Below, piece by piece: positions 1-64,000 of a DNA stretch of 64,000 bases. The position numbers were made by a program, and so were the translations under genes. The first letter of the stretch is position 1; the number at the start of each line of letters is the position of its first letter. The DNA comes from Roseofilum capinflatum BLCC-M114 (GTDB taxonomy: Bacteria > Cyanobacteriota > Cyanobacteriia > Cyanobacteriales > Desertifilaceae). The notes under the pieces were generated by a model. It searched no databases, was not told the origin of the DNA, and saw nothing but the letters and a program-made list of their open reading frames with translations. The stretch lies in assembly GCF_030068505.1 (NCBI RefSeq), contig NZ_JAQOSO010000001.1, positions 1 through 64,000 on the forward strand, written 5' to 3'.

Positions 1-2
1 TG

Positions 3-155
3 TGTAATGGCTGCCCCTCATCCCCCTGCCCCCTTCTCCCGCAGGCGCTGCCCTGAGCGAAGTCGAAGGGAGAAGGGGGTAAAGTCCCTCTCCCAGTGGG
101 AGAGGGATATAGGGAGAGGGCATTTCCAATTGCACAACTCATTTAGACTAGCTAT
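3..155. repeat. Dispersed G/C-rich repeat, family A, copy 1
   Basis: This non-coding block begins TGTAATGGCTGCCCCTCATC, contains several GGGAGAGGG and CCCTCTCCC blocks that can pair, and ends TTTAGACTAGCTAT. The same beginning and end recur at 3581-3671, and a looser copy lies at 13022-13148. Compared with copy 2 it carries an extra insert with CTGAGCGAAGTCGAAGG, itself a motif seen elsewhere in the window. A 68-codon open frame across it is an artefact of the repeat. Confidence 0.7.
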
Positions 156-189
156 TGTTAATTATTCATTGTTAATTGTTAATTGTTCA

Positions 190-429
190 TTATTCATTAT
201 CCTCTTCTTCTAACTCCTGAATGGCTAGTAACAGTGCTTCTTCTTGTTCTTCAAATTCTTCTTCGGAAATGTCCCCCATATCAAAGGCTAACTGAAGGGT
301 GAGCAATTGCTTGTTCAAATCTTCCTTGTCATTTAACTCGGCATTGGCATGTTCTAGGACTTGTTCGCCAATCCACAGCATCCCTTCAATGGGGCCAAGA
401 ACGGGTAGGGTGAGTAATTTTATAATCAT
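190..429 (-). CDS. gvpG: Gas vesicle protein GvpG
   Basis: Small (79 aa) acidic protein of the GvpG family, an accessory protein needed to assemble gas vesicles, the protein-shelled buoyancy organelles. It starts MIIKLLTLPVLGPIEG, has the hydrophobic N-terminus and the W-I-G-E-Q segment typical of the family, and then a long Glu-rich helix (residues 30-79). The length matches the family. It lies 16 bp downstream of gvpF on the same strand, so the two are very likely co-transcribed. No gvpA, gvpC, gvpN or gvpJ is visible in the window. Further gas-vesicle genes could lie left of position 1. Confidence 0.88.
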   Translation of the reverse strand: MIIKLLTLPVLGPIEGMLWIGEQVLEHANAELNDKEDLNKQLLTLQLAFDMGDISEEEFEEQEEALLLAIQELEEEDNE

Positions 430-445
430 GCTTAAATCCCTGGGA

Positions 446-1189
446 TTAATCCTCTAATTTGGCAAAATTGAATGGAGCGGTAAAGTTATTATATCGAATC
501 CGTAAACGGCCTTCAAAATGGAGATCTAAATGCTCGACTTGCTGTGAGAATTTGGGTTCATCATCCCAAGGAATGAGATAGGCAGTATTGTAAATCATGG
601 CATCGGTGAGGGTGTCATTTTCAATCACTTCGATCGCCAGAGGATTCAGCACCTGTTGAAATTCGCCAATAATCTCATCCTGGCGACGCTGTAAGGCTTG
701 CTCCAGCGCTTGACCGATGCCAATCACCTGATCCATGGCTAAGGGTTGTCCTTCCAGGCGATCGCGCTTTTCCTTTAATTGCTCATTTTCCTCTAAAACC
801 TGGTGTAGTTCGTTCTCCATCTCCCACAATACCTTAACACTGACCTCTCGATGGCCCTTGAGCTTTTGGAATAACGCCGTTAACTGGTCTCGATACGGCT
901 CAATCAGCAGCGCTTGCACCTCTTGCCAATTCTCCACTGTTAATCCAAATTGCAGAGGTAAAACCGTGCGATATCCCGCTTGCATCGCCTCTTCTAACAC
1001 CCGTTCGTGGGACAACAGATTCCGACGACTGGCCAAATAGCGGTTTTGCTTGGCCTCCGAGTACACAAATGTAAAACCATCCACCTGGTGAGCATAAATG
1101 GGTTGTTTATCCAATCCCACCCCATCTAAGTGTTGCGGCCCTGGAGAGGGAAAAATACCATAAAGATAAAAGGCGGCAGAATCATTCAT
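446..1189 (-). CDS. gvpF: Gas vesicle protein GvpF/GvpL family
   Basis: GvpF/GvpL family protein, about 247 aa, an accessory component thought to act at the growing tip during gas-vesicle assembly. The N-terminal AFYLYGIF strand, the central helical stretch with a Glu/Gln/Lys-rich coiled coil (around residues 115-185) and the C-terminal LRIRYNNFTAPFNFA segment are family hallmarks. An ATG at 1189 is used here; a GTG three codons upstream (1198) is also possible. It is first in a two-gene unit with gvpG and is divergent from the gene at 1325, so the 1190-1324 gap probably holds both promoters. Confidence 0.88.
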   Translation of the reverse strand: MNDSAAFYLYGIFPSPGPQHLDGVGLDKQPIYAHQVDGFTFVYSEAKQNRYLASRRNLLSHERVLEEAMQAGYRTVLPLQFGLTVENWQEVQALLIEPYRDQLTALFQKLKGHREVSVKVLWEMENELHQVLEENEQLKEKRDRLEGQPLAMDQVIGIGQALEQALQRRQDEIIGEFQQVLNPLAIEVIENDTLTDAMIYNTAYLIPWDDEPKFSQQVEHLDLHFEGRLRIRYNNFTAPFNFAKLED

Positions 1190-1324
1190 CCCAGACACTG
1201 AAGATTAGGTTGATGGATTCATTTTATCAGTCCAGGCGATCGCCCCTCCTCCTTGTTCCCCCCAAGTCACCTTTGTCACCCATACGGTAAACTGGGATAG
1301 CGCTTTTCATCTGCTATAAACTCC

Positions 1325-1960
1325 ATGGGTCGTAAAAAAGCAACAGTTAATTATCTGATCGTCGATGACCTCAGTGTTCCCCCCGAAGACCAAAAAGGAA
1401 CCCTAATCGCCGTAGAAGGTCGTCGCAACACCGAAGGCAACCGCCAAAGAGCCTTAGACAAGGCGATCGAATTGTGGCAAGAAGGGCAAATAGAGGGCTT
1501 TCCCGATGGGTTATCCCTAGAAAATGTTCTTTTTGCCCCTGGAGCCTCTGGGCCTGCCATAGACTCATCTAGCGCCGCTATAGAGGAAGAATTACCCCTA
1601 CAAAAAGCGGCTAGAGATGTGGTGACCCTGATCGATTTACTGATTAATCGCGGGCAAGCCATCCAAGAAGCCACACCCCTTTTACCGATTTTAGAAGCCG
1701 CCGAAAAAGGGCAAAAACTGACCGAAGAACAGACCGCCCAGGCAAAAGATAAATCCTTTAGTAAAATTCTCACCAGATTAGCCAACTCGGTCACCGAGCA
1801 TCAACAATTTGTAGAAACCTCTGGGGTAATCGAGTCTATCCAAATGATTATCGCCATTATCAAAGACGATCGCCTAATCACCCCAGAGCAAATCTTACCC
1901 CCCTCCTCTAGTGAAACCGAGGAAGAAACCGACGAGGAAGAAGAGAACGAGTCCCCATGA
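1325..1960 (+). CDS. Conserved hypothetical protein (cyanobacterial)
   Basis: A 211-aa soluble protein that I cannot assign to a named family. There is no signal peptide or membrane segment. The N-terminal 50 residues are basic (MGRKKATVNYLIVDD), the middle is helical, and the last 30 residues are almost purely acidic (EETDEEEENES). The start has the ATG at 1325, just after the divergent promoter gap. Its stop overlaps the ATG of the Sua5 gene by 4 bp, so translation is probably coupled. That coupling is the only functional hint. Confidence 0.7.
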   Translation: MGRKKATVNYLIVDDLSVPPEDQKGTLIAVEGRRNTEGNRQRALDKAIELWQEGQIEGFPDGLSLENVLFAPGASGPAIDSSSAAIEEELPLQKAARDVVTLIDLLINRGQAIQEATPLLPILEAAEKGQKLTEEQTAQAKDKSFSKILTRLANSVTEHQQFVETSGVIESIQMIIAIIKDDRLITPEQILPPSSSETEEETDEEEENESP

Positions 1961-2544
1961 GCCAAGTTTCCCTCCAGGAAGTAATTGCGGGAGCCAAAGC
2001 CGGTCAATTGGTGAGCTTCCCCACGGATACCGTACCCGCTTTAGCCGCCCTTCCCCAGTGCGCCCCCCTAATTTTTGCGGCCAAAAACCGCAGTTTAGAC
2101 AAACCCCTGATCCTGATGGGAGCTGCTCCAGAAGACCTCTGGCCCTTTTGCCAAGGAACTCCAGAAGAAGAGCAAATTTGGCAACAGGTAGCCGCCCAAT
2201 ATTGGCCGGGAATGCTCACTCTCGTTTTACCCGCATCTGCGGCCGTACCTAAAGAACTGAACCCGCAAAATCCCACCAGTATTGGTTTGAGGATACCCAA
2301 TTGTGCGATCGCCCAAACCCTTCTCGCTCAAACCGGCCCCCTAGCCACCACCAGCGCCAACCGCTCCGGCCATCCTCCCCTAGAAACCCTAGCCGAAATT
2401 GCCGCCCAATTCCCCCAAGTGCTAACCCTGAACTCCCATGAGTTTAACCCCGAAACCTCAGCCAGTGGTATTCCCTCAACCGTTGCCCGTTGGACAGGGA
2501 ACGACTGGGAAATTTTAAGACAAGGAGCCGTTCAGATCAATTAA
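1957..2544 (+). CDS. L-threonylcarbamoyladenylate synthase (Sua5/YciO/YrdC family)
   Basis: A 195-aa YrdC-fold protein. The family makes threonylcarbamoyl-AMP from threonine, bicarbonate and ATP, the first step of t6A37 tRNA modification. Visible signatures are SFPTDTVPALAALP near the N-terminus (family PTDTVYGL), KNRSLDKPLILMG, YWPGMLTLVLPA, and GPLATTSANRSGHPP in the nucleotide-binding region. The length fits YrdC-type single-domain proteins, without the Sua5 C-terminal domain. It starts inside the stop codon of the upstream gene (ATGA overlap). A YciO paralogue with another role is possible. Confidence 0.85.
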   Translation: MSQVSLQEVIAGAKAGQLVSFPTDTVPALAALPQCAPLIFAAKNRSLDKPLILMGAAPEDLWPFCQGTPEEEQIWQQVAAQYWPGMLTLVLPASAAVPKELNPQNPTSIGLRIPNCAIAQTLLAQTGPLATTSANRSGHPPLETLAEIAAQFPQVLTLNSHEFNPETSASGIPSTVARWTGNDWEILRQGAVQIN

Positions 2545-2613
2545 AAATTAAAATTGGATGTCAATCAGGGCACTAGAATAAACACAACATCAATTGGGGA
2601 TTCACGCACTACC

Positions 2614-3546
2614 ATGGCTTTGGGGAATTGGTTAGAGTTTACATCGGGGCTGATCGTGGGGATGGGGGGACTCAGTGCTGGTCGGGCCCTGTGGAAGAAT
2701 CGGAAACGCTCAAGGAAAACAAAGATGAACCGTAATTATTCTGCTTCCTCATCCGATGCGGATGACATGCAACAGCTTAAATTGGCTTATCACATGGCAA
2801 CGGATATGGCCAAGTTCAAGCAAGGATTTTTAGGCAGAATTTCCCATGAACTGCGATCGCCCCTCAACGGCCTGATCGGAATGCATCAACTGATTCTCAA
2901 TGACCTCTGTGACTCCCCAGAAGAAGAACGAGAATTTATCGCCAAAGCTCATGATTCTGCCCTCAAATTAATTAAGCTCATTGATGAAATGGTGATCATT
3001 TCCAAAACCGAGCAAGGAACCGATGTCATGGAAATCGAAACCATTCCCTTAACCGAAGTCTTTCAAGACATCTATGATTTAACCTATTTACAGGCAGCCA
3101 ATCGCAATTTACACCTGGATATTGTCATGCCTGACCCCGAAATTTACGTCCAAGCCGATTTACGTCGCCTTAGACAAGTCTTAACCAGTTTAGTTGATAG
3201 TGCCATATCCCACATGAGCGAAGGCTCTATTCACCTTCATGCCGACGCTGTTCCCGAAACCCAACAAGTTTATCTCTATCTCGAAGACCAACGCTCCCCC
3301 GACTGCTGGCAAGAACCCATTGATCTACTCAACACTCCCCCTTCCCCAGAATTAGATTGGAATGGTTCACCCTCCCCAGGACTCACCCTCATGGCCAATC
3401 AACTGCTCTTAGAACTGATGAACGGCAGCCTAGAGTTACTCCAAGTTCCCTCCCCTGAAGCGTCCGCACAAACCAGTCGCATTTTGTGTAAATTACCTTG
3501 GGGTAGTGTGGAAACTGAAGAGCCAAGCGCTGTCATTCAAGATTAA
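2614..3546 (+). CDS. Degenerate sensor histidine kinase
   Basis: A 310-aa protein with an N-terminal hydrophobic segment (residues 8-26, ending in basic RKRSRKTK), then a HisKA dimerisation helix with the phospho-acceptor His near residue 78 (GRISHELRSPLNG). The C-terminal ATPase domain is eroded. The N-box reads VDSAISHMS, with Asp replacing the Mg-binding Asn, the G1 motif (DxGxG) is absent, and the G2-like segment is GLTLMANQLLLELMNG. It may be phosphorylated in trans or act as a scaffold rather than as a kinase. ATG 2614 is chosen. A TTG 20 codons upstream keeps the frame but the added residues look non-coding. Confidence 0.72.
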   Translation: MALGNWLEFTSGLIVGMGGLSAGRALWKNRKRSRKTKMNRNYSASSSDADDMQQLKLAYHMATDMAKFKQGFLGRISHELRSPLNGLIGMHQLILNDLCDSPEEEREFIAKAHDSALKLIKLIDEMVIISKTEQGTDVMEIETIPLTEVFQDIYDLTYLQAANRNLHLDIVMPDPEIYVQADLRRLRQVLTSLVDSAISHMSEGSIHLHADAVPETQQVYLYLEDQRSPDCWQEPIDLLNTPPSPELDWNGSPSPGLTLMANQLLLELMNGSLELLQVPSPEASAQTSRILCKLPWGSVETEEPSAVIQD

Positions 3547-3580
3547 AAACTTATGTCATATAGCAAACCTAAATGAGTGA

Positions 3581-3671
3581 TGTAATGGCTGCCCCTCATC
3601 CCCCTACCCCCTTGGGAGAGGGATATAGGGAGAGGGCATTTCCTGTTGCACAATTCATTTAGACTAGCTAT
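3581..3671. repeat. Dispersed repeat, family A, copy 2
   Basis: Shorter copy of the block at 3-155. It has the same start TGTAATGGCTGCCCCTCATC, the same GGGAGAGGGATATAGGGAGAG core and the same TCATTTAGACTAGCTAT end, without the internal insert of copy 1. It sits in the 300-bp gap between the degenerate kinase and the solute-binding protein gene. The rest of that gap (3672-3846) holds no gene. TTGACA at 3758-3763 is a possible -35 box for the operon that follows, but no clear -10 box follows at the right distance. Confidence 0.7.
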
Positions 3672-3846
3672 ATAAGAAGTTCAGATTAGGGGGGATCGCC
3701 AGGATCATAGCAGTGAAGGAAAATATCAGTGAGGGTAACGTTTGTCGAGTTAACGGTTTGACACAGGCTAAAATGATCTCAATAGCCAGCAAATTCTTTT
3801 ACAGAGAATAACCGTTTGACTACCTCTCGATCAAGAGAATTCAACC

Positions 3847-5301
3847 ATGAAAAGACGAGAAATACTGCGGTGGGGAACTTCAGCCGCACTGGGATGGAGT
3901 GCCACATCTGCATTGAATGCCTGTCGCCATTTATCCCCATCCTCTTCCGCTCAATTATCCCTGGAAGCCACTCGCGGTTCCCAATCCGCCAGTGTTGTGG
4001 GAACCGATGCCTATCACTTTTTTAAAGATGTCGGAAACACCTTTTCCGGCACGACTCTACGATTGGTGATAGAAGATGTACCGGGTGTGAGAGTCGCTCG
4101 CCAATTAACGCAAACCGAATTCACTCCCCTAACCGGAATCGACGTGAAATGGGATCTACTCCCCCTCCATCGCGTTTTAGGGCGAATTGAACAAGACATC
4201 GCCAGAGAAGCCGGAACCTATGACATCATGTATTGGGATCAGGCTTGGATTGGTCGCTTTCTTGAAGTTGGGGTCAATCCCAAAGAACTGCTGGAAAACA
4301 GCAACCTGCGATATCCCAACTACAACTTTGAGGATTTTTTCCCCTCTTTAGTTGCCCATGTTTCCTCTTATCAAGGACAGTTGGCCGCCATCCCCTACGA
4401 TATCCCCATATTTATCATGTTTTATCGCCCAGATATTCTGGAGGAATGGGGGTTATCTGTGCCGACAACCATGGCAGACTACTTGGGAACGATGCAAGCA
4501 ATTACCCAAGCCAAAGCCCCGCAAGTCTATGGAACAGTCGGCCAGTGGAAGCTAGAGCATTACAGCTTGTTTTGTAATATGACGGCTTGGTTGTGGGCAC
4601 ATGGTGGATCGACTTATGATGCTAATGGAGAGCCAGCCATTAATGACGATCGCGCGATCGCCGCCCTAGAATATATGCTGGCTCAACGGCAATACGCTCC
4701 CCCCGAAGCCATAACCTGGGACTGGGATGGGGAAGCAGAAGCTTTTCGCCAAGGTCGCGCCGCCCTGTTTATCTCTTGGGGAGAAAGGTTTCCCTGGTTT
4801 GAAGGTTCACCTGGCTCCCAAATTTCTGGAAGAGTAGCCGTTGCTCCTTGTCCCCAAGAAATTCTCCTGCGTCCAAAGAGTGAATGCAGCTTTGGAGAAG
4901 TTCCAGGAATTAGCAATCAAGGGGGCAGCAGTTTGGCCCTGTCTCGTTACAGCAAAAATAAAGATGCAGCCTGGGTATTTTTGCAATGGCTCACCAGTGC
5001 CGATATTCTCACCCGCACGGCGATTATGGCTAAAACCAATAGCGTTCGCCGCAGTACCTACAGCGATCCTCGATTGCGAGTTGGGTTTGGAGACAATCCC
5101 GAAGTTACCAATTATTTTGATGTCACCCTTGATGCCATTGAAAATCGCATGGGAACGGAACCCCACCATCCCAATTGGGTTGAGTTGGGTTTTGATCGCT
5201 TCCCTGTAGAGCTGGGCAAACTGATGACAGACCAACAGAGTATCAAAACCACATTGAATCATATGGCAGAAGCCGCCGCCAGAGCAACAGAAACTCTTTA
5301 A
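3847..5301 (+). CDS. Extracellular solute-binding protein (family 1, sugar type)
   Basis: A 484-aa secreted binding protein. The N-terminus carries a twin-arginine-like motif (MKRREILRWG), a hydrophobic stretch and a lipobox-like ALNAC, so it is probably exported and lipid-anchored at the outer face of the plasma membrane. The body resembles the UgpB/MalE-type carbohydrate-binding fold: IDVKWDLLPLHRV, GTYDIMYWDQAWIG, AAIPYDIPIFIMFYRPDIL, FRQGRAALFISWGERF. There is no ABC permease or ATPase beside it. Instead it is followed after 9 bp by a transmembrane hybrid kinase, which suggests that it delivers a ligand signal to the kinase rather than feeding a transporter. The ligand is unknown. Confidence 0.85.
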   Translation: MKRREILRWGTSAALGWSATSALNACRHLSPSSSAQLSLEATRGSQSASVVGTDAYHFFKDVGNTFSGTTLRLVIEDVPGVRVARQLTQTEFTPLTGIDVKWDLLPLHRVLGRIEQDIAREAGTYDIMYWDQAWIGRFLEVGVNPKELLENSNLRYPNYNFEDFFPSLVAHVSSYQGQLAAIPYDIPIFIMFYRPDILEEWGLSVPTTMADYLGTMQAITQAKAPQVYGTVGQWKLEHYSLFCNMTAWLWAHGGSTYDANGEPAINDDRAIAALEYMLAQRQYAPPEAITWDWDGEAEAFRQGRAALFISWGERFPWFEGSPGSQISGRVAVAPCPQEILLRPKSECSFGEVPGISNQGGSSLALSRYSKNKDAAWVFLQWLTSADILTRTAIMAKTNSVRRSTYSDPRLRVGFGDNPEVTNYFDVTLDAIENRMGTEPHHPNWVELGFDRFPVELGKLMTDQQSIKTTLNHMAEAAARATETL

Positions 5302-5310
5302 CACAAGACC

Positions 5311-8139
5311 ATGAAAGCTACCCCTGGGAATATTGGCTCACGAATTGAGCGTTTCTTTAATCATTACAGCTTGCGCCATCAACTCTTAGGCGTATTTTGC
5401 TTCATTGCCCTGACTCCCCTAGTGAGTTTCGCTTGGTGGAATTACTACACGACTCGGACAGCCTTGATTGAATCGGCCAATCAATCCCTTGATGCCGCCG
5501 CATCCCAAACAGCTACCACCCTTGATGCTTTTATTCGCGTCAATTTAACGGTGATTGTTACTGAAGCGCAACAAGACCCCCTGGTCGCCTATCTGCAAGC
5601 TACCCCCAGCTCTTTTGCTGAAGTTGAAGAGCAGGCACGGGGTACACTCAATAGCTTGCTGGCTAAAGATAAGGTTTTTTTAGTTTCCTCGGCTCTGCTG
5701 GATACCAATGGCAAGAATATCCTGGATACCTATAGCCCTCAGATGGGACAAGATGAGTCTGATCGCGATTATTTCCAAATTGCCCTAGAAACGGGAGAGC
5801 CTTTTGTATCCCAGGTGGAGTTTTCTGACGGCAAGCCCTATTTATATTTCAGCCAATCCATCCGCGATCGCCAAACGGGAGAAGTTGTGGGCGTACTACG
5901 CAGTCAGTATAGCGCCGCTAAACTCCAATATCTCATCCTCGAAAGTAATAATTTAGCCGGTTTCTTGTCCTTTCCCATTCTGCTCGACGAGTATAATTTG
6001 CGCTTGGCCCAAGGCTATCGAGATGATGGCAATCTGCCCCAAGAGGTTTTGTTTCAATTTCTCGCACCTCCCGAACCGGAAACCATTGAGGAGTTACAGG
6101 CTATTTATCGCTTGCCTGCTGACCTTACGGAGGATAACGCCACTCAACTGAGGGATTTTGACCAACTTGCCGCTAATTTTAACCCCGATCGCCCCTACTT
6201 CAATACCATTCTTTCTCAACAGCAGCAAATAGAATATGCAGGCGCGATCCAACTCAGCCACATCCAACCTTGGAAGATCGCTTATTTGCGTCCGAAATCC
6301 GTTTTTCTGCAACCCATCGATATTCAAACCCGCCATAACCTCCTGCTGGCTTTGGGGACAACAGTTGCTGCTATTGCCGTAGGATTTGGCATGGCCAATG
6401 TGATTGCTTCTCCCATTCAACGCTTGACCGAGACCGCCAAACAAATCGCTGACGGTAATTTAAGTGCCCGTGCAGACCTGGAATCAGCCAATGAAATCGG
6501 CCAATTGGCTCGTGCTTTTAATACCATGACTGCACAGTTGCGATCGGCGATCGATACCCTAGAAGAAAAAGTGCGCGATCGCACCTTAGAATTAGAAGTC
6601 GCTAAAGAAGCTGCCGACAACGCCAACCAAGCCAAAAGCGAATTTTTAGCCAACATGAGCCACGAATTGAGAACTCCCCTCAACGGCATTCTCGGCTACG
6701 CCCAAATTTTAGGACGCTCTAAAACGCTCTCAGAAGCAGACGGCAAGGGAGTGAATACCATTTACCAATGCGGCTCTCATTTGGTGACGTTGATTAATGA
6801 TGTCTTGGATCTCTCCAAAATCGAAGCTCGCAAACTGGAGTTGAATCCCACTGCTGTTCATTTGCCCTCCCTCCTGCAAAGTGTGGTGGAAATGTGCAGA
6901 ATTAAAGCCGAGCAAAAAGGGATTGACTTCATTTATCAGCCCACCTCTCGCCTGCCTGACGGAGTGAAAACTGATGAAAAGCGGCTGCGACAGGTGTTAA
7001 TTAACCTGTTGGGCAATGCCATTAAGTTTACCGATCCGGTTCCCCCCTTAGAAAGGGGGGTTAGGGGGGATCGCGGTTCTGTGAAGCTACAAATCGATGT
7101 GGTAGACGAGTCCGAAACTACTGTCACCCTGTTTTTCCAAGTCATTGATACAGGAGTTGGCATTGCCACAGCCGATTTGGGCAAACTCTTTCAAGCCTTT
7201 GAACAAGTGGGCGATCGCCGCAAACAATCGGAAGGAACTGGGTTAGGACTGGCAATTTCCCAGCAAATTGTCGGATTAATGGGCAGCCAAATTGAAGTCA
7301 CCAGCCAATTAGGTCAAGGAAGCACATTTTCCTTCTCCGTTAGTTTGCCCCTCGCGACCGATTGGGTGGCACAACAGATGGGTTTGCAAGGGAGCGATCG
7401 CATTATTGGCTACACTTCGACTCCGCTCAGTGACCGCACTTCGACTCCGCTCAGTGACCGCACTTCGACTCCGCTCAGTGACCGCGAGGGCGATCGGCGT
7501 ACCGTTCTGATCGTGGACGATCACTGGGAAAACCGCGCCGTTGTCTCAAATTTACTTGCCCCCTTGGGCTTTAAGACCCTCGAAGCCAAAAACGGTCGCG
7601 AAGGCTTAGAAAAACTGCGGGAAGACAAACCCGATTTAGTCGTCACTGACCTCGTTATGCCGGTGATGGATGGTTTTGAGTTCCTTAACCAGATCCGGAG
7701 TTCCCAGGAATTGCAGCATCACAAAGTGATTGTCTCTTCCGCATCCGTCACCCAAATGGATCGATATCAAGCGATCGATGTCGGTGGGGATTACTTCATC
7801 AGCAAACCCATCGATGCACGAGAGCTGTTAGCAGCCATCTCCGAATGCTTAGAGTTGCAATGGATTTATGAACACCCAGGGGATAGCCAGACGCTCTCGA
7901 AATCAACTCCAATGCCTATGGTTCTGCCAGCACCTTCTATCCTCACCACCCTATTGGATTTGGCCCAACAAGATCGGGTTAAAGATTTATCTGAGTCCTT
8001 AGAAGAACTGGCTCGGCAAGATTCAACCTATATTCCTTTTACGCAACCCTTACTCGATCTGGCCAACCAATTTGCAACGGAGGAAATTGAAGGTATCCTA
8101 CAACAACATCTGAGCGAAGGAGAGTCTCATGGACAATAA
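5311..8139 (+). CDS. Transmembrane hybrid histidine kinase (Cache-HAMP-HisKA-HATPase-REC)
   Basis: A 942-aa membrane sensor kinase. Order: TM1 (about 24-46), a periplasmic double-Cache-like sensor (50-340), TM2 (348-370), HAMP (370-425), coiled coil, HisKA with His451 ([16 protein letters not shown]), HATPase (about 560-700, with VIDTGVGIA and GTGLGLAIS) and a receiver domain with acceptor Asp780 ([14 protein letters not shown]). The tail after 860 is helical. Two stretches look like in-frame repeat insertions: residues 576-587 inside the ATPase domain and 702-725 in the linker before the receiver. It lies between the binding-protein gene and a receiver-kinase gene that it overlaps by 11 bp, so all three are likely one operon. 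Confidence 0.92.
7035..7070. repeat. 36-bp repeat fragment inserted in frame in the kinase ATPase domain
   Basis: The stretch CCCCCCTTAGAAAGGGGGG plus TTAGGGGGGATC is a dispersed spacer-type repeat; related pieces occur at 3690, 13205-13275 and 30095. Here it adds 12 codons ([12 protein letters not shown]) directly after the N-box helix motif NAIKFTD. It is flanked by GATC on both sides, consistent with insertion and a short target duplication. The frame is kept. Confidence 0.65.
7414..7485. repeat. Three tandem 24-bp repeats inside the kinase gene
   Basis: Three identical 24-bp units (ACTTCGACTCCGCTCAGTGA plus CCGC) in a row encode three copies of the octapeptide TSTPLSDR. They lie in the linker between the ATPase and receiver domains. 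The core CTTCGACTnCGCTCAG also occurs in non-coding repeats at 52-70 (reverse), 11488-11504 and, in variant form, 13062-13078. Since 24 is a multiple of three, expansion or loss of units keeps the frame. Confidence 0.85.
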
Positions 8140-9421
8140 AGCCGAAATTTTAGCTATTGACGATACACCCGCAAATTTGCGTGTAGTCGCCGATGTCTTA
8201 TCTCCTGTGGGCTATATTGTGGCGACGGTTACCAGTGGCGAGCGTGCCCTCAAGCGCCTACAAAACTATATACCCGATCTGATTCTCCTCGACATTCAGA
8301 TGCCGGGTATCGATGGTTTTGAAACCTGTCGAAAAATCAAGGAAAACCCCGATACAGCCAGTATTCCCATCATTTTTCTGACCGCCCTATCCGATGATGA
8401 GAGTATTCGCAAAGGATTTGCCCTTGGAGCGGTTGATTACATTACCAAACCCTTTCGCGAAGTGGAAATGCTGGCGCGGGTGAAAACCCATTTACAGTTG
8501 CGAAACTTCATGGCACAACTAGAGGAACAAGTCCAGCGTCGCACGGCTGATTTAAGCCGAGCGCTGGAGGAACTGCGATCGTCGCACATGCAATTGGTTC
8601 AACAGGAAAAAATGGCCACCTTGGGGAATCTTGTCGCTGGGGTTGCTCATGAAATTAATAATCCCTTGGGGTTTATTGGTGGCAATCTCTCCATGCTGGA
8701 AGAATGTTTTCTCGATCTGACGGAGGTTCTCAAAGGCTATCGCCAAGAATGTCATGAACCGAGTCCTCAACTGGCAGAAACGATTCAAGAGGTAGATCTC
8801 GATTTTTTGCTGGAGGATGTTCCTAAAAATATTGCCTCCATGCAAAAAGGATTGAAACGAATTGCTAATATTAGTACCTCTTTGCGAACCTTTTCCCGTA
8901 GTGATACAGAGGTCAAAACTGAGTTCAATTTGCATGAAGGACTTGAGAGTACCTTACTAATCTTAAAATATCGCCTCAAAGCCAATGATAACCGCCCTGC
9001 TATTGAAGTCGTCAAAAATTATGGCGATCTTCCAGAAATCAAATGCTATCCGGGTCAGATCAATCAAGTTTTTATGAATATATTGGCCAATGCGATCGAC
9101 ACTCTCGATGAAAAGAGTCAATCAAAAACGTTTGAAGAACTGGAAGAAAACCATAATTGTATTACTATTTTTACAGAAATCAGTGAAGACAAAAAGAATG
9201 TAAGGATTAAAATTATGGATAATGGGATGGGAATACCAGAATCGGTGAAAGAAAAGATATTTGAGCAGGGATTTACAACAAAAAAAGTGGGGAAAGGAAC
9301 GGGTTTGGGGATGGCGATCGCCTGTGAGATTATCAAAGAAAAACATGGTGGCACAATTACCTGTTCTTCAGAATTGGGACAAGGCACAGAATTTGTGATT
9401 TCCCTTCCTTGTCATGAGTAA
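8129..9421 (+). CDS. Receiver-histidine kinase (REC-HisKA-HATPase)
   Basis: A soluble 430-aa protein with an N-terminal receiver domain (Asp55 in [14 protein letters not shown], Lys in YITKPF), a coiled coil (residues 125-160), a HisKA helix with His174 ([12 protein letters not shown]) and a complete HATPase ([24 protein letters not shown]). This is the reverse of hybrid kinases and typical of second-stage relay kinases. It starts 11 bp inside the upstream hybrid kinase gene. The simplest reading is a relay in which the membrane kinase passes phosphate to this protein. No DNA-binding output is encoded nearby, so the final target is unknown. Confidence 0.92.
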
Positions 9422-9432
9422 TAGGTAATGGG

Positions 9433-9716
9433 TAATATCATATCTGGTTAAACAGTTGTCATTGCGACCTCCGGGAAGCAATCGCCAAATCTCGCGATAT
9501 TGCTGAGATTGCTTCGTTCCACTCCGCTCCATTCGCGCTTTATATCAAGTTCGCTTATTCATGTCCGCGAAGCGGAAATACCCTAATTAAAAATCCAGGG
9601 AGCAAGATGCTCCCACTCCAGTCATATCAAAGAATTCGAGGAGTGCGGGCATCTTGCCCGCTTCTCTTTTCCAATTTTCATGTCCGCTTGCGGAAACCGG
9701 ACTTGATATAACAGAA
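9433..9716. repeat. Composite of nested dispersed repeats
   Basis: The 398-bp gap between the kinase operon and deoC is built from repeats. Its first part (9433-9533) matches, in reverse orientation, the element at 61658-61812: ATATCAnATCnG end, TGTCATTGCGA, and GATTGCTTCGTTCCACTCCG. Inside follow two TCATGTCCGC hairpins (9559 CCGCGAAGCGG, 9679 CCGCTTGCGG) and a pair of AAGATGCTC/GCATCTTGC palindromic pieces (9600-9660). CCGGACTTGATATAAC near 9700-9716 may be the displaced right end. No gene is seen. Confidence 0.65.
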
Positions 9717-9819
9717 CAAAATGCTGTATCTCTCCATCTCCCCATCCCCATCCGGTTGCCTTGTGTCCCCTCGATCCGGAAAAATAGAGGATAACCCAAA
9801 TCAAGGCTCACTAGGGATT

Positions 9820-10512
9820 ATGGCTTTAGACTATTCAGACTATTCAGATATTGATATTGCTGACTATATCGAACATTCTCTGTTGCACCCCACCGCAACA
9901 CCGGAGCAGGTGCAACAATGGTGCGAACAGGCTATGGCGATGAGGTTTCCTACGGTTTGCGTGCCTCCGGTTTATGTGCGGCAAACGGCGGATATTTTGC
10001 AGGGAAAATCGACGAAAGTCTGTACGGTGATTGGCTTTCCGACGGGTGCAACGACTCCAGGGGTGAAGCTCTATGAAGCGCAGGAAGCGGTGGAACATGG
10101 AGCTGTAGAGTTAGATGTGGTGATGAATATTGGCTTACTGAAGGCGGGAAAAACGGAAGAGGTGCATCGGGAAATGGCCCAAATTTGTGAGGAAACGGGG
10201 CAAACGGTGAAGGCGATTTTGGAAATGACGGTGTTGACGGATGCGGAAAAACGATTAGCGGCTGAACTGTGTTTGGATGCGGGGGTGGCGTTCTTGAAAA
10301 CGAGTACGGGTTGGCAAGGGGGGGCAACGGTGGAGGATGTGAAGCTGTTGAAGTCTGTGAGCCGGGGGAATGTGGGAATTAAGGCTGCTGGTGGGATTCG
10401 CAATTTAGAGCAAGCTTATGCCTTAATTGAGGCTGGAGCAACCCGGTTGGGGACTTCGCGGGGGATGATGCTCATAGAGGAGCGGGAGATGGTAATGGGT
10501 AATGGGGGATAG
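9820..10512 (+). CDS. deoC: Deoxyribose-phosphate aldolase
   Basis: A 230-aa class I aldolase that cleaves 2-deoxyribose-5-phosphate to glyceraldehyde-3-phosphate and acetaldehyde in nucleoside breakdown. Family marks: [15 protein letters not shown] at the N-terminus, [25 protein letters not shown], the Schiff-base Lys in LKTSTGW, and the second active-site Lys in GIKAAGGIR. The ATG at 9820 is chosen because family similarity begins just after it; 33 further codons upstream are open but unlike the family. The last residues (about MVMGNGG) are encoded by a heptamer-type repeat that also supplies the stop codon, so the native C-terminus may have been replaced. Confidence 0.93.
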
Positions 10513-10545
10513 GGAGATGGGGAGATGGGGGGATGGGGAGAGTGA
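10492..10545. repeat. Short tandem G-rich repeats (7-8 bp type)
   Basis: Runs of GGTAATGGGTAATGGG followed by GGAGATGGGG units overlap the last codons of deoC and continue into the spacer. The same repeat types recur at 11532-11596 (complementary orientation), 19722-19737, 29761-29790, 59427-59465 and 60751-60801. Confidence 0.7.
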
Positions 10546-10600
10546 ACAACAGCCCACCAACCCATTTTTAATTTTTAATTTCTAATTTTTAATTGATATT

Positions 10601-11449
10601 ATGAGCCAAACGTATAAGGCGACGGGTATTAATTTGAAGGGGATGCCTATGGGAGAATCCGATCGCCTGTTAACGGTTTTAACGGCCGAATTTGGACTGA
10701 TTCGGGCGATCGCCCCTGGAGCGCGAAAAGCGAAGTCGAGTTTGGGGGGGCGCAGTGGGTTGTTTGTGGTGAATGAGTTGTTGGTGGTGAAGGGGCGATC
10801 GCTTGATAAAATTATTCAAGCGCAAACGATTCAATCTTATCCGGGTTTAAGTCAGCATTTACTTAAACTCACAGCCAGTCAATATTTAGCTGAGTTAGTC
10901 CTCTGCCAAGCCTTGAGCGATCGCCCCCAAACTGACCTCTACGACTTGCTGCTGCTCCATCTCGATCGCCTGGAAACCAGCGATCTGAGCCTCACTTTAC
11001 CCCATCTGATCCAAGGTATCTTTCACCTGCTGGCTCTGGCGGGAATTGCGCCCCAAGTGCAAAATTGTTGTAGAACGGGAAAGGCGATCGCGCCAAATTT
11101 CCAAGATCCCCAGTGGCAAATCCAATTTAACCTGGCTTCCGGTGGCATTGTCAGCCCGGAAAAATCGCCACAAGCCTTTCAGATGCAGGAATCTGGAGCC
11201 AGCTATCAGATACAAAACTCACCCAGAAAATCCCCCCAACCCCAAGCCTTTTCCCTTAACGCCAGCCAATTATGGACACTCCAGCATCTAGCGGGGCCAG
11301 AACTCCCTAAACTAGAACAAGGAACGGACAACTTCTGGCCCTCCCTAGAACACCTCCTACGTGCCTATGCCCAATACCATTTCGATCGCCCGATCCGAGC
11401 CGCAACCCTCCTAGAACCCTGCCTAGCCAACTTGCCAAACCCCCCCTGA
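10601..11449 (+). CDS. recO: DNA repair protein RecO
   Basis: A 282-aa RecO-family recombination mediator. The family acts in the RecFOR pathway, binding single-stranded DNA and SSB to load RecA at gaps. The N-terminal OB-fold reads TGINLKGMPMGESDRLLTVLT, with EFGLIRAIAPGARKAKSSLGG following, both family marks. The C-terminal part is helical. The four-Cys zinc site of many RecO proteins is only partly visible (NCCRTGK). It is a separate unit with repeats on both sides. Confidence 0.9.
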   Translation: MSQTYKATGINLKGMPMGESDRLLTVLTAEFGLIRAIAPGARKAKSSLGGRSGLFVVNELLVVKGRSLDKIIQAQTIQSYPGLSQHLLKLTASQYLAELVLCQALSDRPQTDLYDLLLLHLDRLETSDLSLTLPHLIQGIFHLLALAGIAPQVQNCCRTGKAIAPNFQDPQWQIQFNLASGGIVSPEKSPQAFQMQESGASYQIQNSPRKSPQPQAFSLNASQLWTLQHLAGPELPKLEQGTDNFWPSLEHLLRAYAQYHFDRPIRAATLLEPCLANLPNPP

Positions 11450-11531
11450 AGATACAGCGCTTTGCTCTCTCTGTAGGGGAGATGCCCTTCGACTTCGCTC
11501 AGGGCGAGGGGGATGGGGAGAATAACCTCTT

Positions 11532-11596
11532 GCCTATTCCCCATTCCCTATTCCCCATTCCCTATTCCCCATTCCCTATTCCCCATTCCCCATTAC
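11532..11596. repeat. C/T-rich short tandem repeats
   Basis: Alternating CCCTATT and CCCCATT units fill the region directly before the MFS gene start. They read as the complement of the GGGAATA/GGGTAAT heptamers seen elsewhere. The repeat reaches to within 3 bp of the ATG, so it forms the ribosome-binding region of that mRNA; no normal Shine-Dalgarno sequence is left. Confidence 0.75.
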
Positions 11597-11598
11597 CT

Positions 11599-12978
11599 AT
11601 GTCCTTATCCCAAACTGATGTAGAAACAACTCCTAAAACCCCGACTTCCAACCCTGCGCCCTCCTCTCCGAGTCTGGGTGCAGTGCTAAAGAACCGCAAT
11701 TTCCTCACCCTGTGGAGCGGTCAAGTGTTTTCCCAGTTAGCCGATAAAGTCTATCTGGTGTTAATGATTGCCATTATTAGCAGCCGCTTTGAACACCAGG
11801 GACAAACCATTAGCGGTTGGGTATCGGCGATCATGATTGCCTTTACCATTCCGGCGGTGCTGTTTGGCTCCTTGGCGGGGGTATTTGTGGATCGCTGGCC
11901 GAAAAAATCGGTCTTGGTTCTCACTAACCTGCTCCGGGGAGCCTTTGTCCTCACGATTCCCCTGTTTCTGAATCTGTCTACAGGAATTGATTTGGCGATC
12001 GATATTCCCCTAGGGTTTGCCTTGCTCCTCGCCATTACCTTCGCGGTTTCTACCCTAACCCAATTCTTTGCTCCGGCTGAACAATCTATTATCCCCCTAA
12101 TTGTCAAGCGCAATCTGCTGTTGCCGGCCAATTCTCTCTACACTTCGACGATGATGGCCTCGATTATTTTGGGATTTGCTCTCGGAGACCCGCTTCTAGA
12201 CCTGGCCAGCCACCTGATTAGCCCGATTTTGGGCAATAGTGACCTGGGTAAAGAAGTCCTGGTGGGAGGGGGTTATCTGCTGGCAGGGGTGATTTTATTG
12301 GTGGTGAATACAAAAGAAAATACCTATCCCCCAGACCACGAACATCCCCATGTTTTGCAGGATCTGCGGGATGGATTGCAGTTTTTGGGCGATCGCCATC
12401 GGGTGCGGAATGCGATTTTACAACTGATTATTCTCTCCTGTATTTTTGCCGCTTTAGCCGTGTTAGCGGTGCGAATTGCGGAAATTATTCCCAATTTGGA
12501 ACCGTCCCAATTTGGCTTTTTATTGGCTATGGGTGGTGTAGGTCTGGGCATTAGTGCGGCGGTGGTGGGAGAATTTGGCCATCGTTGGGCTTCTAATGCC
12601 CAATTGAGTCTGATCGGATCGATGGGGATGGGGGGATCGCTGTTGGGTTTGTCGTTTACGGTTCAATCTTTGGGATGGTCTCTATTTTGGATTGGGTTGT
12701 TGGGTGCATCGGCTGCGTTTATTGGTATTCCCATGCAAACTACGATCCAATCCCAAACGCCGGAAGCCATGCGAGGCAAGGTGTTCGGCTTGCAAAATAA
12801 TGCGATTAATATTGCCTTGAGTTTCCCTCTGGCTTTGGTGAGTGTGGCGGAAGCATGGCTAGGAATTCAATCGGTTTTACTGGGTTTAGGGGCTGTGGTC
12901 TTCGCAGGGGGAGTCTCAACCTGGTATATTTCCCGTACAGGAGATCGGGATACAGGGCGATCGTCTCCTACCCGATAA
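11599..12978 (+). CDS. MFS transporter
   Basis: A 459-aa major facilitator with about 11-12 hydrophobic segments. A Pro/Ser-rich cytoplasmic N-terminus (residues 1-30) is followed by LKNRNFLTLWSGQVFSQLADKVY and by the loop motif GVFVDRWPKKSVL between TM2 and TM3, as in the MFS_3/EntS-like exporters. A second loop signature, MRGKVFGLQNNAINIALSFPLAL, is in the C-terminal half. The substrate is not evident. The ATG at 11599 is chosen; the longer open frame from 11482 runs through repeat DNA. Confidence 0.85.
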   Translation: MSLSQTDVETTPKTPTSNPAPSSPSLGAVLKNRNFLTLWSGQVFSQLADKVYLVLMIAIISSRFEHQGQTISGWVSAIMIAFTIPAVLFGSLAGVFVDRWPKKSVLVLTNLLRGAFVLTIPLFLNLSTGIDLAIDIPLGFALLLAITFAVSTLTQFFAPAEQSIIPLIVKRNLLLPANSLYTSTMMASIILGFALGDPLLDLASHLISPILGNSDLGKEVLVGGGYLLAGVILLVVNTKENTYPPDHEHPHVLQDLRDGLQFLGDRHRVRNAILQLIILSCIFAALAVLAVRIAEIIPNLEPSQFGFLLAMGGVGLGISAAVVGEFGHRWASNAQLSLIGSMGMGGSLLGLSFTVQSLGWSLFWIGLLGASAAFIGIPMQTTIQSQTPEAMRGKVFGLQNNAINIALSFPLALVSVAEAWLGIQSVLLGLGAVVFAGGVSTWYISRTGDRDTGRSSPTR

Positions 12979-13331
12979 TGCTGGGCATCGTTGGCGGAAT
13001 GCGGCATTTTTAAATGAGTTATGAAAGGTTGCCCTCATCCCCCAACCCCCCTTCGGCTCCGCTCAGGGCGGTGCTTCTCCCAGAGGAGAAGGGGAGCAGA
13101 AGTCCCTCTCCCCCTTGGGAGAGGGATTTAGGGAGAGGGCATTCCAAGTGTACGTCTCAAATAAAAACGCTATACACCAGTTTGCTCTGCTATGCGGTGC
13201 ATCTCGATCCCCCTAAATCCCTTGGAAAGAGGGGGACTTTTACAGCCCCGCTTTTTTAAGGGGGGTTCGGCGGATCGATACTCCCTCTTGAGAACACGAA
13301 AGACGATAATATTCCCTTTCTTGGCAATTGA
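12979..13331. repeat. Repeat-filled spacer before the glycosyltransferase gene
   Basis: 353 bp without a gene. At 13022-13148 there is a diverged family-A block (GCCCTCATCCCC, several GGGAGAGGG pieces, and CTTCGGCTCCGCTCAGGGCG inserted). At 13176-13275 there is a TTTGCTCTGCTATGCGGTG motif shared with 30067-30092 and 15608-15628, followed by pieces of the CCCCCTAAATCCC/AAGGGGGG repeat. The glycosyltransferase ATG is 57 bp after the last repeat. Confidence 0.6.
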
Positions 13332-14519
13332 ATGCATATCGCTTGGCTTGGTAAAAAATCTCCGTTCTGTGGTAATGTCACTTATTCCCGTGAGGTGACT
13401 AATGCGTTGCTCGATCGCGGCCATCAGGTGAGCTTTTTTCATTTTGCCTCGGAGGATGGGGGGGCAGAATTGTTATCTAATGGCGATCAAGCTTCCCCGG
13501 AAGGATGGCCGGATTGTCCAGAAGTGCCGATTCCCTGTTTGTATAAATCGACGATTTACACGATTCCCACGTTGAGTTCGTCTAAGGTTTTAGCGCGATC
13601 GCTCCATTCTCTGCAACCGGATCTGGTTCATGCGTCCTTAACCCTGTCTCCCCTAGATTTTCTGCTGCCGGAAATTTGCCAAGATTTGGATTTACCTTTG
13701 GTGGCCACCTTTCATCCGGCCTTTGACCGCAAGTTACGCAATTTTTCTTCGGGAACTCAACAACTGACCTATCAGCTCTATGCTCCTTGTTTGGCTAATT
13801 ATGATAAAACCATCGTCTTTTCCCAGATTCAGCGCGAGATTTTGATTAAACTGGGGGTTCCGGAAGCGAAGGTGGTGGTGATTCCTAATGGGGTGGATGC
13901 GCTCAAATATTCCCCCGGCCCGTCTTTGATTAAGCAGGATTTGCAGGCGGAGCGGTTGTTTTTGTATCAGGGACGGATTGCGATCGAGAAAAATGTGGAG
14001 TCGTTGCTGAAGGCTTGGAAGATGGCAGATTTGGGGTTGGGGTGCAAATTGGCGATCGTCGGCACTGGCCCCCTGAAAAGTGCCCTACAAGCCTCCTATG
14101 GCCGAGAACAGGGGGTGATTTGGTTGGGCTTTATTGCCGATGAGCAGCGCCGCATCGAAATTTTACGAGGAACAGATGTATTTATTTTACCTTCTTTTGT
14201 AGAGGGGTTATCCTTGTCTCTTTTGGAGTCCATGGCCTGCGGAACCGCTTGCATGGCAACGGATGTGGGCGCAGATGGTGAAGTGTTGGAAAAGGGAGCC
14301 GGGGTAATCTTAAATGCCAATCGGGTCACCACGGAGTTACAAACCTTGCTGCCTTTGTTCCGAGACCATCCCGAATTAAGTGTCATGCTGGGACAAAAAG
14401 CACGGCAACGGGTACTAGAGCGTTATACCCTGAATCATAATATTTCTCAGGTGGAGCAGCTTTATGATGAGGTAGTTAAACAGAGCAATGATGCTGCTTA
14501 TGGGAGTTTGGTGAATTAA
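13332..14519 (+). CDS. Glycosyltransferase, GT4 type
   Basis: A 395-aa retaining glycosyltransferase with two Rossmann-like halves (GT-B fold). N-terminus: MHIAWLGKKSPFCGNVTYSR, an acceptor-domain start with a Gly-rich loop. C-terminal half: VIPNGVDALKYSPG, LFLYQGRIAIEKNVESLLKAW, and the donor-binding EGLSLSLLESMACGTACMATDVGADGE with the EX7E-type glutamates. It likely transfers a sugar from a nucleotide donor to a lipid or polysaccharide precursor. The product is unknown and no other cell-surface polysaccharide genes adjoin it. Confidence 0.87.
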   Translation: MHIAWLGKKSPFCGNVTYSREVTNALLDRGHQVSFFHFASEDGGAELLSNGDQASPEGWPDCPEVPIPCLYKSTIYTIPTLSSSKVLARSLHSLQPDLVHASLTLSPLDFLLPEICQDLDLPLVATFHPAFDRKLRNFSSGTQQLTYQLYAPCLANYDKTIVFSQIQREILIKLGVPEAKVVVIPNGVDALKYSPGPSLIKQDLQAERLFLYQGRIAIEKNVESLLKAWKMADLGLGCKLAIVGTGPLKSALQASYGREQGVIWLGFIADEQRRIEILRGTDVFILPSFVEGLSLSLLESMACGTACMATDVGADGEVLEKGAGVILNANRVTTELQTLLPLFRDHPELSVMLGQKARQRVLERYTLNHNISQVEQLYDEVVKQSNDAAYGSLVN

Positions 14520-14608
14520 AGGGAATTTTAAGAACACCTATTACCCATTCATTACCCATTACCGCGCGAAGCGCTGTAACAGCAGTTTTTAATAAGAGTT
14601 AGAGATAG

Positions 14609-14640
14609 AAAAACGCTAACACCAGACAAGGAATTAGCGT
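14609..14640 (-). terminator. Rho-independent terminator of the small photosystem-type gene
   Basis: On the minus strand, ACGCTAA pairs with TTAGCGT across a 14-nt loop and is followed by a run of T (AAAAA on the plus strand at 14609-14613). It lies 54 bp after the stop codon at 14694, the expected place. Confidence 0.65.
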
Positions 14641-14693
14641 GAGGGAGTTTGAGGTGAGTACGGGAAGGAAGGGTACTCACGCTACCGAGATGA

Positions 14694-14930
14694 CTAGCTG
14701 GCAAGGCTGTTGCTGCCATAACTATCCAAGCTGTATCCAGGGACGCGGTTGGTGTAGTCGGTTTCTTGACCGGTTACGGATTTAGCGATGCTGTTGAAGC
14801 CATCAGAGTCCCAGTTGCGTTCGTGGATAGATTTGGTTTGTTCTCCCATGAAGTAGGCTTGAGTTCCGATTACAGAAGCAGCGACCCAACCAGCGATGAA
14901 GAGTAAGGAAAGAATGACTAAGTTAACCAT
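14694..14930 (-). CDS. Small thylakoid-type membrane protein, probably Psb35-related
   Basis: A 78-aa protein with one N-terminal membrane helix (residues 3-24, VILSLLFIAGWVAASVIG) and a polar tail with QAYFMGEQTKSIHERNW. I recognise this layout from cyanobacterial proteins annotated as photosystem II Psb35-related, but cannot confirm it from sequence alone. The ATG is preceded by GGAGAACAAC (minus strand), a good ribosome-binding site. The gene is a single unit with its own terminator and a roughly 370-bp leader up to the CRISPR array, as is common for highly expressed photosynthesis genes. Confidence 0.6.
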   Translation of the reverse strand: MVNLVILSLLFIAGWVAASVIGTQAYFMGEQTKSIHERNWDSDGFNSIAKSVTGQETDYTNRVPGYSLDSYGSNSLAS

Positions 14931-15179
14931 GTTGTTCTCCTATGTGTGAACTTTTGTTTTGTTTCTTGTAAACTAATGTAACGAATTCTTGCCATATTTG
15001 TCAATATGATGTTAATCACAGTAGACTGTGACCTAGATCTCTGCAATCGATTCAGTAGGCATTCGAGGCCAGTTTTCCGACGCTGGAGGGGTGTGGAAAA
15101 TGGGTTTAGCGATCGAATGGCTCTATCCCTTATCTAGTCTGGGTTCTAGCGATTTGATTTCTTGAAGCCGCGTCGGCCC

Positions 15180-15301
15180 TTACAGGGCAAGGGTTTCAGC
15201 GATTTGGGGTTGTTTTTTCAGTCGCCCTCTGCTAAGATTAGGGGTGTGCGTCGGAAATGTACCTTGAAAACTAAATAGAGCAAGGGTCTCAGAAGGCAGC
15301 A
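15180..15301 (+). promoter_or_regulatory. Probable CRISPR leader
   Basis: A/T-rich sequence directly before the first repeat, including GTACCTTGAAAACTAAATAG and GGGTCTCAGAAGG. CCTTGAAAAC imitates the 5' part of the repeat (GTTGAAAACC), as is often seen in cyanobacterial leaders. No coding frame is supported. Its position suggests that the array is transcribed left to right. Confidence 0.5.
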
Positions 15302-15577
15302 GTTGAAAACCTCTTAAATCCCTATTAGGGATTGAAACGAGAACTGGATTGTGGAGAGCGATCGCCGCTACCGCTTCCACGTTGAAAACCTCTTAAATCC
15401 CTATTAGGGATTGAAACACAAGCGATCGCCACCCGATCTAAGGCCGCTTTTAGCTCACGTTGAAAACCTCTTAAATCCCTATTAGGGATTGAAACCCATT
15501 AGCCGCCCCCTAGGAGATGATTGGGCATGGAGTCTGATGCGTTGAAAACCTCTTAAATCCCTATTAGGGATTGAAAC
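15302..15577 (+). CRISPR. CRISPR array, four repeats and three spacers
   Basis: Four identical 37-bp repeats start at 15302, 15381, 15459 and 15541. Each begins GTTGAAAACC, contains AATCCCTATTAGGGATT (8-bp arms around one base) and ends GATTGAAAC, a sequence type common in cyanobacterial type I-D/III arrays. The spacers are 42, 41 and 45 bp (15339-15380, 15418-15458, 15496-15540), unrelated to each other. Spacers 1 and 2 contain HIP1 sites, so their targets may be cyanobacterial phages or plasmids, or the host itself. No cas gene lies within the window, so any Cas proteins must come from elsewhere. Confidence 0.95.
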
Positions 15578-15800
15578 TTTTTATTGAACTTGTAAAACCC
15601 ATCCACATACAGCACTTTGCTCTGTTATGGAATACAGGGTTGAACGCTCAAAACCTTTTTCAACAAGACTTTTGCCTCTTGCCTTTTGCCTAGCGCGAAG
15701 CGCTGTATCGATCGCCAGCAGCCGTATGACACCACTGCCGGAAGCGAAGCAGCGAAGCAACTCTTTGCTCACAATCTAGCGAATCCCTACGCCAACGCAG
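15578..15800. other. Spacer with hairpin motifs, no gene seen
   Basis: After the last CRISPR repeat come CAGCACTTTGCTCTGTTATGG (a motif shared with 13176 and 30067), CTTGCCTCTTGCCTTTTGCC, and TAGCGCGAAGCGCTGTA, a hairpin of the GCGC-GAA-GCGC type. The 63-codon open frame on the minus strand is not protein-like. Confidence 0.5.
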
Positions 15801-16892
15801 TCAAAATTCGATTACCCTGTGATTATCCCCTAAATCTGGATGGGCGCTAAAGCTTTCAAAGTAGGTTCGCAGATGTTCGGGAAAATGGGGAAAGTTAAAC
15901 TGGGTATCGCCTTGGGCGATATCTGCCCAAAAATAGCGTAAGGAACTAACCCATTGCTGGGCTTCCTCTTCCGTTAAGTTGCAAGGATCTCCAGTTAACA
16001 GACGCATCATAAAAGGGTGCGATCGCTCTCCCATCCACTCCCGTGAAAATTCTCCTAAATTGTCCCAACCCGGAAGGGTATTAATCTGATGAGAATTAAT
16101 CTCAACTCTAGTTTTTCCCCCTGCTGACGACTCAATTTTTAAAGTGCGATATGCATGGGGATAACTAACTAAAGATCCGGTAGTAATTTCGTATAAATCA
16201 TCCTGTTGAGTAATATCTTGAACATGCAAATGCCCGGTGAACATTAAATGAATGCCTGATTCCTGTAACAAATGAATTAAACGCGGGCTATTTTTTAACA
16301 TATACCGTTGACCTAAACAATGATTGCGTTGATCGGGTAAATGTTCAATTACATTATGATGAATCATGACCAAACGTAACGGTTCAGTTGTGGTTGTTAA
16401 GAGTTCCTCTAACCATTGAAATTGGGATTCATTGAGATAACCATAGCCTAATTGTTGACCCTCTTGATCGAATTCGTTAGAGTCTAACGCAATCAGACGT
16501 ACACCAGGTAAGAGTTCACAAGTATAATCAGTTTGCCGATACTGACGATAGCCAAATTGATGATAATAGGTGGGAAACTTAGCGCGACTAATTGAGGTTT
16601 CGTTTCCCCACTGGGTGGGAATATCATGGTTTCCTGGAATGACATAAACTGGATAGGGCAATTGGAAAAGACGCTCTTTTAACCATTGATGATTCTCTGG
16701 TTCCCCATGTTGGGTTAAGTCCCCTGGTAAGAGAAGAAAATCGAGATCCAATTGACTGAGATGATCGAGGGCTAATTCTAAAGCAGGAATACTCAGTTCT
16801 ACTAGATGAAAGCGTTTGGGATGATCCCAAATGGTATGGGGCAGGGCAATATGCAAGTCACTGATAATGGCAAATTGAAACTTAAAGTCCAT
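15801..16892 (-). CDS. Calcineurin-like metallophosphoesterase
   Basis: A 363-aa protein with the full set of metal-binding motifs: SDLHIAL (D-x-H), LPGDLTQHG (GD), VIPGNHDIP (GNHD), MIHHNV (H) and TGHLHV (GHxH). Such enzymes hydrolyse phosphomono- or diesters with a two-metal centre, and the closest well-known relatives are CpdA-like cyclic-nucleotide phosphodiesterases. There is no signal peptide. About 100 residues follow the catalytic domain (LLTGDPCNLTEEEAQQWVSSL and onward). The ATG at 16892 is chosen over a GTG two codons upstream. The substrate is unknown. Confidence 0.87.
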   Translation of the reverse strand: MDFKFQFAIISDLHIALPHTIWDHPKRFHLVELSIPALELALDHLSQLDLDFLLLPGDLTQHGEPENHQWLKERLFQLPYPVYVIPGNHDIPTQWGNETSISRAKFPTYYHQFGYRQYRQTDYTCELLPGVRLIALDSNEFDQEGQQLGYGYLNESQFQWLEELLTTTTEPLRLVMIHHNVIEHLPDQRNHCLGQRYMLKNSPRLIHLLQESGIHLMFTGHLHVQDITQQDDLYEITTGSLVSYPHAYRTLKIESSAGGKTRVEINSHQINTLPGWDNLGEFSREWMGERSHPFMMRLLTGDPCNLTEEEAQQWVSSLRYFWADIAQGDTQFNFPHFPEHLRTYFESFSAHPDLGDNHRVIEF

Positions 16893-17023
16893 TGTCACTT
16901 TCTAATTACCGATAGGACAGGTTTTATAAATCGGGACTTTCTGTGAGTGGACAGAACAATCTCCTTGAACTTTAGCACTTTTTATCTTCTGGGATTTTGA
17001 ATTATATTTAATTTTTAATTGAC

Positions 17024-17380
17024 TTAATATCGGGGAATGGAACGATCGACTAAACGGGAATAGGCATCAATGCCACCGGATAGGTTTTTGAGGTCGGTAA
17101 ATCCCTGATCCATGAGCCATTGGCACATTTGCTGCGATCGCATCCCATGATGGCACATAACCACAGTTGGCTTATCCTTGTCAAACCGAGCATGGATGGA
17201 CTCTGACCATTCCCGAAACTGACTTAAGGATAAGACTTCAAAGCCTTCAATCTTCGCCATATCCAGTTCTTGTGGCTCACGAACATCAATAAATTGCCAA
17301 TTAGCTCGCTCTTCGTCGCTCAAGTTTGCTAATTTCTCAACATTAAATTCTTCAATCATAGGATTTTTATTTTGACTCAC
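17024..17380 (-). CDS. Rhodanese-domain protein
   Basis: A 118-aa single rhodanese domain of the GlpE/PspE type. Motifs: FIDVREPQELDMAKI, and the active-site loop VVMCHHGMRSQQM with the catalytic Cys, followed by GFTDLKNLSGGIDAYS. It could transfer sulfane sulfur or act as a carrier. The start is a GTG at 17380, with an ATG seven codons further in (17359) as alternative. It begins 6 bp after the stop of the unknown gene at 17387, so the two are probably co-transcribed. Confidence 0.87.
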   Translation of the reverse strand: MSQNKNPMIEEFNVEKLANLSDEERANWQFIDVREPQELDMAKIEGFEVLSLSQFREWSESIHARFDKDKPTVVMCHHGMRSQQMCQWLMDQGFTDLKNLSGGIDAYSRLVDRSIPRY

Positions 17381-17386
17381 ACTTAT

Positions 17387-17809
17387 TTAACTATTGTCTT
17401 CATAAGATTCACGGCTTGACCGTCGTGTTGGAGAAATTTCATCTCCAATGATATCAGAAAATAAAGCAATACGCTCGGACATTTTTTGTTGTACTTGTTT
17501 GGCTTCTTCTGCTGATTCAAAGGGGGAAGACGGCCGAGAAAAAGAGGCAGAACGTTGTGTTTGGGCGGCTTCCTTTTCAGCTTGCCATTGTTTAAGGCGT
17601 TGCTGGGAAACCTGTTGATGGTTTTTCATATACCGAGACCAGAATCCAGAATTGAGTTCGTCCATGGTACGGACAATTGACCAGAACTCCATCAACATTA
17701 AGTTATGGAGCATTTGATCGTTACGCTTCAAAACCCGGATAGCTTCAGCAATCTGGCGGTAAACATCCCGTTGGGAGCCTGAAGACTCATTCTCTCGACT
17801 CGATCCCAT
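17387..17809 (-). CDS. Hypothetical protein, helical
   Basis: A 140-aa protein of no recognised family. Predicted long helices (VYRQIAEAIRVLKRNDQMLHN, EFWSIVRTMDELNSGFWSRYM) are followed by a Gln/Lys/Ala-rich region and a Ser/Arg-rich tail. The ATG at 17809 is chosen because AGGGAG lies upstream at a plausible distance, and because the longer frame (to 17893) would leave only 40 bp for the divergent promoters of this gene and the one at 17934. It is upstream of the rhodanese gene in the same unit. Confidence 0.6.
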   Translation of the reverse strand: MGSSRENESSGSQRDVYRQIAEAIRVLKRNDQMLHNLMLMEFWSIVRTMDELNSGFWSRYMKNHQQVSQQRLKQWQAEKEAAQTQRSASFSRPSSPFESAEEAKQVQQKMSERIALFSDIIGDEISPTRRSSRESYEDNS

Positions 17810-17933
17810 TGCCAACTTTACTCCCTGATACTTGGGATTATCATAGATCAGAATCCGATCGCCGTGCAGTGAGAATACCCAAGAATGTGGCAAGATAGGG
17901 AAAACTCTGGTAACTCGACAAGCTTGAGACCCT

Positions 17934-18650
17934 ATGCTTATTCCCTTAAATCGCAGCCGGTTTGAACAACTGATTCCTCTAATTGGGACGGGGAATCAAT
18001 ACAAATATTGTTGGGGACAATTTTCCGACCTCCTCAGACGGTTACTGGCCTCAGTTTTGGGCGCTCTGGTGATCTTCTTTGGCCGGCTGACTGCCTTGGG
18101 GGAGAGTTTTGAGTTACTCTTATTTTTGATTGGAATTACCATCGGAACCTATTGGTTATGGGGGCCGATTTTCTGGGCGAGTCGCCGGAATGCGAAGTAC
18201 CGCAAGTTTCCCTATAGCGGATTCTGGCGCGGCAAAGTCTTAGATGTATTTGTCACGGATGAATTAATTAATACGGAAGAAACGGTTAACAATAGTGGTG
18301 ATTTAGTCATTGTTGAAAACCGGGAACGGCGTTTAAATCTGGAATTAGGAGACGAAACGGGCTTTGAAACGCGCTTTCAAGTGCCTATCCGTCGCCAATA
18401 CCGGGCGATTGATGTGGGTATGATTGCGGAAATGGTGGTGATGTCGAATCAACCGGACTTAAGCCGGATTAATCGCATTTCGGATGTTTATCTTCCTCAG
18501 ATTAACTTGTGGGTGAGTGATTACCCTTATCTGCGTCGCGATGTTTTCTTAGAGGTCAGCCAAACCCTACGTCGCCAGTCGATGCGCTCGGAACCGCGCC
18601 CCCGTCGTCGGCCGATTCCTCAAGAGCGCGATCGCAAGTACAGGCAATAG
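17934..18650 (+). CDS. Conserved hypothetical membrane protein
   Basis: A 238-aa protein with two adjacent hydrophobic helices (about residues 38-58 and 62-84) and a large soluble domain after them, ending in an Arg-rich tail (RSEPRPRRRPIPQERDRKYRQ region). The soluble part is mostly beta-strand in character (KVLDVFVTDELIN, RRLNLELGDETGFETRF). Similar cyanobacterial proteins are sometimes labelled as phosphate transporter permeases, but I see nothing of a permease in it. It is divergent from the 17387-17809 gene and convergent with obg, with only 15 bp between the stops. Confidence 0.65.
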   Translation: MLIPLNRSRFEQLIPLIGTGNQYKYCWGQFSDLLRRLLASVLGALVIFFGRLTALGESFELLLFLIGITIGTYWLWGPIFWASRRNAKYRKFPYSGFWRGKVLDVFVTDELINTEETVNNSGDLVIVENRERRLNLELGDETGFETRFQVPIRRQYRAIDVGMIAEMVVMSNQPDLSRINRISDVYLPQINLWVSDYPYLRRDVFLEVSQTLRRQSMRSEPRPRRRPIPQERDRKYRQ

Positions 18651-18665
18651 GCTATGGGTAATCCG

Positions 18666-19691
18666 TTAAGACTGTATGCTGTTTGTCAAGGATTGAAGTG
18701 GCTCGTCTAGGATTTGCCAAATAGTTTGCAAGATTTCTTGAATACCGGTTTGAGTAGCAGCCGACAAAAGAAACACGGGAAACCCTGTGTATTCTTCTAG
18801 GGAATGGGCGATCGCCTGCCAATCCTCACTTTGATCCACTGCATCCATCTTATTTAACCCAATCACCTGGGGGCGGTTTTCCAACCCTCTGCCATAGGCC
18901 ACTAACTCCTGTTGAATCGTATTATAGACCGCAAAAATATCCGCTTCTGTAGCATCAATCAGGTGCAATAAGACCCGCGTCCGTTCAATATGTCGCAGGA
19001 AATCATGACCCAAGCCAATCCCTTCAGCAGCGCCTTCAATTAACCCTGGAATATCGGCAAATACCGTGCCATCCCCCGTCGGTTTCCGCACGACTCCTAA
19101 ATTGGGGATTAAAGTCGTAAACGGATAATTAGCAATTTTCGGTTGCGCGGCAGAAACCACCGAAATAAAGGTAGATTTGCCCGCATTGGGTAAACCAATA
19201 ATCCCCACATCCGCTAACAGTTTCAACTCAAACCGAAACCGTCCTTCCTCACCCTCTAAACCTGGAAGCGCATAATCCGGGGCCCGATTGCGATTACTCA
19301 AGAAATGCTGATTGCCTAAGCCTCCTTTTCCCCCTTGGGCAATCACTAAAGTTTGTTCATTATCTACTAAATCCCCCACCCATTCACCGGTTTCGGCGTT
19401 GGTAATTACGGTTCCACAGGGAACTTCTAGAAATAGATCTGCGCCATTGGCTCCCGTGCGGTTATTGGGGCCACCGCGCTTACCATTGTCAGCTCGAAAT
19501 AAATGTTTGTAGCGAAAATCTAATAAGGTTTGTAATCGCTCTGTTGCTCTAACAATCACCGATCCCCCTTTACCCCCATTACCACCGGATGGCCCTCCCG
19601 CAGGCACATACTTTTCCCGACGGAAGGCCACTAGGCCATCGCCACCGTCTCCAGCTTTTACTTGTACTTCAACTTGATCGATAAACTGCAT
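18666..19691 (-). CDS. obg: Obg/CgtA GTPase
   Basis: A 341-aa ribosome-associated GTPase involved in assembly of the large subunit and in stress signalling. The Gly-rich Obg fold occupies residues 1-158 ([32 protein letters not shown]), followed by the G domain: G1 [10 protein letters not shown]3 [11 protein letters not shown]4 NKMDA, and G5 near LLSAAT. It lacks the extra C-terminal OCT domain, as usual in cyanobacteria. The upstream spacer is filled with repeats. Confidence 0.95.
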
Positions 19692-19800
19692 ATTTGTATA
19701 GCGCTACGCGCTGGTCATGGGTAATGGGTAATGGGTAAACGCTACACAATCCAGAAATAGGTAGGGTGCGTTAGCGACAGCGCAGGGCACCCTAATGCCT

Positions 19801-19903
19801 AAAATGGTGGGTTACGGCGGATTGAGAGATTGCTGTCAGAGTCTAGGTTTTAGCCGCCTAACCCACCCTACACTAATGCCCTACTTTAGTGCGGTCACGA
19901 CCC
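19801..19903. mobile_element. MITE-like repeat with inverted ends, copy 1
   Basis: The core GTGGGTTACGGCGG...CCGCCTAACCCAC has imperfect inverted ends about 13 bp long and an interior GATTGCTGTCAGAGTCTAGG. A near-identical copy lies at 48744-48846; over the first 75 bases I see three differences. No coding capacity. It is a likely non-autonomous mini-element between obg and bcp. Confidence 0.7.
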
Positions 19904-19932
19904 TACTGGATTTATCTTCTGCAAGCAGTCAA

Positions 19933-20376
19933 TTAAAGACCGAGTTCAGCTAAAATATCTTGGGCATGGGTGGCCGTATTTAGGTTAGCGCCTTCGTAGA
20001 CTTTGATGATTTTTCCCGAACCATCAATTACATAAGTCACGCGCTTGGAATAACCGCCGCCTTCCACATCATAAGCTTTGGTCAGTGCGCCATCGGTATC
20101 GGCCAAGAGGGGAAAGTTTAAGCCATATTTTTCGGTAAACTTCTGGTGAGAGGCTTCATCATCCATGCTCACCCCTAAGACAACAATTTCTTTGCCTTGA
20201 TATTCCCCATAGGCTTCCTTAAAGCTGTTCGCTTCTTTGGTACATCCGGGAGTATCATCCTTGGGATAGAAATAGAGAACTACGGTTTTGCCGGAAAAAT
20301 CAGAGAGGGAAACCGAATTACCGTTGGTATCTTTGGCGGTAAATGCTGGGGCGGTTGTGCCGACGGATAAAGACAT
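19933..20376 (-). CDS. bcp: Thioredoxin-dependent peroxiredoxin, BCP/PrxQ type
   Basis: A 147-aa peroxiredoxin that reduces hydrogen peroxide and organic hydroperoxides. The peroxidatic Cys is in DDTPGCTKEANSF. The Cys found five residues later in many PrxQ proteins is absent here (TKEAN), so this is probably a 1-Cys type BCP or uses another resolving partner. The TVVLYFYPKDD motif and the final strand RVTYVIDGSGKI are standard. The gene is divergent from 20577, with a perfect 28-bp palindrome in the shared control region. Confidence 0.92.
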   Translation of the reverse strand: MSLSVGTTAPAFTAKDTNGNSVSLSDFSGKTVVLYFYPKDDTPGCTKEANSFKEAYGEYQGKEIVVLGVSMDDEASHQKFTEKYGLNFPLLADTDGALTKAYDVEGGGYSKRVTYVIDGSGKIIKVYEGANLNTATHAQDILAELGL

Positions 20377-20448
20377 AGAGAGTGTTTTGGGGTTAACTGT
20401 TAAGAACTACTTTTGTAATTTTACAATAGCTTGCTGCGAGTTTTGACA

Positions 20449-20476
20449 TAGATTAGAGGCGATCGCCTCTAATCTA
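20449..20476. promoter_or_regulatory. Perfect 28-bp palindrome centred on a HIP1 site
   Basis: TAGATTAGAGGCGA and its exact reverse complement meet at the centre of GCGATCGC. It lies 72 bp before the bcp start and 100 bp before the 20577 start, in a divergent control region where a terminator for either gene would not be expected. It could be a binding site for a dimeric regulator or simply a HIP1-based hairpin. Confidence 0.5.
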
Positions 20477-20576
20477 ATTTCCTCAACAATCTCCTCAAGC
20501 CCCGTGTTAGATTAGAAAAAGTGAGCGTAAGTATCTACTTTTCCTTCCCTCTCAACCCTTTGTTACTTTTGTCAAT

Positions 20577-20984
20577 ATGTCCTCGGTTCACTCTTCTCCC
20601 CTTTCTCAACCCGATCGCCTCACCTGGACGCGAGCCGATCTCGCTCTGCGGTGTTCTCCGTTTCAACTGCAATTGTTTATCGACTTGAAAAGCCGCAGCA
20701 TTCCCTTGGCGGCGATCGCCTCTCAAGCCGGATTTACAGCCCATTATACCCACACCCCCCTGACGGAAATCGCGGCTGAAGATGCCCTCCTCTGGTTAAT
20801 TCAGGTGGGTATTTTGCGCCGGGAAGTAGACGGACAAGGGATTACCGATCGCTTTCGCCTCACCCCACTAGGTCGTCAACTGATTGAACATTGGGAACAG
20901 CAAACCGGAACCCTTCCGACTCCCTCCATCGGCGATCGTCTCTATAACCGTTTTCATCAACTCATTCCCTGGTTTCTGCGATAA
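20577..20984 (+). CDS. Npun_F0494-type conserved cyanobacterial protein
   Basis: A 135-aa protein with no membrane segment. The C-terminal half looks like a winged-helix core (ALLWLIQVGILRREVDGQGI, DRFRLTPLGRQLIEHW). I recall this as the Npun_F0494 family of unknown function. It ends 33 bp before cobQ on the same strand, so the two probably share a transcript, but a functional link with cobalamin synthesis is not shown. Confidence 0.6.
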   Translation: MSSVHSSPLSQPDRLTWTRADLALRCSPFQLQLFIDLKSRSIPLAAIASQAGFTAHYTHTPLTEIAAEDALLWLIQVGILRREVDGQGITDRFRLTPLGRQLIEHWEQQTGTLPTPSIGDRLYNRFHQLIPWFLR

Positions 20985-21017
20985 CTATCCCTCACCCCGC
21001 ATTCAACTCAAGCTCCT

Positions 21018-22487
21018 ATGAAAGCAATTATGGTAGTGGGAACCACCTCCCACGCAGGAAAATCCCTCTTATGTACAGCCTTGTGTCGGATTTTAGCCCG
21101 CCAAGGTTGGCACTTAACCCCCTTCAAGGGACAAAATATGGCCTTAAACGCCTATGTCACCCCCACTGGGGGAGAAATTGGCTATGCCCAAGCCGTACAA
21201 GCTTGGGCCGCTGGCGTTCCTCCCCAAGTGGCCATGAATCCCATCCTACTCAAGCCCCAAGGGAACATGACCTCCCAAGTGATTTTGCTCGGAGAAGCAG
21301 TGGGGCAAGTGAGTGCCGAAAATTACTACAAAGACTATTTTGACCGGGGATGGAAAGCGATTACCCAATCCCTAGAGCAGTTATCCTATGAGTTTGATTT
21401 GGTCGTTTGCGAAGGAGCAGGCAGTCCGGCAGAAATCAACCTCAAACATCGAGATTTAACCAATATGCGGGTGGCTAAACACTTAAATGCCTCGACGGTT
21501 TTGGTGGTGGATATCGATCGCGGCGGAGCATTTGCCCATGTGGTGGGAACCTTAGAGTTACTCGAACCGGAAGAGCGCAACTTAATTAAAGGCATTGTGA
21601 TTAATAAGTTTCGCGGTCAGCGTTCCCTCTTGCAATCAGGCATTGAATGGTTAGAAAACTATACCGGGATTCCCGTTTTAGGGGTGATTCCCTGGCTCGA
21701 TATGGCCTTTCCCGCAGAAGATTCCCTCAGTTTACTTGAACGGGATGGGGGTAGCTCTAAAGGTTCAGTGGATCTGAACATCGCCGTGCTGCGCTTACCC
21801 CATATTGCCAATTTTACCGATTTCGATCCCCTGGATTCAGAAGCGAGTGTGAAGGTTAAGTATATTAGCCCCCATGAGTCCTTGGGATATCCAGATGCGG
21901 TGATTATTCCCGGTTCTAAAACCACGATCGCCGATTTGATGGTGTTGCAAAAAAGTGGCATGGCTCAGGAGTTAAAGGATTATGCCGCCAGTGGTGGAAC
22001 CCTGTTGGGCATTTGTGGCGGGTTCCAAATGTTGGGTAAAATGATTGCCGATCCGGAAGGTCTAGAAGGGGAAGAGGGACGCTATCCGGGTTTAGATTTG
22101 TTGCCCATTCAAACAGTGATTTTAGGGAAAAAAGTGGCCCGCCAGCGATCGGTCACCTCTCGCTATCCCCAAGACAGTTTACCCATCACTGGGTTTGAAA
22201 TTCATCAAGGACGCACCAGTTCCATTTCTGGTGGAGAGTACCATTGTTTGTTTGATGATGCTCAATTGGGGATGGTAACCCATAACCAAGCGGTTTGGGG
22301 AACCTATTTACATGGCATTTTTGATAATGGCCCCTGGCGACGGATGTGGTTGAATCGGTTGCGTAAGCAGCGAGGTTTGTTAGCATTGCCTACAGGGGTT
22401 CCCAATTATCGGGAACAGCGAGAATTGGTTTTAGATATTCTTAGCGATCAGGTAGCGGAACACTTGAATGTTCGCACCCTTGTCTAA
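21018..22487 (+). CDS. cobQ: Cobyric acid synthase CobQ
   Basis: A 489-aa glutamine-dependent amidase that converts adenosylcobyrinic acid a,c-diamide to cobyric acid in cobalamin synthesis. N-terminal ATP-binding half: VVGTTSHAGKSLLCTALCR and PFKGQNMALNAYVT, CEGAGSPAEINL. C-terminal class I-like glutaminase half with the nucleophile Cys in LGICGGFQMLGK and a His in WGTYLHGIFDN. Length and domain order are normal. It stands apart from other cobalamin genes in this window. No cobalamin riboswitch fits into the 33-bp upstream gap. Confidence 0.96.
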   Translation: MKAIMVVGTTSHAGKSLLCTALCRILARQGWHLTPFKGQNMALNAYVTPTGGEIGYAQAVQAWAAGVPPQVAMNPILLKPQGNMTSQVILLGEAVGQVSAENYYKDYFDRGWKAITQSLEQLSYEFDLVVCEGAGSPAEINLKHRDLTNMRVAKHLNASTVLVVDIDRGGAFAHVVGTLELLEPEERNLIKGIVINKFRGQRSLLQSGIEWLENYTGIPVLGVIPWLDMAFPAEDSLSLLERDGGSSKGSVDLNIAVLRLPHIANFTDFDPLDSEASVKVKYISPHESLGYPDAVIIPGSKTTIADLMVLQKSGMAQELKDYAASGGTLLGICGGFQMLGKMIADPEGLEGEEGRYPGLDLLPIQTVILGKKVARQRSVTSRYPQDSLPITGFEIHQGRTSSISGGEYHCLFDDAQLGMVTHNQAVWGTYLHGIFDNGPWRRMWLNRLRKQRGLLALPTGVPNYREQRELVLDILSDQVAEHLNVRTLV

Positions 22488-22544
22488 TTTAAGATGTCAT
22501 TCAGTTAGTGATTAAGGATCGGGTTTGCAGTGGAGGAGACGAGG

Positions 22545-22790
22545 ATGAGTCAGGCGATCGCCGTTCGATTTTTGCCCGATGAGGTGACAGTTAAAGCTGA
22601 AGTGGGCGAACCCTTGTTAGAAGTGGCTCGACGGGCCGGGGTGACCATCCCCACCGGGTGTTTAATGGGGTCTTGCCATGCTTGCGAAGTGGAAATCGTC
22701 GGAGGTTCCACCCTTTGTGCTTGTATTAGTGGGGTTCCCGCCGGAGCGGATGAAATCACAGTCAATCTGGAGAGCGATCCGTTATGGTAA
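22545..22790 (+). CDS. 2Fe-2S ferredoxin-like protein
   Basis: An 81-aa plant-type [2Fe-2S] protein. Cluster ligands are in CLMGSCHACEVEI (three Cys) and the later CACIS segment, the usual C-x4/5-C-x2-C...C pattern in a beta-grasp fold. It is shorter than photosynthetic PetF (about 98 aa) and more like the short ferredoxins with special partners. The ATG at 22545 is chosen: GGAGGA at 22532 is an excellent ribosome-binding site 8 bp upstream. A GTG at 22530 would destroy that spacing. Confidence 0.87.
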   Translation: MSQAIAVRFLPDEVTVKAEVGEPLLEVARRAGVTIPTGCLMGSCHACEVEIVGGSTLCACISGVPAGADEITVNLESDPLW

Positions 22791-22903
22791 ATAACAGGCA
22801 AGAGAAAATGTCAAAACCCACTTTTTCTGTGGGGCCAGAATAATTTTAAGGCGCTGGTTACGGAACAGGAAATGGCTCCGTTGTAGTTACTTGTGCTATT
22901 GAG

Positions 22904-23542
22904 ATGCAAGTGCCGAATTGCTTAAGTATTATGACGGATCAATTAATCATGAATTCAGATGTACCCTCTCCGGGTTCTCCCCTAGATAGAGAGCTGCTGG
23001 AAACCCTTTTCTTGAATCAGGAACGACTTTATCCGTGGAATCCCTTAACTTTAGAGGCAGAGCCTTATTTCTCGGAAATAGAGAATTCTATGGAAACTCA
23101 CGCCCCTGACTTAGTTGATTATTTGGATGAAGGATGTAACCAATTTTATCACAACTTAGATCGGTTATGGGAATCAGCCAAGCCAGTAGCGGTCACTGAC
23201 TTAAACGCTCAATTAGAAGCCCAGTTTAGTCAGATGGTTCCCCAAGAGGTTCTGGCGACTATTGCAGCTAAAGCAGAACAATTAACCGCTTCTTCGGCTT
23301 CGATCGCCGATCGGCTGATTCACTGCGTCCAAGAAAGCTTACCCCAGTGGGATGTAGAGGATCTTTTGGTTTTAGCTCGTCCCTTTGCCTATGCCATGCG
23401 GGGAGGAGAAGAAAAAACAGCTTTAGATCGGGTGGTGCAAAGAGCCAGTAGCCTAGATTGGGAATCCTGTTCGGAACTAGAAAAGGCGCGGTTAACCCTA
23501 GCTGTTGCCCGGTATGCGATCGCCTATCGCGATCGAGTTTAG
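22904..23542 (+). CDS. Hypothetical protein, helical, acidic N-terminus
   Basis: A protein of up to 212 aa that I do not recognise. It is all-helical in appearance, with an acidic first half (ERLYPWNPLTLEAEPYFSEIE) and conserved-looking segments such as WDVEDLLVLARPFAYAMRGG and LEKARLTLAVARYAIAYRDRV. ATG codons at 22904, 22931 and 22949 are all possible starts. It is convergent with the FHA-PrsW gene, 13 bp between stops. Confidence 0.6.
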   Translation: MQVPNCLSIMTDQLIMNSDVPSPGSPLDRELLETLFLNQERLYPWNPLTLEAEPYFSEIENSMETHAPDLVDYLDEGCNQFYHNLDRLWESAKPVAVTDLNAQLEAQFSQMVPQEVLATIAAKAEQLTASSASIADRLIHCVQESLPQWDVEDLLVLARPFAYAMRGGEEKTALDRVVQRASSLDWESCSELEKARLTLAVARYAIAYRDRV

Positions 23543-23555
23543 GTCATGGGAGCGC

Positions 23556-24887
23556 CTATTTAATTCGAGTCGCAAAGTTTTGCGATCGCGTCGGAGACAG
23601 GGCCCGAGCTTTCAAAATCGCCGCAGCTAAGAAGGCATAGGATAAGATGCCAATGGCCGCTAGAGAGATCAACCCAGCGAATAGAGACACTTGGGAGGCC
23701 ACAAAAGTTCCCGTGGTATTCCAGAGTCCGTGTAGTAAGGCAGCAGTGCTATAACCCACGGCCAGAATTTGCCATCGTTGCTTTTGTTTCAGCACGCTCA
23801 GGCCGATAAAGTAGCCGAAGTAGCCGCTATAGGCTAAATGTCCAGACACCGATCCTAAAATGCGAGGGATTAATAACTGTAGTCCCGCCAGTTGTCCCAT
23901 ATCGCCTCCAGAAATGGCGGCAATGCTTTGAATTTGCGAGGGCACATACAAGCCTAGGGTTTCAATTAAGGTAAATCCCACAGCCGAGGCTGTACCGATT
24001 AAAATGCCATCGAGGGGTTCTCGCACGCCCCAAGTTTGACGAGCTGAGATAAAACGGAATCTACCCCACAAGAGAACCAGGAAGATAGGTACAGCTTTGA
24101 TCAGCTCTTCTAAGAGTCCTGTGCCTAGGGTTTGACGGGCTAAGGTGGGTATAAATTGGTCTCCGGTTGCCCATCCTGCCAAACCTTGGTAAAAGAGGGG
24201 AGCCAGTAGTTTGACGAGGGGAATGGCGAGCAGGAGCGTCCAGAGAGCCGATCCGAGGAGCAGCCACCAGGGTTTATGTTTGCCGCAGAGCTGATAAATA
24301 TAGGTATAGGCGATCGCCGCTAAATAGCCCCCTAGAACCAGATTAAACAGTTCGGGGACTCGGAGGAAAAACAGCAGCACCGCAACCAGGGCGGTTAAAC
24401 TAGCAGGGATTAGATAGGCTTTACGGGTTAATTCTTGTCCGGTGGAGAAGATGGGAAACAGTTGGGTGAGGGTAACGGACTGGGTAGCGACGGGTGGAGA
24501 AGCACTAGAGCTAGAGATCAAAGTCGGAGTCGCGGCAATATGTCCAGAGCGCAGTTCTACTTCAAATTCTGGCCCTTTCATGCCCAACATGAGGCGATCG
24601 CCATGGTTTAAGCGCTGACATCCCCTTAACAGGGTTTGGTTCACATAGGTTCCGTTGGCGCTCTCTAGGTCACAAACTTCCCATTCGCCGTTCATTGGAG
24701 AACAGCGAATCACCGCATGTTTGCGGGAGACAATGGTATGTCGGTGAGCATCTAAGGCAATTTGGCAACTGGGATCGCGCCCGATGACAATCTCTTCTGT
24801 TCCCCATAGGGGATAGGGGGGATTAGACTTGGTTTTGCCTAACCCCCGAATCGGTTTTAAGAATCCTTGAGGCTCAGTCCCAGTCAT
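23556..24887 (-). CDS. FHA-domain PrsW-family intramembrane protease
   Basis: A 443-aa protein combining two modules. N-terminus (about 20-115): an FHA phosphothreonine-binding domain (VIGRDPSCQIAL, VSRKHAVIR, LESANGTYVNQ). After a short linker there are about eight membrane helices with the PrsW glutamic-protease motifs EELIKAVP (EExxK), FTLIE (FxxxE), and His residues in SGHLAYSGYFGYFIG and HGLWNT. PrsW in Bacillus cleaves an anti-sigma factor. Here the FHA domain could recruit a phosphorylated substrate to the membrane protease. Start is the ATG at 24887. A 67-aa membrane protein gene lies directly upstream. Confidence 0.88.
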   Translation of the reverse strand: MTGTEPQGFLKPIRGLGKTKSNPPYPLWGTEEIVIGRDPSCQIALDAHRHTIVSRKHAVIRCSPMNGEWEVCDLESANGTYVNQTLLRGCQRLNHGDRLMLGMKGPEFEVELRSGHIAATPTLISSSSASPPVATQSVTLTQLFPIFSTGQELTRKAYLIPASLTALVAVLLFFLRVPELFNLVLGGYLAAIAYTYIYQLCGKHKPWWLLLGSALWTLLLAIPLVKLLAPLFYQGLAGWATGDQFIPTLARQTLGTGLLEELIKAVPIFLVLLWGRFRFISARQTWGVREPLDGILIGTASAVGFTLIETLGLYVPSQIQSIAAISGGDMGQLAGLQLLIPRILGSVSGHLAYSGYFGYFIGLSVLKQKQRWQILAVGYSTAALLHGLWNTTGTFVASQVSLFAGLISLAAIGILSYAFLAAAILKARALSPTRSQNFATRIK

Positions 24888-24909
24888 AATTAATAATGAA
24901 AATTATCAA

Positions 24910-25113
24910 TTATTGATTGTTACTGTTGGCATCTTGGACGGCGGCAAAAAAAGACCAGCCGGTAACCGGGATACTGATAGCCAGGATCGTGCTAGTGGTT
25001 GCCACTCCTAGGTCAGGTGTGCCAGAAGAGAGTTCAAAAATGCAGCCGGTGGCGGCGATCGCCGCAATGCAGCACAAGGCTAAGAGTAAGCCACTTTTGG
25101 GAGTTAAAGCCAT
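24910..25113 (-). CDS. Small two-helix membrane protein
   Basis: A 67-aa protein with two hydrophobic segments (about residues 7-27 and 38-58) separated by FELSSGTPDLG. There is no recognised family. It sits between def (14 bp upstream stop-to-start gap) and the FHA-PrsW gene (22 bp downstream), all on the minus strand, so a single transcript def - this gene - FHA-PrsW is likely. Confidence 0.6.
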   Translation of the reverse strand: MALTPKSGLLLALCCIAAIAATGCIFELSSGTPDLGVATTSTILAISIPVTGWSFFAAVQDANSNNQ

Positions 25114-25127
25114 GGGGGTATTAATTT

Positions 25128-25691
25128 CTAGGAGTAAGGTTTAACGTCTTGGATAGAAAAGCCAAATTTTTGCAATTCTTCATTCAGGGCGATCGCATTT
25201 TCTATGCGGTCAACAAACATTACTCCCTGGAGATGATCCAGTTCATGCTGAATGGCACGGGAGAGAAGACCATCGGCTTTTAAGGTTTTGGGTCGGCCAT
25301 ACTCATCTTTGTAGCTCACTTGGATCGCGTCCGGTCGCTGCACATCCATGTACACCCCTGGAACACTCAGGCATCCTTCTTGATAGGTACAGAGTTCACG
25401 ACCGTAGGATTTAATGGTGGGGTTAATCAGGATTAAGGGAACGTTGGCTGGTTCTTCCGGATCGCAGTCGATCACCACCATTTGTTTAGCGATCGCCACT
25501 TGCGGTGCTGCCAAGCCGATGCCATCGGAACTATACATGGTTTGCAACATTTCTTTAGCCAGTTGACGGATACTCTCATCAACTTTGGAGATCCGTTTGG
25601 CATTCGTCCGCAGGACGCGATCGCCTAGAGTATGGATATCGAGTGGGGGGCGATCGAGTTTTATCTTTTCTACCAGAACGCTAGAAGTCAT
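25128..25691 (-). CDS. def: Peptide deformylase
   Basis: A 187-aa metalloenzyme that removes the formyl group from nascent N-terminal Met. All three motifs are present: GIGLAAPQV, EGCLSVPG (metal Cys) and QHELDHLQGVMF (HExxH). The N-terminus is about 15 residues longer than E. coli Def, as in other cyanobacterial type 1 enzymes. It starts the likely transcript that continues with the 67-aa membrane protein and the FHA-PrsW gene. Confidence 0.96.
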   Translation of the reverse strand: MTSSVLVEKIKLDRPPLDIHTLGDRVLRTNAKRISKVDESIRQLAKEMLQTMYSSDGIGLAAPQVAIAKQMVVIDCDPEEPANVPLILINPTIKSYGRELCTYQEGCLSVPGVYMDVQRPDAIQVSYKDEYGRPKTLKADGLLSRAIQHELDHLQGVMFVDRIENAIALNEELQKFGFSIQDVKPYS

Positions 25692-25773
25692 AAGGTCTGT
25701 ATCTTAAAACAGCTAAAGGTCGTGAATCATTAGACTCGTTATCTATTGTAACGAAGTGGGGTATGGACTTAGA

Positions 25774-25974
25774 TTAGGGGCGATCGCTCGATGAAGGAGG
25801 AAACGTTTGCTTAAATTCCTCAATCAGGTCATCCATTTCTTCTAAAGCTTGATTCACATCTAGCCTTAGACTGCCAAGGTTCGGTTGTTCGAGTAACTGT
25901 ACCAAACTCTCCCGTTTGCCTTCCAGAAGGGTGACTTTTTCTTGCATCGTAGATAGATCCATAGTTGGCTTCAT
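25774..25974 (-). CDS. Small hypothetical coiled-coil protein
   Basis: A 66-aa acidic protein, almost wholly helical (MQEKVTLLEGKRESLVQLLEQ, LEEMDDLIEEFKQTF), probably a short coiled coil. Family unknown. The Met at position 5 (25962) is an alternative start. It lies between def and the terminator at 26032-26064. Confidence 0.5.
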   Translation of the reverse strand: MKPTMDLSTMQEKVTLLEGKRESLVQLLEQPNLGSLRLDVNQALEEMDDLIEEFKQTFPPSSSDRP

Positions 25975-26031
25975 TGAGATAGGACTTCTCTATAGCTTAA
26001 CAAAACTTGATACTTTCTCGTTCAAGGACAT

Positions 26032-26064
26032 AAAAAGCTCTTCATCTGAGATCAGGTGAAGAGC
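26032..26064 (-). terminator. Rho-independent terminator
   Basis: GCTCTTCAyCTGA pairs with TCAGrTGAAGAGC (13-bp stem with one G-U pair, tight loop) and on the minus strand is followed by TTTTT. It lies 58 bp after the stop of the gene at 26122-26433, whose transcript it should end. Confidence 0.85.
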
Positions 26065-26121
26065 GATCGAGGATTCAGTATTTAGACAGATGTGCAAATG
26101 TTGAGGCCGATGACCCGACCC

Positions 26122-26433
26122 TTATTTCTTCTTCATTCCCTTAGCCATTTTCAGGAAATCTAGACCCCCACTATTACTGCTGGTGTTGGACGGACGACGA
26201 GCAGGGGTTGCCTGTGAAGGTTGACTGGGAACTTGAGGCTCAGAAACCGCAGGCACAGAAGGGAATCCCTGACCTTCAGAGCGGATTTGCATTTCCAGAG
26301 AAGACGCTTCGATCAGATCACTGGGCCGCTTACCTTTGGGATAGGTGTGCTTGATCCGTTGCTTTTTACGCATGAAGTTGATATCGCCAAAGGTTTTGGC
26401 ATCGTCAGGAGAGAGGAAAAAGTCTTGAGACAT
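26122..26433 (-). CDS. Conserved hypothetical protein
   Basis: A 103-aa basic protein: a conserved-looking N-terminal half (FFLSPDDAKTFGDINFMRKK, HTYPKGKRPSDLIE), a Pro/Ser/Gln-rich linker and a C-terminal GLDFLKMAKGMKKK motif. No recognised domain. It has its own terminator and a 260-bp A/T-rich upstream gap (26434-26693) shared with the prolyl oligopeptidase gene. In that gap I see no other feature. Confidence 0.6.
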   Translation of the reverse strand: MSQDFFLSPDDAKTFGDINFMRKKQRIKHTYPKGKRPSDLIEASSLEMQIRSEGQGFPSVPAVSEPQVPSQPSQATPARRPSNTSSNSGGLDFLKMAKGMKKK

Positions 26434-26693
26434 GGGTTTGGCTGTTAATAATGAATGATATAGACAGTTGTTATGTTAAATTTTATCAAATTTTCTCAGA
26501 TTTGGAAGAGGTTTTTAAATTTTTCTAAATTTATGTTTATCTTTATTTCTTTGTATGAAACAATTTTCATATACCCATTAATAGATGTAAGGCTGAACAG
26601 AAGTAATAATTGCTATACAATCAGAGGGGACTGGCCCTAATCCGTATTCTTCGGTATGTTTTCAGTATCCAACCCCTGATGGAGTATGTTTCT

Positions 26694-28760
26694 ATGTCTG
26701 AGGTTTCCCCAGTGTTTGACTATCCCCCAACCCGCCAAGTCGATCAAGTCGATGATTATCACGGTACATCCGTATCCGATCCCTATCGATGGCTAGAAGA
26801 TTTAGAGTCCCCACAAACCCAAGCCTGGGTTGAAGCTCAAAACCAAATCACCTTTGAATTTCTAGAGAAAATCCCCACCAGAACCGCCCTGAAAACCCGT
26901 CTCGAAGAACTCTGGAATTATGAGAAATATGGCATTCCTTCTAAACAAGGCGATCGCCTATTCTATTTCAAGAACTCTGGCCTGCAAAATCAATCTGTTC
27001 TCTACTGTCTCAAAGAATCCGATCCAGACCCCCAAATCTTACTCGATCCCAACACCTTATCCGAAGATGGAACCCTTGCCCTCTCCCGGATTTCCATTTC
27101 TGACAATGGGGAATATCTCGCCTATGGTTTATCCCAATCCGGTTCTGATTGGCAAGAATGGAAAGTGCGGCAGATCGACACCCAAGAGGATTTAACCGAT
27201 CACTTAAAATGGATTAAATTTTCTAGCGTCACCTGGTCAAAAGACAATCAAGGATTCTATTACAACCGCTACGCAGAACCCAAAGAAGGACAGGAATATC
27301 AAGAACAAAACTATTACGAAAAACTCTACTACCATCGGTTAGGTGATTCCCAAGCAGAGGATCGCCTGATCTATGAGCGTCCCGATCAAAAAGAATGGGG
27401 CTTTTCTCCCGAAATTACTGAAGATGGCCAATACTTACTAATTAGCGTTTGGCGCTCCACAGAACTCAAAAATCTTGTTTTCTATCAAGACTTAAGCCAA
27501 GACAACAGCCCGATTATCGAATTAATCCCTGAATTTGAAGCCAGTTATCAGTTTATTGGCTCTCAAGGTTCAACCCTCTGGTTTAAAACCAATTGGCAAG
27601 CTCCCAAGTGGCGGGTGATTGCGATTGATATCAACCATCCCGAAAAAGAAAACTGGCGAGAAATCCTTCCCGAATCCAGCAATGTGATTAGCCAAGTCAG
27701 TCTGCTCAACCATCAATTTGTGGTTCGATCCATGGAAAATGCTCACTCCCAAGTTAACCTCTATAGCTTAGAGGGAGAGCATCTAAAAACTTTGGCTTTA
27801 CCGGGTTTGGGTTCCGTGAGTGGATTTAATGGTAAACCTGAAGATACAGAAACCTTTTATAGCTTTACTAGCTATACTACCCCCAGCACCATTTATCGCT
27901 ATGACTTGCTGACTGGAGAAAGTACCCTGTATCGGCAACCGGAGGTAAACTTTAATCCAGATGACTATGAGAGCAAGCAAGTTTTTTATCTGAGTAAAGA
28001 TGGGACACAAATTCCTCTGTTTATTACCCATAAAAAAGGGATTACCCTGGATGGCTCGAACCCAACCTTACTCTATGGCTATGGGGGCTTTAGTATTTCC
28101 CTGACTCCGGGTTTTTCCGTCAGCACTCTGGTTTGGATGGAGCAAGGGGGAATCTATGCAGTTCCCAATTTACGGGGGGGCGGAGAATATGGCGAAGATT
28201 GGCATCAAGCGGGGATGAAACAGAATAAACAGAATGTGTTTAATGATTTTATTGCGGCGGCGGAGTGGTTAATTGAGCAAAAGTATACTTGTTCTCAGAA
28301 ATTGGCGATCGCCGGTGGCAGTAATGGCGGTTTATTAGTCGGCGCTTGTCTAACGCAACGTCCCGACCTATTTGGCGCTGCTCTTCCTGCTGTCGGGGTC
28401 ATGGATATGTTGCGCTTCCATAAATTTACCATTGGCTGGGCGTGGTGCGATGAATATGGCTGTGCCGACACTCCAGAAGACTTTGAAACCCTCTATCGCT
28501 ATTCCCCCTTGCACAACCTGAAACCGGGAACCGCCTATCCTGCTACTCTAGTTACAACTAGCGATCGCGACGATCGCGTTGTTCCCTCCCACAGTTTCAA
28601 ATTTGCCGCCGCCCTCCAAGCTGCCCATCAAGGTTCATCCCCAGTCTTGATCCGCATTGAAACCAAAGCCGGCCATGGCGCAGGAAAACCCACCAGCAAA
28701 CAAATCCAAGAAATTGCTGATAAATGGGCCTTTCTCAGCCAAGTTCTCGATATTGCCTAA
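26694..28760 (+). CDS. Prolyl oligopeptidase family serine peptidase (S9A)
   Basis: A 688-aa peptidase that cleaves short peptides after proline. The N-terminal part is a beta-propeller (residues 75-410), which limits substrate size. The C-terminal alpha/beta hydrolase carries the triad: Ser in AGGSNGGLLVGA, Asp in TSDRDDRVVPSHS and His in KAGHGAGKP. There is no signal peptide, so it is probably cytoplasmic. ATG 26694 is chosen because GGAG precedes it and the family start YPPTRQVDQVDDYHG follows; 28 further upstream codons from a TTG look untranslated. Its 3' end overlaps that of the convergent pentapeptide gene by 26 bp. Confidence 0.94.
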   Translation: MSEVSPVFDYPPTRQVDQVDDYHGTSVSDPYRWLEDLESPQTQAWVEAQNQITFEFLEKIPTRTALKTRLEELWNYEKYGIPSKQGDRLFYFKNSGLQNQSVLYCLKESDPDPQILLDPNTLSEDGTLALSRISISDNGEYLAYGLSQSGSDWQEWKVRQIDTQEDLTDHLKWIKFSSVTWSKDNQGFYYNRYAEPKEGQEYQEQNYYEKLYYHRLGDSQAEDRLIYERPDQKEWGFSPEITEDGQYLLISVWRSTELKNLVFYQDLSQDNSPIIELIPEFEASYQFIGSQGSTLWFKTNWQAPKWRVIAIDINHPEKENWREILPESSNVISQVSLLNHQFVVRSMENAHSQVNLYSLEGEHLKTLALPGLGSVSGFNGKPEDTETFYSFTSYTTPSTIYRYDLLTGESTLYRQPEVNFNPDDYESKQVFYLSKDGTQIPLFITHKKGITLDGSNPTLLYGYGGFSISLTPGFSVSTLVWMEQGGIYAVPNLRGGGEYGEDWHQAGMKQNKQNVFNDFIAAAEWLIEQKYTCSQKLAIAGGSNGGLLVGACLTQRPDLFGAALPAVGVMDMLRFHKFTIGWAWCDEYGCADTPEDFETLYRYSPLHNLKPGTAYPATLVTTSDRDDRVVPSHSFKFAAALQAAHQGSSPVLIRIETKAGHGAGKPTSKQIQEIADKWAFLSQVLDIA

Positions 28761-29571
28761 CTAGATTCGCATCAAATCCCTTGGGAAACTGAGCGCCTGT
28801 CACAGACGCTCCGTCTAAATTAGCCTCAGATAAATTGGACAGGGTAAAATCTGTGTCCATTAACACCGCTTCACTCAAGTCCGCTTGGGTGAAGTTTGTC
28901 CAGCACATTTGGGCACGATAGAGGGTCGCTCCATGCAGATCGGCCGAACGGAAGGAAACCCCCATTAAATTGGTCGAGCGTAAACTCACCCCTCGCAAAA
29001 TCGCCCGACGCAGAGACGCTCCCATAAGAATGGCTTGACTGAGATCCGCTTGTTCGAGATCCGCCTGTTCTAACATGCATTGCGCTAAAATGCTATGGGC
29101 TAACTTGGCTTGCTGGAGCATGGCACCATTGAGGATAGCATGGGTTAAATTGGCATATTCCAGAATGGCATGGTGCATGGAAGCATTGATCAGTTTGGCT
29201 CGACTCAAACAAGCCCCCCGTAAATTGGTATGGTTTAGGATCGAGTCATTGAGATTGCTGTCGCTCAGATTCGCCCCTTGTAAATTTGCTCCTTGGAGAT
29301 TGGTATCGCTGAGGAAAGCTTCGTGCAAAGAGGCTTCTTCCAAGTGGGCCCCAATTAGGTTAGCTCCTGTCAGGGTTGCTTGATTCATAAATGCTTGACT
29401 AAAGGTTGCTCCCCCTAGGGTTGCCCCCGCTAAATTCACTTTGACCAGATTCGCTCGCGTTAGGTTAATTTCACAGAGACTGGCTTGGCGCAAGTCTGCG
29501 TTTGCCAAGTTGACTTGGGAAAAATTCCGTTCTCCGGCACGATAGCGTGCTAGTAGTTCTGAAGCCTTCAT
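28735..29571 (-). CDS. Pentapeptide repeat protein
   Basis: A 278-aa protein made almost entirely of A(D/N)LxX pentapeptides (NLANADLRQASL, GANLIGAHLEEA and so on), which fold into a four-sided right-handed beta-helix. The N-terminal cap MKASELLARYRAGERNFSQ is shared with the gene at 57363 (MNAQELIKRYESGEQKFAG). There is no signal peptide and no catalytic motif; in cyanobacteria such proteins are numerous and mostly of unknown role. Its last codons overlap the end of the convergent prolyl oligopeptidase gene. Confidence 0.88.
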   Translation of the reverse strand: MKASELLARYRAGERNFSQVNLANADLRQASLCEINLTRANLVKVNLAGATLGGATFSQAFMNQATLTGANLIGAHLEEASLHEAFLSDTNLQGANLQGANLSDSNLNDSILNHTNLRGACLSRAKLINASMHHAILEYANLTHAILNGAMLQQAKLAHSILAQCMLEQADLEQADLSQAILMGASLRRAILRGVSLRSTNLMGVSFRSADLHGATLYRAQMCWTNFTQADLSEAVLMDTDFTLSNLSEANLDGASVTGAQFPKGFDANLVRQYRELG

Positions 29572-29889
29572 CGGTGTTCCTCATCAGTTGGGTTTTGGGG
29601 GAAAATCGTTTAGTTGCACTCCTGTTGTCAATCATATTCTGAGATTTGGTTGTGTACCAGAGTGGTGTGGGGTATAGGGGATGCTGAGATGCTGAGATGG
29701 GAAGATGGAGCCGGTTCACCCATACAGCAGTTTTCGCGCTTTACAGCGCCGAAGTGCGGTAATAGGTAACAGGTAATGGGTAATAGGTTCTCTTAAAAGT
29801 CCCGATTTATTTAAAGTTGAGACACAAAAGTTTATCTAAAACAACCTCTTGGAAATTCGTTAGAATTTCCGTTGTTACAGCCCGCGATC
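29572..29889. other. Spacer before tandem repeats, no gene
   Basis: Upstream region of the pentapeptide gene with short G-rich tandem repeats at 29761-29790 (GGTAATGGGTAATAGG) and a small hairpin, GGAAATTC-GTTA-GAATTTCC, at 29851-29870. No protein-coding frame is convincing. Confidence 0.5.
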
Positions 29890-30065
29890 GCGAAGCGTTT
29901 CATGTCGGCGACAGCCGAAAACGGAGTTTTATCGCGAAGCGTTTCATGTCGGCGACAGCCGAAAACGGAGTTTTATCGCGAAGCGTTTCATGTCGGCGAC
30001 AGCCGAAAACGGAGTTTTATCGCGAAGCGTTTCATGTCGGCGACAGCCGAAAACGGAGTTTTACA
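29890..30065. repeat. Four tandem 44-bp repeats
   Basis: Four practically identical 44-bp units begin at 29890, 29934, 29978 and 30022. Each contains GCGAAGCG, TTTCATGTCGGCGACAGCCG (hairpin TCGGC-GACA-GCCGA) and AAACGGAGTTTTATC. Since 44 is not a multiple of three, the overlapping open frames here cycle through the same three peptides and are not genes. Downstream the array runs into TTTGCTCTGCTATGCGG and a CCGCTTGCGG hairpin. Confidence 0.9.
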
Positions 30066-30172
30066 GCAGTTTGCTCTGCTATGCGGTACACTTTGATCCC
30101 CCTTTCATGTCCGCTTGCGGAAAATCCTCCTTAAAAAAGGAGGACTTTCTTATTCCCCCCCTGGAATCGTAG

Positions 30173-30275
30173 TGGACCGGCAAGCTTAAAATCATGGGTA
30201 AGCTATGTGCTACAATTTACTAATGGAATAAATTACAGCGATCGCGTTGCCCACAAAATTAAGCTTGCCGGTCCA
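30173..30275. mobile_element. 103-bp element with perfect 17-bp inverted ends
   Basis: TGGACCGGCAAGCTTAA at 30173-30189 is the exact reverse complement of the sequence at 30259-30275. The interior is A/T-rich and non-coding. This is the form of a miniature inverted-repeat element or of the fused ends of a deleted insertion sequence. It directly adjoins the broken end of the polyketide synthase remnant. Confidence 0.65.
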
Positions 30276-31091
30276 GTAGGGTGGGCATTGCCCACCTTAC
30301 TCTCGGCCAATTTTTCCCGCAATTCAGCTTTAGATTCAACCACAACAGCTAAACGATGCTGAAAATGCTTGCGTCCCACGTTGGCAGTGAAACAAATATC
30401 GGCTAGTTCTGCTGGCGAGCTAGAGTCCAGGTAGGTCAGATATTGGGCGATCGCTGTCTGCAAGCCTTTCTCTGTCTTGGCTGATACGGTAAACAGATGG
30501 GAGAGGCGCTCTCGTTCCTGGCCGGGTTCCCCGTTCCCGATCTCTGGAGCTTCTTCTAAAACAACATGAACATTAGTTCCTCCCATGCCAAAGGAACTGA
30601 CCCCAGCGCGACGAGGGGTGTCATTACTTTGCCATTCTCGCAGTTGGCGATTGACAAAAAACGGACTGTTGGCAAAATCGATTTGGGGTAAGGGTTGTTC
30701 GTAGTGCAGGCTGGCCGGAATGACCTGATGTTTGAGCGCTAGAGCCGTTTTAATTAAGCCGACGACTCCTGCTGCATTGGCTAAATGTCCGACGTTGGTT
30801 TTCACTGAGCCGATCGCGCAAAAGCCTTTTTCTGCGGTGGTTTCTCGGAAGGCTTGGGTCAGGGCGGCAATTTCGATCGGATCGCCTAGGGGAGTCCCCG
30901 TGCCGTGGGTTTCGATGTAGCTCACCGTACTGGCCTCGACTGTGGCAACTGCCAAAGCTTCGGAAATAACCGCCGCTTGACCCTCTACTGATGGAGCGGC
31001 ATAGCTCACCTTCAAAGAACCATCGTTATTAATCGCCGAACCTTTGATTACAGCATAGATGCTATCTCTTTCGGCGATCGCTTCCGATAAC
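30276..31091 (-). pseudogene. Polyketide synthase remnant: C-terminal half of a ketosynthase domain
   Basis: On the minus strand the frame encodes the second half of a type I ketosynthase: YAVIKGSAINNDGS, YIETHGTGTPLGDPIE (active-site His), GSVKTNVGHLANAAG (second His and Lys), RRAGVSSFGMGGTNVHVVLEEAP, then the start of the linker to an acyltransferase domain. The catalytic Cys half and all later domains are missing. The frame has no stop, so decay is recent or purely by deletion. On the 5' side it is joined directly to a DUF4058 fragment near 31091; on the 3' side similarity stops at a GTGGGCATTGCCCAC hairpin and the inverted-repeat element. Confidence 0.87.
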
Positions 31092-31270
31092 CGGTTCTCC
31101 CTTACGCAATACATCAATCTCTACTAAATGCGTAGAACTGCTGAAAACTGTATTGCGTTTACTCTCGTATTGGTTCCGCCCTTTCCCAGAGCGCTTATTA
31201 GCTGGAGAGAGGATTTCGAGCGCCGTTACCACTTCCTTTGTCGCCACCTCTCGCACCTCAACCGCTGAGT
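31092..31270 (-). pseudogene. DUF4058 gene remnant
   Basis: About 59 residues of the middle of a DUF4058 protein: VEVREVATKEVVTALEILSP, NKRSGKGRNQYESKR, STHLVEIDVLRKGEP. Complete members are around 250 aa. The piece starts almost immediately after the stop of the DUF760 gene and ends at the junction with the ketosynthase remnant. It has no start of its own except a Met that lies in the DUF760 stop region. Probably not translated into anything useful. Confidence 0.72.
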
Positions 31271-31275
31271 GACAT

Positions 31276-31605
31276 TTACGAGTCTTCATCACTCAAGTTG
31301 TCCCAATGCTCTTCTAGCCCCATGCGGGTTTCGGCTTTATGCAGAAAATAGCCCGTCATCATTGCCGAAGCCAACAAACGCCCCAACTGTTCTCGACTGG
31401 TGGTGATGCTAACCCCAAAATGGTCTGGAGGCAATTGTCCAAGTAGTCCGACAATATTATGTTCCATCACAGCCAGGGCTTCTTTAGACGGTTGCGAAAG
31501 ATGATTGACGGCTTGGGCATCTAGGGAATGTAGATATTGGCCTAGGGCATTGTTTTCGTTAGCGAGTTGCTCGAACAGGTGAGAATTTTGGGTGTTGTGA
31601 TTCAT
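31276..31605 (-). CDS. DUF760 family protein (paralogue 1)
   Basis: A 109-aa protein of the DUF760 family, found in cyanobacteria and plastids, function unknown. The core is VMEHNIVGLLGQLPPDHFGVS followed by TTSREQLGRLLASAMMTGYFL. The gene at 53942 is a clear paralogue with the same core (VMENNIIGLLGHLPSEQFGV). The N-terminal 40 residues and the acidic tail differ. It is intact although its 3' end touches the DUF4058/polyketide synthase scar. Confidence 0.82.
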   Translation of the reverse strand: MNHNTQNSHLFEQLANENNALGQYLHSLDAQAVNHLSQPSKEALAVMEHNIVGLLGQLPPDHFGVSITTSREQLGRLLASAMMTGYFLHKAETRMGLEEHWDNLSDEDS

Positions 31606-31782
31606 GATGATCTGCGTAAGTGAGAGGACTAAATTCTGTTGACTTGTTTTTGTTGACTTGTTTTTAGTGTAGACGAATTCGCTAAAACGCCATTGGAGGT
31701 GAACCGAACTTACAAAGCAGGGATTTTGCGAAACCGCAAAAACGTTTGCCTGCCCTAGAGGGGGCAGGGGATATGGGTTGAG

Positions 31783-32292
31783 CTAATTGCAGTAAAGGGT
31801 GTCGCGGGTGTTTTCTCCGGTGATCGGGTTGGTTCCTTTGGCGATCGCACATAGATATTCCTGAGCATCATCTCGGAGAATCACATCGGTAAAGTCGGCT
31901 CCTTCGATGTTAGCATCTCTAAAGCTGGCTAGTTGGGCAAAAGCGCCTTCAAAGAGAACATTTTTTAAATTCGCCTTCCTAAAATTAGCTTCTCCAATGG
32001 TGGAATATCTCAGATCCGCCCCTTCTAAATTGGCTCTAATTAATTTGGCTCCAAATAAACTCGCTCCCCGCAAGTCTGCCCCCACAAAGCTACTTTCGGT
32101 CAAGTCTGCCTGATCGAATTGGGCTTGTTTCAGGTCTTTGCCGGAAAAATCAGCTCTTTTAAGGTCTACTTTTTCATAGTTTTGGGCTAAGGCTGGGGAT
32201 AGGTTGCCCATAGCTCCGGTGAGGCTCAGGCTGAAGATCAGGAATACACTCAACAATAGGATTGCGTAAGTAGGGATTTTTTTGATGGTCAT
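31783..32292 (-). CDS. Exported pentapeptide repeat protein
   Basis: A 169-aa protein with a signal peptide ([20 protein letters not shown]...SPALAQN; cleavage after ALA) and about 16 pentapeptides ([20 protein letters not shown] and so on). A C-terminal unit, [20 protein letters not shown]...YC, has two Cys that may form a disulfide, as in the thylakoid-lumen pentapeptide proteins. ATG 32292 is chosen because of the signal peptide and because the longer frame overlaps the divergent yraN-like gene. A lumenal or periplasmic location is inferred. Confidence 0.82.
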
Positions 32293-32370
32293 GGCAATGA
32301 TGTTCTGGGTGTTTAACAGCGATACCATCATCCTATGGGAAGGTAGAGACTGAAAAGAGGGGGTGCGAAG

Positions 32371-32787
32371 GTGGAGATCAATCCAGGAATTCAAGGGGAA
32401 GAGGTGGTTGCCCAATGGTTGCAACAGCAAGGGGCAAGGATTTTGCATCGTCGCTGGCGCTGTCGTTGGGGAGAGTTGGATCTGATTGCCCAATGGGGGG
32501 AAGAGTTGGTCTTTGTGGAGGTGAAAACCCGCAGTGCTGGCAATTGGGATCATAATGGGTTAACGGCGATCTCTTCTCGTAAACAGGAGAAATTGCGCTG
32601 TGCGGCTGAGTTGTTTCTGGCTGAGTCTCCCCAATGGTGTGAATGGGGATGTCGGTTTGATGTGGCGTTGGTGTATTGTCAGCCGGTGGGTCAGTTGGCA
32701 GATGTAAAGGCGATCGCCCCCCCTGTAACCTATGAAAATCACCAATTCCTGATTATAGACTATCTTCAAGATGCATTTTCAGGCTAA
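32371..32787 (+). CDS. YraN family endonuclease-like protein (UPF0102)
   Basis: A 138-aa protein of the YraN/UPF0102 family with the restriction-endonuclease-like core: [42 protein letters not shown] (Glu-Asp and EVK catalytic-type residues) and FDVALVY. Function is not established in the family; a nuclease role in DNA processing has been proposed. The start is a GTG at 32371. A hairpin (TTTAACCCA/TGGGTTAAA, 32799-32825) follows the stop but lacks a T tract, so it may be only a weak terminator. Confidence 0.85.
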
Positions 32788-32878
32788 AAGTTGTGTGATT
32801 TAACCCATTTCAAAGCTGGGTTAAACCTTCTATGATCGAAGTAATACCATCTGATTACTGAATCATGAGGATCGCCGT

Positions 32879-33130
32879 ATGTTAAAGTTCGTGATTTTAT
32901 TCCTGGGAGCCTTTACCCTCATACTCTGGACAACTCTAATTTCTAATCCTGTCCAAGCCCAACCCCCTAGCGAGCAGACTGTTGTCTATAGCTGGGGATA
33001 TAATCACGTGGGGAGCCATCAAAGGGTGTGTAAGCAGCTAGAGTCTGTGGTTGAACTCGATCCGCGCTATCGGGATAAACCTTCTTTACATACTTATAGC
33101 CGTGTGGTTAGCGATCGCTATTGTTCCTAG
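32879..33130 (+). CDS. Small exported hypothetical protein
   Basis: An 83-aa protein with a clear signal peptide (MLKFVILFLGAFTLILW...VQAQ, cleavage after VQA). The mature part of about 55 residues has two Cys (RVCKQLES and the final YCS) that could form a disulfide. No known family. It has its own upstream region with GGATCGCC before the ATG. Confidence 0.6.
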   Translation: MLKFVILFLGAFTLILWTTLISNPVQAQPPSEQTVVYSWGYNHVGSHQRVCKQLESVVELDPRYRDKPSLHTYSRVVSDRYCS

Positions 33131-33166
33131 TCGCCCAATAAAATAACATCTTTTAAGACTTTGAGA

Positions 33167-34264
33167 TTAAAAAATGCAGGGAAAGGTAACTGTAAAAATA
33201 CTTCCTTTTCCTGGTTCACTTTCTACTGTGATTTCCCCGCCATGGAGATCGATTAAACGTTTGACAATGGAGAGTCCTAAGCCTGTTCCAGGAATTTTGC
33301 CCACATTATCCGCCCGTTCAAACCGTTGAAATAGTTTTTTTTGATACTCTAGAGGTAAGCCGATGCCGCGATCGCAAACGGCAAACGTAATCTCCCTATC
33401 GGTTTGGGTAACATCGAGATTAACGGTTCCCCCCTCTGGAGAATACTTGATGGCATTGGAGAGCAAATTGGAGAGAATGTGGCGTAGGATCAGAGGATCG
33501 AGATTAATGATTTGCTTTTCTCCATAAAGTGTAAGTTTCAAGAAATGTTTGCTAGAAGCGATCGCCTTCACTTCGTCAAGTACCTCTTCACAAAACTCTA
33601 CCACATCCATCGGTTCGGGATGAAACTCTAATTTTCCCGCTTCTGTTCGACTTAAGGTTAAAATATCTTCGAGCAACTGGTTCATATGTTGCGCTGCGAT
33701 TTGAATGCGTTTTAAGTGCTTTCCTTTTTTGTCTTCCGTCAGCTTATGTCCATAACTTTGTAACATTCCCGCAGACATTTGAATCGCTGTTAAAGGTGTT
33801 CTTAAGTCATGAGAAGCCAACGAGATATACTCAGTTTTTTCTTGACTTCTCGATTCCGCATTAGCTAAGGAAGATTCTATATTTAGATTTTCCTGATGTT
33901 TTTTGAGTGCCATTTTAATCGTGGCATGAACTTCCCGTTCCTTAAACGGCTTGAGTAAATAACCATAAGATCCGGTTTCTTCAGCTCGAGTCAACGTTTG
34001 ATCGTCAGCATAAGCCGTGACATAAATCACTGGAATATTATATTGCTTTCTGATCATTTCTGTTGTTTCAATTCCATCCATATCCCCTTTAATCACAATA
34101 TCCATTAAAATCAGATCCGGGATAACCTCTGTAATTTTATTCAGAGCTGCTTTTCCTGAAGATACAATTCCAACTACTTCATAGCCTAACTTTTCTAATT
34201 TCCGGGCTAGTCCTTTGGCAATCAGTAATTCATCCTCAACAATTAAAATCTTGATAGGAGACAT
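33167..34264 (-). CDS. Receiver-histidine kinase, partner of the multisensor kinase
   Basis: A 365-aa soluble protein: receiver domain (residues 1-120, acceptor Asp in LILMDIVIKGDMDG, Lys in LLKPFKE), short coiled coil, HisKA with His in SLASHDLRTPLTAIQ and a full HATPase (SNLLSNAIKYS, DRGIGLP, GTGLGLSIVK). It starts 3 bp after the stop of the 1930-aa kinase, so the two are co-transcribed. The order is that of an intermediate relay protein: it may take phosphate from the big kinase and control its own kinase output. Confidence 0.93.
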   Translation of the reverse strand: MSPIKILIVEDELLIAKGLARKLEKLGYEVVGIVSSGKAALNKITEVIPDLILMDIVIKGDMDGIETTEMIRKQYNIPVIYVTAYADDQTLTRAEETGSYGYLLKPFKEREVHATIKMALKKHQENLNIESSLANAESRSQEKTEYISLASHDLRTPLTAIQMSAGMLQSYGHKLTEDKKGKHLKRIQIAAQHMNQLLEDILTLSRTEAGKLEFHPEPMDVVEFCEEVLDEVKAIASSKHFLKLTLYGEKQIINLDPLILRHILSNLLSNAIKYSPEGGTVNLDVTQTDREITFAVCDRGIGLPLEYQKKLFQRFERADNVGKIPGTGLGLSIVKRLIDLHGGEITVESEPGKGSIFTVTFPCIF

Positions 34265-34267
34265 AAG

Positions 34268-37200
34268 TTATACCCTCTGACGATACTTTAATTCTAAAAA
34301 TCGCAATTCAAATGTTGTGCCATGGTCTCGAAGCAATGTAATTTCACCTTCTAATTGTTCCGTTAGGGTACAAACTAACTCCATCCCCAAAGATTCAACA
34401 TTACGAAAATCTAAATCTTCGGGGAAACCAATTCCATTATCGGCTACCTCGACCACAATTTGACCATTATTTTGCTGATACATGGTAATCTTGACTAGCC
34501 CTTTCCTCCCTTGTGGAAAAGCATGTTTTAAGGTATTCGATAATAACTCATTGACAATTAAACCACAGGGATGAGCGGTTTCTATATTTAACAAGACAGG
34601 TTCAATATTTAAATCAAAGGTTACTCGATTATTTTCTAAGTTATACGATTCAAATAAGTTATGAACTAAGTCTTCTAAATATTCACCAAAATTAATTGTA
34701 TCTAGGGTCATAGAGCGATAAAGTTTTTCATGAATTAGAGCCATGGAATAAATACGACTGCGACTATCTTCTAATACCTTGATTAAGCTGGAATCACTGA
34801 CATAATCAGCTTGAAATTCTAATAAATTAGAAACAACCAATAAATTGTTTTTGACTCGATGATGAATTTCTTTTAAAAGCACTTCTTTTTCTTGTAAAGA
34901 AGTTACCAATCTACTTTCTGCTTGTTTGCGATCGCTAATGTCTCGATACATCCATAAATGTCCTCGATCGACGGAATCAATTAGAATCGGAACATAGTTT
35001 TGTTCAAGGATGCGACCATCGGCTAATTGTATTTCTTGGTTGGTAACAATTTCCTGATTTGCCACAATTTTTTGATGGTTTTGACTAATTTCTTCTGGAT
35101 GCTCAAATAACGGTGCAAATTCATCACCAATATTTCCCCATTTTTGTCCAATTAATCGATTAGAACAGTTTATGGTTTTGAAAATATCGCAAAATGCTTG
35201 ATTGATTAAAGCGACTTTATTATGTTCATCTTTAACTAAAACTCCAAGCTGAAGATTAGAGATCAAACTGGTCAATCGAGAGGTTGTTTCTTGTAATTTT
35301 TGTTCGATTTCTTTGCGATCGCTGATATCTATCCAATAGCCAATGATTTCTAGAGGACTTCCGTTCTCGTCCCGCACTAGGTTCAGTTGGTCGTAAATCC
35401 AAATATATCTTCCTTCTTTATGCCAAAAACGGTATTCATGGCTATAAGAACCTTGTTTAAATAAAGTCTTTAAGCCGTAATGATCGATTTTGTTTTTGTC
35501 TTCTGGATGTAGATGATCTGACCAAAAATTAGGCTCAAACATTTCTAGTAATTCATAGCCAATTAAATCATAAGCATTGTCACTTACAAAGGTAAGGTCG
35601 AAGCTATCATGGGCACGAAGACTGTATAAAATGCCTGGGCTAGAAGAGAGCAAGTATTGAATTCTTTGTTGACTCATCAACAAGGCTTTTTCGGCTACAA
35701 TTCTTTCTTTGAGTTCAGTTTGCAGTTGCTGATAATATTCTGATTGTTGAATAGCGATCGCCAGTTGGGAAGCAATTTGTTTTAATAAGGTGACTTCTTC
35801 AGTTTTCCACTGTCTAATTTGATCGCATTGATGAACAATTAACAGTCCCCACAATAAGTTGTTTTGTACAATAGGAACGACGATTTTACTTTTGACTTGA
35901 AATTCTTGTAGAAATTCCACTAAACAGGGCCGAATATTAGGATGACAAACATCTGATAGTGCATAGGTTTTGCCCGCAATATATTCATTATAGCATTCCC
36001 TAGGAAAAATTTCTTCGGGAAATTTTTGATCTAAGGTGCGAGTCCAACCGGGATTAACTGCTTCTGCAATGACTTGTCCGGTGTAGTTGGATAACACTCG
36101 ATAAACTAAGACGCGATCGGAGAGTAAGAGTTGTTTAACTTCTTGGACTGTTGTTGTGAGGATTTCTCGCAGGTCTAAGGATTCGCGAATCCGTTGCGTA
36201 ATCATTCCAAACAGTTCTTCACGTTTTACTTTCTCTAGCAAACGTTCTTCAGCACTTTTTATTTCAGTAATGTTGTTTTGAATGCCTAGATAATGAGTTA
36301 AGATTCCTCGATCGTCATGAATTGGAGAAATAGTGACTCGGTTCCAAAATAAGGTTCCGTCTTTGCAATAGTTTCGCAATACAACTGTACAGCTTTCTTC
36401 ATTTTTTAAGGCTTGACGAATGATTTTAAGTCCGTCTTGATGGCGATCTTTGCCTTGCAGAATCCGGCAATTTTTGCCGATGATGTCTTGTGCTGAATAT
36501 CCCGTGACACGCTCAAAGGCAGGATTAACGGAAATGACGGGGAAATCGGGCTGTTTGGCATCGACAATGACGATACCGTTGCTACTGGCAGAAATGGCTC
36601 GTTCGCTCAAGCGTAATTGTTCTTCGACTTGTTTGCGTTGGGTGATATCGGAGGCAGCGCCTAGAATTTGTATGGGTTTCCCTTGAGGATCTTTGGTGAA
36701 AATTGTATCTCGACTAACGAACCAATGCCATTGCCCTTGGCGATCGCGCATTCGGTATTCAATTTCCCAAATTTCTGTATCACTTGTATCCATCAAGTTT
36801 TGATGAAACTGATATACTTTGGGCCGATCTTCTGGATGCATGAGTTGGTCAAACAGGCTATTGCCCATGTCCTGAATCTCACGGGGACTGTAGCCTAGAA
36901 CGACAGCAATATTTTTATTGGCATAAATATTCTTTTGCTTCTCTAAGTCATAAATATATAAGATATTTGGACTCGCATCCGCAATGCGTTGAATAAATCG
37001 CTCGCTCTCTTGCAGCGCTAATTCGGCTTTCTTACGGTGGGTAATATCTAGGGCAGCACAAGTTACTCCAATCACTTGATTATCTAAATTCAACAAGGGG
37101 TCAACGGTTAAATCATAACACTTAAAGTCCCCTTGATTAGTGACAATTATTTCTTCTCGAACTCCTATCTTAGAGTCTAAAACTTGTTGTTTAATTGCCT

Positions 37201-40060
37201 CTAATTTTTGACCTTCTTCGGGTACAAATAAATCTCTATCTAATTTGCCGAGAATGATCTCTGGCTCATAACCAGGAGGAGGATTATAAATCCAGGTATA
37301 TCGCAGATCTAAATCTTGGTTGAAGACAACAATGGGAGAATTTTTTAGGGCAATTCTAAACCGTTCTTCGGCATAACGGAGGGCTTCATTGGCGGCTTGT
37401 AAATCTGCTGTGCGTTGAGTGACTTGATCTTCTAGGGTTTGATTGAGATATTTGAGGGCTTCTTCGGCTTGCTTGCGATCGCTAATATCGGTAATACTGC
37501 CCACATACCCGATGATGTTCCCGTCCTCATCTACATCAGCAACGGCCTGGCCCACGACCCAAACGACTCGGCCATCTAGATGTTGAAAGCGATACTCAGA
37601 ATAAAATGTGCGATTCTCCTCTACAGCTTGAGACCACTGGTGAAGCACCCATTCTGAATCCAGGGGATGGAGAGTTTGAGACCACCCTTCCATTATCGCT
37701 TCTTGTGGGCATAGACCGGTCATCTCACACCAGCGATGATTGACGTATAAACATCGGCCTTGGTTATCTGTCTGAAAGATGCCCACAGGAGATGCACTGG
37801 CTAAGGTAGCATAGCGTTGTTGACTTTTTTTTAAGGCGGATTCTATCTCTCGCCGCTCTGTAATATCTCGACCGACGGCGTAAAAATAGGGTTCATCGGC
37901 TGGCATGGCTGTCCAAGCAATCCATCGATAGGAGCCATCTTGAGCGCGATACCGATGTTCAAAGTTAACGGTGGGGACTCTAGAGGCGAGTTGCTGCACT
38001 TGAGCTTCGGTGGCGGCTAAGTCGTCGGGATGGACGAAATCTAATAAGGTACTTGATTGCAGTTGTTCTGGGCTATATCCCAAGAGTCCTTGAAAACGGG
38101 GATTGATGCGCTTAAAAGAACCGTCAAAGCCGATAATGCAAAAGAGATCGAGGGAAAGGTTAAAAAATTGGTTTAATTCTTCTGTGAGGCGATGTCGTTC
38201 TAGGACAGATGCGAGTAAATGGGCGATCGCCTCTAAAAATTGCACTTCGTCCGGACTAAAATGGCGATGTTCCCTAGTATGCACGCCCAACACCCCAAAG
38301 GGATGCCCTAAACCGGGAATCAGGGTGGTTACGCCACTAATTACGCGCCCTTGATTGAGTAATACTGAACCGCGAAATCGGGTTTCTACCCGTAGGTCAT
38401 CTACGACCACGGATTGGCCAGACCATAAGGTATACCCTAATTGGGTATTTTTGGCAGCACTGAGGGTTAGTTGTTCAAGGGAATGCTGAAGATCTTGATG
38501 GTGAACGGAGTTAAATCCATGGGCGGCTTTAATTTGAAATGCGGCTTGATTGGGCAAGAGTTCTAGCAGTTCTACATAGTCCACATCTAGGGTTTTGGCA
38601 ATCTCCCGTACAATTTTATTCATTAGTACCTGGAGGTTGGTGCTGGCGATCGCATCCTGGCTTAAATGGGTTAAGGTTTGTTGCTGGCGATCGCGCAACC
38701 GAAGCTGCATTTGCGCTTCCTGTCGTCGGCTTAAATCTATCCCTGTGATAATCACATGGGTAATCTTTCCCCGGTCGCGAAAAATCTGGTTTGACCACTC
38801 AATGCGGCGTTGTCCACTCTTTTGAGTCAGCCAATGGCCTTGATACATCTCCGTCGATTCTCCCCGAAGCGCTTGCTGAAGAACTTGTTTAATCTCAAGT
38901 TGCTCGGCGACTGGAATTAAAAATTCCCAAAATCGCTGACCTTGAGCTTGTTTTTCTCCATAACCACTCAAATGTTGACAGGTGTGATTAAAATAAATGA
39001 TTTCACCGTGGCGATTCACCACAACGACTAAGGCATCAACGGCATTAAGAATGGCGCGGGTAAAGTTGCGCTCTTGTTCTAAAGCGTACTGCATCCATTG
39101 ATGTTCCCTCAGTTGGGTGGGTAAATCTTGGAACTGCAAGCTTTGTTTTAAGGCGATCGCCAATTGATCGGCTTGCTGTTTGAGAAATGCTTCATCGGGT
39201 CTAGACCAATGCCGAGGGGCGATCGCCTGCTGCGCGGTGAGCAGTCCCCAGAGATGATCCCCTTGGACAATGGGAACCACTAAGTTGGCTCTCACCTGAA
39301 TTTGCCGTAAGAATTCCACATGACAAGGGGTTAACTCTCCGGACTCAATATCATGGGTAACTTGGGTGCGTCCATTTTGATAGGCTTTAAATAGATCTTC
39401 GCCAAAGTGAGGATCGGTAATCTTTCGACCGAATAAGGATTGGCATAAGGGATTTACTGATTCAGCAATGACTGTGCCACCGCCATTGGGTTCAAAGCGA
39501 TAAATTAACACCCGATCGCACTTTAAGCCTTGATGAATCTCTTTAACGGTGCGATTGAGAAGAGTCTGAAAGTCAATCTTGTGGCGATCATCGGGTTCTG
39601 TCTGTGTTGTTTGAAGTTGGGCCAATCCATAGTAAACGGCGATCGCATCTAGATTTTGTAGACTTTGTTGCAGTTTTTCCCCTAAGATCGCCCCCACGAT
39701 CTCTCCCTGGCGATCGAGTATGGGCAAATACCAAATCTGCTGCTCATGCATCAGTTTTGTCACTGCCCACAGATCTAAATCGGGTTGCCAAGTTAAACTC
39801 CAACTCTGGGCAGTCATCACCCGGTCAATGGTAACCCCACCCCATTCCTGGCGATGGCGGCACATCTGATGATAATCGGATACCGTCACTACCCCTAGAA
39901 CTTGTTGGTTGTCCCTGACCAGTAGATAAGGATGAGAGGCTCGATGATCGCAACGGGCGATCGCCTCCTCCACCGTTAGATCCGGTGAAATCACGATCGG
40001 ATGGCGATCGAGAACAGTTTCTAGACTGGGCAGTTGCAAAGAGACAGAAGCAAAGGACAT
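34268..40060 (-). CDS. 1930-residue multisensor histidine kinase with CBS, GAF, PAS and LOV domains
   Basis: Domains in order (approximate residues): two CBS (15-135); phytochrome-type GAF1 (165-315) with Cys246-His247 in TPCHVEFLRQIQVRANLVVP, the position of the bilin-binding Cys in cyanobacteriochromes; PAS (325-450); classic GAF2 (465-625); four PAS (627-1140); a LOV-type PAS (1150-1265) with GKNCRILQG (Cys1198), NYCKDGTLFWNR and GIQNNIT; GAF3 (1285-1440) with PCLVEFL (Cys1379-Leu); two PAS (1465-1705); and a HisKA_2-type end (KEIHHRVKNNLL, His about 1733) with HATPase. No membrane segment. It is soluble and may integrate blue light, possibly red/green light and adenine nucleotides. The next gene is a receiver-kinase. 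Confidence 0.93.
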   Translation of the reverse strand: MSFASVSLQLPSLETVLDRHPIVISPDLTVEEAIARCDHRASHPYLLVRDNQQVLGVVTVSDYHQMCRHRQEWGGVTIDRVMTAQSWSLTWQPDLDLWAVTKLMHEQQIWYLPILDRQGEIVGAILGEKLQQSLQNLDAIAVYYGLAQLQTTQTEPDDRHKIDFQTLLNRTVKEIHQGLKCDRVLIYRFEPNGGGTVIAESVNPLCQSLFGRKITDPHFGEDLFKAYQNGRTQVTHDIESGELTPCHVEFLRQIQVRANLVVPIVQGDHLWGLLTAQQAIAPRHWSRPDEAFLKQQADQLAIALKQSLQFQDLPTQLREHQWMQYALEQERNFTRAILNAVDALVVVVNRHGEIIYFNHTCQHLSGYGEKQAQGQRFWEFLIPVAEQLEIKQVLQQALRGESTEMYQGHWLTQKSGQRRIEWSNQIFRDRGKITHVIITGIDLSRRQEAQMQLRLRDRQQQTLTHLSQDAIASTNLQVLMNKIVREIAKTLDVDYVELLELLPNQAAFQIKAAHGFNSVHHQDLQHSLEQLTLSAAKNTQLGYTLWSGQSVVVDDLRVETRFRGSVLLNQGRVISGVTTLIPGLGHPFGVLGVHTREHRHFSPDEVQFLEAIAHLLASVLERHRLTEELNQFFNLSLDLFCIIGFDGSFKRINPRFQGLLGYSPEQLQSSTLLDFVHPDDLAATEAQVQQLASRVPTVNFEHRYRAQDGSYRWIAWTAMPADEPYFYAVGRDITERREIESALKKSQQRYATLASASPVGIFQTDNQGRCLYVNHRWCEMTGLCPQEAIMEGWSQTLHPLDSEWVLHQWSQAVEENRTFYSEYRFQHLDGRVVWVVGQAVADVDEDGNIIGYVGSITDISDRKQAEEALKYLNQTLEDQVTQRTADLQAANEALRYAEERFRIALKNSPIVVFNQDLDLRYTWIYNPPPGYEPEIILGKLDRDLFVPEEGQKLEAIKQQVLDSKIGVREEIIVTNQGDFKCYDLTVDPLLNLDNQVIGVTCAALDITHRKKAELALQESERFIQRIADASPNILYIYDLEKQKNIYANKNIAVVLGYSPREIQDMGNSLFDQLMHPEDRPKVYQFHQNLMDTSDTEIWEIEYRMRDRQGQWHWFVSRDTIFTKDPQGKPIQILGAASDITQRKQVEEQLRLSERAISASSNGIVIVDAKQPDFPVISVNPAFERVTGYSAQDIIGKNCRILQGKDRHQDGLKIIRQALKNEESCTVVLRNYCKDGTLFWNRVTISPIHDDRGILTHYLGIQNNITEIKSAEERLLEKVKREELFGMITQRIRESLDLREILTTTVQEVKQLLLSDRVLVYRVLSNYTGQVIAEAVNPGWTRTLDQKFPEEIFPRECYNEYIAGKTYALSDVCHPNIRPCLVEFLQEFQVKSKIVVPIVQNNLLWGLLIVHQCDQIRQWKTEEVTLLKQIASQLAIAIQQSEYYQQLQTELKERIVAEKALLMSQQRIQYLLSSSPGILYSLRAHDSFDLTFVSDNAYDLIGYELLEMFEPNFWSDHLHPEDKNKIDHYGLKTLFKQGSYSHEYRFWHKEGRYIWIYDQLNLVRDENGSPLEIIGYWIDISDRKEIEQKLQETTSRLTSLISNLQLGVLVKDEHNKVALINQAFCDIFKTINCSNRLIGQKWGNIGDEFAPLFEHPEEISQNHQKIVANQEIVTNQEIQLADGRILEQNYVPILIDSVDRGHLWMYRDISDRKQAESRLVTSLQEKEVLLKEIHHRVKNNLLVVSNLLEFQADYVSDSSLIKVLEDSRSRIYSMALIHEKLYRSMTLDTINFGEYLEDLVHNLFESYNLENNRVTFDLNIEPVLLNIETAHPCGLIVNELLSNTLKHAFPQGRKGLVKITMYQQNNGQIVVEVADNGIGFPEDLDFRNVESLGMELVCTLTEQLEGEITLLRDHGTTFELRFLELKYRQRV

Positions 40061-40231
40061 AATTCAAATGCCAGAACAGTTCCAGCCGAAAGCCTGACCG
40101 ATAGCAGGGAACAGTGGAGAGCGATCGCGGCAGTTCTCGCTCACTCCTATTTTGCTAGATCACTTACTCCATCATAGCCTCGAATACTGCTTCTGATTTC
40201 CAGCCTTCTGGGTTGTTAGCTTCATCCCTTC

Positions 40232-40618
40232 TCAGGTCTGGCTTAAGTCCGGTCGCAGTTTCTTGGCTCCCCTTAAATAGGGGTGGATGACATGACTTTC
40301 CCCTGGTAGGTAAGCATGAATTAGAAATCGGATACAGTGGGTGAGAGCGCCTTCTACATGCATTTGTTGCACATCTAATAGGGGCACATGATCCCATCCT
40401 TCCCGTTGCCGGGCGATCGCTGCTGGAAACACTGCATCGAGATCGCGAGTAACTGAAAATGTGACGCTAATGAGTTGGTCAGGGCAAAGCTGGTTTTTTC
40501 GGTCTAGCTCATCGAGTAACTCAGTTACTGCTGCTTGGATCGCCTCAACGGTATTTTCTTCTACTGTCGTTGCCCCACGAATTGCCCGGACTTGCCAACC
40601 CACGTTCCTCTTCTCCAT
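40232..40618 (-). CDS. aroH: Chorismate mutase, AroH type
   Basis: A 128-aa monofunctional chorismate mutase that converts chorismate to prephenate for Phe/Tyr synthesis. Family marks: VRAIRGATTVEENT (substrate-binding Arg), LISVTFSVTRDLDAVFPA, GWDHVPLLDVQQMHVEGAL (active-site Arg is in the partner loop) and CIRFLIHAY. The length is typical of the Bacillus-type trimer. It lies between the multisensor kinase and sppA with about 50 bp to the latter. Confidence 0.93.
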   Translation of the reverse strand: MEKRNVGWQVRAIRGATTVEENTVEAIQAAVTELLDELDRKNQLCPDQLISVTFSVTRDLDAVFPAAIARQREGWDHVPLLDVQQMHVEGALTHCIRFLIHAYLPGESHVIHPYLRGAKKLRPDLSQT

Positions 40619-40671
40619 GCTTAGTAATTAGTGCTGGTCTGGTTTGGATACAGAAAAAATCACTCCTTCTA

Positions 40672-41493
40672 TCAAGGTCGATACAACCATAACGGCAAGC
40701 CATTGGTTGATGCCTCAAACTCTAACCAGTCCATGGCAGCCGGCAATCCTGATTTTACCCGATTATCGCCATTAATAATTCGACTCCATAAAGGTTTAGG
40801 TTCTTCGATGGTTTTACACTCGGTTTTCTGGGGGTCAAGGCCGACTAATTCGGCTAACCACAGACGAGCGTCTTCTTCGGTTCCCAGGCGATCGACTACG
40901 CCTAATTCTAAGGCCTGTTGACCGGTAAAAATACGACCATCGGCAAAACTTTTGACGCGATCGACTTCTAGCTTCCGGGATTCGGCCACGGTTTGCACAA
41001 ACTGCTGATAACTGGTATCGATCATCTGTTGCAGAATGTCCTGTTCTTCCTGGGTTAATTCTCGGTCAAAGGCCAAGATATCTTTGTAGGGGCCCGATTT
41101 GACCACCTTGAAGGAGACTCCAATTTTATCTAAGAGGCGCTCTAAATTATTTCCGCGCAAAATTACACCAATGCTACCTGTAATTGTACCCGGATTAGAG
41201 ACGATATGCTCGGCTCCCATGCCAATATACACACCACCAGAGGCAGAAATATTACCAAAACTAGCCACGACTTTGATTTTCTCTCGCAGTCGCATTAAGG
41301 CGGCGTAAATTTCCTGGGAATCTCCCACGGTTCCCCCAGGGGAATCAATCCGCAGCAGGAGAGCCGGGTATTTTTTCTCTTCCACCGTCTTTAGGGCTTC
41401 TAAAACCCGTTTGCGCGTTCCAGAGGCGATCGCCCCATTAATTTCAATCCGAGCAATTTGCTTGCGTGCTTTTGACTTAAAAAACCAAATCAT
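40672..41493 (-). CDS. sppA: Signal peptide peptidase SppA, short form
   Basis: A 273-aa S49 serine protease that degrades cleaved signal peptides or, in cyanobacteria, acts on thylakoid proteins under light stress. The catalytic Ser is in NISASGGVYIGMGAEHI, and the Lys probably in KSGPYKDILAFDRELT. RIDSPGGTVGDSQEI is the usual N-terminal motif. It is the short single-domain form. The N-terminus (MIWFFKSKARKQIA) lacks a strong membrane helix. Confidence 0.9.
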   Translation of the reverse strand: MIWFFKSKARKQIARIEINGAIASGTRKRVLEALKTVEEKKYPALLLRIDSPGGTVGDSQEIYAALMRLREKIKVVASFGNISASGGVYIGMGAEHIVSNPGTITGSIGVILRGNNLERLLDKIGVSFKVVKSGPYKDILAFDRELTQEEQDILQQMIDTSYQQFVQTVAESRKLEVDRVKSFADGRIFTGQQALELGVVDRLGTEEDARLWLAELVGLDPQKTECKTIEEPKPLWSRIINGDNRVKSGLPAAMDWLEFEASTNGLPLWLYRP

Positions 41494-41691
41494 AATTAAC
41501 CTAGATGTTGACAGAGAACAAGACCGGCCAGCTCCCTTAATCCATTATCTCCTAACCCCCTCCTCCGTGAGCGATGGCCCAAAGGCGATCGCTTCACAAA
41601 TCTACATAGATTACAATATCTCTTAACTCTTTGCCAAGGGAGCATCTAGCTCTAAGCTCTACCTTGGCTTGCTGCCCTCAACTGTGGAAAC

Positions 41692-42708
41692 ATGCAACTC
41701 AAACCCATCAACCGTCCATCCTCTTGGCTCTTCTCTCTCCTCCTGATTTCCCCCTTCTTCTTCTGGGGAACTGCCATGGTGGCCATGAAAGGTTCCCTCC
41801 CCCACACCACCCCCTTCTTTATCGCCACCCTGCGCCTGGTTCCTGCGGGAATCCTGATCCTGCTGGCGGGTTGGCTCACCCAACGGCCCCAACCCCAAGG
41901 CGTTAAAGCCTGGTTATGGATTAGTCTGTTTGCCCTCATCGATGGAACCCTGTTTCAAGGCTTTCTCGCCCAAGGATTAGTCAGAACCAATGCCGGACTT
42001 GGCTCGGTGATGATTGACTCCCAACCCCTGGCTGTAGCGCTGATGGCTGCCTGGTTATTCGGAGAAACCATCGGTTGGTGGGGGGCATTGGGCTTAATTC
42101 TAGGTATCAGTGGCATTAGTCTAATTGGATTGCCCGATGAATGGATATTAGGCGGATTTCCGGTGCAAGAGTTGCCCAGTTTCACCCAGATTTTCCAGAA
42201 CGGACAAGGCTTAATGCTCTTTGCCGCCCTATCTATGGCCATGGGAACGATTCTGATCCGCTATGTGAGTCGCCATGCCGATCCCCTGATGGCTACGGGT
42301 TGGCATATGATCTTGGGCGGACTCCCCCTGATGCTCGGCTCTGGCCTTTGGGAAACTCATCAATGGGATCACCTGTTTCTGAGTGATTGGATGGCGATCG
42401 CCTATTCCACAGTTTTCGGCAGTGCGATCGCCTATGGACTCTTCTTTTACTTTGCCTCCTCCGGCAACCTCACCAGCTTTAGCTCCCTCACCTTCCTCAC
42501 CCCCGTCTTTGCCCTCCTGTTTGGTAATCTGATCCTCGAAGAAGTCCTGAGTCCCTTACAATGGCTAGGAGTTGTCTTAACCCTAATTAGCATCTACCTC
42601 GTCAACCAACGGGAAATCCTTGCGGCCAAATTTAACTTAAAATTTTCTCCGAACTCGGATGCCTCCCTAGGTTCACTCTCTGTAGAAATCGACGAGAAGA
42701 ATCCCTAA
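41692..42708 (+). CDS. EamA/DMT family transporter
   Basis: A 338-aa inner-membrane protein with ten hydrophobic segments in two EamA halves (starting ISPFFFWGTAMVAMKGSLPHTTP and LMLFAALSMAMGTILIRYVS). Such drug/metabolite transporters export amino acids, purines or other small metabolites. The second half ends FLTPVFALLFGNLILEEVLSPLQWLGVVL. There is a soluble 30-residue acidic tail. The substrate cannot be told from sequence. It has its own upstream region (41494-41691) with no clear promoter. Confidence 0.88.
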   Translation: MQLKPINRPSSWLFSLLLISPFFFWGTAMVAMKGSLPHTTPFFIATLRLVPAGILILLAGWLTQRPQPQGVKAWLWISLFALIDGTLFQGFLAQGLVRTNAGLGSVMIDSQPLAVALMAAWLFGETIGWWGALGLILGISGISLIGLPDEWILGGFPVQELPSFTQIFQNGQGLMLFAALSMAMGTILIRYVSRHADPLMATGWHMILGGLPLMLGSGLWETHQWDHLFLSDWMAIAYSTVFGSAIAYGLFFYFASSGNLTSFSSLTFLTPVFALLFGNLILEEVLSPLQWLGVVLTLISIYLVNQREILAAKFNLKFSPNSDASLGSLSVEIDEKNP

Positions 42709-42905
42709 ATACCTATTTTTGCCATGGTACAATCCCCTTAAATTGCTCCGTCCCCTTCCGAGCATCTGCTGAATCCCTCCCCCTTCCCAGAGCATAGCCC
42801 GCCCATTATCAAGGGCCGATGCTTGCCACCCAGAGCAATCCAAGGTATCACAGACTCATAGATCCTCAATTCATACACTCTGTCTACCGGCAGTGGCTTA
42901 CTCTA

Positions 42906-44444
42906 ATGTCCTATCGCCTCTCCCTATGTATTTTTAGTACCCTTGCCAGTCTAGGAATCATCAATTCTGGGACGGCGATCGCCCTCTCTCCCCCTAAAGA
43001 AAGCCAAGCGATCGTACTGGCCCAAGCCTCCGAAAATGTCTGCGATCGGGGTCTAGAATTAGCCCAGCAAGCCAATCAAGCTGGAAAAGTGGCCACCACT
43101 GCCGGTCAATGGACTCAAATTTCCCAGCAGTGGCAACAAGCGGCTGACCTGATGGCTCAAGTGCCCTCAGACGATGACTGTTATGAAAAAGCCCAAGAAA
43201 GAATAGACTTTTATCGCAATAACAGCCAAATTGCCCTGGAAGAAGCGGAAAAAAGCCGCACCCCTAGACCCCTGCTCTCCCTAGGCGCTCAGGGAGAAGC
43301 GGTGAGGGAACTTCAGCAACAGCTTACAGACTTGGGTTATTTCCAAGGTGAAATAGATGGGATTTATGACCAAACGACTCAGGATGCGGCGATCGCCTTC
43401 CAAAGCGCCCAAGGTTTAACTGCTGATGGTCAAGTGGGTCAAAATACTTGGGATCGGTTAGACTCTGCCATCATTACTCAGATGACCCGTGAAACCGACA
43501 GCGAAGAACGTGAATCAGAGAAAGACAAAACTAACCAAAAACCCTCTAAACAACAAGGAATAATCGGTTGGGTGATGATGGGGTTAGGAGGCTTAACTGT
43601 TTTAGGAGGAACCGTTTTTATCCTCCTGAAACTGCTCAATCGAGGGGTTGAAGAAGACGATGAATTTGAAGAGGAAGAGGACGAAGCCGATCGAGACAGG
43701 GTTGATCCAGTGCCCGATTCCTCAGCACCGGAACTAATGCCTTCTCTCGCTCAAGCGGCTCTAGAAAAATTTCGCAATGGCAAATTAGAGTCTGACCATC
43801 AAGAAACCGAATCGAAAAGCATTTCTGAAGATCCATCGGAACAAGTTTCCCCAGAAAAACCTGCCCATCCAGAACTCGAAAAAGAACCTGAATCTCCTGA
43901 AGAAACTACACCAGAATCGGAAAAAAACAATCAGCTTTTACCGGTTAACGAAACCACCCGTTTGCCCAAGCTCACCATTGTTGAGGATCTGATTCAAGAC
44001 TTAGAAAGTGCCGATCCTCAAAAGCGCCGCCAAGCCATTTGGGAATTGGGACAACGGGGTAATTCTTTAGCCGTCAAACCGTTGTTAAATTTACTCTTCG
44101 ATTCCGATTCGGGACAGCGAACTTTGATTTTATCCGCTCTATCGGAAATTGGTGTAAAAACTATTAAACCGATGAATCGGGCATTATCCTTATCCTTACA
44201 AGATGATAATCCAGAAGTGAGAAAAAATGCCATTCGAGATTTTACTCGTATGTATGAGTTGATTTCTACTGTTAGCCATATGATGTGTCATGCTGTAGAC
44301 GATCCGGATGAGGAAGTTCAAGAAGTCGCGGAGTGGGCTGTCTTGCAATTACGACGCATTAGCGCCATGTCCAATCAGGTGAAACTTAAAAAGAGGAATT
44401 CTTCGGATTCATCGGAGGATTTTTTGGACGATGAGGATTACTAG
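42906..44444 (+). CDS. Peptidoglycan-binding and HEAT-repeat membrane protein
   Basis: A 512-aa protein. Signal peptide (MSYRLSLCIFSTLASLGIIN...), helical periplasmic part, a PG_binding_1 domain (about residues 123-186: GAQGEAVRELQQQLTDLGYF and FQSAQGLTADGQVG), a membrane helix (218-243), a very acidic Glu/Pro/Ser linker and four to five HEAT repeats at the C-terminus (SADPQKRRQAIWELGQRG and DDNPEVRKNAIRDF). The layout puts the wall-binding domain outside and the HEAT scaffold inside. Function unknown; a link between the cell wall and a cytoplasmic partner is an inference. An ATG at 42819 would add 29 residues before the signal peptide. Confidence 0.8.
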   Translation: MSYRLSLCIFSTLASLGIINSGTAIALSPPKESQAIVLAQASENVCDRGLELAQQANQAGKVATTAGQWTQISQQWQQAADLMAQVPSDDDCYEKAQERIDFYRNNSQIALEEAEKSRTPRPLLSLGAQGEAVRELQQQLTDLGYFQGEIDGIYDQTTQDAAIAFQSAQGLTADGQVGQNTWDRLDSAIITQMTRETDSEERESEKDKTNQKPSKQQGIIGWVMMGLGGLTVLGGTVFILLKLLNRGVEEDDEFEEEEDEADRDRVDPVPDSSAPELMPSLAQAALEKFRNGKLESDHQETESKSISEDPSEQVSPEKPAHPELEKEPESPEETTPESEKNNQLLPVNETTRLPKLTIVEDLIQDLESADPQKRRQAIWELGQRGNSLAVKPLLNLLFDSDSGQRTLILSALSEIGVKTIKPMNRALSLSLQDDNPEVRKNAIRDFTRMYELISTVSHMMCHAVDDPDEEVQEVAEWAVLQLRRISAMSNQVKLKKRNSSDSSEDFLDDEDY

Positions 44445-44472
44445 GTTATTGAATTGAAAGGTGGTCTACATT

Positions 44473-45207
44473 TTAAGCTTGCTGATGGGAAGCGTGTAAC
44501 TCATCTAAATTTAAATGGGACTGAACCACTTGCCCATCTCTAAACCAAATGATGCGGTTGGTTAACCGAGCCACATCAGGTTCATGGGTTACCATAACTA
44601 CTGTCATGCCATCTTGGTTTAATTGGGTAAAGATATTCATGACTTCTTCGGTGGTTTTGGTGTCTAATGCACCCGTTGGCTCATCTGCAAGCAAGACGAC
44701 AGGACGATTGACGATCGCCCTGGCGATCGCCACCCGTTGCTGCTGTCCTCCAGAGAGTTGATTGGGTCTATTTTGCATTCGATTGTCCAAACCCACTTGT
44801 TTCAAGGCTTCCGCCGCTTTATCTCGACGTTCTCGCCCTTTCACCCCCGCATAAACCATGGGCAACATCACATTTTCTAGGGCGGTTAATTGGGCTAATA
44901 AATGAAATTGCTGAAACACAAACCCTAGTTTTTGATTGCGAATGGCAGAAAGTTCCTTTTTGGGTAACTGAGCCACATCCGTACCATCTAAGTAATACTG
45001 TCCGCTACTGGGACGGTCTAAACAGCCGATAATATTCATGGCGGTGGATTTTCCTGACCCAGAGGGGCCCATAATGGCGCAATATTCCCCCGCTTGAATA
45101 CTTAAACTGACATCGGCGATCGCCTGAACTTCTACATCCCCCATCTGATAGACTTTAGAGATATGTTCTAAGCGAATAATATCTTTTTTTTCTAATTCTT
45201 GGTTCAT
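44473..45207 (-). CDS. ABC transporter ATP-binding protein (MacB/LolD type)
   Basis: A 244-aa ATPase with Walker A GPSGSGKST, Q-loop, signature LSGGQQQRVAIARA, Walker B VVLLADEPTGALD and H-loop MVTHE. The family pairs with FtsX-like permeases for export of lipoproteins, macrolides or peptides. No permease gene adjoins it. ATG 45207 is chosen (MNQELEKKDIIRLEHISK); the longer frame would overlap the prfC stop region. It lies 25 bp downstream of prfC. Confidence 0.92.
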   Translation of the reverse strand: MNQELEKKDIIRLEHISKVYQMGDVEVQAIADVSLSIQAGEYCAIMGPSGSGKSTAMNIIGCLDRPSSGQYYLDGTDVAQLPKKELSAIRNQKLGFVFQQFHLLAQLTALENVMLPMVYAGVKGRERRDKAAEALKQVGLDNRMQNRPNQLSGGQQQRVAIARAIVNRPVVLLADEPTGALDTKTTEEVMNIFTQLNQDGMTVVMVTHEPDVARLTNRIIWFRDGQVVQSHLNLDELHASHQQA

Positions 45208-45232
45208 GGATTTTAGAGCGCTCGGCGCTATA

Positions 45233-46852
45233 TTAATTGGATTGCCCAGAGGATAGAGGAGCGATCGCACTCAATCTCAGATCCGGATGATCGCCCTGGA
45301 CTTGCTGCAAGTTCCACTCATTCTTAAACAACAGCACCGGTCGATCCCAATTATCCTTAACTGTCATCGTATTAAACAACCGCCCCATCTGGTCTAAAAA
45401 GTCCCAGCCATTGAGTACCCATCGCGCTACCGAATAGGATAATAACTCCGTGCGAGTCTCTACCCCATATTCATTCAGCAGGCGAAATTGCACTACCTCA
45501 AATTGCAACTGACCGACAGCCGCTAAAATGGGGTCGCGCTTAGATTCATCACTAGAATACATAATCTGTACGGCTCCCTCTTCCCGCAATTGGGTGACCC
45601 CTTTGTGGAATTGCTTAAATTTGGAGGGATTGGGGTTTCTCAAATAGGCAAATAATTCGGGTGAAAAACAAGGAATGCCTTCATATTCCACTTTTTTACC
45701 CGTATAAATCGTATCGCCGATCGCAAACACCCCTGGATTATTCAACCCAATCACATCCCCTGGATAAGCCACCTCTACCGAGCCTCGGTCTTGAGCAAAC
45801 AGTTTTTGAGGACGCGAGAGGCGCACGGTTTTCCCGGTACGAGCATGACTCACCGTCATATCCTTTTCAAATTTCCCGGTACAAACGCGCACAAATGCCA
45901 CGCGATCGCGGTGTTTCGGGTCCATATTTGCCTGTAGCTTAAACACAAAGCCCGTAAACTCTGGATATTCTGGAGACATCAACCCCTCCGAGCTTTTGCG
46001 ATCTCCGGGTTTCAGGGCGTATTGTAAAAAGGCATCCAAAAAGAGCTGCACGCCGAAATTGGTCATGGCGCTCCCAAAAAATACTGGCGTTAATTCTCCT
46101 GCGTGGATCTCGTCTAAGTCAAACTCTGACCCCAAGCCATCGAGTAATTCCAAATCTTCCTTAAGCTGATAATACAAATCCTGGTCTAATAATTCCTCAA
46201 TGCGCGGATCGCCCAAGCGAATCATGGTATCCTTTGCGGCTTGTTTACCATGGGCATTGCGTTCAAACAAATGAATTTCCTGGGTATGGCGATCGTACAC
46301 CCCTTGGAAGCGATCGCCCGTTCCAATCGGCCAATTCACCGGATAAGTTTTTAACCCCAACTCCTGCTCAATTTCGTCCAATAACTCCAGAGGTTCGCGG
46401 GTGGGGCGATCCATCTTATTAAAAAACGTAAAAATCGGAATTCTCCGCATCCGACAAACTTCAAACAGCTTACGGGTTTGTGGCTCCAACCCCTTCGCCG
46501 CATCCTCCAACATCACCGCATTATCCGCCGCCGCCAACGTCCGATAAGTATCTTCACTAAAATCCTGGTGTCCCGGCGTATCCAACAAATTAATCTGACA
46601 GTCCTGATACTGAAACTGCAACACCGTCGAAGTAATCGAAATTCCCCTCTGTTGCTCCATAGCCATCCAGTCCGATGTCGCTCGGCGCTGACTTGCCCTA
46701 GCCTTCACTGCCCCCGCTTCATGAATTGCCCCTCCATAGAGGAGCAATTTTTCCGTTAACGTAGTTTTACCCGCGTCAGGGTGAGAAATAATCGCAAAGT
46801 TGCGCCGGCCATCAACCGCGTTTTGAATTTCCGTAGACAGATCGGTAGACAT
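45233..46852 (-). CDS. prfC: Peptide chain release factor 3
   Basis: A 539-aa translational GTPase that recycles RF1/RF2 after termination. G1 [15 protein letters not shown], switch I RGISIT, G3 [14 protein letters not shown]4 [13 protein letters not shown]-Tu-like domain II and RF3-specific domain III follow ([20 protein letters not shown]). Length is normal. ATG 46852 (MSTDLSTEI) is chosen; four further codons from a TTG are open upstream. Confidence 0.96.
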
Positions 46853-46999
46853 TAGGAATAACAATGAACAACATAGTTAGAACAAGAGCGACCTATGGCA
46901 TTGTATCTTTACCGTAAAAAACACTATAGGCCAAAGATCTATCATAATCCATGGAGAAAGCAATTGAGGAGTTGCCAACCATTTCTTCATCTTTCTAAT

Positions 47000-47827
47000 C
47001 TAGAACTTTTGAGGAATAACCCGTCTGTCCTTCAACGACAAATGATCGTCATATTGATGCTTGAGATCTCGCTTACCCAATTTTACCGGTTGAATCGGCA
47101 ACTCTTCATAGGGAATTAAACTGAGGAAATGGGAAATACAATTGAGGCGGGCCCGTTTTTTATGATCGGCCGGCACAATATACCAAGGAGCTAAATCCGT
47201 ATCTGTCGCTTTCAACATCTTATCTCTAGCATGGGAATACTCATACCAGCGTTGATAGGATTGAACATCCATGGGACTCAACTTCCAGACTTTACGCATA
47301 TCGTGAATGCGGTCTTGGAAGCGATGTTCTTGTTCTTTCATGCTGGTATCTAACCAATATTTAATCAGTTGAATCCCCGAATCGACAATCATATGTTCAA
47401 ACGTGGGGGTATATTGCAAAAATCTCTGGTACTCTTCATCGGTGCAAAATCCCATCACCCGCTCAACACCGGCCCGGTTGTACCAACTGCGATCGAAAAT
47501 AACGACCTCTCCGGCTGCGGGAAAATGCTGAATATAGCGCTGGAAATACAACTGAGTCTTTTCCCTTTCTGAAGGAGTCGGCAGGGCAACGACGCGGAAC
47601 ACCCTAGGGCTAACGCGATCGACAATGCGCTTAATCATGCCGCCTTTTCCGGCTGCATCTCGACCTTCAAAGACCACAATAATCCTCAATCCCTTGGCTT
47701 GTACCCAATATTGCAACTTAACTAATTCGGCATGAAGCTTAGTTAATTCAGATTCATATGTTTCCTTGGAGAGTTTACCGGGTTTTTTTTCGCTCGCTTT
47801 CTTCTTTTTTCCCATGCATCTGCCCAT
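47000..47827 (-). CDS. ppk2: Polyphosphate kinase 2
   Basis: A 275-aa PPK2 family enzyme that uses polyphosphate to phosphorylate ADP or GDP (or AMP in other classes). Walker [19 protein letters not shown], Walker B/lid [18 protein letters not shown], and the lid [16 protein letters not shown]-like region (reads [15 protein letters not shown]). The Lys-rich N-terminus ([12 protein letters not shown]) is common. An ATG at 47815 is an alternative start. It is divergent from msrA. Confidence 0.93.
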
Positions 47828-47945
47828 TTTAACTGACTATACTAGCCTATCATCGCTAGGAGGGTGGGCAGAAGGGGAAAAGGGACTGCCAACTTCACAA
47901 AGTTTTGTAACAATAGAAGGTGTTCCCTTATTTCAGAATTGCTCT

Positions 47946-48602
47946 ATGTTTCTATTTGGATTAGGCAAGAAAGCCACCCTCCCCACTGCTGAAGAAGCTT
48001 TACCGGGGCGTAAAGTCTCCATGCCTGTACCCGAAAAACACTTCGTCAATGGCAATCCTCTGCAACCGCCCTACCCAGAGGGCATGGAAATGGCGATGTT
48101 TGGCTTAGGTTGTTTTTGGGGAGCAGAGCGCTGTTTCTGGAAACAACCGGGAGTGTTTAGCACGGCTGTAGGGTATGCGGGGGGATATACTCCTAACGCC
48201 AACTACCAGGAAGTCTGCACCGGTCGAACGGGTCATAATGAAGTGGTGCGGGTGGTGTTTGACCCCCAACAAACAAGTTATGAAACCCTGCTGAAAGTCT
48301 TCTGGGAAAGTCATGACCCCACCCAAGGAATGCGCCAAGGGAATGATGTGGGAACCCAATACCGTTCTGGCATTTATGTCTATTCTGAGCCTCAGAAGGA
48401 ACTGGCACAAAAATCCCGCCAAGTCTACCAAGAAGAGCTGAAGAAGGCGGGATATGGGGAAATTACTACGGAAATTATTGATGCGCCTGAGTTTTATTAC
48501 GCTGAGGACTATCACCAACAGTATCTAGCCAAAAATCCTGGTGGGTATTGTGGCTTAGGTGGAACGAAGGTGGCTTGTCCAGGGGTAACGACGGTTTCTT
48601 AA
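47946..48602 (+). CDS. msrA: Peptide methionine sulfoxide reductase MsrA
   Basis: A 218-aa enzyme that reduces methionine-S-sulfoxide in proteins. The catalytic motif is [26 protein letters not shown] and [13 protein letters not shown] are family strands. C-terminal [15 protein letters not shown] supplies recycling Cys residues. About 40 residues precede the catalytic domain ([21 protein letters not shown]), as in long-form MsrA. ATG 47946 is chosen; a 60-codon extension upstream overlaps the divergent ppk2 gene. Confidence 0.94.
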
Positions 48603-48743
48603 ATATCCTTTGTTAAATCCCCTTGAGGATCATTGCCAGCAAAAATTAGGATTGATTGTAGGGGTGTTTCATGTCGCGTTGGCGTAGCCTGCGCGGAGCG
48701 CATAGCGAAACGGACTGAAAGCCCCTACTGGACTGGCAACCCT

Positions 48744-48846
48744 AAAATGGTGAGTTACGGCGGATTGATAGATTGCTGTCAGAGTCTAGGTTTTAGCCGC
48801 CTAACCCACCCTACGCTAAGGCACTATTTTAGCTGTGTCACGGCAC
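48744..48846. mobile_element. MITE-like repeat with inverted ends, copy 2
   Basis: Second copy of the element at 19801-19903: AAAATGGTGAGTTACGGCGG, the same interior, and CCGCCTAACCCACC at the other end. The similarity continues 25-30 bp beyond the inverted end, more weakly. Just before it, 48670-48715 holds another hairpin-rich motif (TCATGTCGCGTTGGCGTAGC...). Together they fill the gap between msrA and the creatininase-family gene. Confidence 0.7.
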
Positions 48847-48865
48847 TGTAGGTCGTTTTTCTGGC

Positions 48866-49612
48866 CTAACTCTTGCCGATGAATTTCTGATAGCTCTCGG
48901 TCAACTCTTCTACGGCTAAGTTATAAAATTCTTTGCCATGTTCTGGGGTGGCTAGGGCGGGGTTTGACCCCATGCGACCATCGGGATAGTGGCGACGGAA
49001 TTCGGCGGGGGTGGTGATGGGGTGACCTTTGCCAACTTCTGGAGAGAGGGGGGCGGTTTTAATGGAGTCGGGATAAACGTACTGGGTGAGGGCGACTTCG
49101 CTGGGGGTAGCGTGAGACCCTTCTTGATCGCCGTACAATTCTTGGGCGTGTTTATAGACGCTGCGACACATAAACCAGTTGGCTAAATGGCAGGTGACTT
49201 TTCCTTCGGGGTCGATGTTGAGGTGGGCTAGGTGGGTATAGAGTTCAGAAAAGGCGGCTTTCATGGGGGAAATATTGCCCCCGTGACCGTTAATAAAGAA
49301 GAATTTGGTAAATCCGGCTTGGGCTAAGTAGGTGAGATAGTCTTTGATCACTAAAATTAGGGTGGAGGGCTGGAGGCTCATGGTTCCGGGGAAGGCGGTA
49401 TGATGGAGGGCCATACCGACGTTGATGGTGGGGCCAACTAGAGCTTGGGTTTTTTGGCCGACTCCTTTGGCGATCGCCTCGGCACAAATGGCATCTGTAC
49501 CAATTAACCCGGTTGGCCCGTGTTGTTCGGTGGAGCCAATGGGCAAAATTAAGCCTGTAGAGTGTTCAAGGTAGCGTTCGACTTCTGGCCAGGTGCTGAG
49601 ATGGAGCAACAT
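48866..49612 (-). CDS. Creatininase family amidohydrolase
   Basis: A 248-aa metal-dependent amidohydrolase. Metal and active-site motifs: LPIGSTEQHGPTGLIGTDA (Glu, His, Asp), FFINGHGGNISP, and EGSHATPSEVALT. The creatininase fold also occurs in mycofactocin-system MftE and in FAPy deformylase, so the real substrate is not known. Stands alone with no related pathway genes. Confidence 0.87.
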   Translation of the reverse strand: MLLHLSTWPEVERYLEHSTGLILPIGSTEQHGPTGLIGTDAICAEAIAKGVGQKTQALVGPTINVGMALHHTAFPGTMSLQPSTLILVIKDYLTYLAQAGFTKFFFINGHGGNISPMKAAFSELYTHLAHLNIDPEGKVTCHLANWFMCRSVYKHAQELYGDQEGSHATPSEVALTQYVYPDSIKTAPLSPEVGKGHPITTPAEFRRHYPDGRMGSNPALATPEHGKEFYNLAVEELTESYQKFIGKS

Positions 49613-49801
49613 AAGACTAACAGGGAAGAGAGCATCCTCTAGGGTAGCAAACTCTCTAGGTTCCGGGAAGGCGATCGCGATCGGTCACCGAAAAAATTTG
49701 TACAATTTACGAAATTCGATCCAATTCTATGGTTCTATCGTTAAAATAAGCGATAACATTTGAAAAGCCCAACTCTAAAGCCACATATAACATAGCCAAT
49801 T

Positions 49802-50110
49802 ATGCTACATCGCAAGATCTATCAACTCTGCTCCGAGGGTCGTGAAGTCTGGATTTTCTTGCGAGACCAGCAACGCTGGATAGAATGCGCTCGCGTTCTA
49901 GAAATCGAAGGAGATTTAGTCACGATTCGCTATGAAACCGAAGAGGAGGATGAGATCTGTGCTTGGGAAGAAATGGTTCGCCTAGAAAGCATTGGTGCAG
50001 TGACCCAAAAGCTCTCAAATTGTCCCAAGGGCAATAGTGAACTGCTGGTCTCAGATGAGTGTCCAGAAGCCGAGCAAATTCGCCAGCACCCAGAATCGAA
50101 TCCGGATTAA
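49802..50110 (+). CDS. DUF6679 family protein
   Basis: A 102-aa protein whose N-terminal 70 residues form a compact beta-rich domain (LHRKIYQLCSEGREVWIFLRD, VTIRYETEEEDEICAWEEMVRLES). I recognise it as the cyanobacterial DUF6679 family, function unknown. The C-terminal 30 residues are acidic and variable. A 189-bp upstream gap (49613-49801) is A/T-rich and likely holds its promoter. Confidence 0.68.
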   Translation: MLHRKIYQLCSEGREVWIFLRDQQRWIECARVLEIEGDLVTIRYETEEEDEICAWEEMVRLESIGAVTQKLSNCPKGNSELLVSDECPEAEQIRQHPESNPD

Positions 50111-50194
50111 CCCAAGCTCTAACCCTAGCGATCGCCCCTTGGGCCAATACGCTATCATTCACAACTGAAAACCTTAAATCATAACCCCAAGACT

Positions 50195-50317
50195 ATGGAT
50201 GTTAAATTGATTCTAGTCATTCTGACTGCCCTGTTTACAGTCACTACCTTATTTTTCGGAACCAAAAACGGGTTCTACGACTCCGACAACTACCACGGTA
50301 ACGGTTCTGCCCATTAA
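50195..50317 (+). CDS. 40-residue single-helix membrane protein
   Basis: A short gene not covered by usual length cut-offs: ATG at 50195, TAA at 50315. It encodes one hydrophobic helix (residues 3-22, VKLILVILTALFTVTTLFFG) followed by a polar tail with NGFYDSDNYHGNGSAH. The size and design are those of small subunits of photosynthetic complexes; I suspect a relation to NdhP of the NDH-1 complex but cannot prove it. Upstream: 84 bp after the DUF6679 gene, same strand. Confidence 0.62.
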   Translation: MDVKLILVILTALFTVTTLFFGTKNGFYDSDNYHGNGSAH

Positions 50318-50322
50318 TCCTC

Positions 50323-50389
50323 TGTAGGGTGGGCAGGGCAAGCCGTGTAGAATTTGAATAGTATCGCCGATTCTCCTGCCCACCCTATC
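50323..50389. repeat. Inverted-repeat element at the start of the beta-CASP gene
   Basis: GTAGGGTGGGCAG and CTGCCCACCCTAT (50324-50336 and 50377-50389) form a 12-bp inverted repeat around about 40 bp. The same GTAGGGTGGGCA motif occurs at 30274-30286. The element covers the region where the start codon of the next gene should be. Confidence 0.65.
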
Positions 50390-51979
50390 TCGTGTCAACC
50401 CTTGATTACCCTTGAATGTATTCCCTATGGGACAGGTCAATCTGGGGATGGAGTCTGCTTACTGGTGCGGATGGGCCCCTATCGCATCTTGCTCGACTGC
50501 GGTTTGCATCAGATCGATCCCCTGCTTGCGACTGAGGCAGTTGATCTGGTCTTCTGTTCCCATGCCCATCCTGACCATTGTCGAGGTCTGCCGGATTTAT
50601 CGGCTCGGTTTCCCCATGTGCCCATTTATGCTAGTGAGGTTACTCGGCAACTCCTATCCTTACAAGGCCTACAAGAGAAGGCTTGTCAGCCTTTAGGGTG
50701 GCGATCGCCGCAACCCCTCAAACCCCATCTGAGTGCCCAACTCTATCCCTGCGGCCATCTCCCAGGAGCGGCCTCCCTCCTGCTTACCTACAGGGCCCCA
50801 GAACGTACCTACACCCTCTTCTACACCGGCGATTACTTTTCCTCTAACTCCCGGCTCGTAGAACGGATGCGGATTGAAGATGTGCGCGGACTCCAACCAG
50901 ATGTGCTGATTATCGAAGCCACCTACGGAACCGCCCGTCATCCCAACCGTCGCCACCAGGAAAACCATCTAGCCTCGCGAATTTACACAACTCTAAAACA
51001 ACAAAAATCCGTTTTACTACCGGTTCCGGTTCTCGGTCTCGGTCAAGAACTCCTCATGTTGTTGCGCTCTCATCATCAGTTTACCGGCCAAGATATTGAT
51101 ATTTGGGTCGATGAAACGATTGCCAAAGGCTGCGATGCCTATCTAGATATTTTGCCCCATCTGCCCAGCAATGTGCAAAATTTTGCCCAACATCAATCCT
51201 TGTTTTGGGATGAGCGAGTCCGTCCCCAGGTGCGTCGCCTTCCAGAGAATCAGGACTCTGGCCAACTGCCCCGATATCCCTCGATTGTGGTTGCCCATCG
51301 TCAATCCAATCTCCAGCAATGGATTGAAGCCGATCCGGAGAGCTGGTTAGTCTTGTTGTCTGAACATGCCGAAGATACGGCTCAACTGGCCCAAACCTTA
51401 GAGCGGATTCAAGGTGTTAAAATTGAAACCTATCTCTTTTCCCAACATTGTGATGGTTTAGGAACGACCCAACTGATTCATAATATTCGTCCCCAACATA
51501 TTGTTTTTTTTCATGGCAGTCATGCTTATCTAGCAGATTTAGCGGGTTTGGAAGAACTCCAAAATCGTTATCATCTCCATTGTCCCCAAACTAATAAACG
51601 AGTAGAATTACCTATTGGTGATACCTTTATTCAACCGGCGGCTCCCGAAACCCATTATGAAGGGGAATTAATGGAATTAGAGACCACCATTGGCATCCAT
51701 TTACCCGAAGAAATTACCCGCGATCGCCGTTGGCAACAGTTCAGCGATACCGGCATTCTAGAAGCCCGTTGGCAAGGAGAAGAGCTAGTCATTCGCCCTC
51801 TCTCTCAACGGGAATTACTGTCCCAAGGACTTCCGAAAATGCCCCCCGATCTCGACTGTTGCGGGAACTGCGCCCATTATCGTGGGCAGCGCTGTTGGAA
51901 TCCAGCCTCAGCCTTATTTGAATTTAGAGTCAGTCCCGATGGTGTCTGTCCCGTCTTTGCCCGCAAACGAGTTGAGTAA
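50354..51979 (+). CDS. MBL-fold hydrolase of the beta-CASP / RNA-nuclease type
   Basis: A protein of about 525-541 aa. The metallo-beta-lactamase metal motif is FCSHAHPDHCRGL (HxHxDH), followed by YPCGHLPGAASLLL and FYTGDYF, then a beta-CASP-like insert (VLIIEATYGTARHP, LLPVPVLGLGQELLMLL) as in RNase J and CPSF-like enzymes. The C-terminal end has a Cys cluster (DLDCCGNCAHYRGQRCW, a possible zinc site). No in-frame ATG is found before the conserved domain: the possible starts are TTG 50354, inside an inverted-repeat element, and TTG 50402. The N-terminus is therefore uncertain. Confidence 0.82.
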   Translation: MNSIADSPAHPISCQPLITLECIPYGTGQSGDGVCLLVRMGPYRILLDCGLHQIDPLLATEAVDLVFCSHAHPDHCRGLPDLSARFPHVPIYASEVTRQLLSLQGLQEKACQPLGWRSPQPLKPHLSAQLYPCGHLPGAASLLLTYRAPERTYTLFYTGDYFSSNSRLVERMRIEDVRGLQPDVLIIEATYGTARHPNRRHQENHLASRIYTTLKQQKSVLLPVPVLGLGQELLMLLRSHHQFTGQDIDIWVDETIAKGCDAYLDILPHLPSNVQNFAQHQSLFWDERVRPQVRRLPENQDSGQLPRYPSIVVAHRQSNLQQWIEADPESWLVLLSEHAEDTAQLAQTLERIQGVKIETYLFSQHCDGLGTTQLIHNIRPQHIVFFHGSHAYLADLAGLEELQNRYHLHCPQTNKRVELPIGDTFIQPAAPETHYEGELMELETTIGIHLPEEITRDRRWQQFSDTGILEARWQGEELVIRPLSQRELLSQGLPKMPPDLDCCGNCAHYRGQRCWNPASALFEFRVSPDGVCPVFARKRVE

Positions 51980-52077
51980 GATTATTCTATTACCCATTAC
52001 CCGCGCAAAGCGCTAGATTAATGTTAAAATCAGTAACAAACATGAGATAGTTATTTACAAAGGGAACCGAAGAAATT

Positions 52078-53244
52078 ATGGGTCGTGTTGGGGTTTTACT
52101 CTTAAACTTAGGTGGGCCGGAAAAATTAGAGGATGTTCGCCCGTTCTTGTTTAATCTATTTTCCGATCCAGAAATTATTCGCCTGCCGGTGGCCTGGTTA
52201 CAGAAACCCCTAGCCTGGTTGATTTCCAGTAGTCGCTACAAAAAATCTCAAGAAAATTATAAGCAAATCGGTGGCGGGTCTCCCCTACGCAGAATTACGG
52301 AAGAACAAGCCCAAGCCCTGGAAGCGAGTTTAGCCAAAAAGGGACAAGAGGCGAAAATTTATGTGGGAATGCGCTACTGGTATCCGTTTACAGAAGATGC
52401 GATCGCCGAAATCAAACAAGATAAAATCGATCATCTGGTCATTCTCCCCCTCTATCCCCAGTTTTCCATTAGCACCAGTGGTTCGAGTTTCCGAGTTTTG
52501 GAAAGACTATGGGAAAAAGACCGAGTATTGGGGAATAACGTTAAATATAGCCTGATTTCCTCCTGGTACGATCGCCCCGGCTATCTCCAAGCCATGGCAG
52601 ACTTGATTGCCCAGCAATTAGATCAATTTGAACATCCCGATCAAGTCCATCTGTTTTTTAGCGCCCATGGGGTTCCCGTCAGCTATGTAGAAGAAGCAGG
52701 CGATCCCTATCAACGAGAAATCGAAGCCTGTACGTCCCTCATTGTCAAAACTCTGAACCGCCCCAATCCCCATACCCTAGCCTATCAAAGCCGTGTTGGC
52801 CCAGTAGAATGGCTACAACCCTATACGGAAGATGCCCTACAAGAATTGGGCGAAAAACAGGTGAAAGATGTCTTAGTGATTCCCATTAGCTTTGTGAGCG
52901 AACATATTGAAACCCTGCAAGAAATCGATATTGAATATCGAGAAGTGGCAGAAGAAGCCGGAATTAGCAATTTCCGCCGCGTCCCTGCTCTCGATACCCA
53001 TGCCGGATTTATTGACGATTTAGCCGATTTAGTGCTTGATTCGCTCAACTCTCCGAGCCAGAAATTCTCCGATGTGGTGCGTCCTTCTGAAGAACTGAAA
53101 ATGTATCCTCAAGAGCGCTGGGAAATGGGAATCACCACTAGCGCCGAAGTCTGGAATGGTCGGTTGGCAATGTTGGGCTTTATTGCCTTACTGGTAGAGT
53201 TGTTCAGTGGAAAAGGGATCTTACATGCGATCGGTATTTTGTAG
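52078..53244 (+). CDS. hemH: Ferrochelatase with C-terminal CAB/HLI domain
   Basis: A 388-aa enzyme that inserts ferrous iron into protoporphyrin IX, making heme. Motifs: [32 protein letters not shown], the catalytic His in [19 protein letters not shown] and Glu in [16 protein letters not shown]. Residues 350-388 add a membrane helix with the chlorophyll-binding signature [19 protein letters not shown], as in nearly all cyanobacterial ferrochelatases, thought to coordinate heme and chlorophyll synthesis. Upstream (51980-52077) is a short gap with a GCGCAAAGCGC hairpin. Confidence 0.97.
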
Positions 53245-53349
53245 CAGTTTTTCCTACTTCCTTGTTCTCACGTGATTCCATTGCCAGGGGAGACCAGACA
53301 ATGGGATAATCAATCCCATCAGCTCTGTATCCCTGCCCTTAACCCCATC

Positions 53350-53736
53350 ATGGATTGTATTCACGTCTCCAATATTCGCTGTTATGGATATATTGGCTAC
53401 TTACCCGAAGAAAAAATACTCGGACAATGGTTTACCGTCGATCTATCCTTGTGGTTAGATTTATCGGTCTCTGGGCAGAGTGATAATATCAATGACACCT
53501 TCAATTACTGTGAAGCCATTGACCGGGTTAAGACCATCGTGAGCAGCAATAAATTTGACTTAATTGAAAAGCTGGCTACGGCGATCGCCGATGACCTGCT
53601 GAACCTGGAAAACCAACCCCACCAACGCCCAGCTCTACAAAAAGTCGGCGTGCGCGTGATCAAATCTCCTCCCATACCCGACTTTGGTGGCCAGGTTACC
53701 ATTGACATTACACGAGAGAATCCCAAATTCGCCTAA
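53350..53736 (+). CDS. folB: Dihydroneopterin aldolase
   Basis: A 128-aa enzyme of folate synthesis that converts dihydroneopterin to hydroxymethyl-dihydropterin and glycolaldehyde. Family marks: IHVSNIRCYGYIGYLPEEKILGQ (Tyr and Glu), DTFNYCEAIDRV, and FDLIEKLATAIADDLL, with the C-terminal RVIKSPPIP. ATG 53350 (MDCIHVSNIR) fits the family; the open frame continues 26 codons upstream without support. Confidence 0.92.
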   Translation: MDCIHVSNIRCYGYIGYLPEEKILGQWFTVDLSLWLDLSVSGQSDNINDTFNYCEAIDRVKTIVSSNKFDLIEKLATAIADDLLNLENQPHQRPALQKVGVRVIKSPPIPDFGGQVTIDITRENPKFA

Positions 53737-53941
53737 TCCCGGTCAACCAGGAAGATCCGCCATTTTCAGAGGGGTTATCGGCTCCCCGCCTTTACCAAGA
53801 AACTGTTACATTAGTTTATAAGCATAACGATTGACAAAACAGCACAGTAGTGACCTGTTACTATGACTCAATCTCGAATGCAAAAGCGGCTCCGACCTAA
53901 AAGGCTAGAAGTTGTCGCGGTGAACTGTACGGAGGTCTAAC

Positions 53942-54283
53942 GTGAATAACCCGTCGAATCAAAATCCTGAATTATTTCAGGGCGACACTGACAATAACTT
54001 ATTATGGGATTATGTTCAATCTTTGAGTCCGGAAACCGTGGCTCAACTCTCTAAACCTACCTCTTCCGAAGTTTTCCAAGTCATGGAAAACAACATCATT
54101 GGACTTCTGGGCCATCTTCCGTCAGAACAATTTGGGGTTACCGTAACCACCAACCGAGAAAACCTCGGCCGCCTCTTAGCCTCCGCCATGATCAGTGGCT
54201 ATTTTTTGCGTAATGCAGAACAGCGTATGATGTTTGAACATACCTGGTCAGCCTCTGAATCTCACGGAGCTGAGACTGAGTAA
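53942..54283 (+). CDS. DUF760 family protein (paralogue 2)
   Basis: A 113-aa DUF760 protein, closely similar in its core (VMENNIIGLLGHLPSEQFGV, TTNRENLGRLLASAMISGYFL) to the gene at 31276. The start is a GTG at 53942 preceded by ACGGAGG (53931-53937), an excellent ribosome-binding site. The upstream gap has TTGACA at 53831 and TACTAT at 53859, a possible promoter although the spacing of 22 bp is long. It ends 33 bp before mutY, on the same strand. Confidence 0.85.
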   Translation: MNNPSNQNPELFQGDTDNNLLWDYVQSLSPETVAQLSKPTSSEVFQVMENNIIGLLGHLPSEQFGVTVTTNRENLGRLLASAMISGYFLRNAEQRMMFEHTWSASESHGAETE

Positions 54284-54316
54284 GGTTTACTGAAGTCAAG
54301 TTTCCAGCAGGTTCAG

Positions 54317-55450
54317 GTGTCTTCATTTTCTCCATCCCCACAAACTCCTTGGACGTTTCCTGAACCTGCTGTTCTGGAGTTCCTCAGAGCAGCTCTACTG
54401 CACTGGTATGATGATGCAGGTCGGGTCTTGCCTTGGCGAAAAGAGCGAGACCCTTACCGGATTTGGATTTCCGAGATTATGCTCCAGCAAACCCAAGTGA
54501 AGACGGTTTTACCCTATTACGATCGCTGGTTGCAAGCCTTTCCTACCCTAGAAACCTTAGCCCAAGCTGACCGACAACAGGTGCTGAAACTCTGGGAAGG
54601 ATTGGGTTATTATAGCCGGGCGCGGAATCTCCATCAGGCTGCCCAGCAAGTGATGGAAAAGCATCAGGGCATTTTTCCCCAACAGTTAGAACCAGTCTTA
54701 AGCTTACCGGGTATTGGCCGCACCACGGCTGGGGGCATTCTCAGCGCTGCCTTTAATCAACCCATTTCTATATTAGATGGCAATGTTAAACGCATCTTCG
54801 CTAGACTAACAACGCTACCGAAGCCCCCAGGGAAAGCTCAGAAACAGCTTTGGCAATTATCGGATGCTATGGTAGATCGGGAGAATCCCAGAGACTTTAA
54901 TCAAGCCCTGATGGACTTAGGAGCAACAATTTGTACTCCGAAAGCGCCAAAATGCGATCGCTGTCCCTGGAGTCCCCATTGTCTCGCCCATCAAACCGGA
55001 ACCCCTACCCATTGGCCCATGCGTGAAACTCCCCCTGTTCGCCCTCACAAAAACATCGGTGTTGCCGTCATCTGGAATGATCGAGGACAACTGCTCATTG
55101 ACCGTCGTTTAGACCAAGGATTACTCGGCGGTTTGTGGGAGTTCCCTGGCGGCAAACTCGAACCGGATGAAACTCTACCAGAGTGTATTAAACGGGAAAT
55201 TCAAGAAGAACTTGCCATAGACATAGAAGTGGGCGATCATCTGATTACTATTGACCATGCCTATACCCATTTTCGGGTCACCTTAAATGTCTATAATTGT
55301 CGCCACTGTTCGGGGACACCTCAAGCCATAGAATGCCAAGACATTCGTTGGGTGACTTTAGAAGAATTAGATCAATTTCCCTTTCCCAAAGCCAATCTAA
55401 AAATTATTCAAGCCCTACGTGAGCAAGGAGTATGGCAGTCAAATGAGTAA
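54317..55450 (+). CDS. mutY: A/G-specific adenine glycosylase MutY
   Basis: A 377-aa base-excision repair enzyme that removes adenine opposite 8-oxoguanine. Catalytic domain: SEIMLQQTQVKTVLPYY (active-site Glu), helix-hairpin-helix LPGIGRTTAGGI followed by ILDGNVKRI with the catalytic Asp, and an iron-sulfur cluster from C-x6-C-x2-C-x5-C in CTPKAPKCDRCPWSPHC. The C-terminal domain is a NUDIX-like module (WEFPGGKLEPDETLPECIKRE...EE), which reads 8-oxoG. The start is a GTG (54317). Confidence 0.95.
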   Translation: MSSFSPSPQTPWTFPEPAVLEFLRAALLHWYDDAGRVLPWRKERDPYRIWISEIMLQQTQVKTVLPYYDRWLQAFPTLETLAQADRQQVLKLWEGLGYYSRARNLHQAAQQVMEKHQGIFPQQLEPVLSLPGIGRTTAGGILSAAFNQPISILDGNVKRIFARLTTLPKPPGKAQKQLWQLSDAMVDRENPRDFNQALMDLGATICTPKAPKCDRCPWSPHCLAHQTGTPTHWPMRETPPVRPHKNIGVAVIWNDRGQLLIDRRLDQGLLGGLWEFPGGKLEPDETLPECIKREIQEELAIDIEVGDHLITIDHAYTHFRVTLNVYNCRHCSGTPQAIECQDIRWVTLEELDQFPFPKANLKIIQALREQGVWQSNE

Positions 55451-55499
55451 TACAGCGCTTTGCGCTGTAATGTACCTCATAGTAGAGGAAATTGCTGTA

Positions 55500-55934
55500 T
55501 TACCCATTGATTTTTTTTGCCTCATAAATCCATTGAGCGACTTTATCTACCGATGGACAAAGATCGCGGCGCTGCATGAGAGAAACTTGTAATTTCAGCA
55601 CTTGACGATGTAACTGAGGAGCAGACATCTGGGAAAGTTGGGCTACTGATGCAACTCCGGCATGGAGTAACAAACCATTATACTGACAGCCAATACTTTC
55701 GAGTCTGGCTAAGTCCGATAAGGCAATCCATTTATTTAAAACTTGGAGCGGTAATCGCAATTTTTGACCGTATTCGATGCGTTTGGGCATGGGAGTTATT
55801 GTTTTGAGCAGATCCGCCGTTGTTTCTAAGCCTAAATCTGATAATTGGCTGTAGTGCTTGGCACTGAGTCCGGGGAGTTGTTCTAGGGGCCAAAAACAAG
55901 GCGTGATGGGTTGAGCAGAAGATGGAGCGTTCAT
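55500..55934 (-). CDS. DUF4332 domain protein
   Basis: A 144-aa protein with two helix-hairpin-helix-like units (LEQLPGLSAKHYSQLSDLGL, LESIGCQYNGLLLHAGVAS), the pattern of DUF4332, related in fold to DNA-binding HhH tandem domains. Function unknown. Its ATG overlaps the stop of the chorismate-binding enzyme by 4 bp (ATGA), so translation is coupled. Confidence 0.8.
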   Translation of the reverse strand: MNAPSSAQPITPCFWPLEQLPGLSAKHYSQLSDLGLETTADLLKTITPMPKRIEYGQKLRLPLQVLNKWIALSDLARLESIGCQYNGLLLHAGVASVAQLSQMSAPQLHRQVLKLQVSLMQRRDLCPSVDKVAQWIYEAKKING

Positions 55935-57319
55935 GATTCCAAAACTAAGTTGGTTAACATCGTATTCATTTTATTCACAGATTCAATATACTCATTGCGG
56001 GCAACCGATTCGGCCATAATTCCTGCACCCGCATTGAGATAAATCCATTCTCCATATTGATAGGCTGACCGAATGGGAATGGCTAAATCTGCCTCTTCTT
56101 GAGAGTTGATCCAGCCGATCGCCCCAGCATAAATGCCTCTGGGTTCGGTTTCTAGGCGATCGATCCAGGAGATCGCCACCTCCTTCTCAATTCCCGAAAC
56201 CGTTACCCCCGGAAACAACACCTTCAGGGCATCCCAGAGAGAGTGATTAGAGCGCAATTGACCTTGAACTTCGGATGATAAATGCTGTACCCATCGGTAC
56301 TGCTTCACCTGCATAAAGTCCATTACTTTGACCGTCCCCGGTGTACAAACCTGCTGCATTTCATCTTGTACCAACCAAATGGACAGAGCATGTTCTTTAA
56401 CTTCCTTCGCATCCGCAAATAACTGGCGTTTGAGCTGTTCATCTGCTTCTGGAGTCTCTCCCCTGGGGCGAGTTCCCGCTACGGGATTGGTCATTAATGT
56501 TCGCCCCTTCAAGGGATCGTGGGATAATTGCATCAAAATTTCTGGACTAAAGCCTACCGTCCTTACTCCAGGAAGGTGCAACCCATAGGAACGAAGAGCC
56601 TGATTCTGTTGATTCCCCAGGATATAGGTTCCTAAAATATCTAAATTGCCCTTGAGTTTCACGGAGCGAGAGAGAATCGCCTTATGTAATTCCCCTTGAT
56701 GAATTGCGGCTTGCAGGGTTTCTACTTGGGTCTGATATTGGTCTCGATCGGTCAAGACTAATTCTGGCCTTGTCCGACTCTGGGTCGTTCTACATTCAGA
56801 ATCCTGTAATAACTTACAAACCGGTTCAGGAGACTCTAGGGTACGCACAAGAATCCGATCGGAAGTCATAATCACTTCTGTCGCAGGCACAAAAAAATAC
56901 AGTAGGGGGCCGGCGATCGCCTTCCGATACGGATAATAATAGCGAACACAATCAAAACTCACATAACCATAGGCTGTCCACTGCTCCAGAGGAATCGAAG
57001 CTAAGGCCTCTTCCACCTGCTTCAACGGGTCATCCACGGGAAAATATCGATCCTCAATCAGCCCTTGGAGCGTTACCTGCTGGAGATCCACCGAAACGGC
57101 GATCGCCCGATTCCCCGCAAATCGTACCACTTCCTCACTCTGATACACGCCGTATTCAGAAAAGAGCCTAGACTCAATTAACGTCTGTAATACACCTAAT
57201 GGTTCCCTCTGACCAGGGAGTAACACTTCATTGTAAGTCCAGGTTCTGCCCATGTTTGGTAAAAGACAGCGAGGGGTGAGAGGGAACAGTGCCGCAATAG
57301 GCCCTTTCGATTCTCCCAT
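55931..57319 (-). CDS. Chorismate-binding enzyme (isochorismate/salicylate synthase-like)
   Basis: A 462-aa member of the anthranilate/isochorismate synthase component I family. Visible parts: GELHKAILSRSVKL (catalytic region), RTLMTNPVAGTRPRGETPE, the metal motif DAKEVKEHALSIW, LFPGVTVSGIEKE and GAGIMAESVARNEYIE. The TVSGI segment is like isochorismate/salicylate synthases rather than anthranilate synthase (which has GAPK). In cyanobacteria isochorismate would feed phylloquinone. The enzyme type (MenF, salicylate synthase or other) is not settled. It is upstream of the overlapping DUF4332 gene. Confidence 0.78.
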   Translation of the reverse strand: MGESKGPIAALFPLTPRCLLPNMGRTWTYNEVLLPGQREPLGVLQTLIESRLFSEYGVYQSEEVVRFAGNRAIAVSVDLQQVTLQGLIEDRYFPVDDPLKQVEEALASIPLEQWTAYGYVSFDCVRYYYPYRKAIAGPLLYFFVPATEVIMTSDRILVRTLESPEPVCKLLQDSECRTTQSRTRPELVLTDRDQYQTQVETLQAAIHQGELHKAILSRSVKLKGNLDILGTYILGNQQNQALRSYGLHLPGVRTVGFSPEILMQLSHDPLKGRTLMTNPVAGTRPRGETPEADEQLKRQLFADAKEVKEHALSIWLVQDEMQQVCTPGTVKVMDFMQVKQYRWVQHLSSEVQGQLRSNHSLWDALKVLFPGVTVSGIEKEVAISWIDRLETEPRGIYAGAIGWINSQEEADLAIPIRSAYQYGEWIYLNAGAGIMAESVARNEYIESVNKMNTMLTNLVLES

Positions 57320-57362
57320 CGATCGCCAACTCTGGTCAATTTAATTTAACCCGCTCTATCCA

Positions 57363-58355
57363 TCAACGGTTAATCGAACCATCCGGTAGAGTCGCACCCC
57401 GCAACGTTGCCCCCATCAAATTAGCGCTACTCAACTCCGCATTAAACAAATTCGCCTCAGCTAAATTCGCCCCACTCAAATCCGCTCGTCCCAAATAAGC
57501 ATCAATCAACTCAACTTTCTTCAACATGGCATTGCGGAACGTTACCCGACTCAAATCTGCCCGATTCAAACGTGCCATCGTTAAATCCGACTCGTCCAAA
57601 TTCACCCGATTCATCTTCGCATCCGCCAACAGAGCGCCCTGCAAATTCACCCGCATTAAATCCGCATCAATCAAGTTCACCCGTTCCATCCTGGCATCGG
57701 CCAAATTGGCATAGCGTAAATTCGCTTGACTGAGCAGAGCTTCCGTAAAAAAGGCTCCCTGCAAATTCGCGCCCTGTAAATTTGCTCCCGTTAAATCCGC
57801 CTCTCGCAACGTTGCCTCACTTAAATTCGCCTCACTGAGATCCACCTTAGACAAATCGGCCCCTGACAAATTCACCCCCCGTAAATCTGCCCGATGCAAG
57901 GTCGTTCCCCGCAAAAACGACATATAAGCCCGGCGCTCTTCTCGTAAATTGGCCCCCCTTAAACAAGCCCCCGTTAAATTAGCGCCACTTAAATCTGCCC
58001 CGCGCAAATCCACTTCCATCAGATTGGCATCCACCAAATTCGCCAAGGTTAAATCCGTCATCCGCAGATCGGCTTTTTGCAACGTTGTGCCATGTAAATC
58101 CGCATCATGTAACTTCGCCGAAGTCATACTGGCTTGGGTTAAATTCGCGCCTCCCAATTGAGTTCCCATTAAATTCGCCCGATTTAAGTTCGCTCGATTG
58201 AGATAGGCAAACATTAAATTGGCTCCTTGTAAATCCGCTTGATACAAGTAAATCCCAATCAAATCGGCTCCTCTCAAATTGGCGCGATTGAGCTTTGCAC
58301 CCGCAAATTTTTGCTCTCCAGATTCATAGCGCTTAATCAGTTCCTGAGCGTTCAT
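57363..58355 (-). CDS. Pentapeptide repeat protein
   Basis: A 330-aa protein formed by more than 50 pentapeptides (LNRANLRGADLIGIYLYQADL and so on), a long right-handed beta-helix, interrupted once by REERRAYMSFLRG near residue 140, which probably bulges out as a loop. The N-terminal cap MNAQELIKRYESGEQKFAG is shared with the gene at 28735. No signal peptide. Close upstream is the unknown gene at 58427. Confidence 0.9.
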   Translation of the reverse strand: MNAQELIKRYESGEQKFAGAKLNRANLRGADLIGIYLYQADLQGANLMFAYLNRANLNRANLMGTQLGGANLTQASMTSAKLHDADLHGTTLQKADLRMTDLTLANLVDANLMEVDLRGADLSGANLTGACLRGANLREERRAYMSFLRGTTLHRADLRGVNLSGADLSKVDLSEANLSEATLREADLTGANLQGANLQGAFFTEALLSQANLRYANLADARMERVNLIDADLMRVNLQGALLADAKMNRVNLDESDLTMARLNRADLSRVTFRNAMLKKVELIDAYLGRADLSGANLAEANLFNAELSSANLMGATLRGATLPDGSINR

Positions 58356-58426
58356 ACGTCCTCTTCATGCCCTTGATGGATAGTTGGCCAATCATGCCCA
58401 AATAATTTTGCTAATAGATTTTGCCC

Positions 58427-59281
58427 CTAGGAAGGCAAGATACGACGAGTTGATTCGGGTTCGAGATCGCTAAAATTAGAGGAGTTTTGAACCCTTGTCC
58501 CCCTTAACTCTCCAGGATTACGGTAAGCCTTAGCTCGATTTACCGCATCTTCCATTCCTGGTTCCCAATCTTGATAAAACCGCCCCATACATTGGAGGAT
58601 AGCTCCGGCAGCTTGATTACATTCCATGCTGTCTTCTTGGGCGTTATTGGCCGTCTCACACAGACATGCTTCTAATTTGGCAAAGGTTTCACACTGTTCG
58701 TAGATGCGATAGAGCAAGCTATCGAGGTTTTCGGTTTTCAGGTTCACCCAATCTTGTTCTTCTAAATGAGATTTTTGGTGTAACGCAGAAAATAATAGGA
58801 TCTTAGCTCGGAGGGGATTGGTATATCGCACCAGGTCTAAACGGAGATTGAAGGGATCATAACCGGTGCGAATTTGAGTGTTTACTGGTGGATCGACAAC
58901 AGGTGCAGAACTGGGTAGAGGCTGATGAGAGGCTAGGGTAATATGGGTCGGGGGAGCCGTGTATACTTGGGTGGCTTCTTCGGTATCGGGATAGACTTTG
59001 CCGACAATCAGAATAATACTGTTGGCGATCGCCTGATATTCTTGTCTTTTATTCAGGGTATTAGCAATCCGTTGTAGGGCTTCACTGAGATCCTCTAGAG
59101 TGGGATATTTATCAATCACTGATTCGAGTAGCGCCTGCAAAGACACAGCTTGTAAGCGTTTAGCATCATTTTCCCAAATATCTTGCCAGGCACAGACTAG
59201 CATTTTCTTCATCCGCAGGGATTCGGGATGACGTTCGATTTCGTTGGTAATTTGCGGTAGAGCAGAGGATAGAGAAAGCAT
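58427..59281 (-). CDS. Hypothetical protein
   Basis: A 284-aa mostly helical protein with no recognised family. Two similar helical halves seem to be present (LVCAWQDIWENDAKRLQAVSL and KILLFSALHQKSHLEEQDWVNL both lead into LESVIDKYPTLEDLSE / LDSLLYRIYEQCETFAKLE-like segments), joined by a Pro/Thr-rich linker (residues 105-135). This suggests an internal duplication. No signal peptide. It lies 71 bp upstream of the pentapeptide gene, same strand. Confidence 0.62.
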   Translation of the reverse strand: MLSLSSALPQITNEIERHPESLRMKKMLVCAWQDIWENDAKRLQAVSLQALLESVIDKYPTLEDLSEALQRIANTLNKRQEYQAIANSIILIVGKVYPDTEEATQVYTAPPTHITLASHQPLPSSAPVVDPPVNTQIRTGYDPFNLRLDLVRYTNPLRAKILLFSALHQKSHLEEQDWVNLKTENLDSLLYRIYEQCETFAKLEACLCETANNAQEDSMECNQAAGAILQCMGRFYQDWEPGMEDAVNRAKAYRNPGELRGTRVQNSSNFSDLEPESTRRILPS

Positions 59282-59565
59282 GATGAGCCAATGTCGTGTT
59301 CTGTTGGGTTGCGAGAGTGATTGCGGGGAGAAAAAATCCCGTAATTCCCCAGAAGGGGGTTGGCTTTTATTTTAATACCAGTTGTTCATACTGCATCGAT
59401 CCTTTAGAAAAGCTTACAAATTCCATGGGAGATGGGGGGATGGGGAGATGGGGGGATGGGGGAGTGAGTAGACCTAAAAACTGTTAATTGTTAATTGAAT
59501 GCTAAGGAGTGTTTAGGGCTATAAAATAGAAACAAATTTAAAGTGGGTGAGAATCAGGGGCTTGT

Positions 59566-60486
59566 ATGTCATTTCCAATTATTTATTCTGAGGAATTTTT
59601 GCGTCATGATACGGGACGACATCCGGAGAGGGCGGAGCGTCTGGGGGCGATCGCCGATTTGCTAAAATCTAGTCTATCGGCCGAATCTCTTGATTGGCGA
59701 TCGCCGACTCCCGTAGATGTGCGCCCAGTTTTACCCTGGATAGAGCAGATCCATACCCGCGAACATATTCAACGGGTGCGAGAAATTGCCCAAAAAGGAG
59801 GGGGGTTACTCGATGGGGATACCCCGATTTCGGCTCAGAGTTATGATGTGGCACTATTAGCCGTGAATGGTTGGATCGATGGTGTAGAGCAGGTTTTAGC
59901 CACAGGAAATCCGGCATTTGTGTTGGCACGTCCTCCGGGACATCACGCAGAATCGGAACGGGGGATGGGATTTTGTTTGTTTTCTAATGCGGCGATCGCC
60001 GCTCACTATGCTTTAGCACAACCGGGAGTCGAGCGAGTCGCTATTCTAGACTGGGATGTTCATCATGGGAATGGCACTCAGGCGATCGTTCAAAGTCATC
60101 GGCAAATTGCCTATTGTTCTCTCCATCAGTTTCCCTTTTATCCGGGAACCGGTAGAGCCACAGAGCGGGGAGAGTATAAAAATGTTTTAAATATTCCTTT
60201 ACCTCCAGGCTCTGGAATGGCAGAGTATTGGCCCCCCTTTGAGAGTCAAGCCATCCCCTTTTTAGAGCAGTTTAACCCCGATTTGTTGATCGTTAGTGCC
60301 GGTTATGATGCCACCAAAGACGATCCCTTAGCGAGTATGCATTTGGTTCCCGATGATTATGGCACATTCACCCAAGCTTGTTTACAACTTACCTCCAAAA
60401 TTCTGTTTGGTTTGGAGGGAGGTTATAATTTATCAAGTTTATCCGAGTCAGTGATGGCAACGATCGCCGCTTGTTTGCAAAAATAG
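59566..60486 (+). CDS. Histone deacetylase family hydrolase
   Basis: A 306-aa zinc-dependent deacetylase of the class II HDAC/acetylpolyamine amidohydrolase group. HPERAERLGAI, LARPPGHHAESERGMGFC (His-His), ILDWDVHHGNGTQ (metal Asp and His), SAGYDATKDDPL (metal Asp) and GLEGGYNL are all conserved. In bacteria the substrate may be acetylated polyamines, acetoin-pathway proteins or acetyl-lysine; this cannot be told here. Upstream gap 59282-59565 has G-rich tandem repeats at 59427-59465. Confidence 0.94.
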   Translation: MSFPIIYSEEFLRHDTGRHPERAERLGAIADLLKSSLSAESLDWRSPTPVDVRPVLPWIEQIHTREHIQRVREIAQKGGGLLDGDTPISAQSYDVALLAVNGWIDGVEQVLATGNPAFVLARPPGHHAESERGMGFCLFSNAAIAAHYALAQPGVERVAILDWDVHHGNGTQAIVQSHRQIAYCSLHQFPFYPGTGRATERGEYKNVLNIPLPPGSGMAEYWPPFESQAIPFLEQFNPDLLIVSAGYDATKDDPLASMHLVPDDYGTFTQACLQLTSKILFGLEGGYNLSSLSESVMATIAACLQK

Positions 60487-60497
60487 CATGAAATCTG

Positions 60498-60752
60498 ATG
60501 AAAGTTACCGTTGATATTCCAGCGATCGCCCTCTCTCAGTTAGTGGCTCCCACTCTAATGGAGCCGCGCATTACTTTGAACAATATTTCTTGGCAACAGT
60601 ATGAAACTCTGGTGACAACGCTCTCTCCCTCCCGCAATTTGCGCCTGAGTTATAACCAAGGACTATTAGAAATAATGACCACTTCTTCGCAACATGAAAG
60701 GATTAGAAGTCTCATTAGAAGACTTCTGGAAACCTATGCTTGGAGGGAATAG
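60498..60752 (+). pseudogene. Truncated Uma2 family (DUF820) gene
   Basis: Only the first 84 residues of a Uma2-type PD-(D/E)XK nuclease-like protein (family about 190 aa): LNNISWQQYETLVTTLSPS, RLSYNQGLLEIMTTSSQHERI. The catalytic Asp/Glu-x-Lys half is missing. The stop codon TAG is supplied by a tandem heptamer array that starts right there (60751), so the 3' half was lost, probably by deletion at the repeat. The start is normal, 11 bp after the deacetylase-family gene. Confidence 0.8.
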
Positions 60753-60801
60753 GCAATAGGCAATAGGCAATAGGGAATAGGGAATAGGGAATAGGGAATA
60801 G
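60751..60801. repeat. Heptamer tandem repeat
   Basis: GGCAATA repeated three times, then GGGAATA four to five times, exactly 7 bp each. It starts in the stop codon of the truncated Uma2 gene and fills the gap to 60801. Confidence 0.88.
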
Positions 60802-60920
60802 GGTCAGAGAATGGGATCAGCCCTGGCTATAACGAAAGATATCGAACAAGCTATCCATGCCGTTTTCCATGATTTGTAAATACTATAGCGCGAAGCGCTA
60901 TAATTGCTAATTGCTAATTA

Positions 60921-61601
60921 TTAATTGATATAAACTTGACTGAGGATATAGCGTAGGCGATCGTAATCATCTTTGAGTAAAAGGCTCAAATTTCGCCCCG
61001 CTTGCACTAACCAAGAGTGTTCCGTATGGCGCAGTTGGTAAATATTTCTCAGGGTAGCTGCAATTAGCCCATCAACCGGCGTTCCAGGAATTTCTAGTAA
61101 AATGCGGATAAAGTCCAATTGCTCGCTAAAGCGAATCACTTCATCCGGATGACATTGATAAACCGCTTGGTGAATTTGGGGAGGACGAGGGGGTAAATGC
61201 TGATAAACTCTAGAGCGAGAATTCCGAGATTCTAGGGTTTCAAATCCGACGATCGCCGCTCGAAACTCAGTTTTGAGCATAGCAAAAATTTGCGGTTGCT
61301 CTGCTCGCAGTTGTTCTAGGGAGAGTCCCAACGCTCTAGCGCGGTGGATCGAGTCAATGGGGGTAGTGGTAGCATGATAAACCACGGCATACACCCAATA
61401 ACCTGCATCCGTTTCTGGGGAGGTTTCTGGAGTGACACCGAGCGATCGCACCAAAGAGCCAAACGCTGGCATCATGGGAAAGTTGAGATCTTCCGGTTCC
61501 AGACATTGGGCTAAAAATTCCGATGTTGCCGTTTCGATCACCTCAGCGATATGATTTTGGGGGCGATCGGTGATGGAAGTTTGAGTTAAGGGTAAGCGCA
61601 T
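60921..61601 (-). CDS. Hypothetical protein
   Basis: A 226-aa soluble helical protein of no recognised family. Segments such as TDAGYWVYAVVYHATTTPIDSIHRARALGLS and LDFIRILLEIPGTPVDGLIAATLRNI look conserved. ATG 61601 is chosen (MRLPLTQTSITDRP); 12 more codons are open upstream, with no support. Downstream, 60820-60920 holds a TAGCGCGAAGCGCTATA hairpin at about 60886-60901. Confidence 0.58.
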   Translation of the reverse strand: MRLPLTQTSITDRPQNHIAEVIETATSEFLAQCLEPEDLNFPMMPAFGSLVRSLGVTPETSPETDAGYWVYAVVYHATTTPIDSIHRARALGLSLEQLRAEQPQIFAMLKTEFRAAIVGFETLESRNSRSRVYQHLPPRPPQIHQAVYQCHPDEVIRFSEQLDFIRILLEIPGTPVDGLIAATLRNIYQLRHTEHSWLVQAGRNLSLLLKDDYDRLRYILSQVYIN

Positions 61602-61657
61602 AGCGATCGCAGATGGGGAGATTAGGAAGATGGCCAATTATCCATTACCCAATAGTA

Positions 61658-61812
61658 ATATCAAATCCGAATAATCAGTTACACTATGTCATTGCGAATG
61701 GAACGCAGTGGAATGAAGCAATCGCACAATCCCCGAATCTTGGCGTTTGGGCTTTGCGGAAATGCTTCCCTCCGGTCGCAATGACAAGTCTTTAAAACAA
61801 CGGATTTGATAT
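61658..61812. mobile_element. 155-bp element with nested inverted ends
   Basis: The outer ends ATATCAAATCCG (61658-61669) and CGGATTTGATAT (61801-61812) are exact reverse complements. Inside them, TGTCATTGCGA (61687-61697) and TCGCAATGACA (61776-61786) form a second perfect pair. The interior is non-coding. A related sequence in the opposite orientation lies at 9433-9533. This is a probable non-autonomous mobile element. The rest of the gap to 62082 has no gene that I can support. Confidence 0.72.
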
Positions 61813-62082
61813 AACAAGGGGCGGGTTCACCCAGATTTTGGACACCCAACCCTCAACCCCGTAAACCTGCCCCCAACCCTGGCAATCGGCGATCGTGAGA
61901 ATAGCCTACCCGTGGCTCAAGGTCTGGCGAGCTAGGGATGGCGATCGCACGGTAGAATAGAGAGCGGACTTCAACCGAACTTTAAAATCTCCAATAGTAT
62001 TAACCGTTTTCAAATCGTCTTTACTGTACATTCTATAAATAATCTTTGTTGACCAACCCCCAATTCAGTTGAGGTAAAGAAT

Positions 62083-62925
62083 GTGGATGAACTCAGAACA
62101 GTCCTAGAACTAGCCACAGAAGAAGAGTTACAACAATTAACCCATCTCCTCTTTGAGCGCAAGCTCAACCCCCTAGATTATGTTTATACCCCCGATCCGA
62201 TCGCCGTTCAAAGTCAAACCCGCCAACAGTGGATTGATGCCATAGAAGAGCGCTTCCAATTCTTAGCTGCTGATGGGTTCACGGTTTTGCGGGGACAAAC
62301 TCAGAAAATCACCTATCGGCAAGTCCTCCTGCAAGTCTGTCACTATCTGAAACTCCCCTATTCCCAAGAACTCTCCACCACAGAACTGGAAGCGGAAATC
62401 TTTTTACACCTGATTCGGCGCTCCTGGAAAAAGCTGCCAGCCGAGCAAAAACGGGGCTTAAAGGAACGCATCCGTAAAGCGCTTGCAAAATCAGATTTTG
62501 CTGAACCTCTACCTTTATCGGCTCAGAAAGACCCGATTGCCGTATTTTTGAAAGGAGGGTGCGCCTTAGCCGTCAATTCCGTCATTCGTCCCCTATTGGT
62601 GCAAAAACTGGCCCAACAATTTGCCCTTCATTTTGCCGCCTATCAAGCCGCGAAACAAGCTCTAGTCCGGGGTGGGGCGATCGCCGCCACCAAAATTCAA
62701 TCCCAAATTGTCCTGCAAAAAGCCACCTTCGGCATGGCCAGCAATGCCGCTCGCTATGGGGCAGCCAGAACCCTATTCGCTGTCCTCGGCCCCGCGCTGT
62801 GGGCCTGGTTTTTTGCCGATCTCGGCTGGCGGGCGATCGCCACTAACTACACCCGCATCATTCCCATGATCTTTGCCCTCGCCCAAATTCGGCTCACCCG
62901 TTCCACCGCTTGGGAAATGGCATGA
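62083..62925 (+). CDS. YaaW-like protein (UPF0174/DUF3944)
   Basis: A 280-aa protein of the YaaW type. The N-terminus MDELRTVLELATEEELQQLTHLLF resembles DUF3944; the middle has EIFLHLIRRSWKKLPAEQKRGL, and the C-terminal half is hydrophobic, with a likely membrane-associated helix near LFAVLGPALWAWFFADLGW. Function unknown. The start is a GTG at 62083. Its stop overlaps the ATG of the next gene (ATGA), so the two are translationally coupled. Confidence 0.75.
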   Translation: MDELRTVLELATEEELQQLTHLLFERKLNPLDYVYTPDPIAVQSQTRQQWIDAIEERFQFLAADGFTVLRGQTQKITYRQVLLQVCHYLKLPYSQELSTTELEAEIFLHLIRRSWKKLPAEQKRGLKERIRKALAKSDFAEPLPLSAQKDPIAVFLKGGCALAVNSVIRPLLVQKLAQQFALHFAAYQAAKQALVRGGAIAATKIQSQIVLQKATFGMASNAARYGAARTLFAVLGPALWAWFFADLGWRAIATNYTRIIPMIFALAQIRLTRSTAWEMA

Positions 62926-64000
62926 CCCCTGCATATCCTCAAAGACCCTGGTTTTATCTCCAAGGTTGGTTAGCCACCTTTGTCTTTAGTCCCTTCTTAG
63001 GAGGATTGTTGGGACTCACCTTCCTCTTCGACGTAGGACGAGCGCGAGGAAACCAATCCCTCCGTCGCCCCCTCACCCAAGCCTTAATTATTTTTAGTTT
63101 AGGTTTAATCTTCACCTGCTTACTGGGGGAATTTCCTGGAGAAGCAGCCCTCGGTTTAGCCCATTTTCTGCCCTTCATCTTCATCTTGGTCTTCCTCGCC
63201 GAGCTGATCGACACCCCCGCTCATCTGCGCCGCATGGCTTCCTGGGTCGTCTTCTCTTCTCTCCCCGTCGCCATCATCGGCTTAGGGCAACAGTTTTGGG
63301 GATGGTCAGGGCCGATCCGATGGCTAGGTATCGTCATTGACTGGCCCTTAACCGCAGGCGGTATCCCCCCCGGCCGGGTCTCGTCCGTCTTCAGCTATGC
63401 CAACGATCTGGCGGCCTATCTAGTGATTGTCTGGATACTCGCATTAGGATTACTCCTAGAAAAACGTCCCAAAAAACGCTGGTTTTGGATCGGGTTAGGA
63501 GTCACCACCGTTTTAGATGGCATCACCCTATTTTTAACCCATTCTCGCAATGCCTGGGCGATCGCCACCTTCGCCGTTTTAGCCTACGCTCTCTATTGGG
63601 GATGGCGTAAATTAGTCGCCGCAGTCATAGCCCTCTGTGGACTCATTCTCTGGTCAGCCTTTGGCATCGATCCCTCCCGCCAATGGGCGCGGATCGTAGT
63701 CCCCCCCTACATTTGGGCTAGACTCAGCGATGAGATGTTTCCCGACCGTCCATTAGCGCAACTGCGATCGACCCAATGGCAATTCGCGATCGACTTAATT
63801 CATCAACGGCCTTTTTTCGGTTGGGGACTGCGGAGTTTCTCCCCCCTCTATGAAACCCAAATGAACTATTGGGTTGGTCATCCCCACAATTTATCTTTAA
63901 TGCTGTTGTCTGAAATAGGCATTCCCCTAACCATTTGGCTCTTCTGTTTAGTCGGTTGGATCTTAGGTAAAGCGGTCTTACTCTTATCCCATTTACCCCG
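62922..64000 (+). CDS. O-antigen ligase family protein (partial, cut by window end)
   Basis: An open frame of at least 359 codons, starting ATG 62922 and running off the right edge. It is a polytopic membrane protein (about ten helices seen). Signatures of the Wzy_C/O-antigen ligase family: FLTHSRNAWAIATF, and later FFGWGLRSFSPLYETQMNYW followed by VGHPHNLSLMLLSEIGIP, the periplasmic-loop and His-rich motif of ligases and polymerases. It probably acts on polysaccharide or lipid-linked glycans. Start and 4-bp overlap with the YaaW-like gene are clear; the end is not visible. Confidence 0.85.
   Translation, partial: MTPAYPQRPWFYLQGWLATFVFSPFLGGLLGLTFLFDVGRARGNQSLRRPLTQALIIFSLGLIFTCLLGEFPGEAALGLAHFLPFIFILVFLAELIDTPAHLRRMASWVVFSSLPVAIIGLGQQFWGWSGPIRWLGIVIDWPLTAGGIPPGRVSSVFSYANDLAAYLVIVWILALGLLLEKRPKKRWFWIGLGVTTVLDGITLFLTHSRNAWAIATFAVLAYALYWGWRKLVAAVIALCGLILWSAFGIDPSRQWARIVVPPYIWARLSDEMFPDRPLAQLRSTQWQFAIDLIHQRPFFGWGLRSFSPLYETQMNYWVGHPHNLSLMLLSEIGIPLTIWLFCLVGWILGKAVLLLSHLP

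Follow-up and report, generated by a model that had tools for sequence, protein, structure and literature searches.

On the minus strand of the window, by which we mean the whole 64,000-nucleotide stretch of DNA analysed, two adjoining genes encode a multisensor histidine kinase and a REC-HisKA-HATPase protein, here called the receiver-kinase (Table 1). The kinase gene lies upstream and the receiver-kinase gene downstream. A reading made earlier from the sequence with no database searches (the sequence-only reading) had placed the second protein 3 bp behind the first; both ORFs lie at the minus-strand coordinates in Table 1, and the ORF coordinates give a stop-to-start spacing of 3 nt. An AGAGGG stands just 5′ of the receiver-kinase ATG, and its location within the 3′ end of the kinase gene, together with the 3-nt gap, suggests that translation of the pair is probably coupled. 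The neighbours of the pair in the window encode a chorismate mutase, an S49 peptidase, an EamA protein and a DUF760 protein. Directly behind the DUF760 gene, at 30233-31117 on the minus strand, lies an ORF of 294 aa with a TTG start that encodes a C-terminal portion of a polyketide ketosynthase together with a linker; no N-terminal half is seen in this ORF, and it is possibly a remnant.

Pfam and TIGR00229 gave the kinase the domain order CBS, GAF1, PAS, GAF2, four PAS, LOV, GAF3, two PAS, HisKA_2 and HATPase, in agreement with the domain string that had been read from the letters. TIGR00229 marked eight PAS-type stretches, the LOV domain included. In the receiver-kinase, Pfam found REC, HisKA and HATPase. 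We take the phospho-acceptor of HisKA_2 to be His1734, the second histidine of its HH motif.

Table 1. Window coordinates of the two genes and their domains (aa, residues of the respective protein)
Feature	Position	Strand	Basis
Multisensor HisKA_2 histidine kinase, 1930 aa, ATG	34268..40060	-	ORF, Pfam, same-length orthologues in four further Roseofilum genomes
CBS pair, aa 16-134; CBS1 with GVVTVSD (G56-D62), CBS2 without that motif	39659..40015	-	Pfam, IMPDH match
GAF1, cyanobacteriochrome-like, aa 163-304	39149..39574	-	PDB matches 6oap, miRFP670nano, 6bhn
PAS1, about aa 330-455	38696..39073	-	Pfam/TIGR00229, position approximate
GAF2, aa 475-622, without bilin Cys pattern	38195..38638	-	Pfam, pattern check
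Four PAS, about aa 636-1149	36614..38155	-	Pfam/TIGR00229, positions approximate
LOV, GKNCRILQ, Cys1198, aa 1151-1277	36230..36610	-	PDB LOV matches such as 4r3a, 7r5n
GAF3, RcaE/CcaS-type green/red cyanobacteriochrome domain, aa 1290-1450	35711..36193	-	PDB matches, triad
Two PAS, about aa 1463-1715	34916..35674	-	Pfam and domain scan, positions approximate
HisKA_2 dimerisation/phospho-acceptor, aa 1731-1806	34643..34870	-	Pfam, E 2.1e-26
HATPase_c of kinase, aa 1834-1921	34298..34561	-	Pfam
Receiver-kinase REC-HisKA-HATPase, 365 aa, ATG	33167..34264	-	ORF, Pfam
REC of receiver-kinase, aa 6-116, Asp55	33917..34249	-	Pfam
HisKA of receiver-kinase, aa 143-210, His152	33635..33838	-	Pfam
HATPase_c of receiver-kinase, aa 256-362	33179..33499	-	Pfam

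Both genes are intact, identical in length and adjoining in five of six Roseofilum genomes, the source genome included. The receiver-kinase orthologues are 84-91% identical. The best named match was R. halophilum BLCC-M91 (88%), and a scan of genome contigs returned three loci, of which one is an orthologue. The remaining genome of the six searched, G004, gave no orthologue-grade match to the kinase or the receiver-kinase; its best matches were a receiver-kinase at 46% and, for the kinase, a match at the level of the GAF domain only (E 2.4e-29). One locus, L054, is identical to another, L041, and was left out of the five distinct kinase sequences and of the mean domain identities quoted here.

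The five distinct sequences align without gaps or indels, and every domain is kept. Mean identity was highest for HisKA_2 (0.95), lay at 0.85-0.87 for GAF1, LOV, GAF3 and the last two PAS domains, and was lowest in the CBS region (CBS1 0.74, CBS2 0.71). For two species pairs, dN/dS was 0.14 and 0.16 over the whole kinase, 0.09-0.13 for LOV and GAF3 and 0.21-0.27 for the CBS pair. The recurrence of paired 1930-aa and 365-aa ORFs in four other Roseofilum genomes and the low dN/dS of the kinase confirm that the arrangement is genuine and not due to chance. These data also bear on whether several of the sensor domains are inert scaffolds and only one or two of them signal. This would fit GAF2, which has no bilin Cys pattern, the PAS domains, which have no assigned cofactor, and the domains with the highest dN/dS, namely the CBS pair and PAS1 (0.27 and 0.28) in one species pair and PAS3 and PAS4 (0.42 and 0.45) in the other. 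However, no domain has been lost from any of the five sequences, and in neither species pair does the dN/dS of any domain reach 0.5; we regard inert scaffolds as a possible but not a likely explanation.

The LOV domain carries the signature GxNCRxLQ (GKNCRLLQ in one orthologue), with Cys1198 in all five distinct sequences, and is predicted to be a candidate blue-light flavin photoreceptor. In its nearest homologues outside Roseofilum, L087 (ORF 6495-12398, aa 1068-1191) and L088 (ORF 4078-10377, aa 1200-1323), serine occupies the position of the adduct cysteine and the rest of the signature is kept. According to a passage of PMC4682037, LOV domains that lack the cysteine can still signal via flavin photoreduction, so the serine in these two proteins could be a change of signal instead of a loss. 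The same two homologues, and the same passage, speak for a LOV domain that acts as a flavin redox sensor, in a protein that integrates redox and energy state with a colour input and for which the light adduct is incidental; a passage of PMC8846402 that treats CBS as an energy sensor points the same way. Against this stand the retention of Cys1198 in five of five Roseofilum sequences and a LOV dN/dS near 0.1, and we consider such a redox integrator improbable.

LOV, GAF3 and GAF1 each keep their photoactive cysteine in five of five sequences, which supports the sequence-only reading in placing several light sensors on one kinase; the green/red type of GAF3 had been overlooked. The best PDB matches of GAF3 were 8k9o and 7ckv, the latter named RcaE. 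All five orthologues have the protochromic triad E1350, L1380 and K1392 around C1379: Cys is followed by Leu (C1379-L1380) in each, and E1350 and K1392 align with RcaE in each, the identity and numbering of the RcaE triad residues being our assumption. GAF3 is by sequence a green/red sensor of the RcaE/CcaS type, and its photoconversion is predicted.

GAF1 is of a different kind. We aligned 77 GAF domains (four references, five GAF3, five GAF1 and 63 others), and 28 of them, including RcaE and all five GAF3, read ECLK at the four positions around the cysteine; four read ECMK and one ECVK. Among the other 44, to which GAF1 belongs, 26 read xCHN. GAF1 itself has PCHN, SCHN or SCYN, its His247 being replaced by Tyr in one orthologue; Cys246 is invariant in all five and the second Cys of the DXCF type is absent. 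Since Cys246 is kept together with an Asp 30 residues ahead of it (C-30), GAF1 is probably a bilin domain of a colour other than that of GAF3. A doubled green/red type was seen in two CBS kinases, L090 (ORF 6239-13051) and L089 (ORF 6603-14840), each of which has a tandem of two GAF domains, both with ECLK.

The source genome holds three genes for ferredoxin-dependent bilin reductases and gave 15 matches to phycobilisome families; two of the three reductases and two of these matches are together on contig C100. It also holds a CcaS-like kinase (L104) with the order GAF (ECLK)-PAS-HisKA. An OmpR-type regulator adjoins this kinase and two phycobilisome linkers lie close by; the first linker has CpcG2 as its best NCBIfam name, below cut-off. 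Because of this kinase, the one in the window would be an additional green/red sensor, and it may serve something else. One alternative is that it is a second chromatic-acclimation sensor, with GAF3 as the dominant input and an OmpR-type regulator of phycobilisome genes at the end of the relay, alongside or against the CcaS-like system. The GAF3 triad, the bilin reductases and phycobilisome-family genes, and the CcaS-like locus in the same genome all speak for such a role. We nevertheless think it rather unlikely, as the output domain is HisKA_2 in place of HisKA, a receiver-kinase is interposed, no OmpR-type regulator is adjacent and none of the neighbouring genes listed above has a link to the phycobilisome.

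The evidence for the CBS pair differs between its two halves. Only the first CBS passes Pfam (aa 16-62, E 9.1e-7). The second rests on an IMPDH CBS-pair match that covers aa 18-132 (E 7e-5), on the homologue L087, for which Pfam reports two stretches of CBS (E 5.6e-19), and on a poor AF2 model of the pair, built from three sequences at a low confidence (pLDDT 58.7). Foldseek with this model gave one match at E < 0.001 and low TM-scores; of the 50 entries listed, the majority are CBS proteins or enzymes that carry CBS. A GxxTxxD motif is present in CBS1 of five of five orthologues and in CBS2 of none; we take GxxT/SxxD in CBS domains to be a ribose-binding motif. Given the single Pfam CBS, the motif in CBS1 alone and the poor model, energy sensing is possible, and nucleotide sensing by the pair is plausible at the CBS1 site only.

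The sequence-only reading had called paired CBS domains at the N-terminus of such a kinase uncommon. This was not borne out: CBS is present in 13 of 22 ORFs bearing a GAF3-type GAF (CL, CM or CV), a set from which the window orthologues were excluded, for which loci were chosen by best GAF3 match and in which two are Roseofilum CcaS-like kinases without CBS. On this count, among ORFs with a GAF3-type GAF, we reject rarity of the N-terminal CBS. A further CBS-rich locus lies on contig C25 of the source genome (L043, 911-9268), where two adjoining sensor proteins of 2071 and 664 aa each carry four N-terminal CBS plus GAF/PAS.

To place the kinase among its relatives, we used both its output and its sensor domains. 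In a tree of 37 HisKA_2 domains it groups with L087 and L088 (support 98/87), in which the receiver-kinase lies 275 and 225 nt away, respectively. A larger clade of 22 HisKA_2 domains (support 100/98) shows CBS, a triad-type GAF and a following receiver-kinase as recurrent features, not present in all rows. At E 1e-25, at least 123 of the 386 genomes searched have relatives of GAF3, with up to nine candidates scored in each. A LOV search, in which up to ten candidates per genome were scored, gave at least 150 matches in at least 82 of the 386 genomes, and 86 of the matches listed were examined: 80 were hand-picked, mostly from the upper list and among long frames, and six were fetched otherwise. 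In this census, domains were called by HMMs built from the same proteins and Cys patterns by means of regular expressions, so the counts that follow probably miss some cases. A Cys-LOV ORF, by pattern, was present in 48 of the 80 hand-picked loci. The set of CBS, LOV and cyanobacteriochrome GAF in one protein, for which the sequence-only reading had proposed a domain-architecture search, was found in two of these 48, both with HisKA_2. Two others have a bilin-type GAF without CBS or HisKA_2 (L162 and L206), two have HisKA_2 only (L141 and L143), and 42 have none of these. In L206, a HisKA-type kinase, the LOV domain stands directly ahead of a full-triad GAF.

The exact sensor set had also been thought to be without a described example. 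CBS-GAF-PAS-LOV-HisKA_2 kinases of 865-870 aa are encoded by L127 (1523-5876) and L128 (2642-7010), whose two genomes belong to a single genus of a different family within the order, and they rule out uniqueness of CBS plus LOV plus bilin-type GAF. Their GAF domains read CH and DPCF, with no triad GAF, and the kinase gene overlaps a REC gene in each; kinase and REC gene together are a possible blue-light/bilin controlled cyclic-di-GMP switch. Our literature search, limited to open-licence papers, found none describing the sensor set of the window kinase. The kind is found in many cyanobacteria; what is uncommon is that a single HisKA_2 kinase unites a Cys-LOV, a protochromic-type GAF, another bilin-type GAF and CBS.

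We then asked how regularly the two genes of the pair occur together. In a survey of 69 related genomes (receiver-kinases at E up to 1e-85, with up to 29 candidates scored per genome, and HisKA_2 matches at E up to 1e-50), the matches listed comprised at least 56 receiver-kinases and 89 HisKA_2 domains. Among these listed matches, 47 of the 56 receiver-kinases start directly behind a HisKA_2, the end of the one match and the start of the other being 6 to 107 positions apart, and the source genome has four such pairs. In the 40 pairs that were fetched, the HisKA_2 HH and the REC Asp are present in 40 of 40, and the HisKA His of the receiver-kinase in 39, with a gap in one. For these 40 of the 47 pairs the HisKA_2 and REC distances correlated at 0.90. 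When partners were swapped within genomes, the mean correlation was 0.36 and the maximum 0.77, and none of 2000 trials reached 0.90; REC and the kinase part of its own chain correlated at 0.78, below the value for HisKA_2 and REC. As joint divergence arises partly from shared duplication, it is evidence for a unit and not proof of contact. The HisKA_2 kinase and the receiver-kinase are thus a recurrent module whose pairs diverged together, and the pairing put forward by the sequence-only reading stands on adjacency and joint divergence, the passage of phosphate between the two remaining a prediction. Elsewhere in the window (3847-9421, plus strand) lies a second kinase/receiver-kinase set, made up of a solute-binding protein, a HAMP-HisKA-HATPase-REC hybrid kinase of 942 aa and an overlapping REC-HisKA-HATPase protein of 430 aa.

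In some relatives the output behind the receiver differs. The gene next to the L127 and L128 kinases encodes a 592-aa protein whose REC is homologous to the window REC, with identities of 66 and 64%, respectively; by Pfam the L127 protein is REC-GGDEF-EAL, and the L128 protein has the same length and start. In L270 the gene next to the kinase encodes no more than a REC, which has 129 aa and shares 68% identity with the window REC. A receiver that is kept while the output changes is expected if REC is the point at which partners plug into the kinase, and the pattern marks it as a candidate for that role. The pair might instead be co-transcribed without exchange of phosphate, each protein working with other partners: among the matches listed, nine of the 56 receiver-kinases have no HisKA_2 in front and 42 of the 89 HisKA_2 have no receiver-kinase behind at the survey threshold. 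The adjacency of the majority, the joint divergence compared with within-genome swaps and the retention of REC with swapped outputs argue against this, and we hold it to be distinctly improbable.

Our favoured reading, held with some confidence, is that of a soluble multicolour light-reading kinase that relays phosphate to the adjoining receiver-kinase, with CBS setting the response level. Its basis is the domains, their key residues and conservation, the recurrent pairing, the joint divergence and the swapped outputs in relatives, and from these we infer the binding of chromophores and nucleotides, the colours, the direction in which phosphate is transferred and the final output. The soluble kinase would read light colour and, possibly, adenine nucleotides. 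GAF3 would bind a bilin (phycocyanobilin) at Cys1379 and switch between green- and red-absorbing forms by the RcaE/CcaS protochromic mechanism, LOV would bind flavin and report blue light via Cys1198, and GAF1, for which no colour is predicted, would act as the other bilin domain. The level of the response would be set by the CBS pair, perhaps by a nucleotide at CBS1. All sensor domains would act on HisKA_2 (His1734) via one helix stack, and the phosphoryl group would pass from the kinase to Asp55 of the receiver-kinase, where it would change the activity of that protein's own HisKA kinase (His152), which in turn would phosphorylate a regulator encoded elsewhere. Several points count against this reading: shared duplication by itself could produce joint divergence, the CBS region is the least conserved and CBS2 is without the motif, His247 of GAF1 is Tyr in one orthologue, G004 has no orthologues, a CcaS-like kinase is present in the genome, and the nearest homologues have a Ser-LOV.

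Blue and green/red inputs are usually studied separately in cyanobacteria. A tentative extension, which we consider less likely than not, is that one kinase computes a blue to green/red ratio by its three photosensors, scaled by adenylate, with the Cys/Ser difference switching the blue channel and the output, a second kinase or cyclic-di-GMP enzymes, swapped behind a conserved receiver. Our literature search found no paper on a light processor of this multi-input kind in which a protochromic GAF immediately follows LOV. As LOV lies next to the RcaE-type GAF in one chain (aa 1151-1450), a 300-residue fragment would be enough to examine such integration. Natural comparisons of input and output exchange are offered by LOV with either Cys or Ser, and by homologous receivers joined either to a kinase or to GGDEF-EAL.

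Compared with known systems, GAF3 has the Cys-Leu and the triad Glu and Lys in common with RcaE and CcaS, which are GAF-PAS-HisKA kinases of chromatic acclimation with response regulators of their own. The window kinase differs from both in its HisKA_2, LOV, CBS, two more GAF and seven PAS domains and in its receiver-kinase partner. Orthology to RcaE/CcaS is ruled out by the HisKA_2 and the REC-HisKA-HATPase partner, and the L104 kinase fits that position better. LOV histidine kinases of the HWE/HisKA_2 type likewise combine LOV and HisKA_2 in one chain; in these, LOV is usually the sole photosensor. Passages of PMC9415938 state that CcaS and RcaE have Leu instead of His. On multi-input sensor kinases in general, passages of PMC6798134 and PMC1592074 describe PAS/GAF sensors that are arranged in tandem and linked by helices, and count CBS as one of the sensory domains that signalling proteins carry at the N-terminus; the domain set of the window kinase appears in neither.

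The nearest comparisons are with other cyanobacterial loci. In L087, L092, L094, L099, L101 and L119, a CBS-PAS-GAF-HisKA_2 kinase is followed by a receiver-kinase, and all belong to the same output-domain clade (100/98); unlike the window kinase, none has a Cys-LOV. L087 shares the GAF3 type and a collinear stretch with 44% identity over 1315 aa, but has no GAF1, and a distance of 275 nt separates it from the start of its receiver-kinase, whereas the other five are shorter and have a GAF with CM or CV. L127 and L128 have the set of sensor kinds closest to that of the window kinase and a homologous REC, but with cyclic-di-GMP enzymes as output and not a second kinase.
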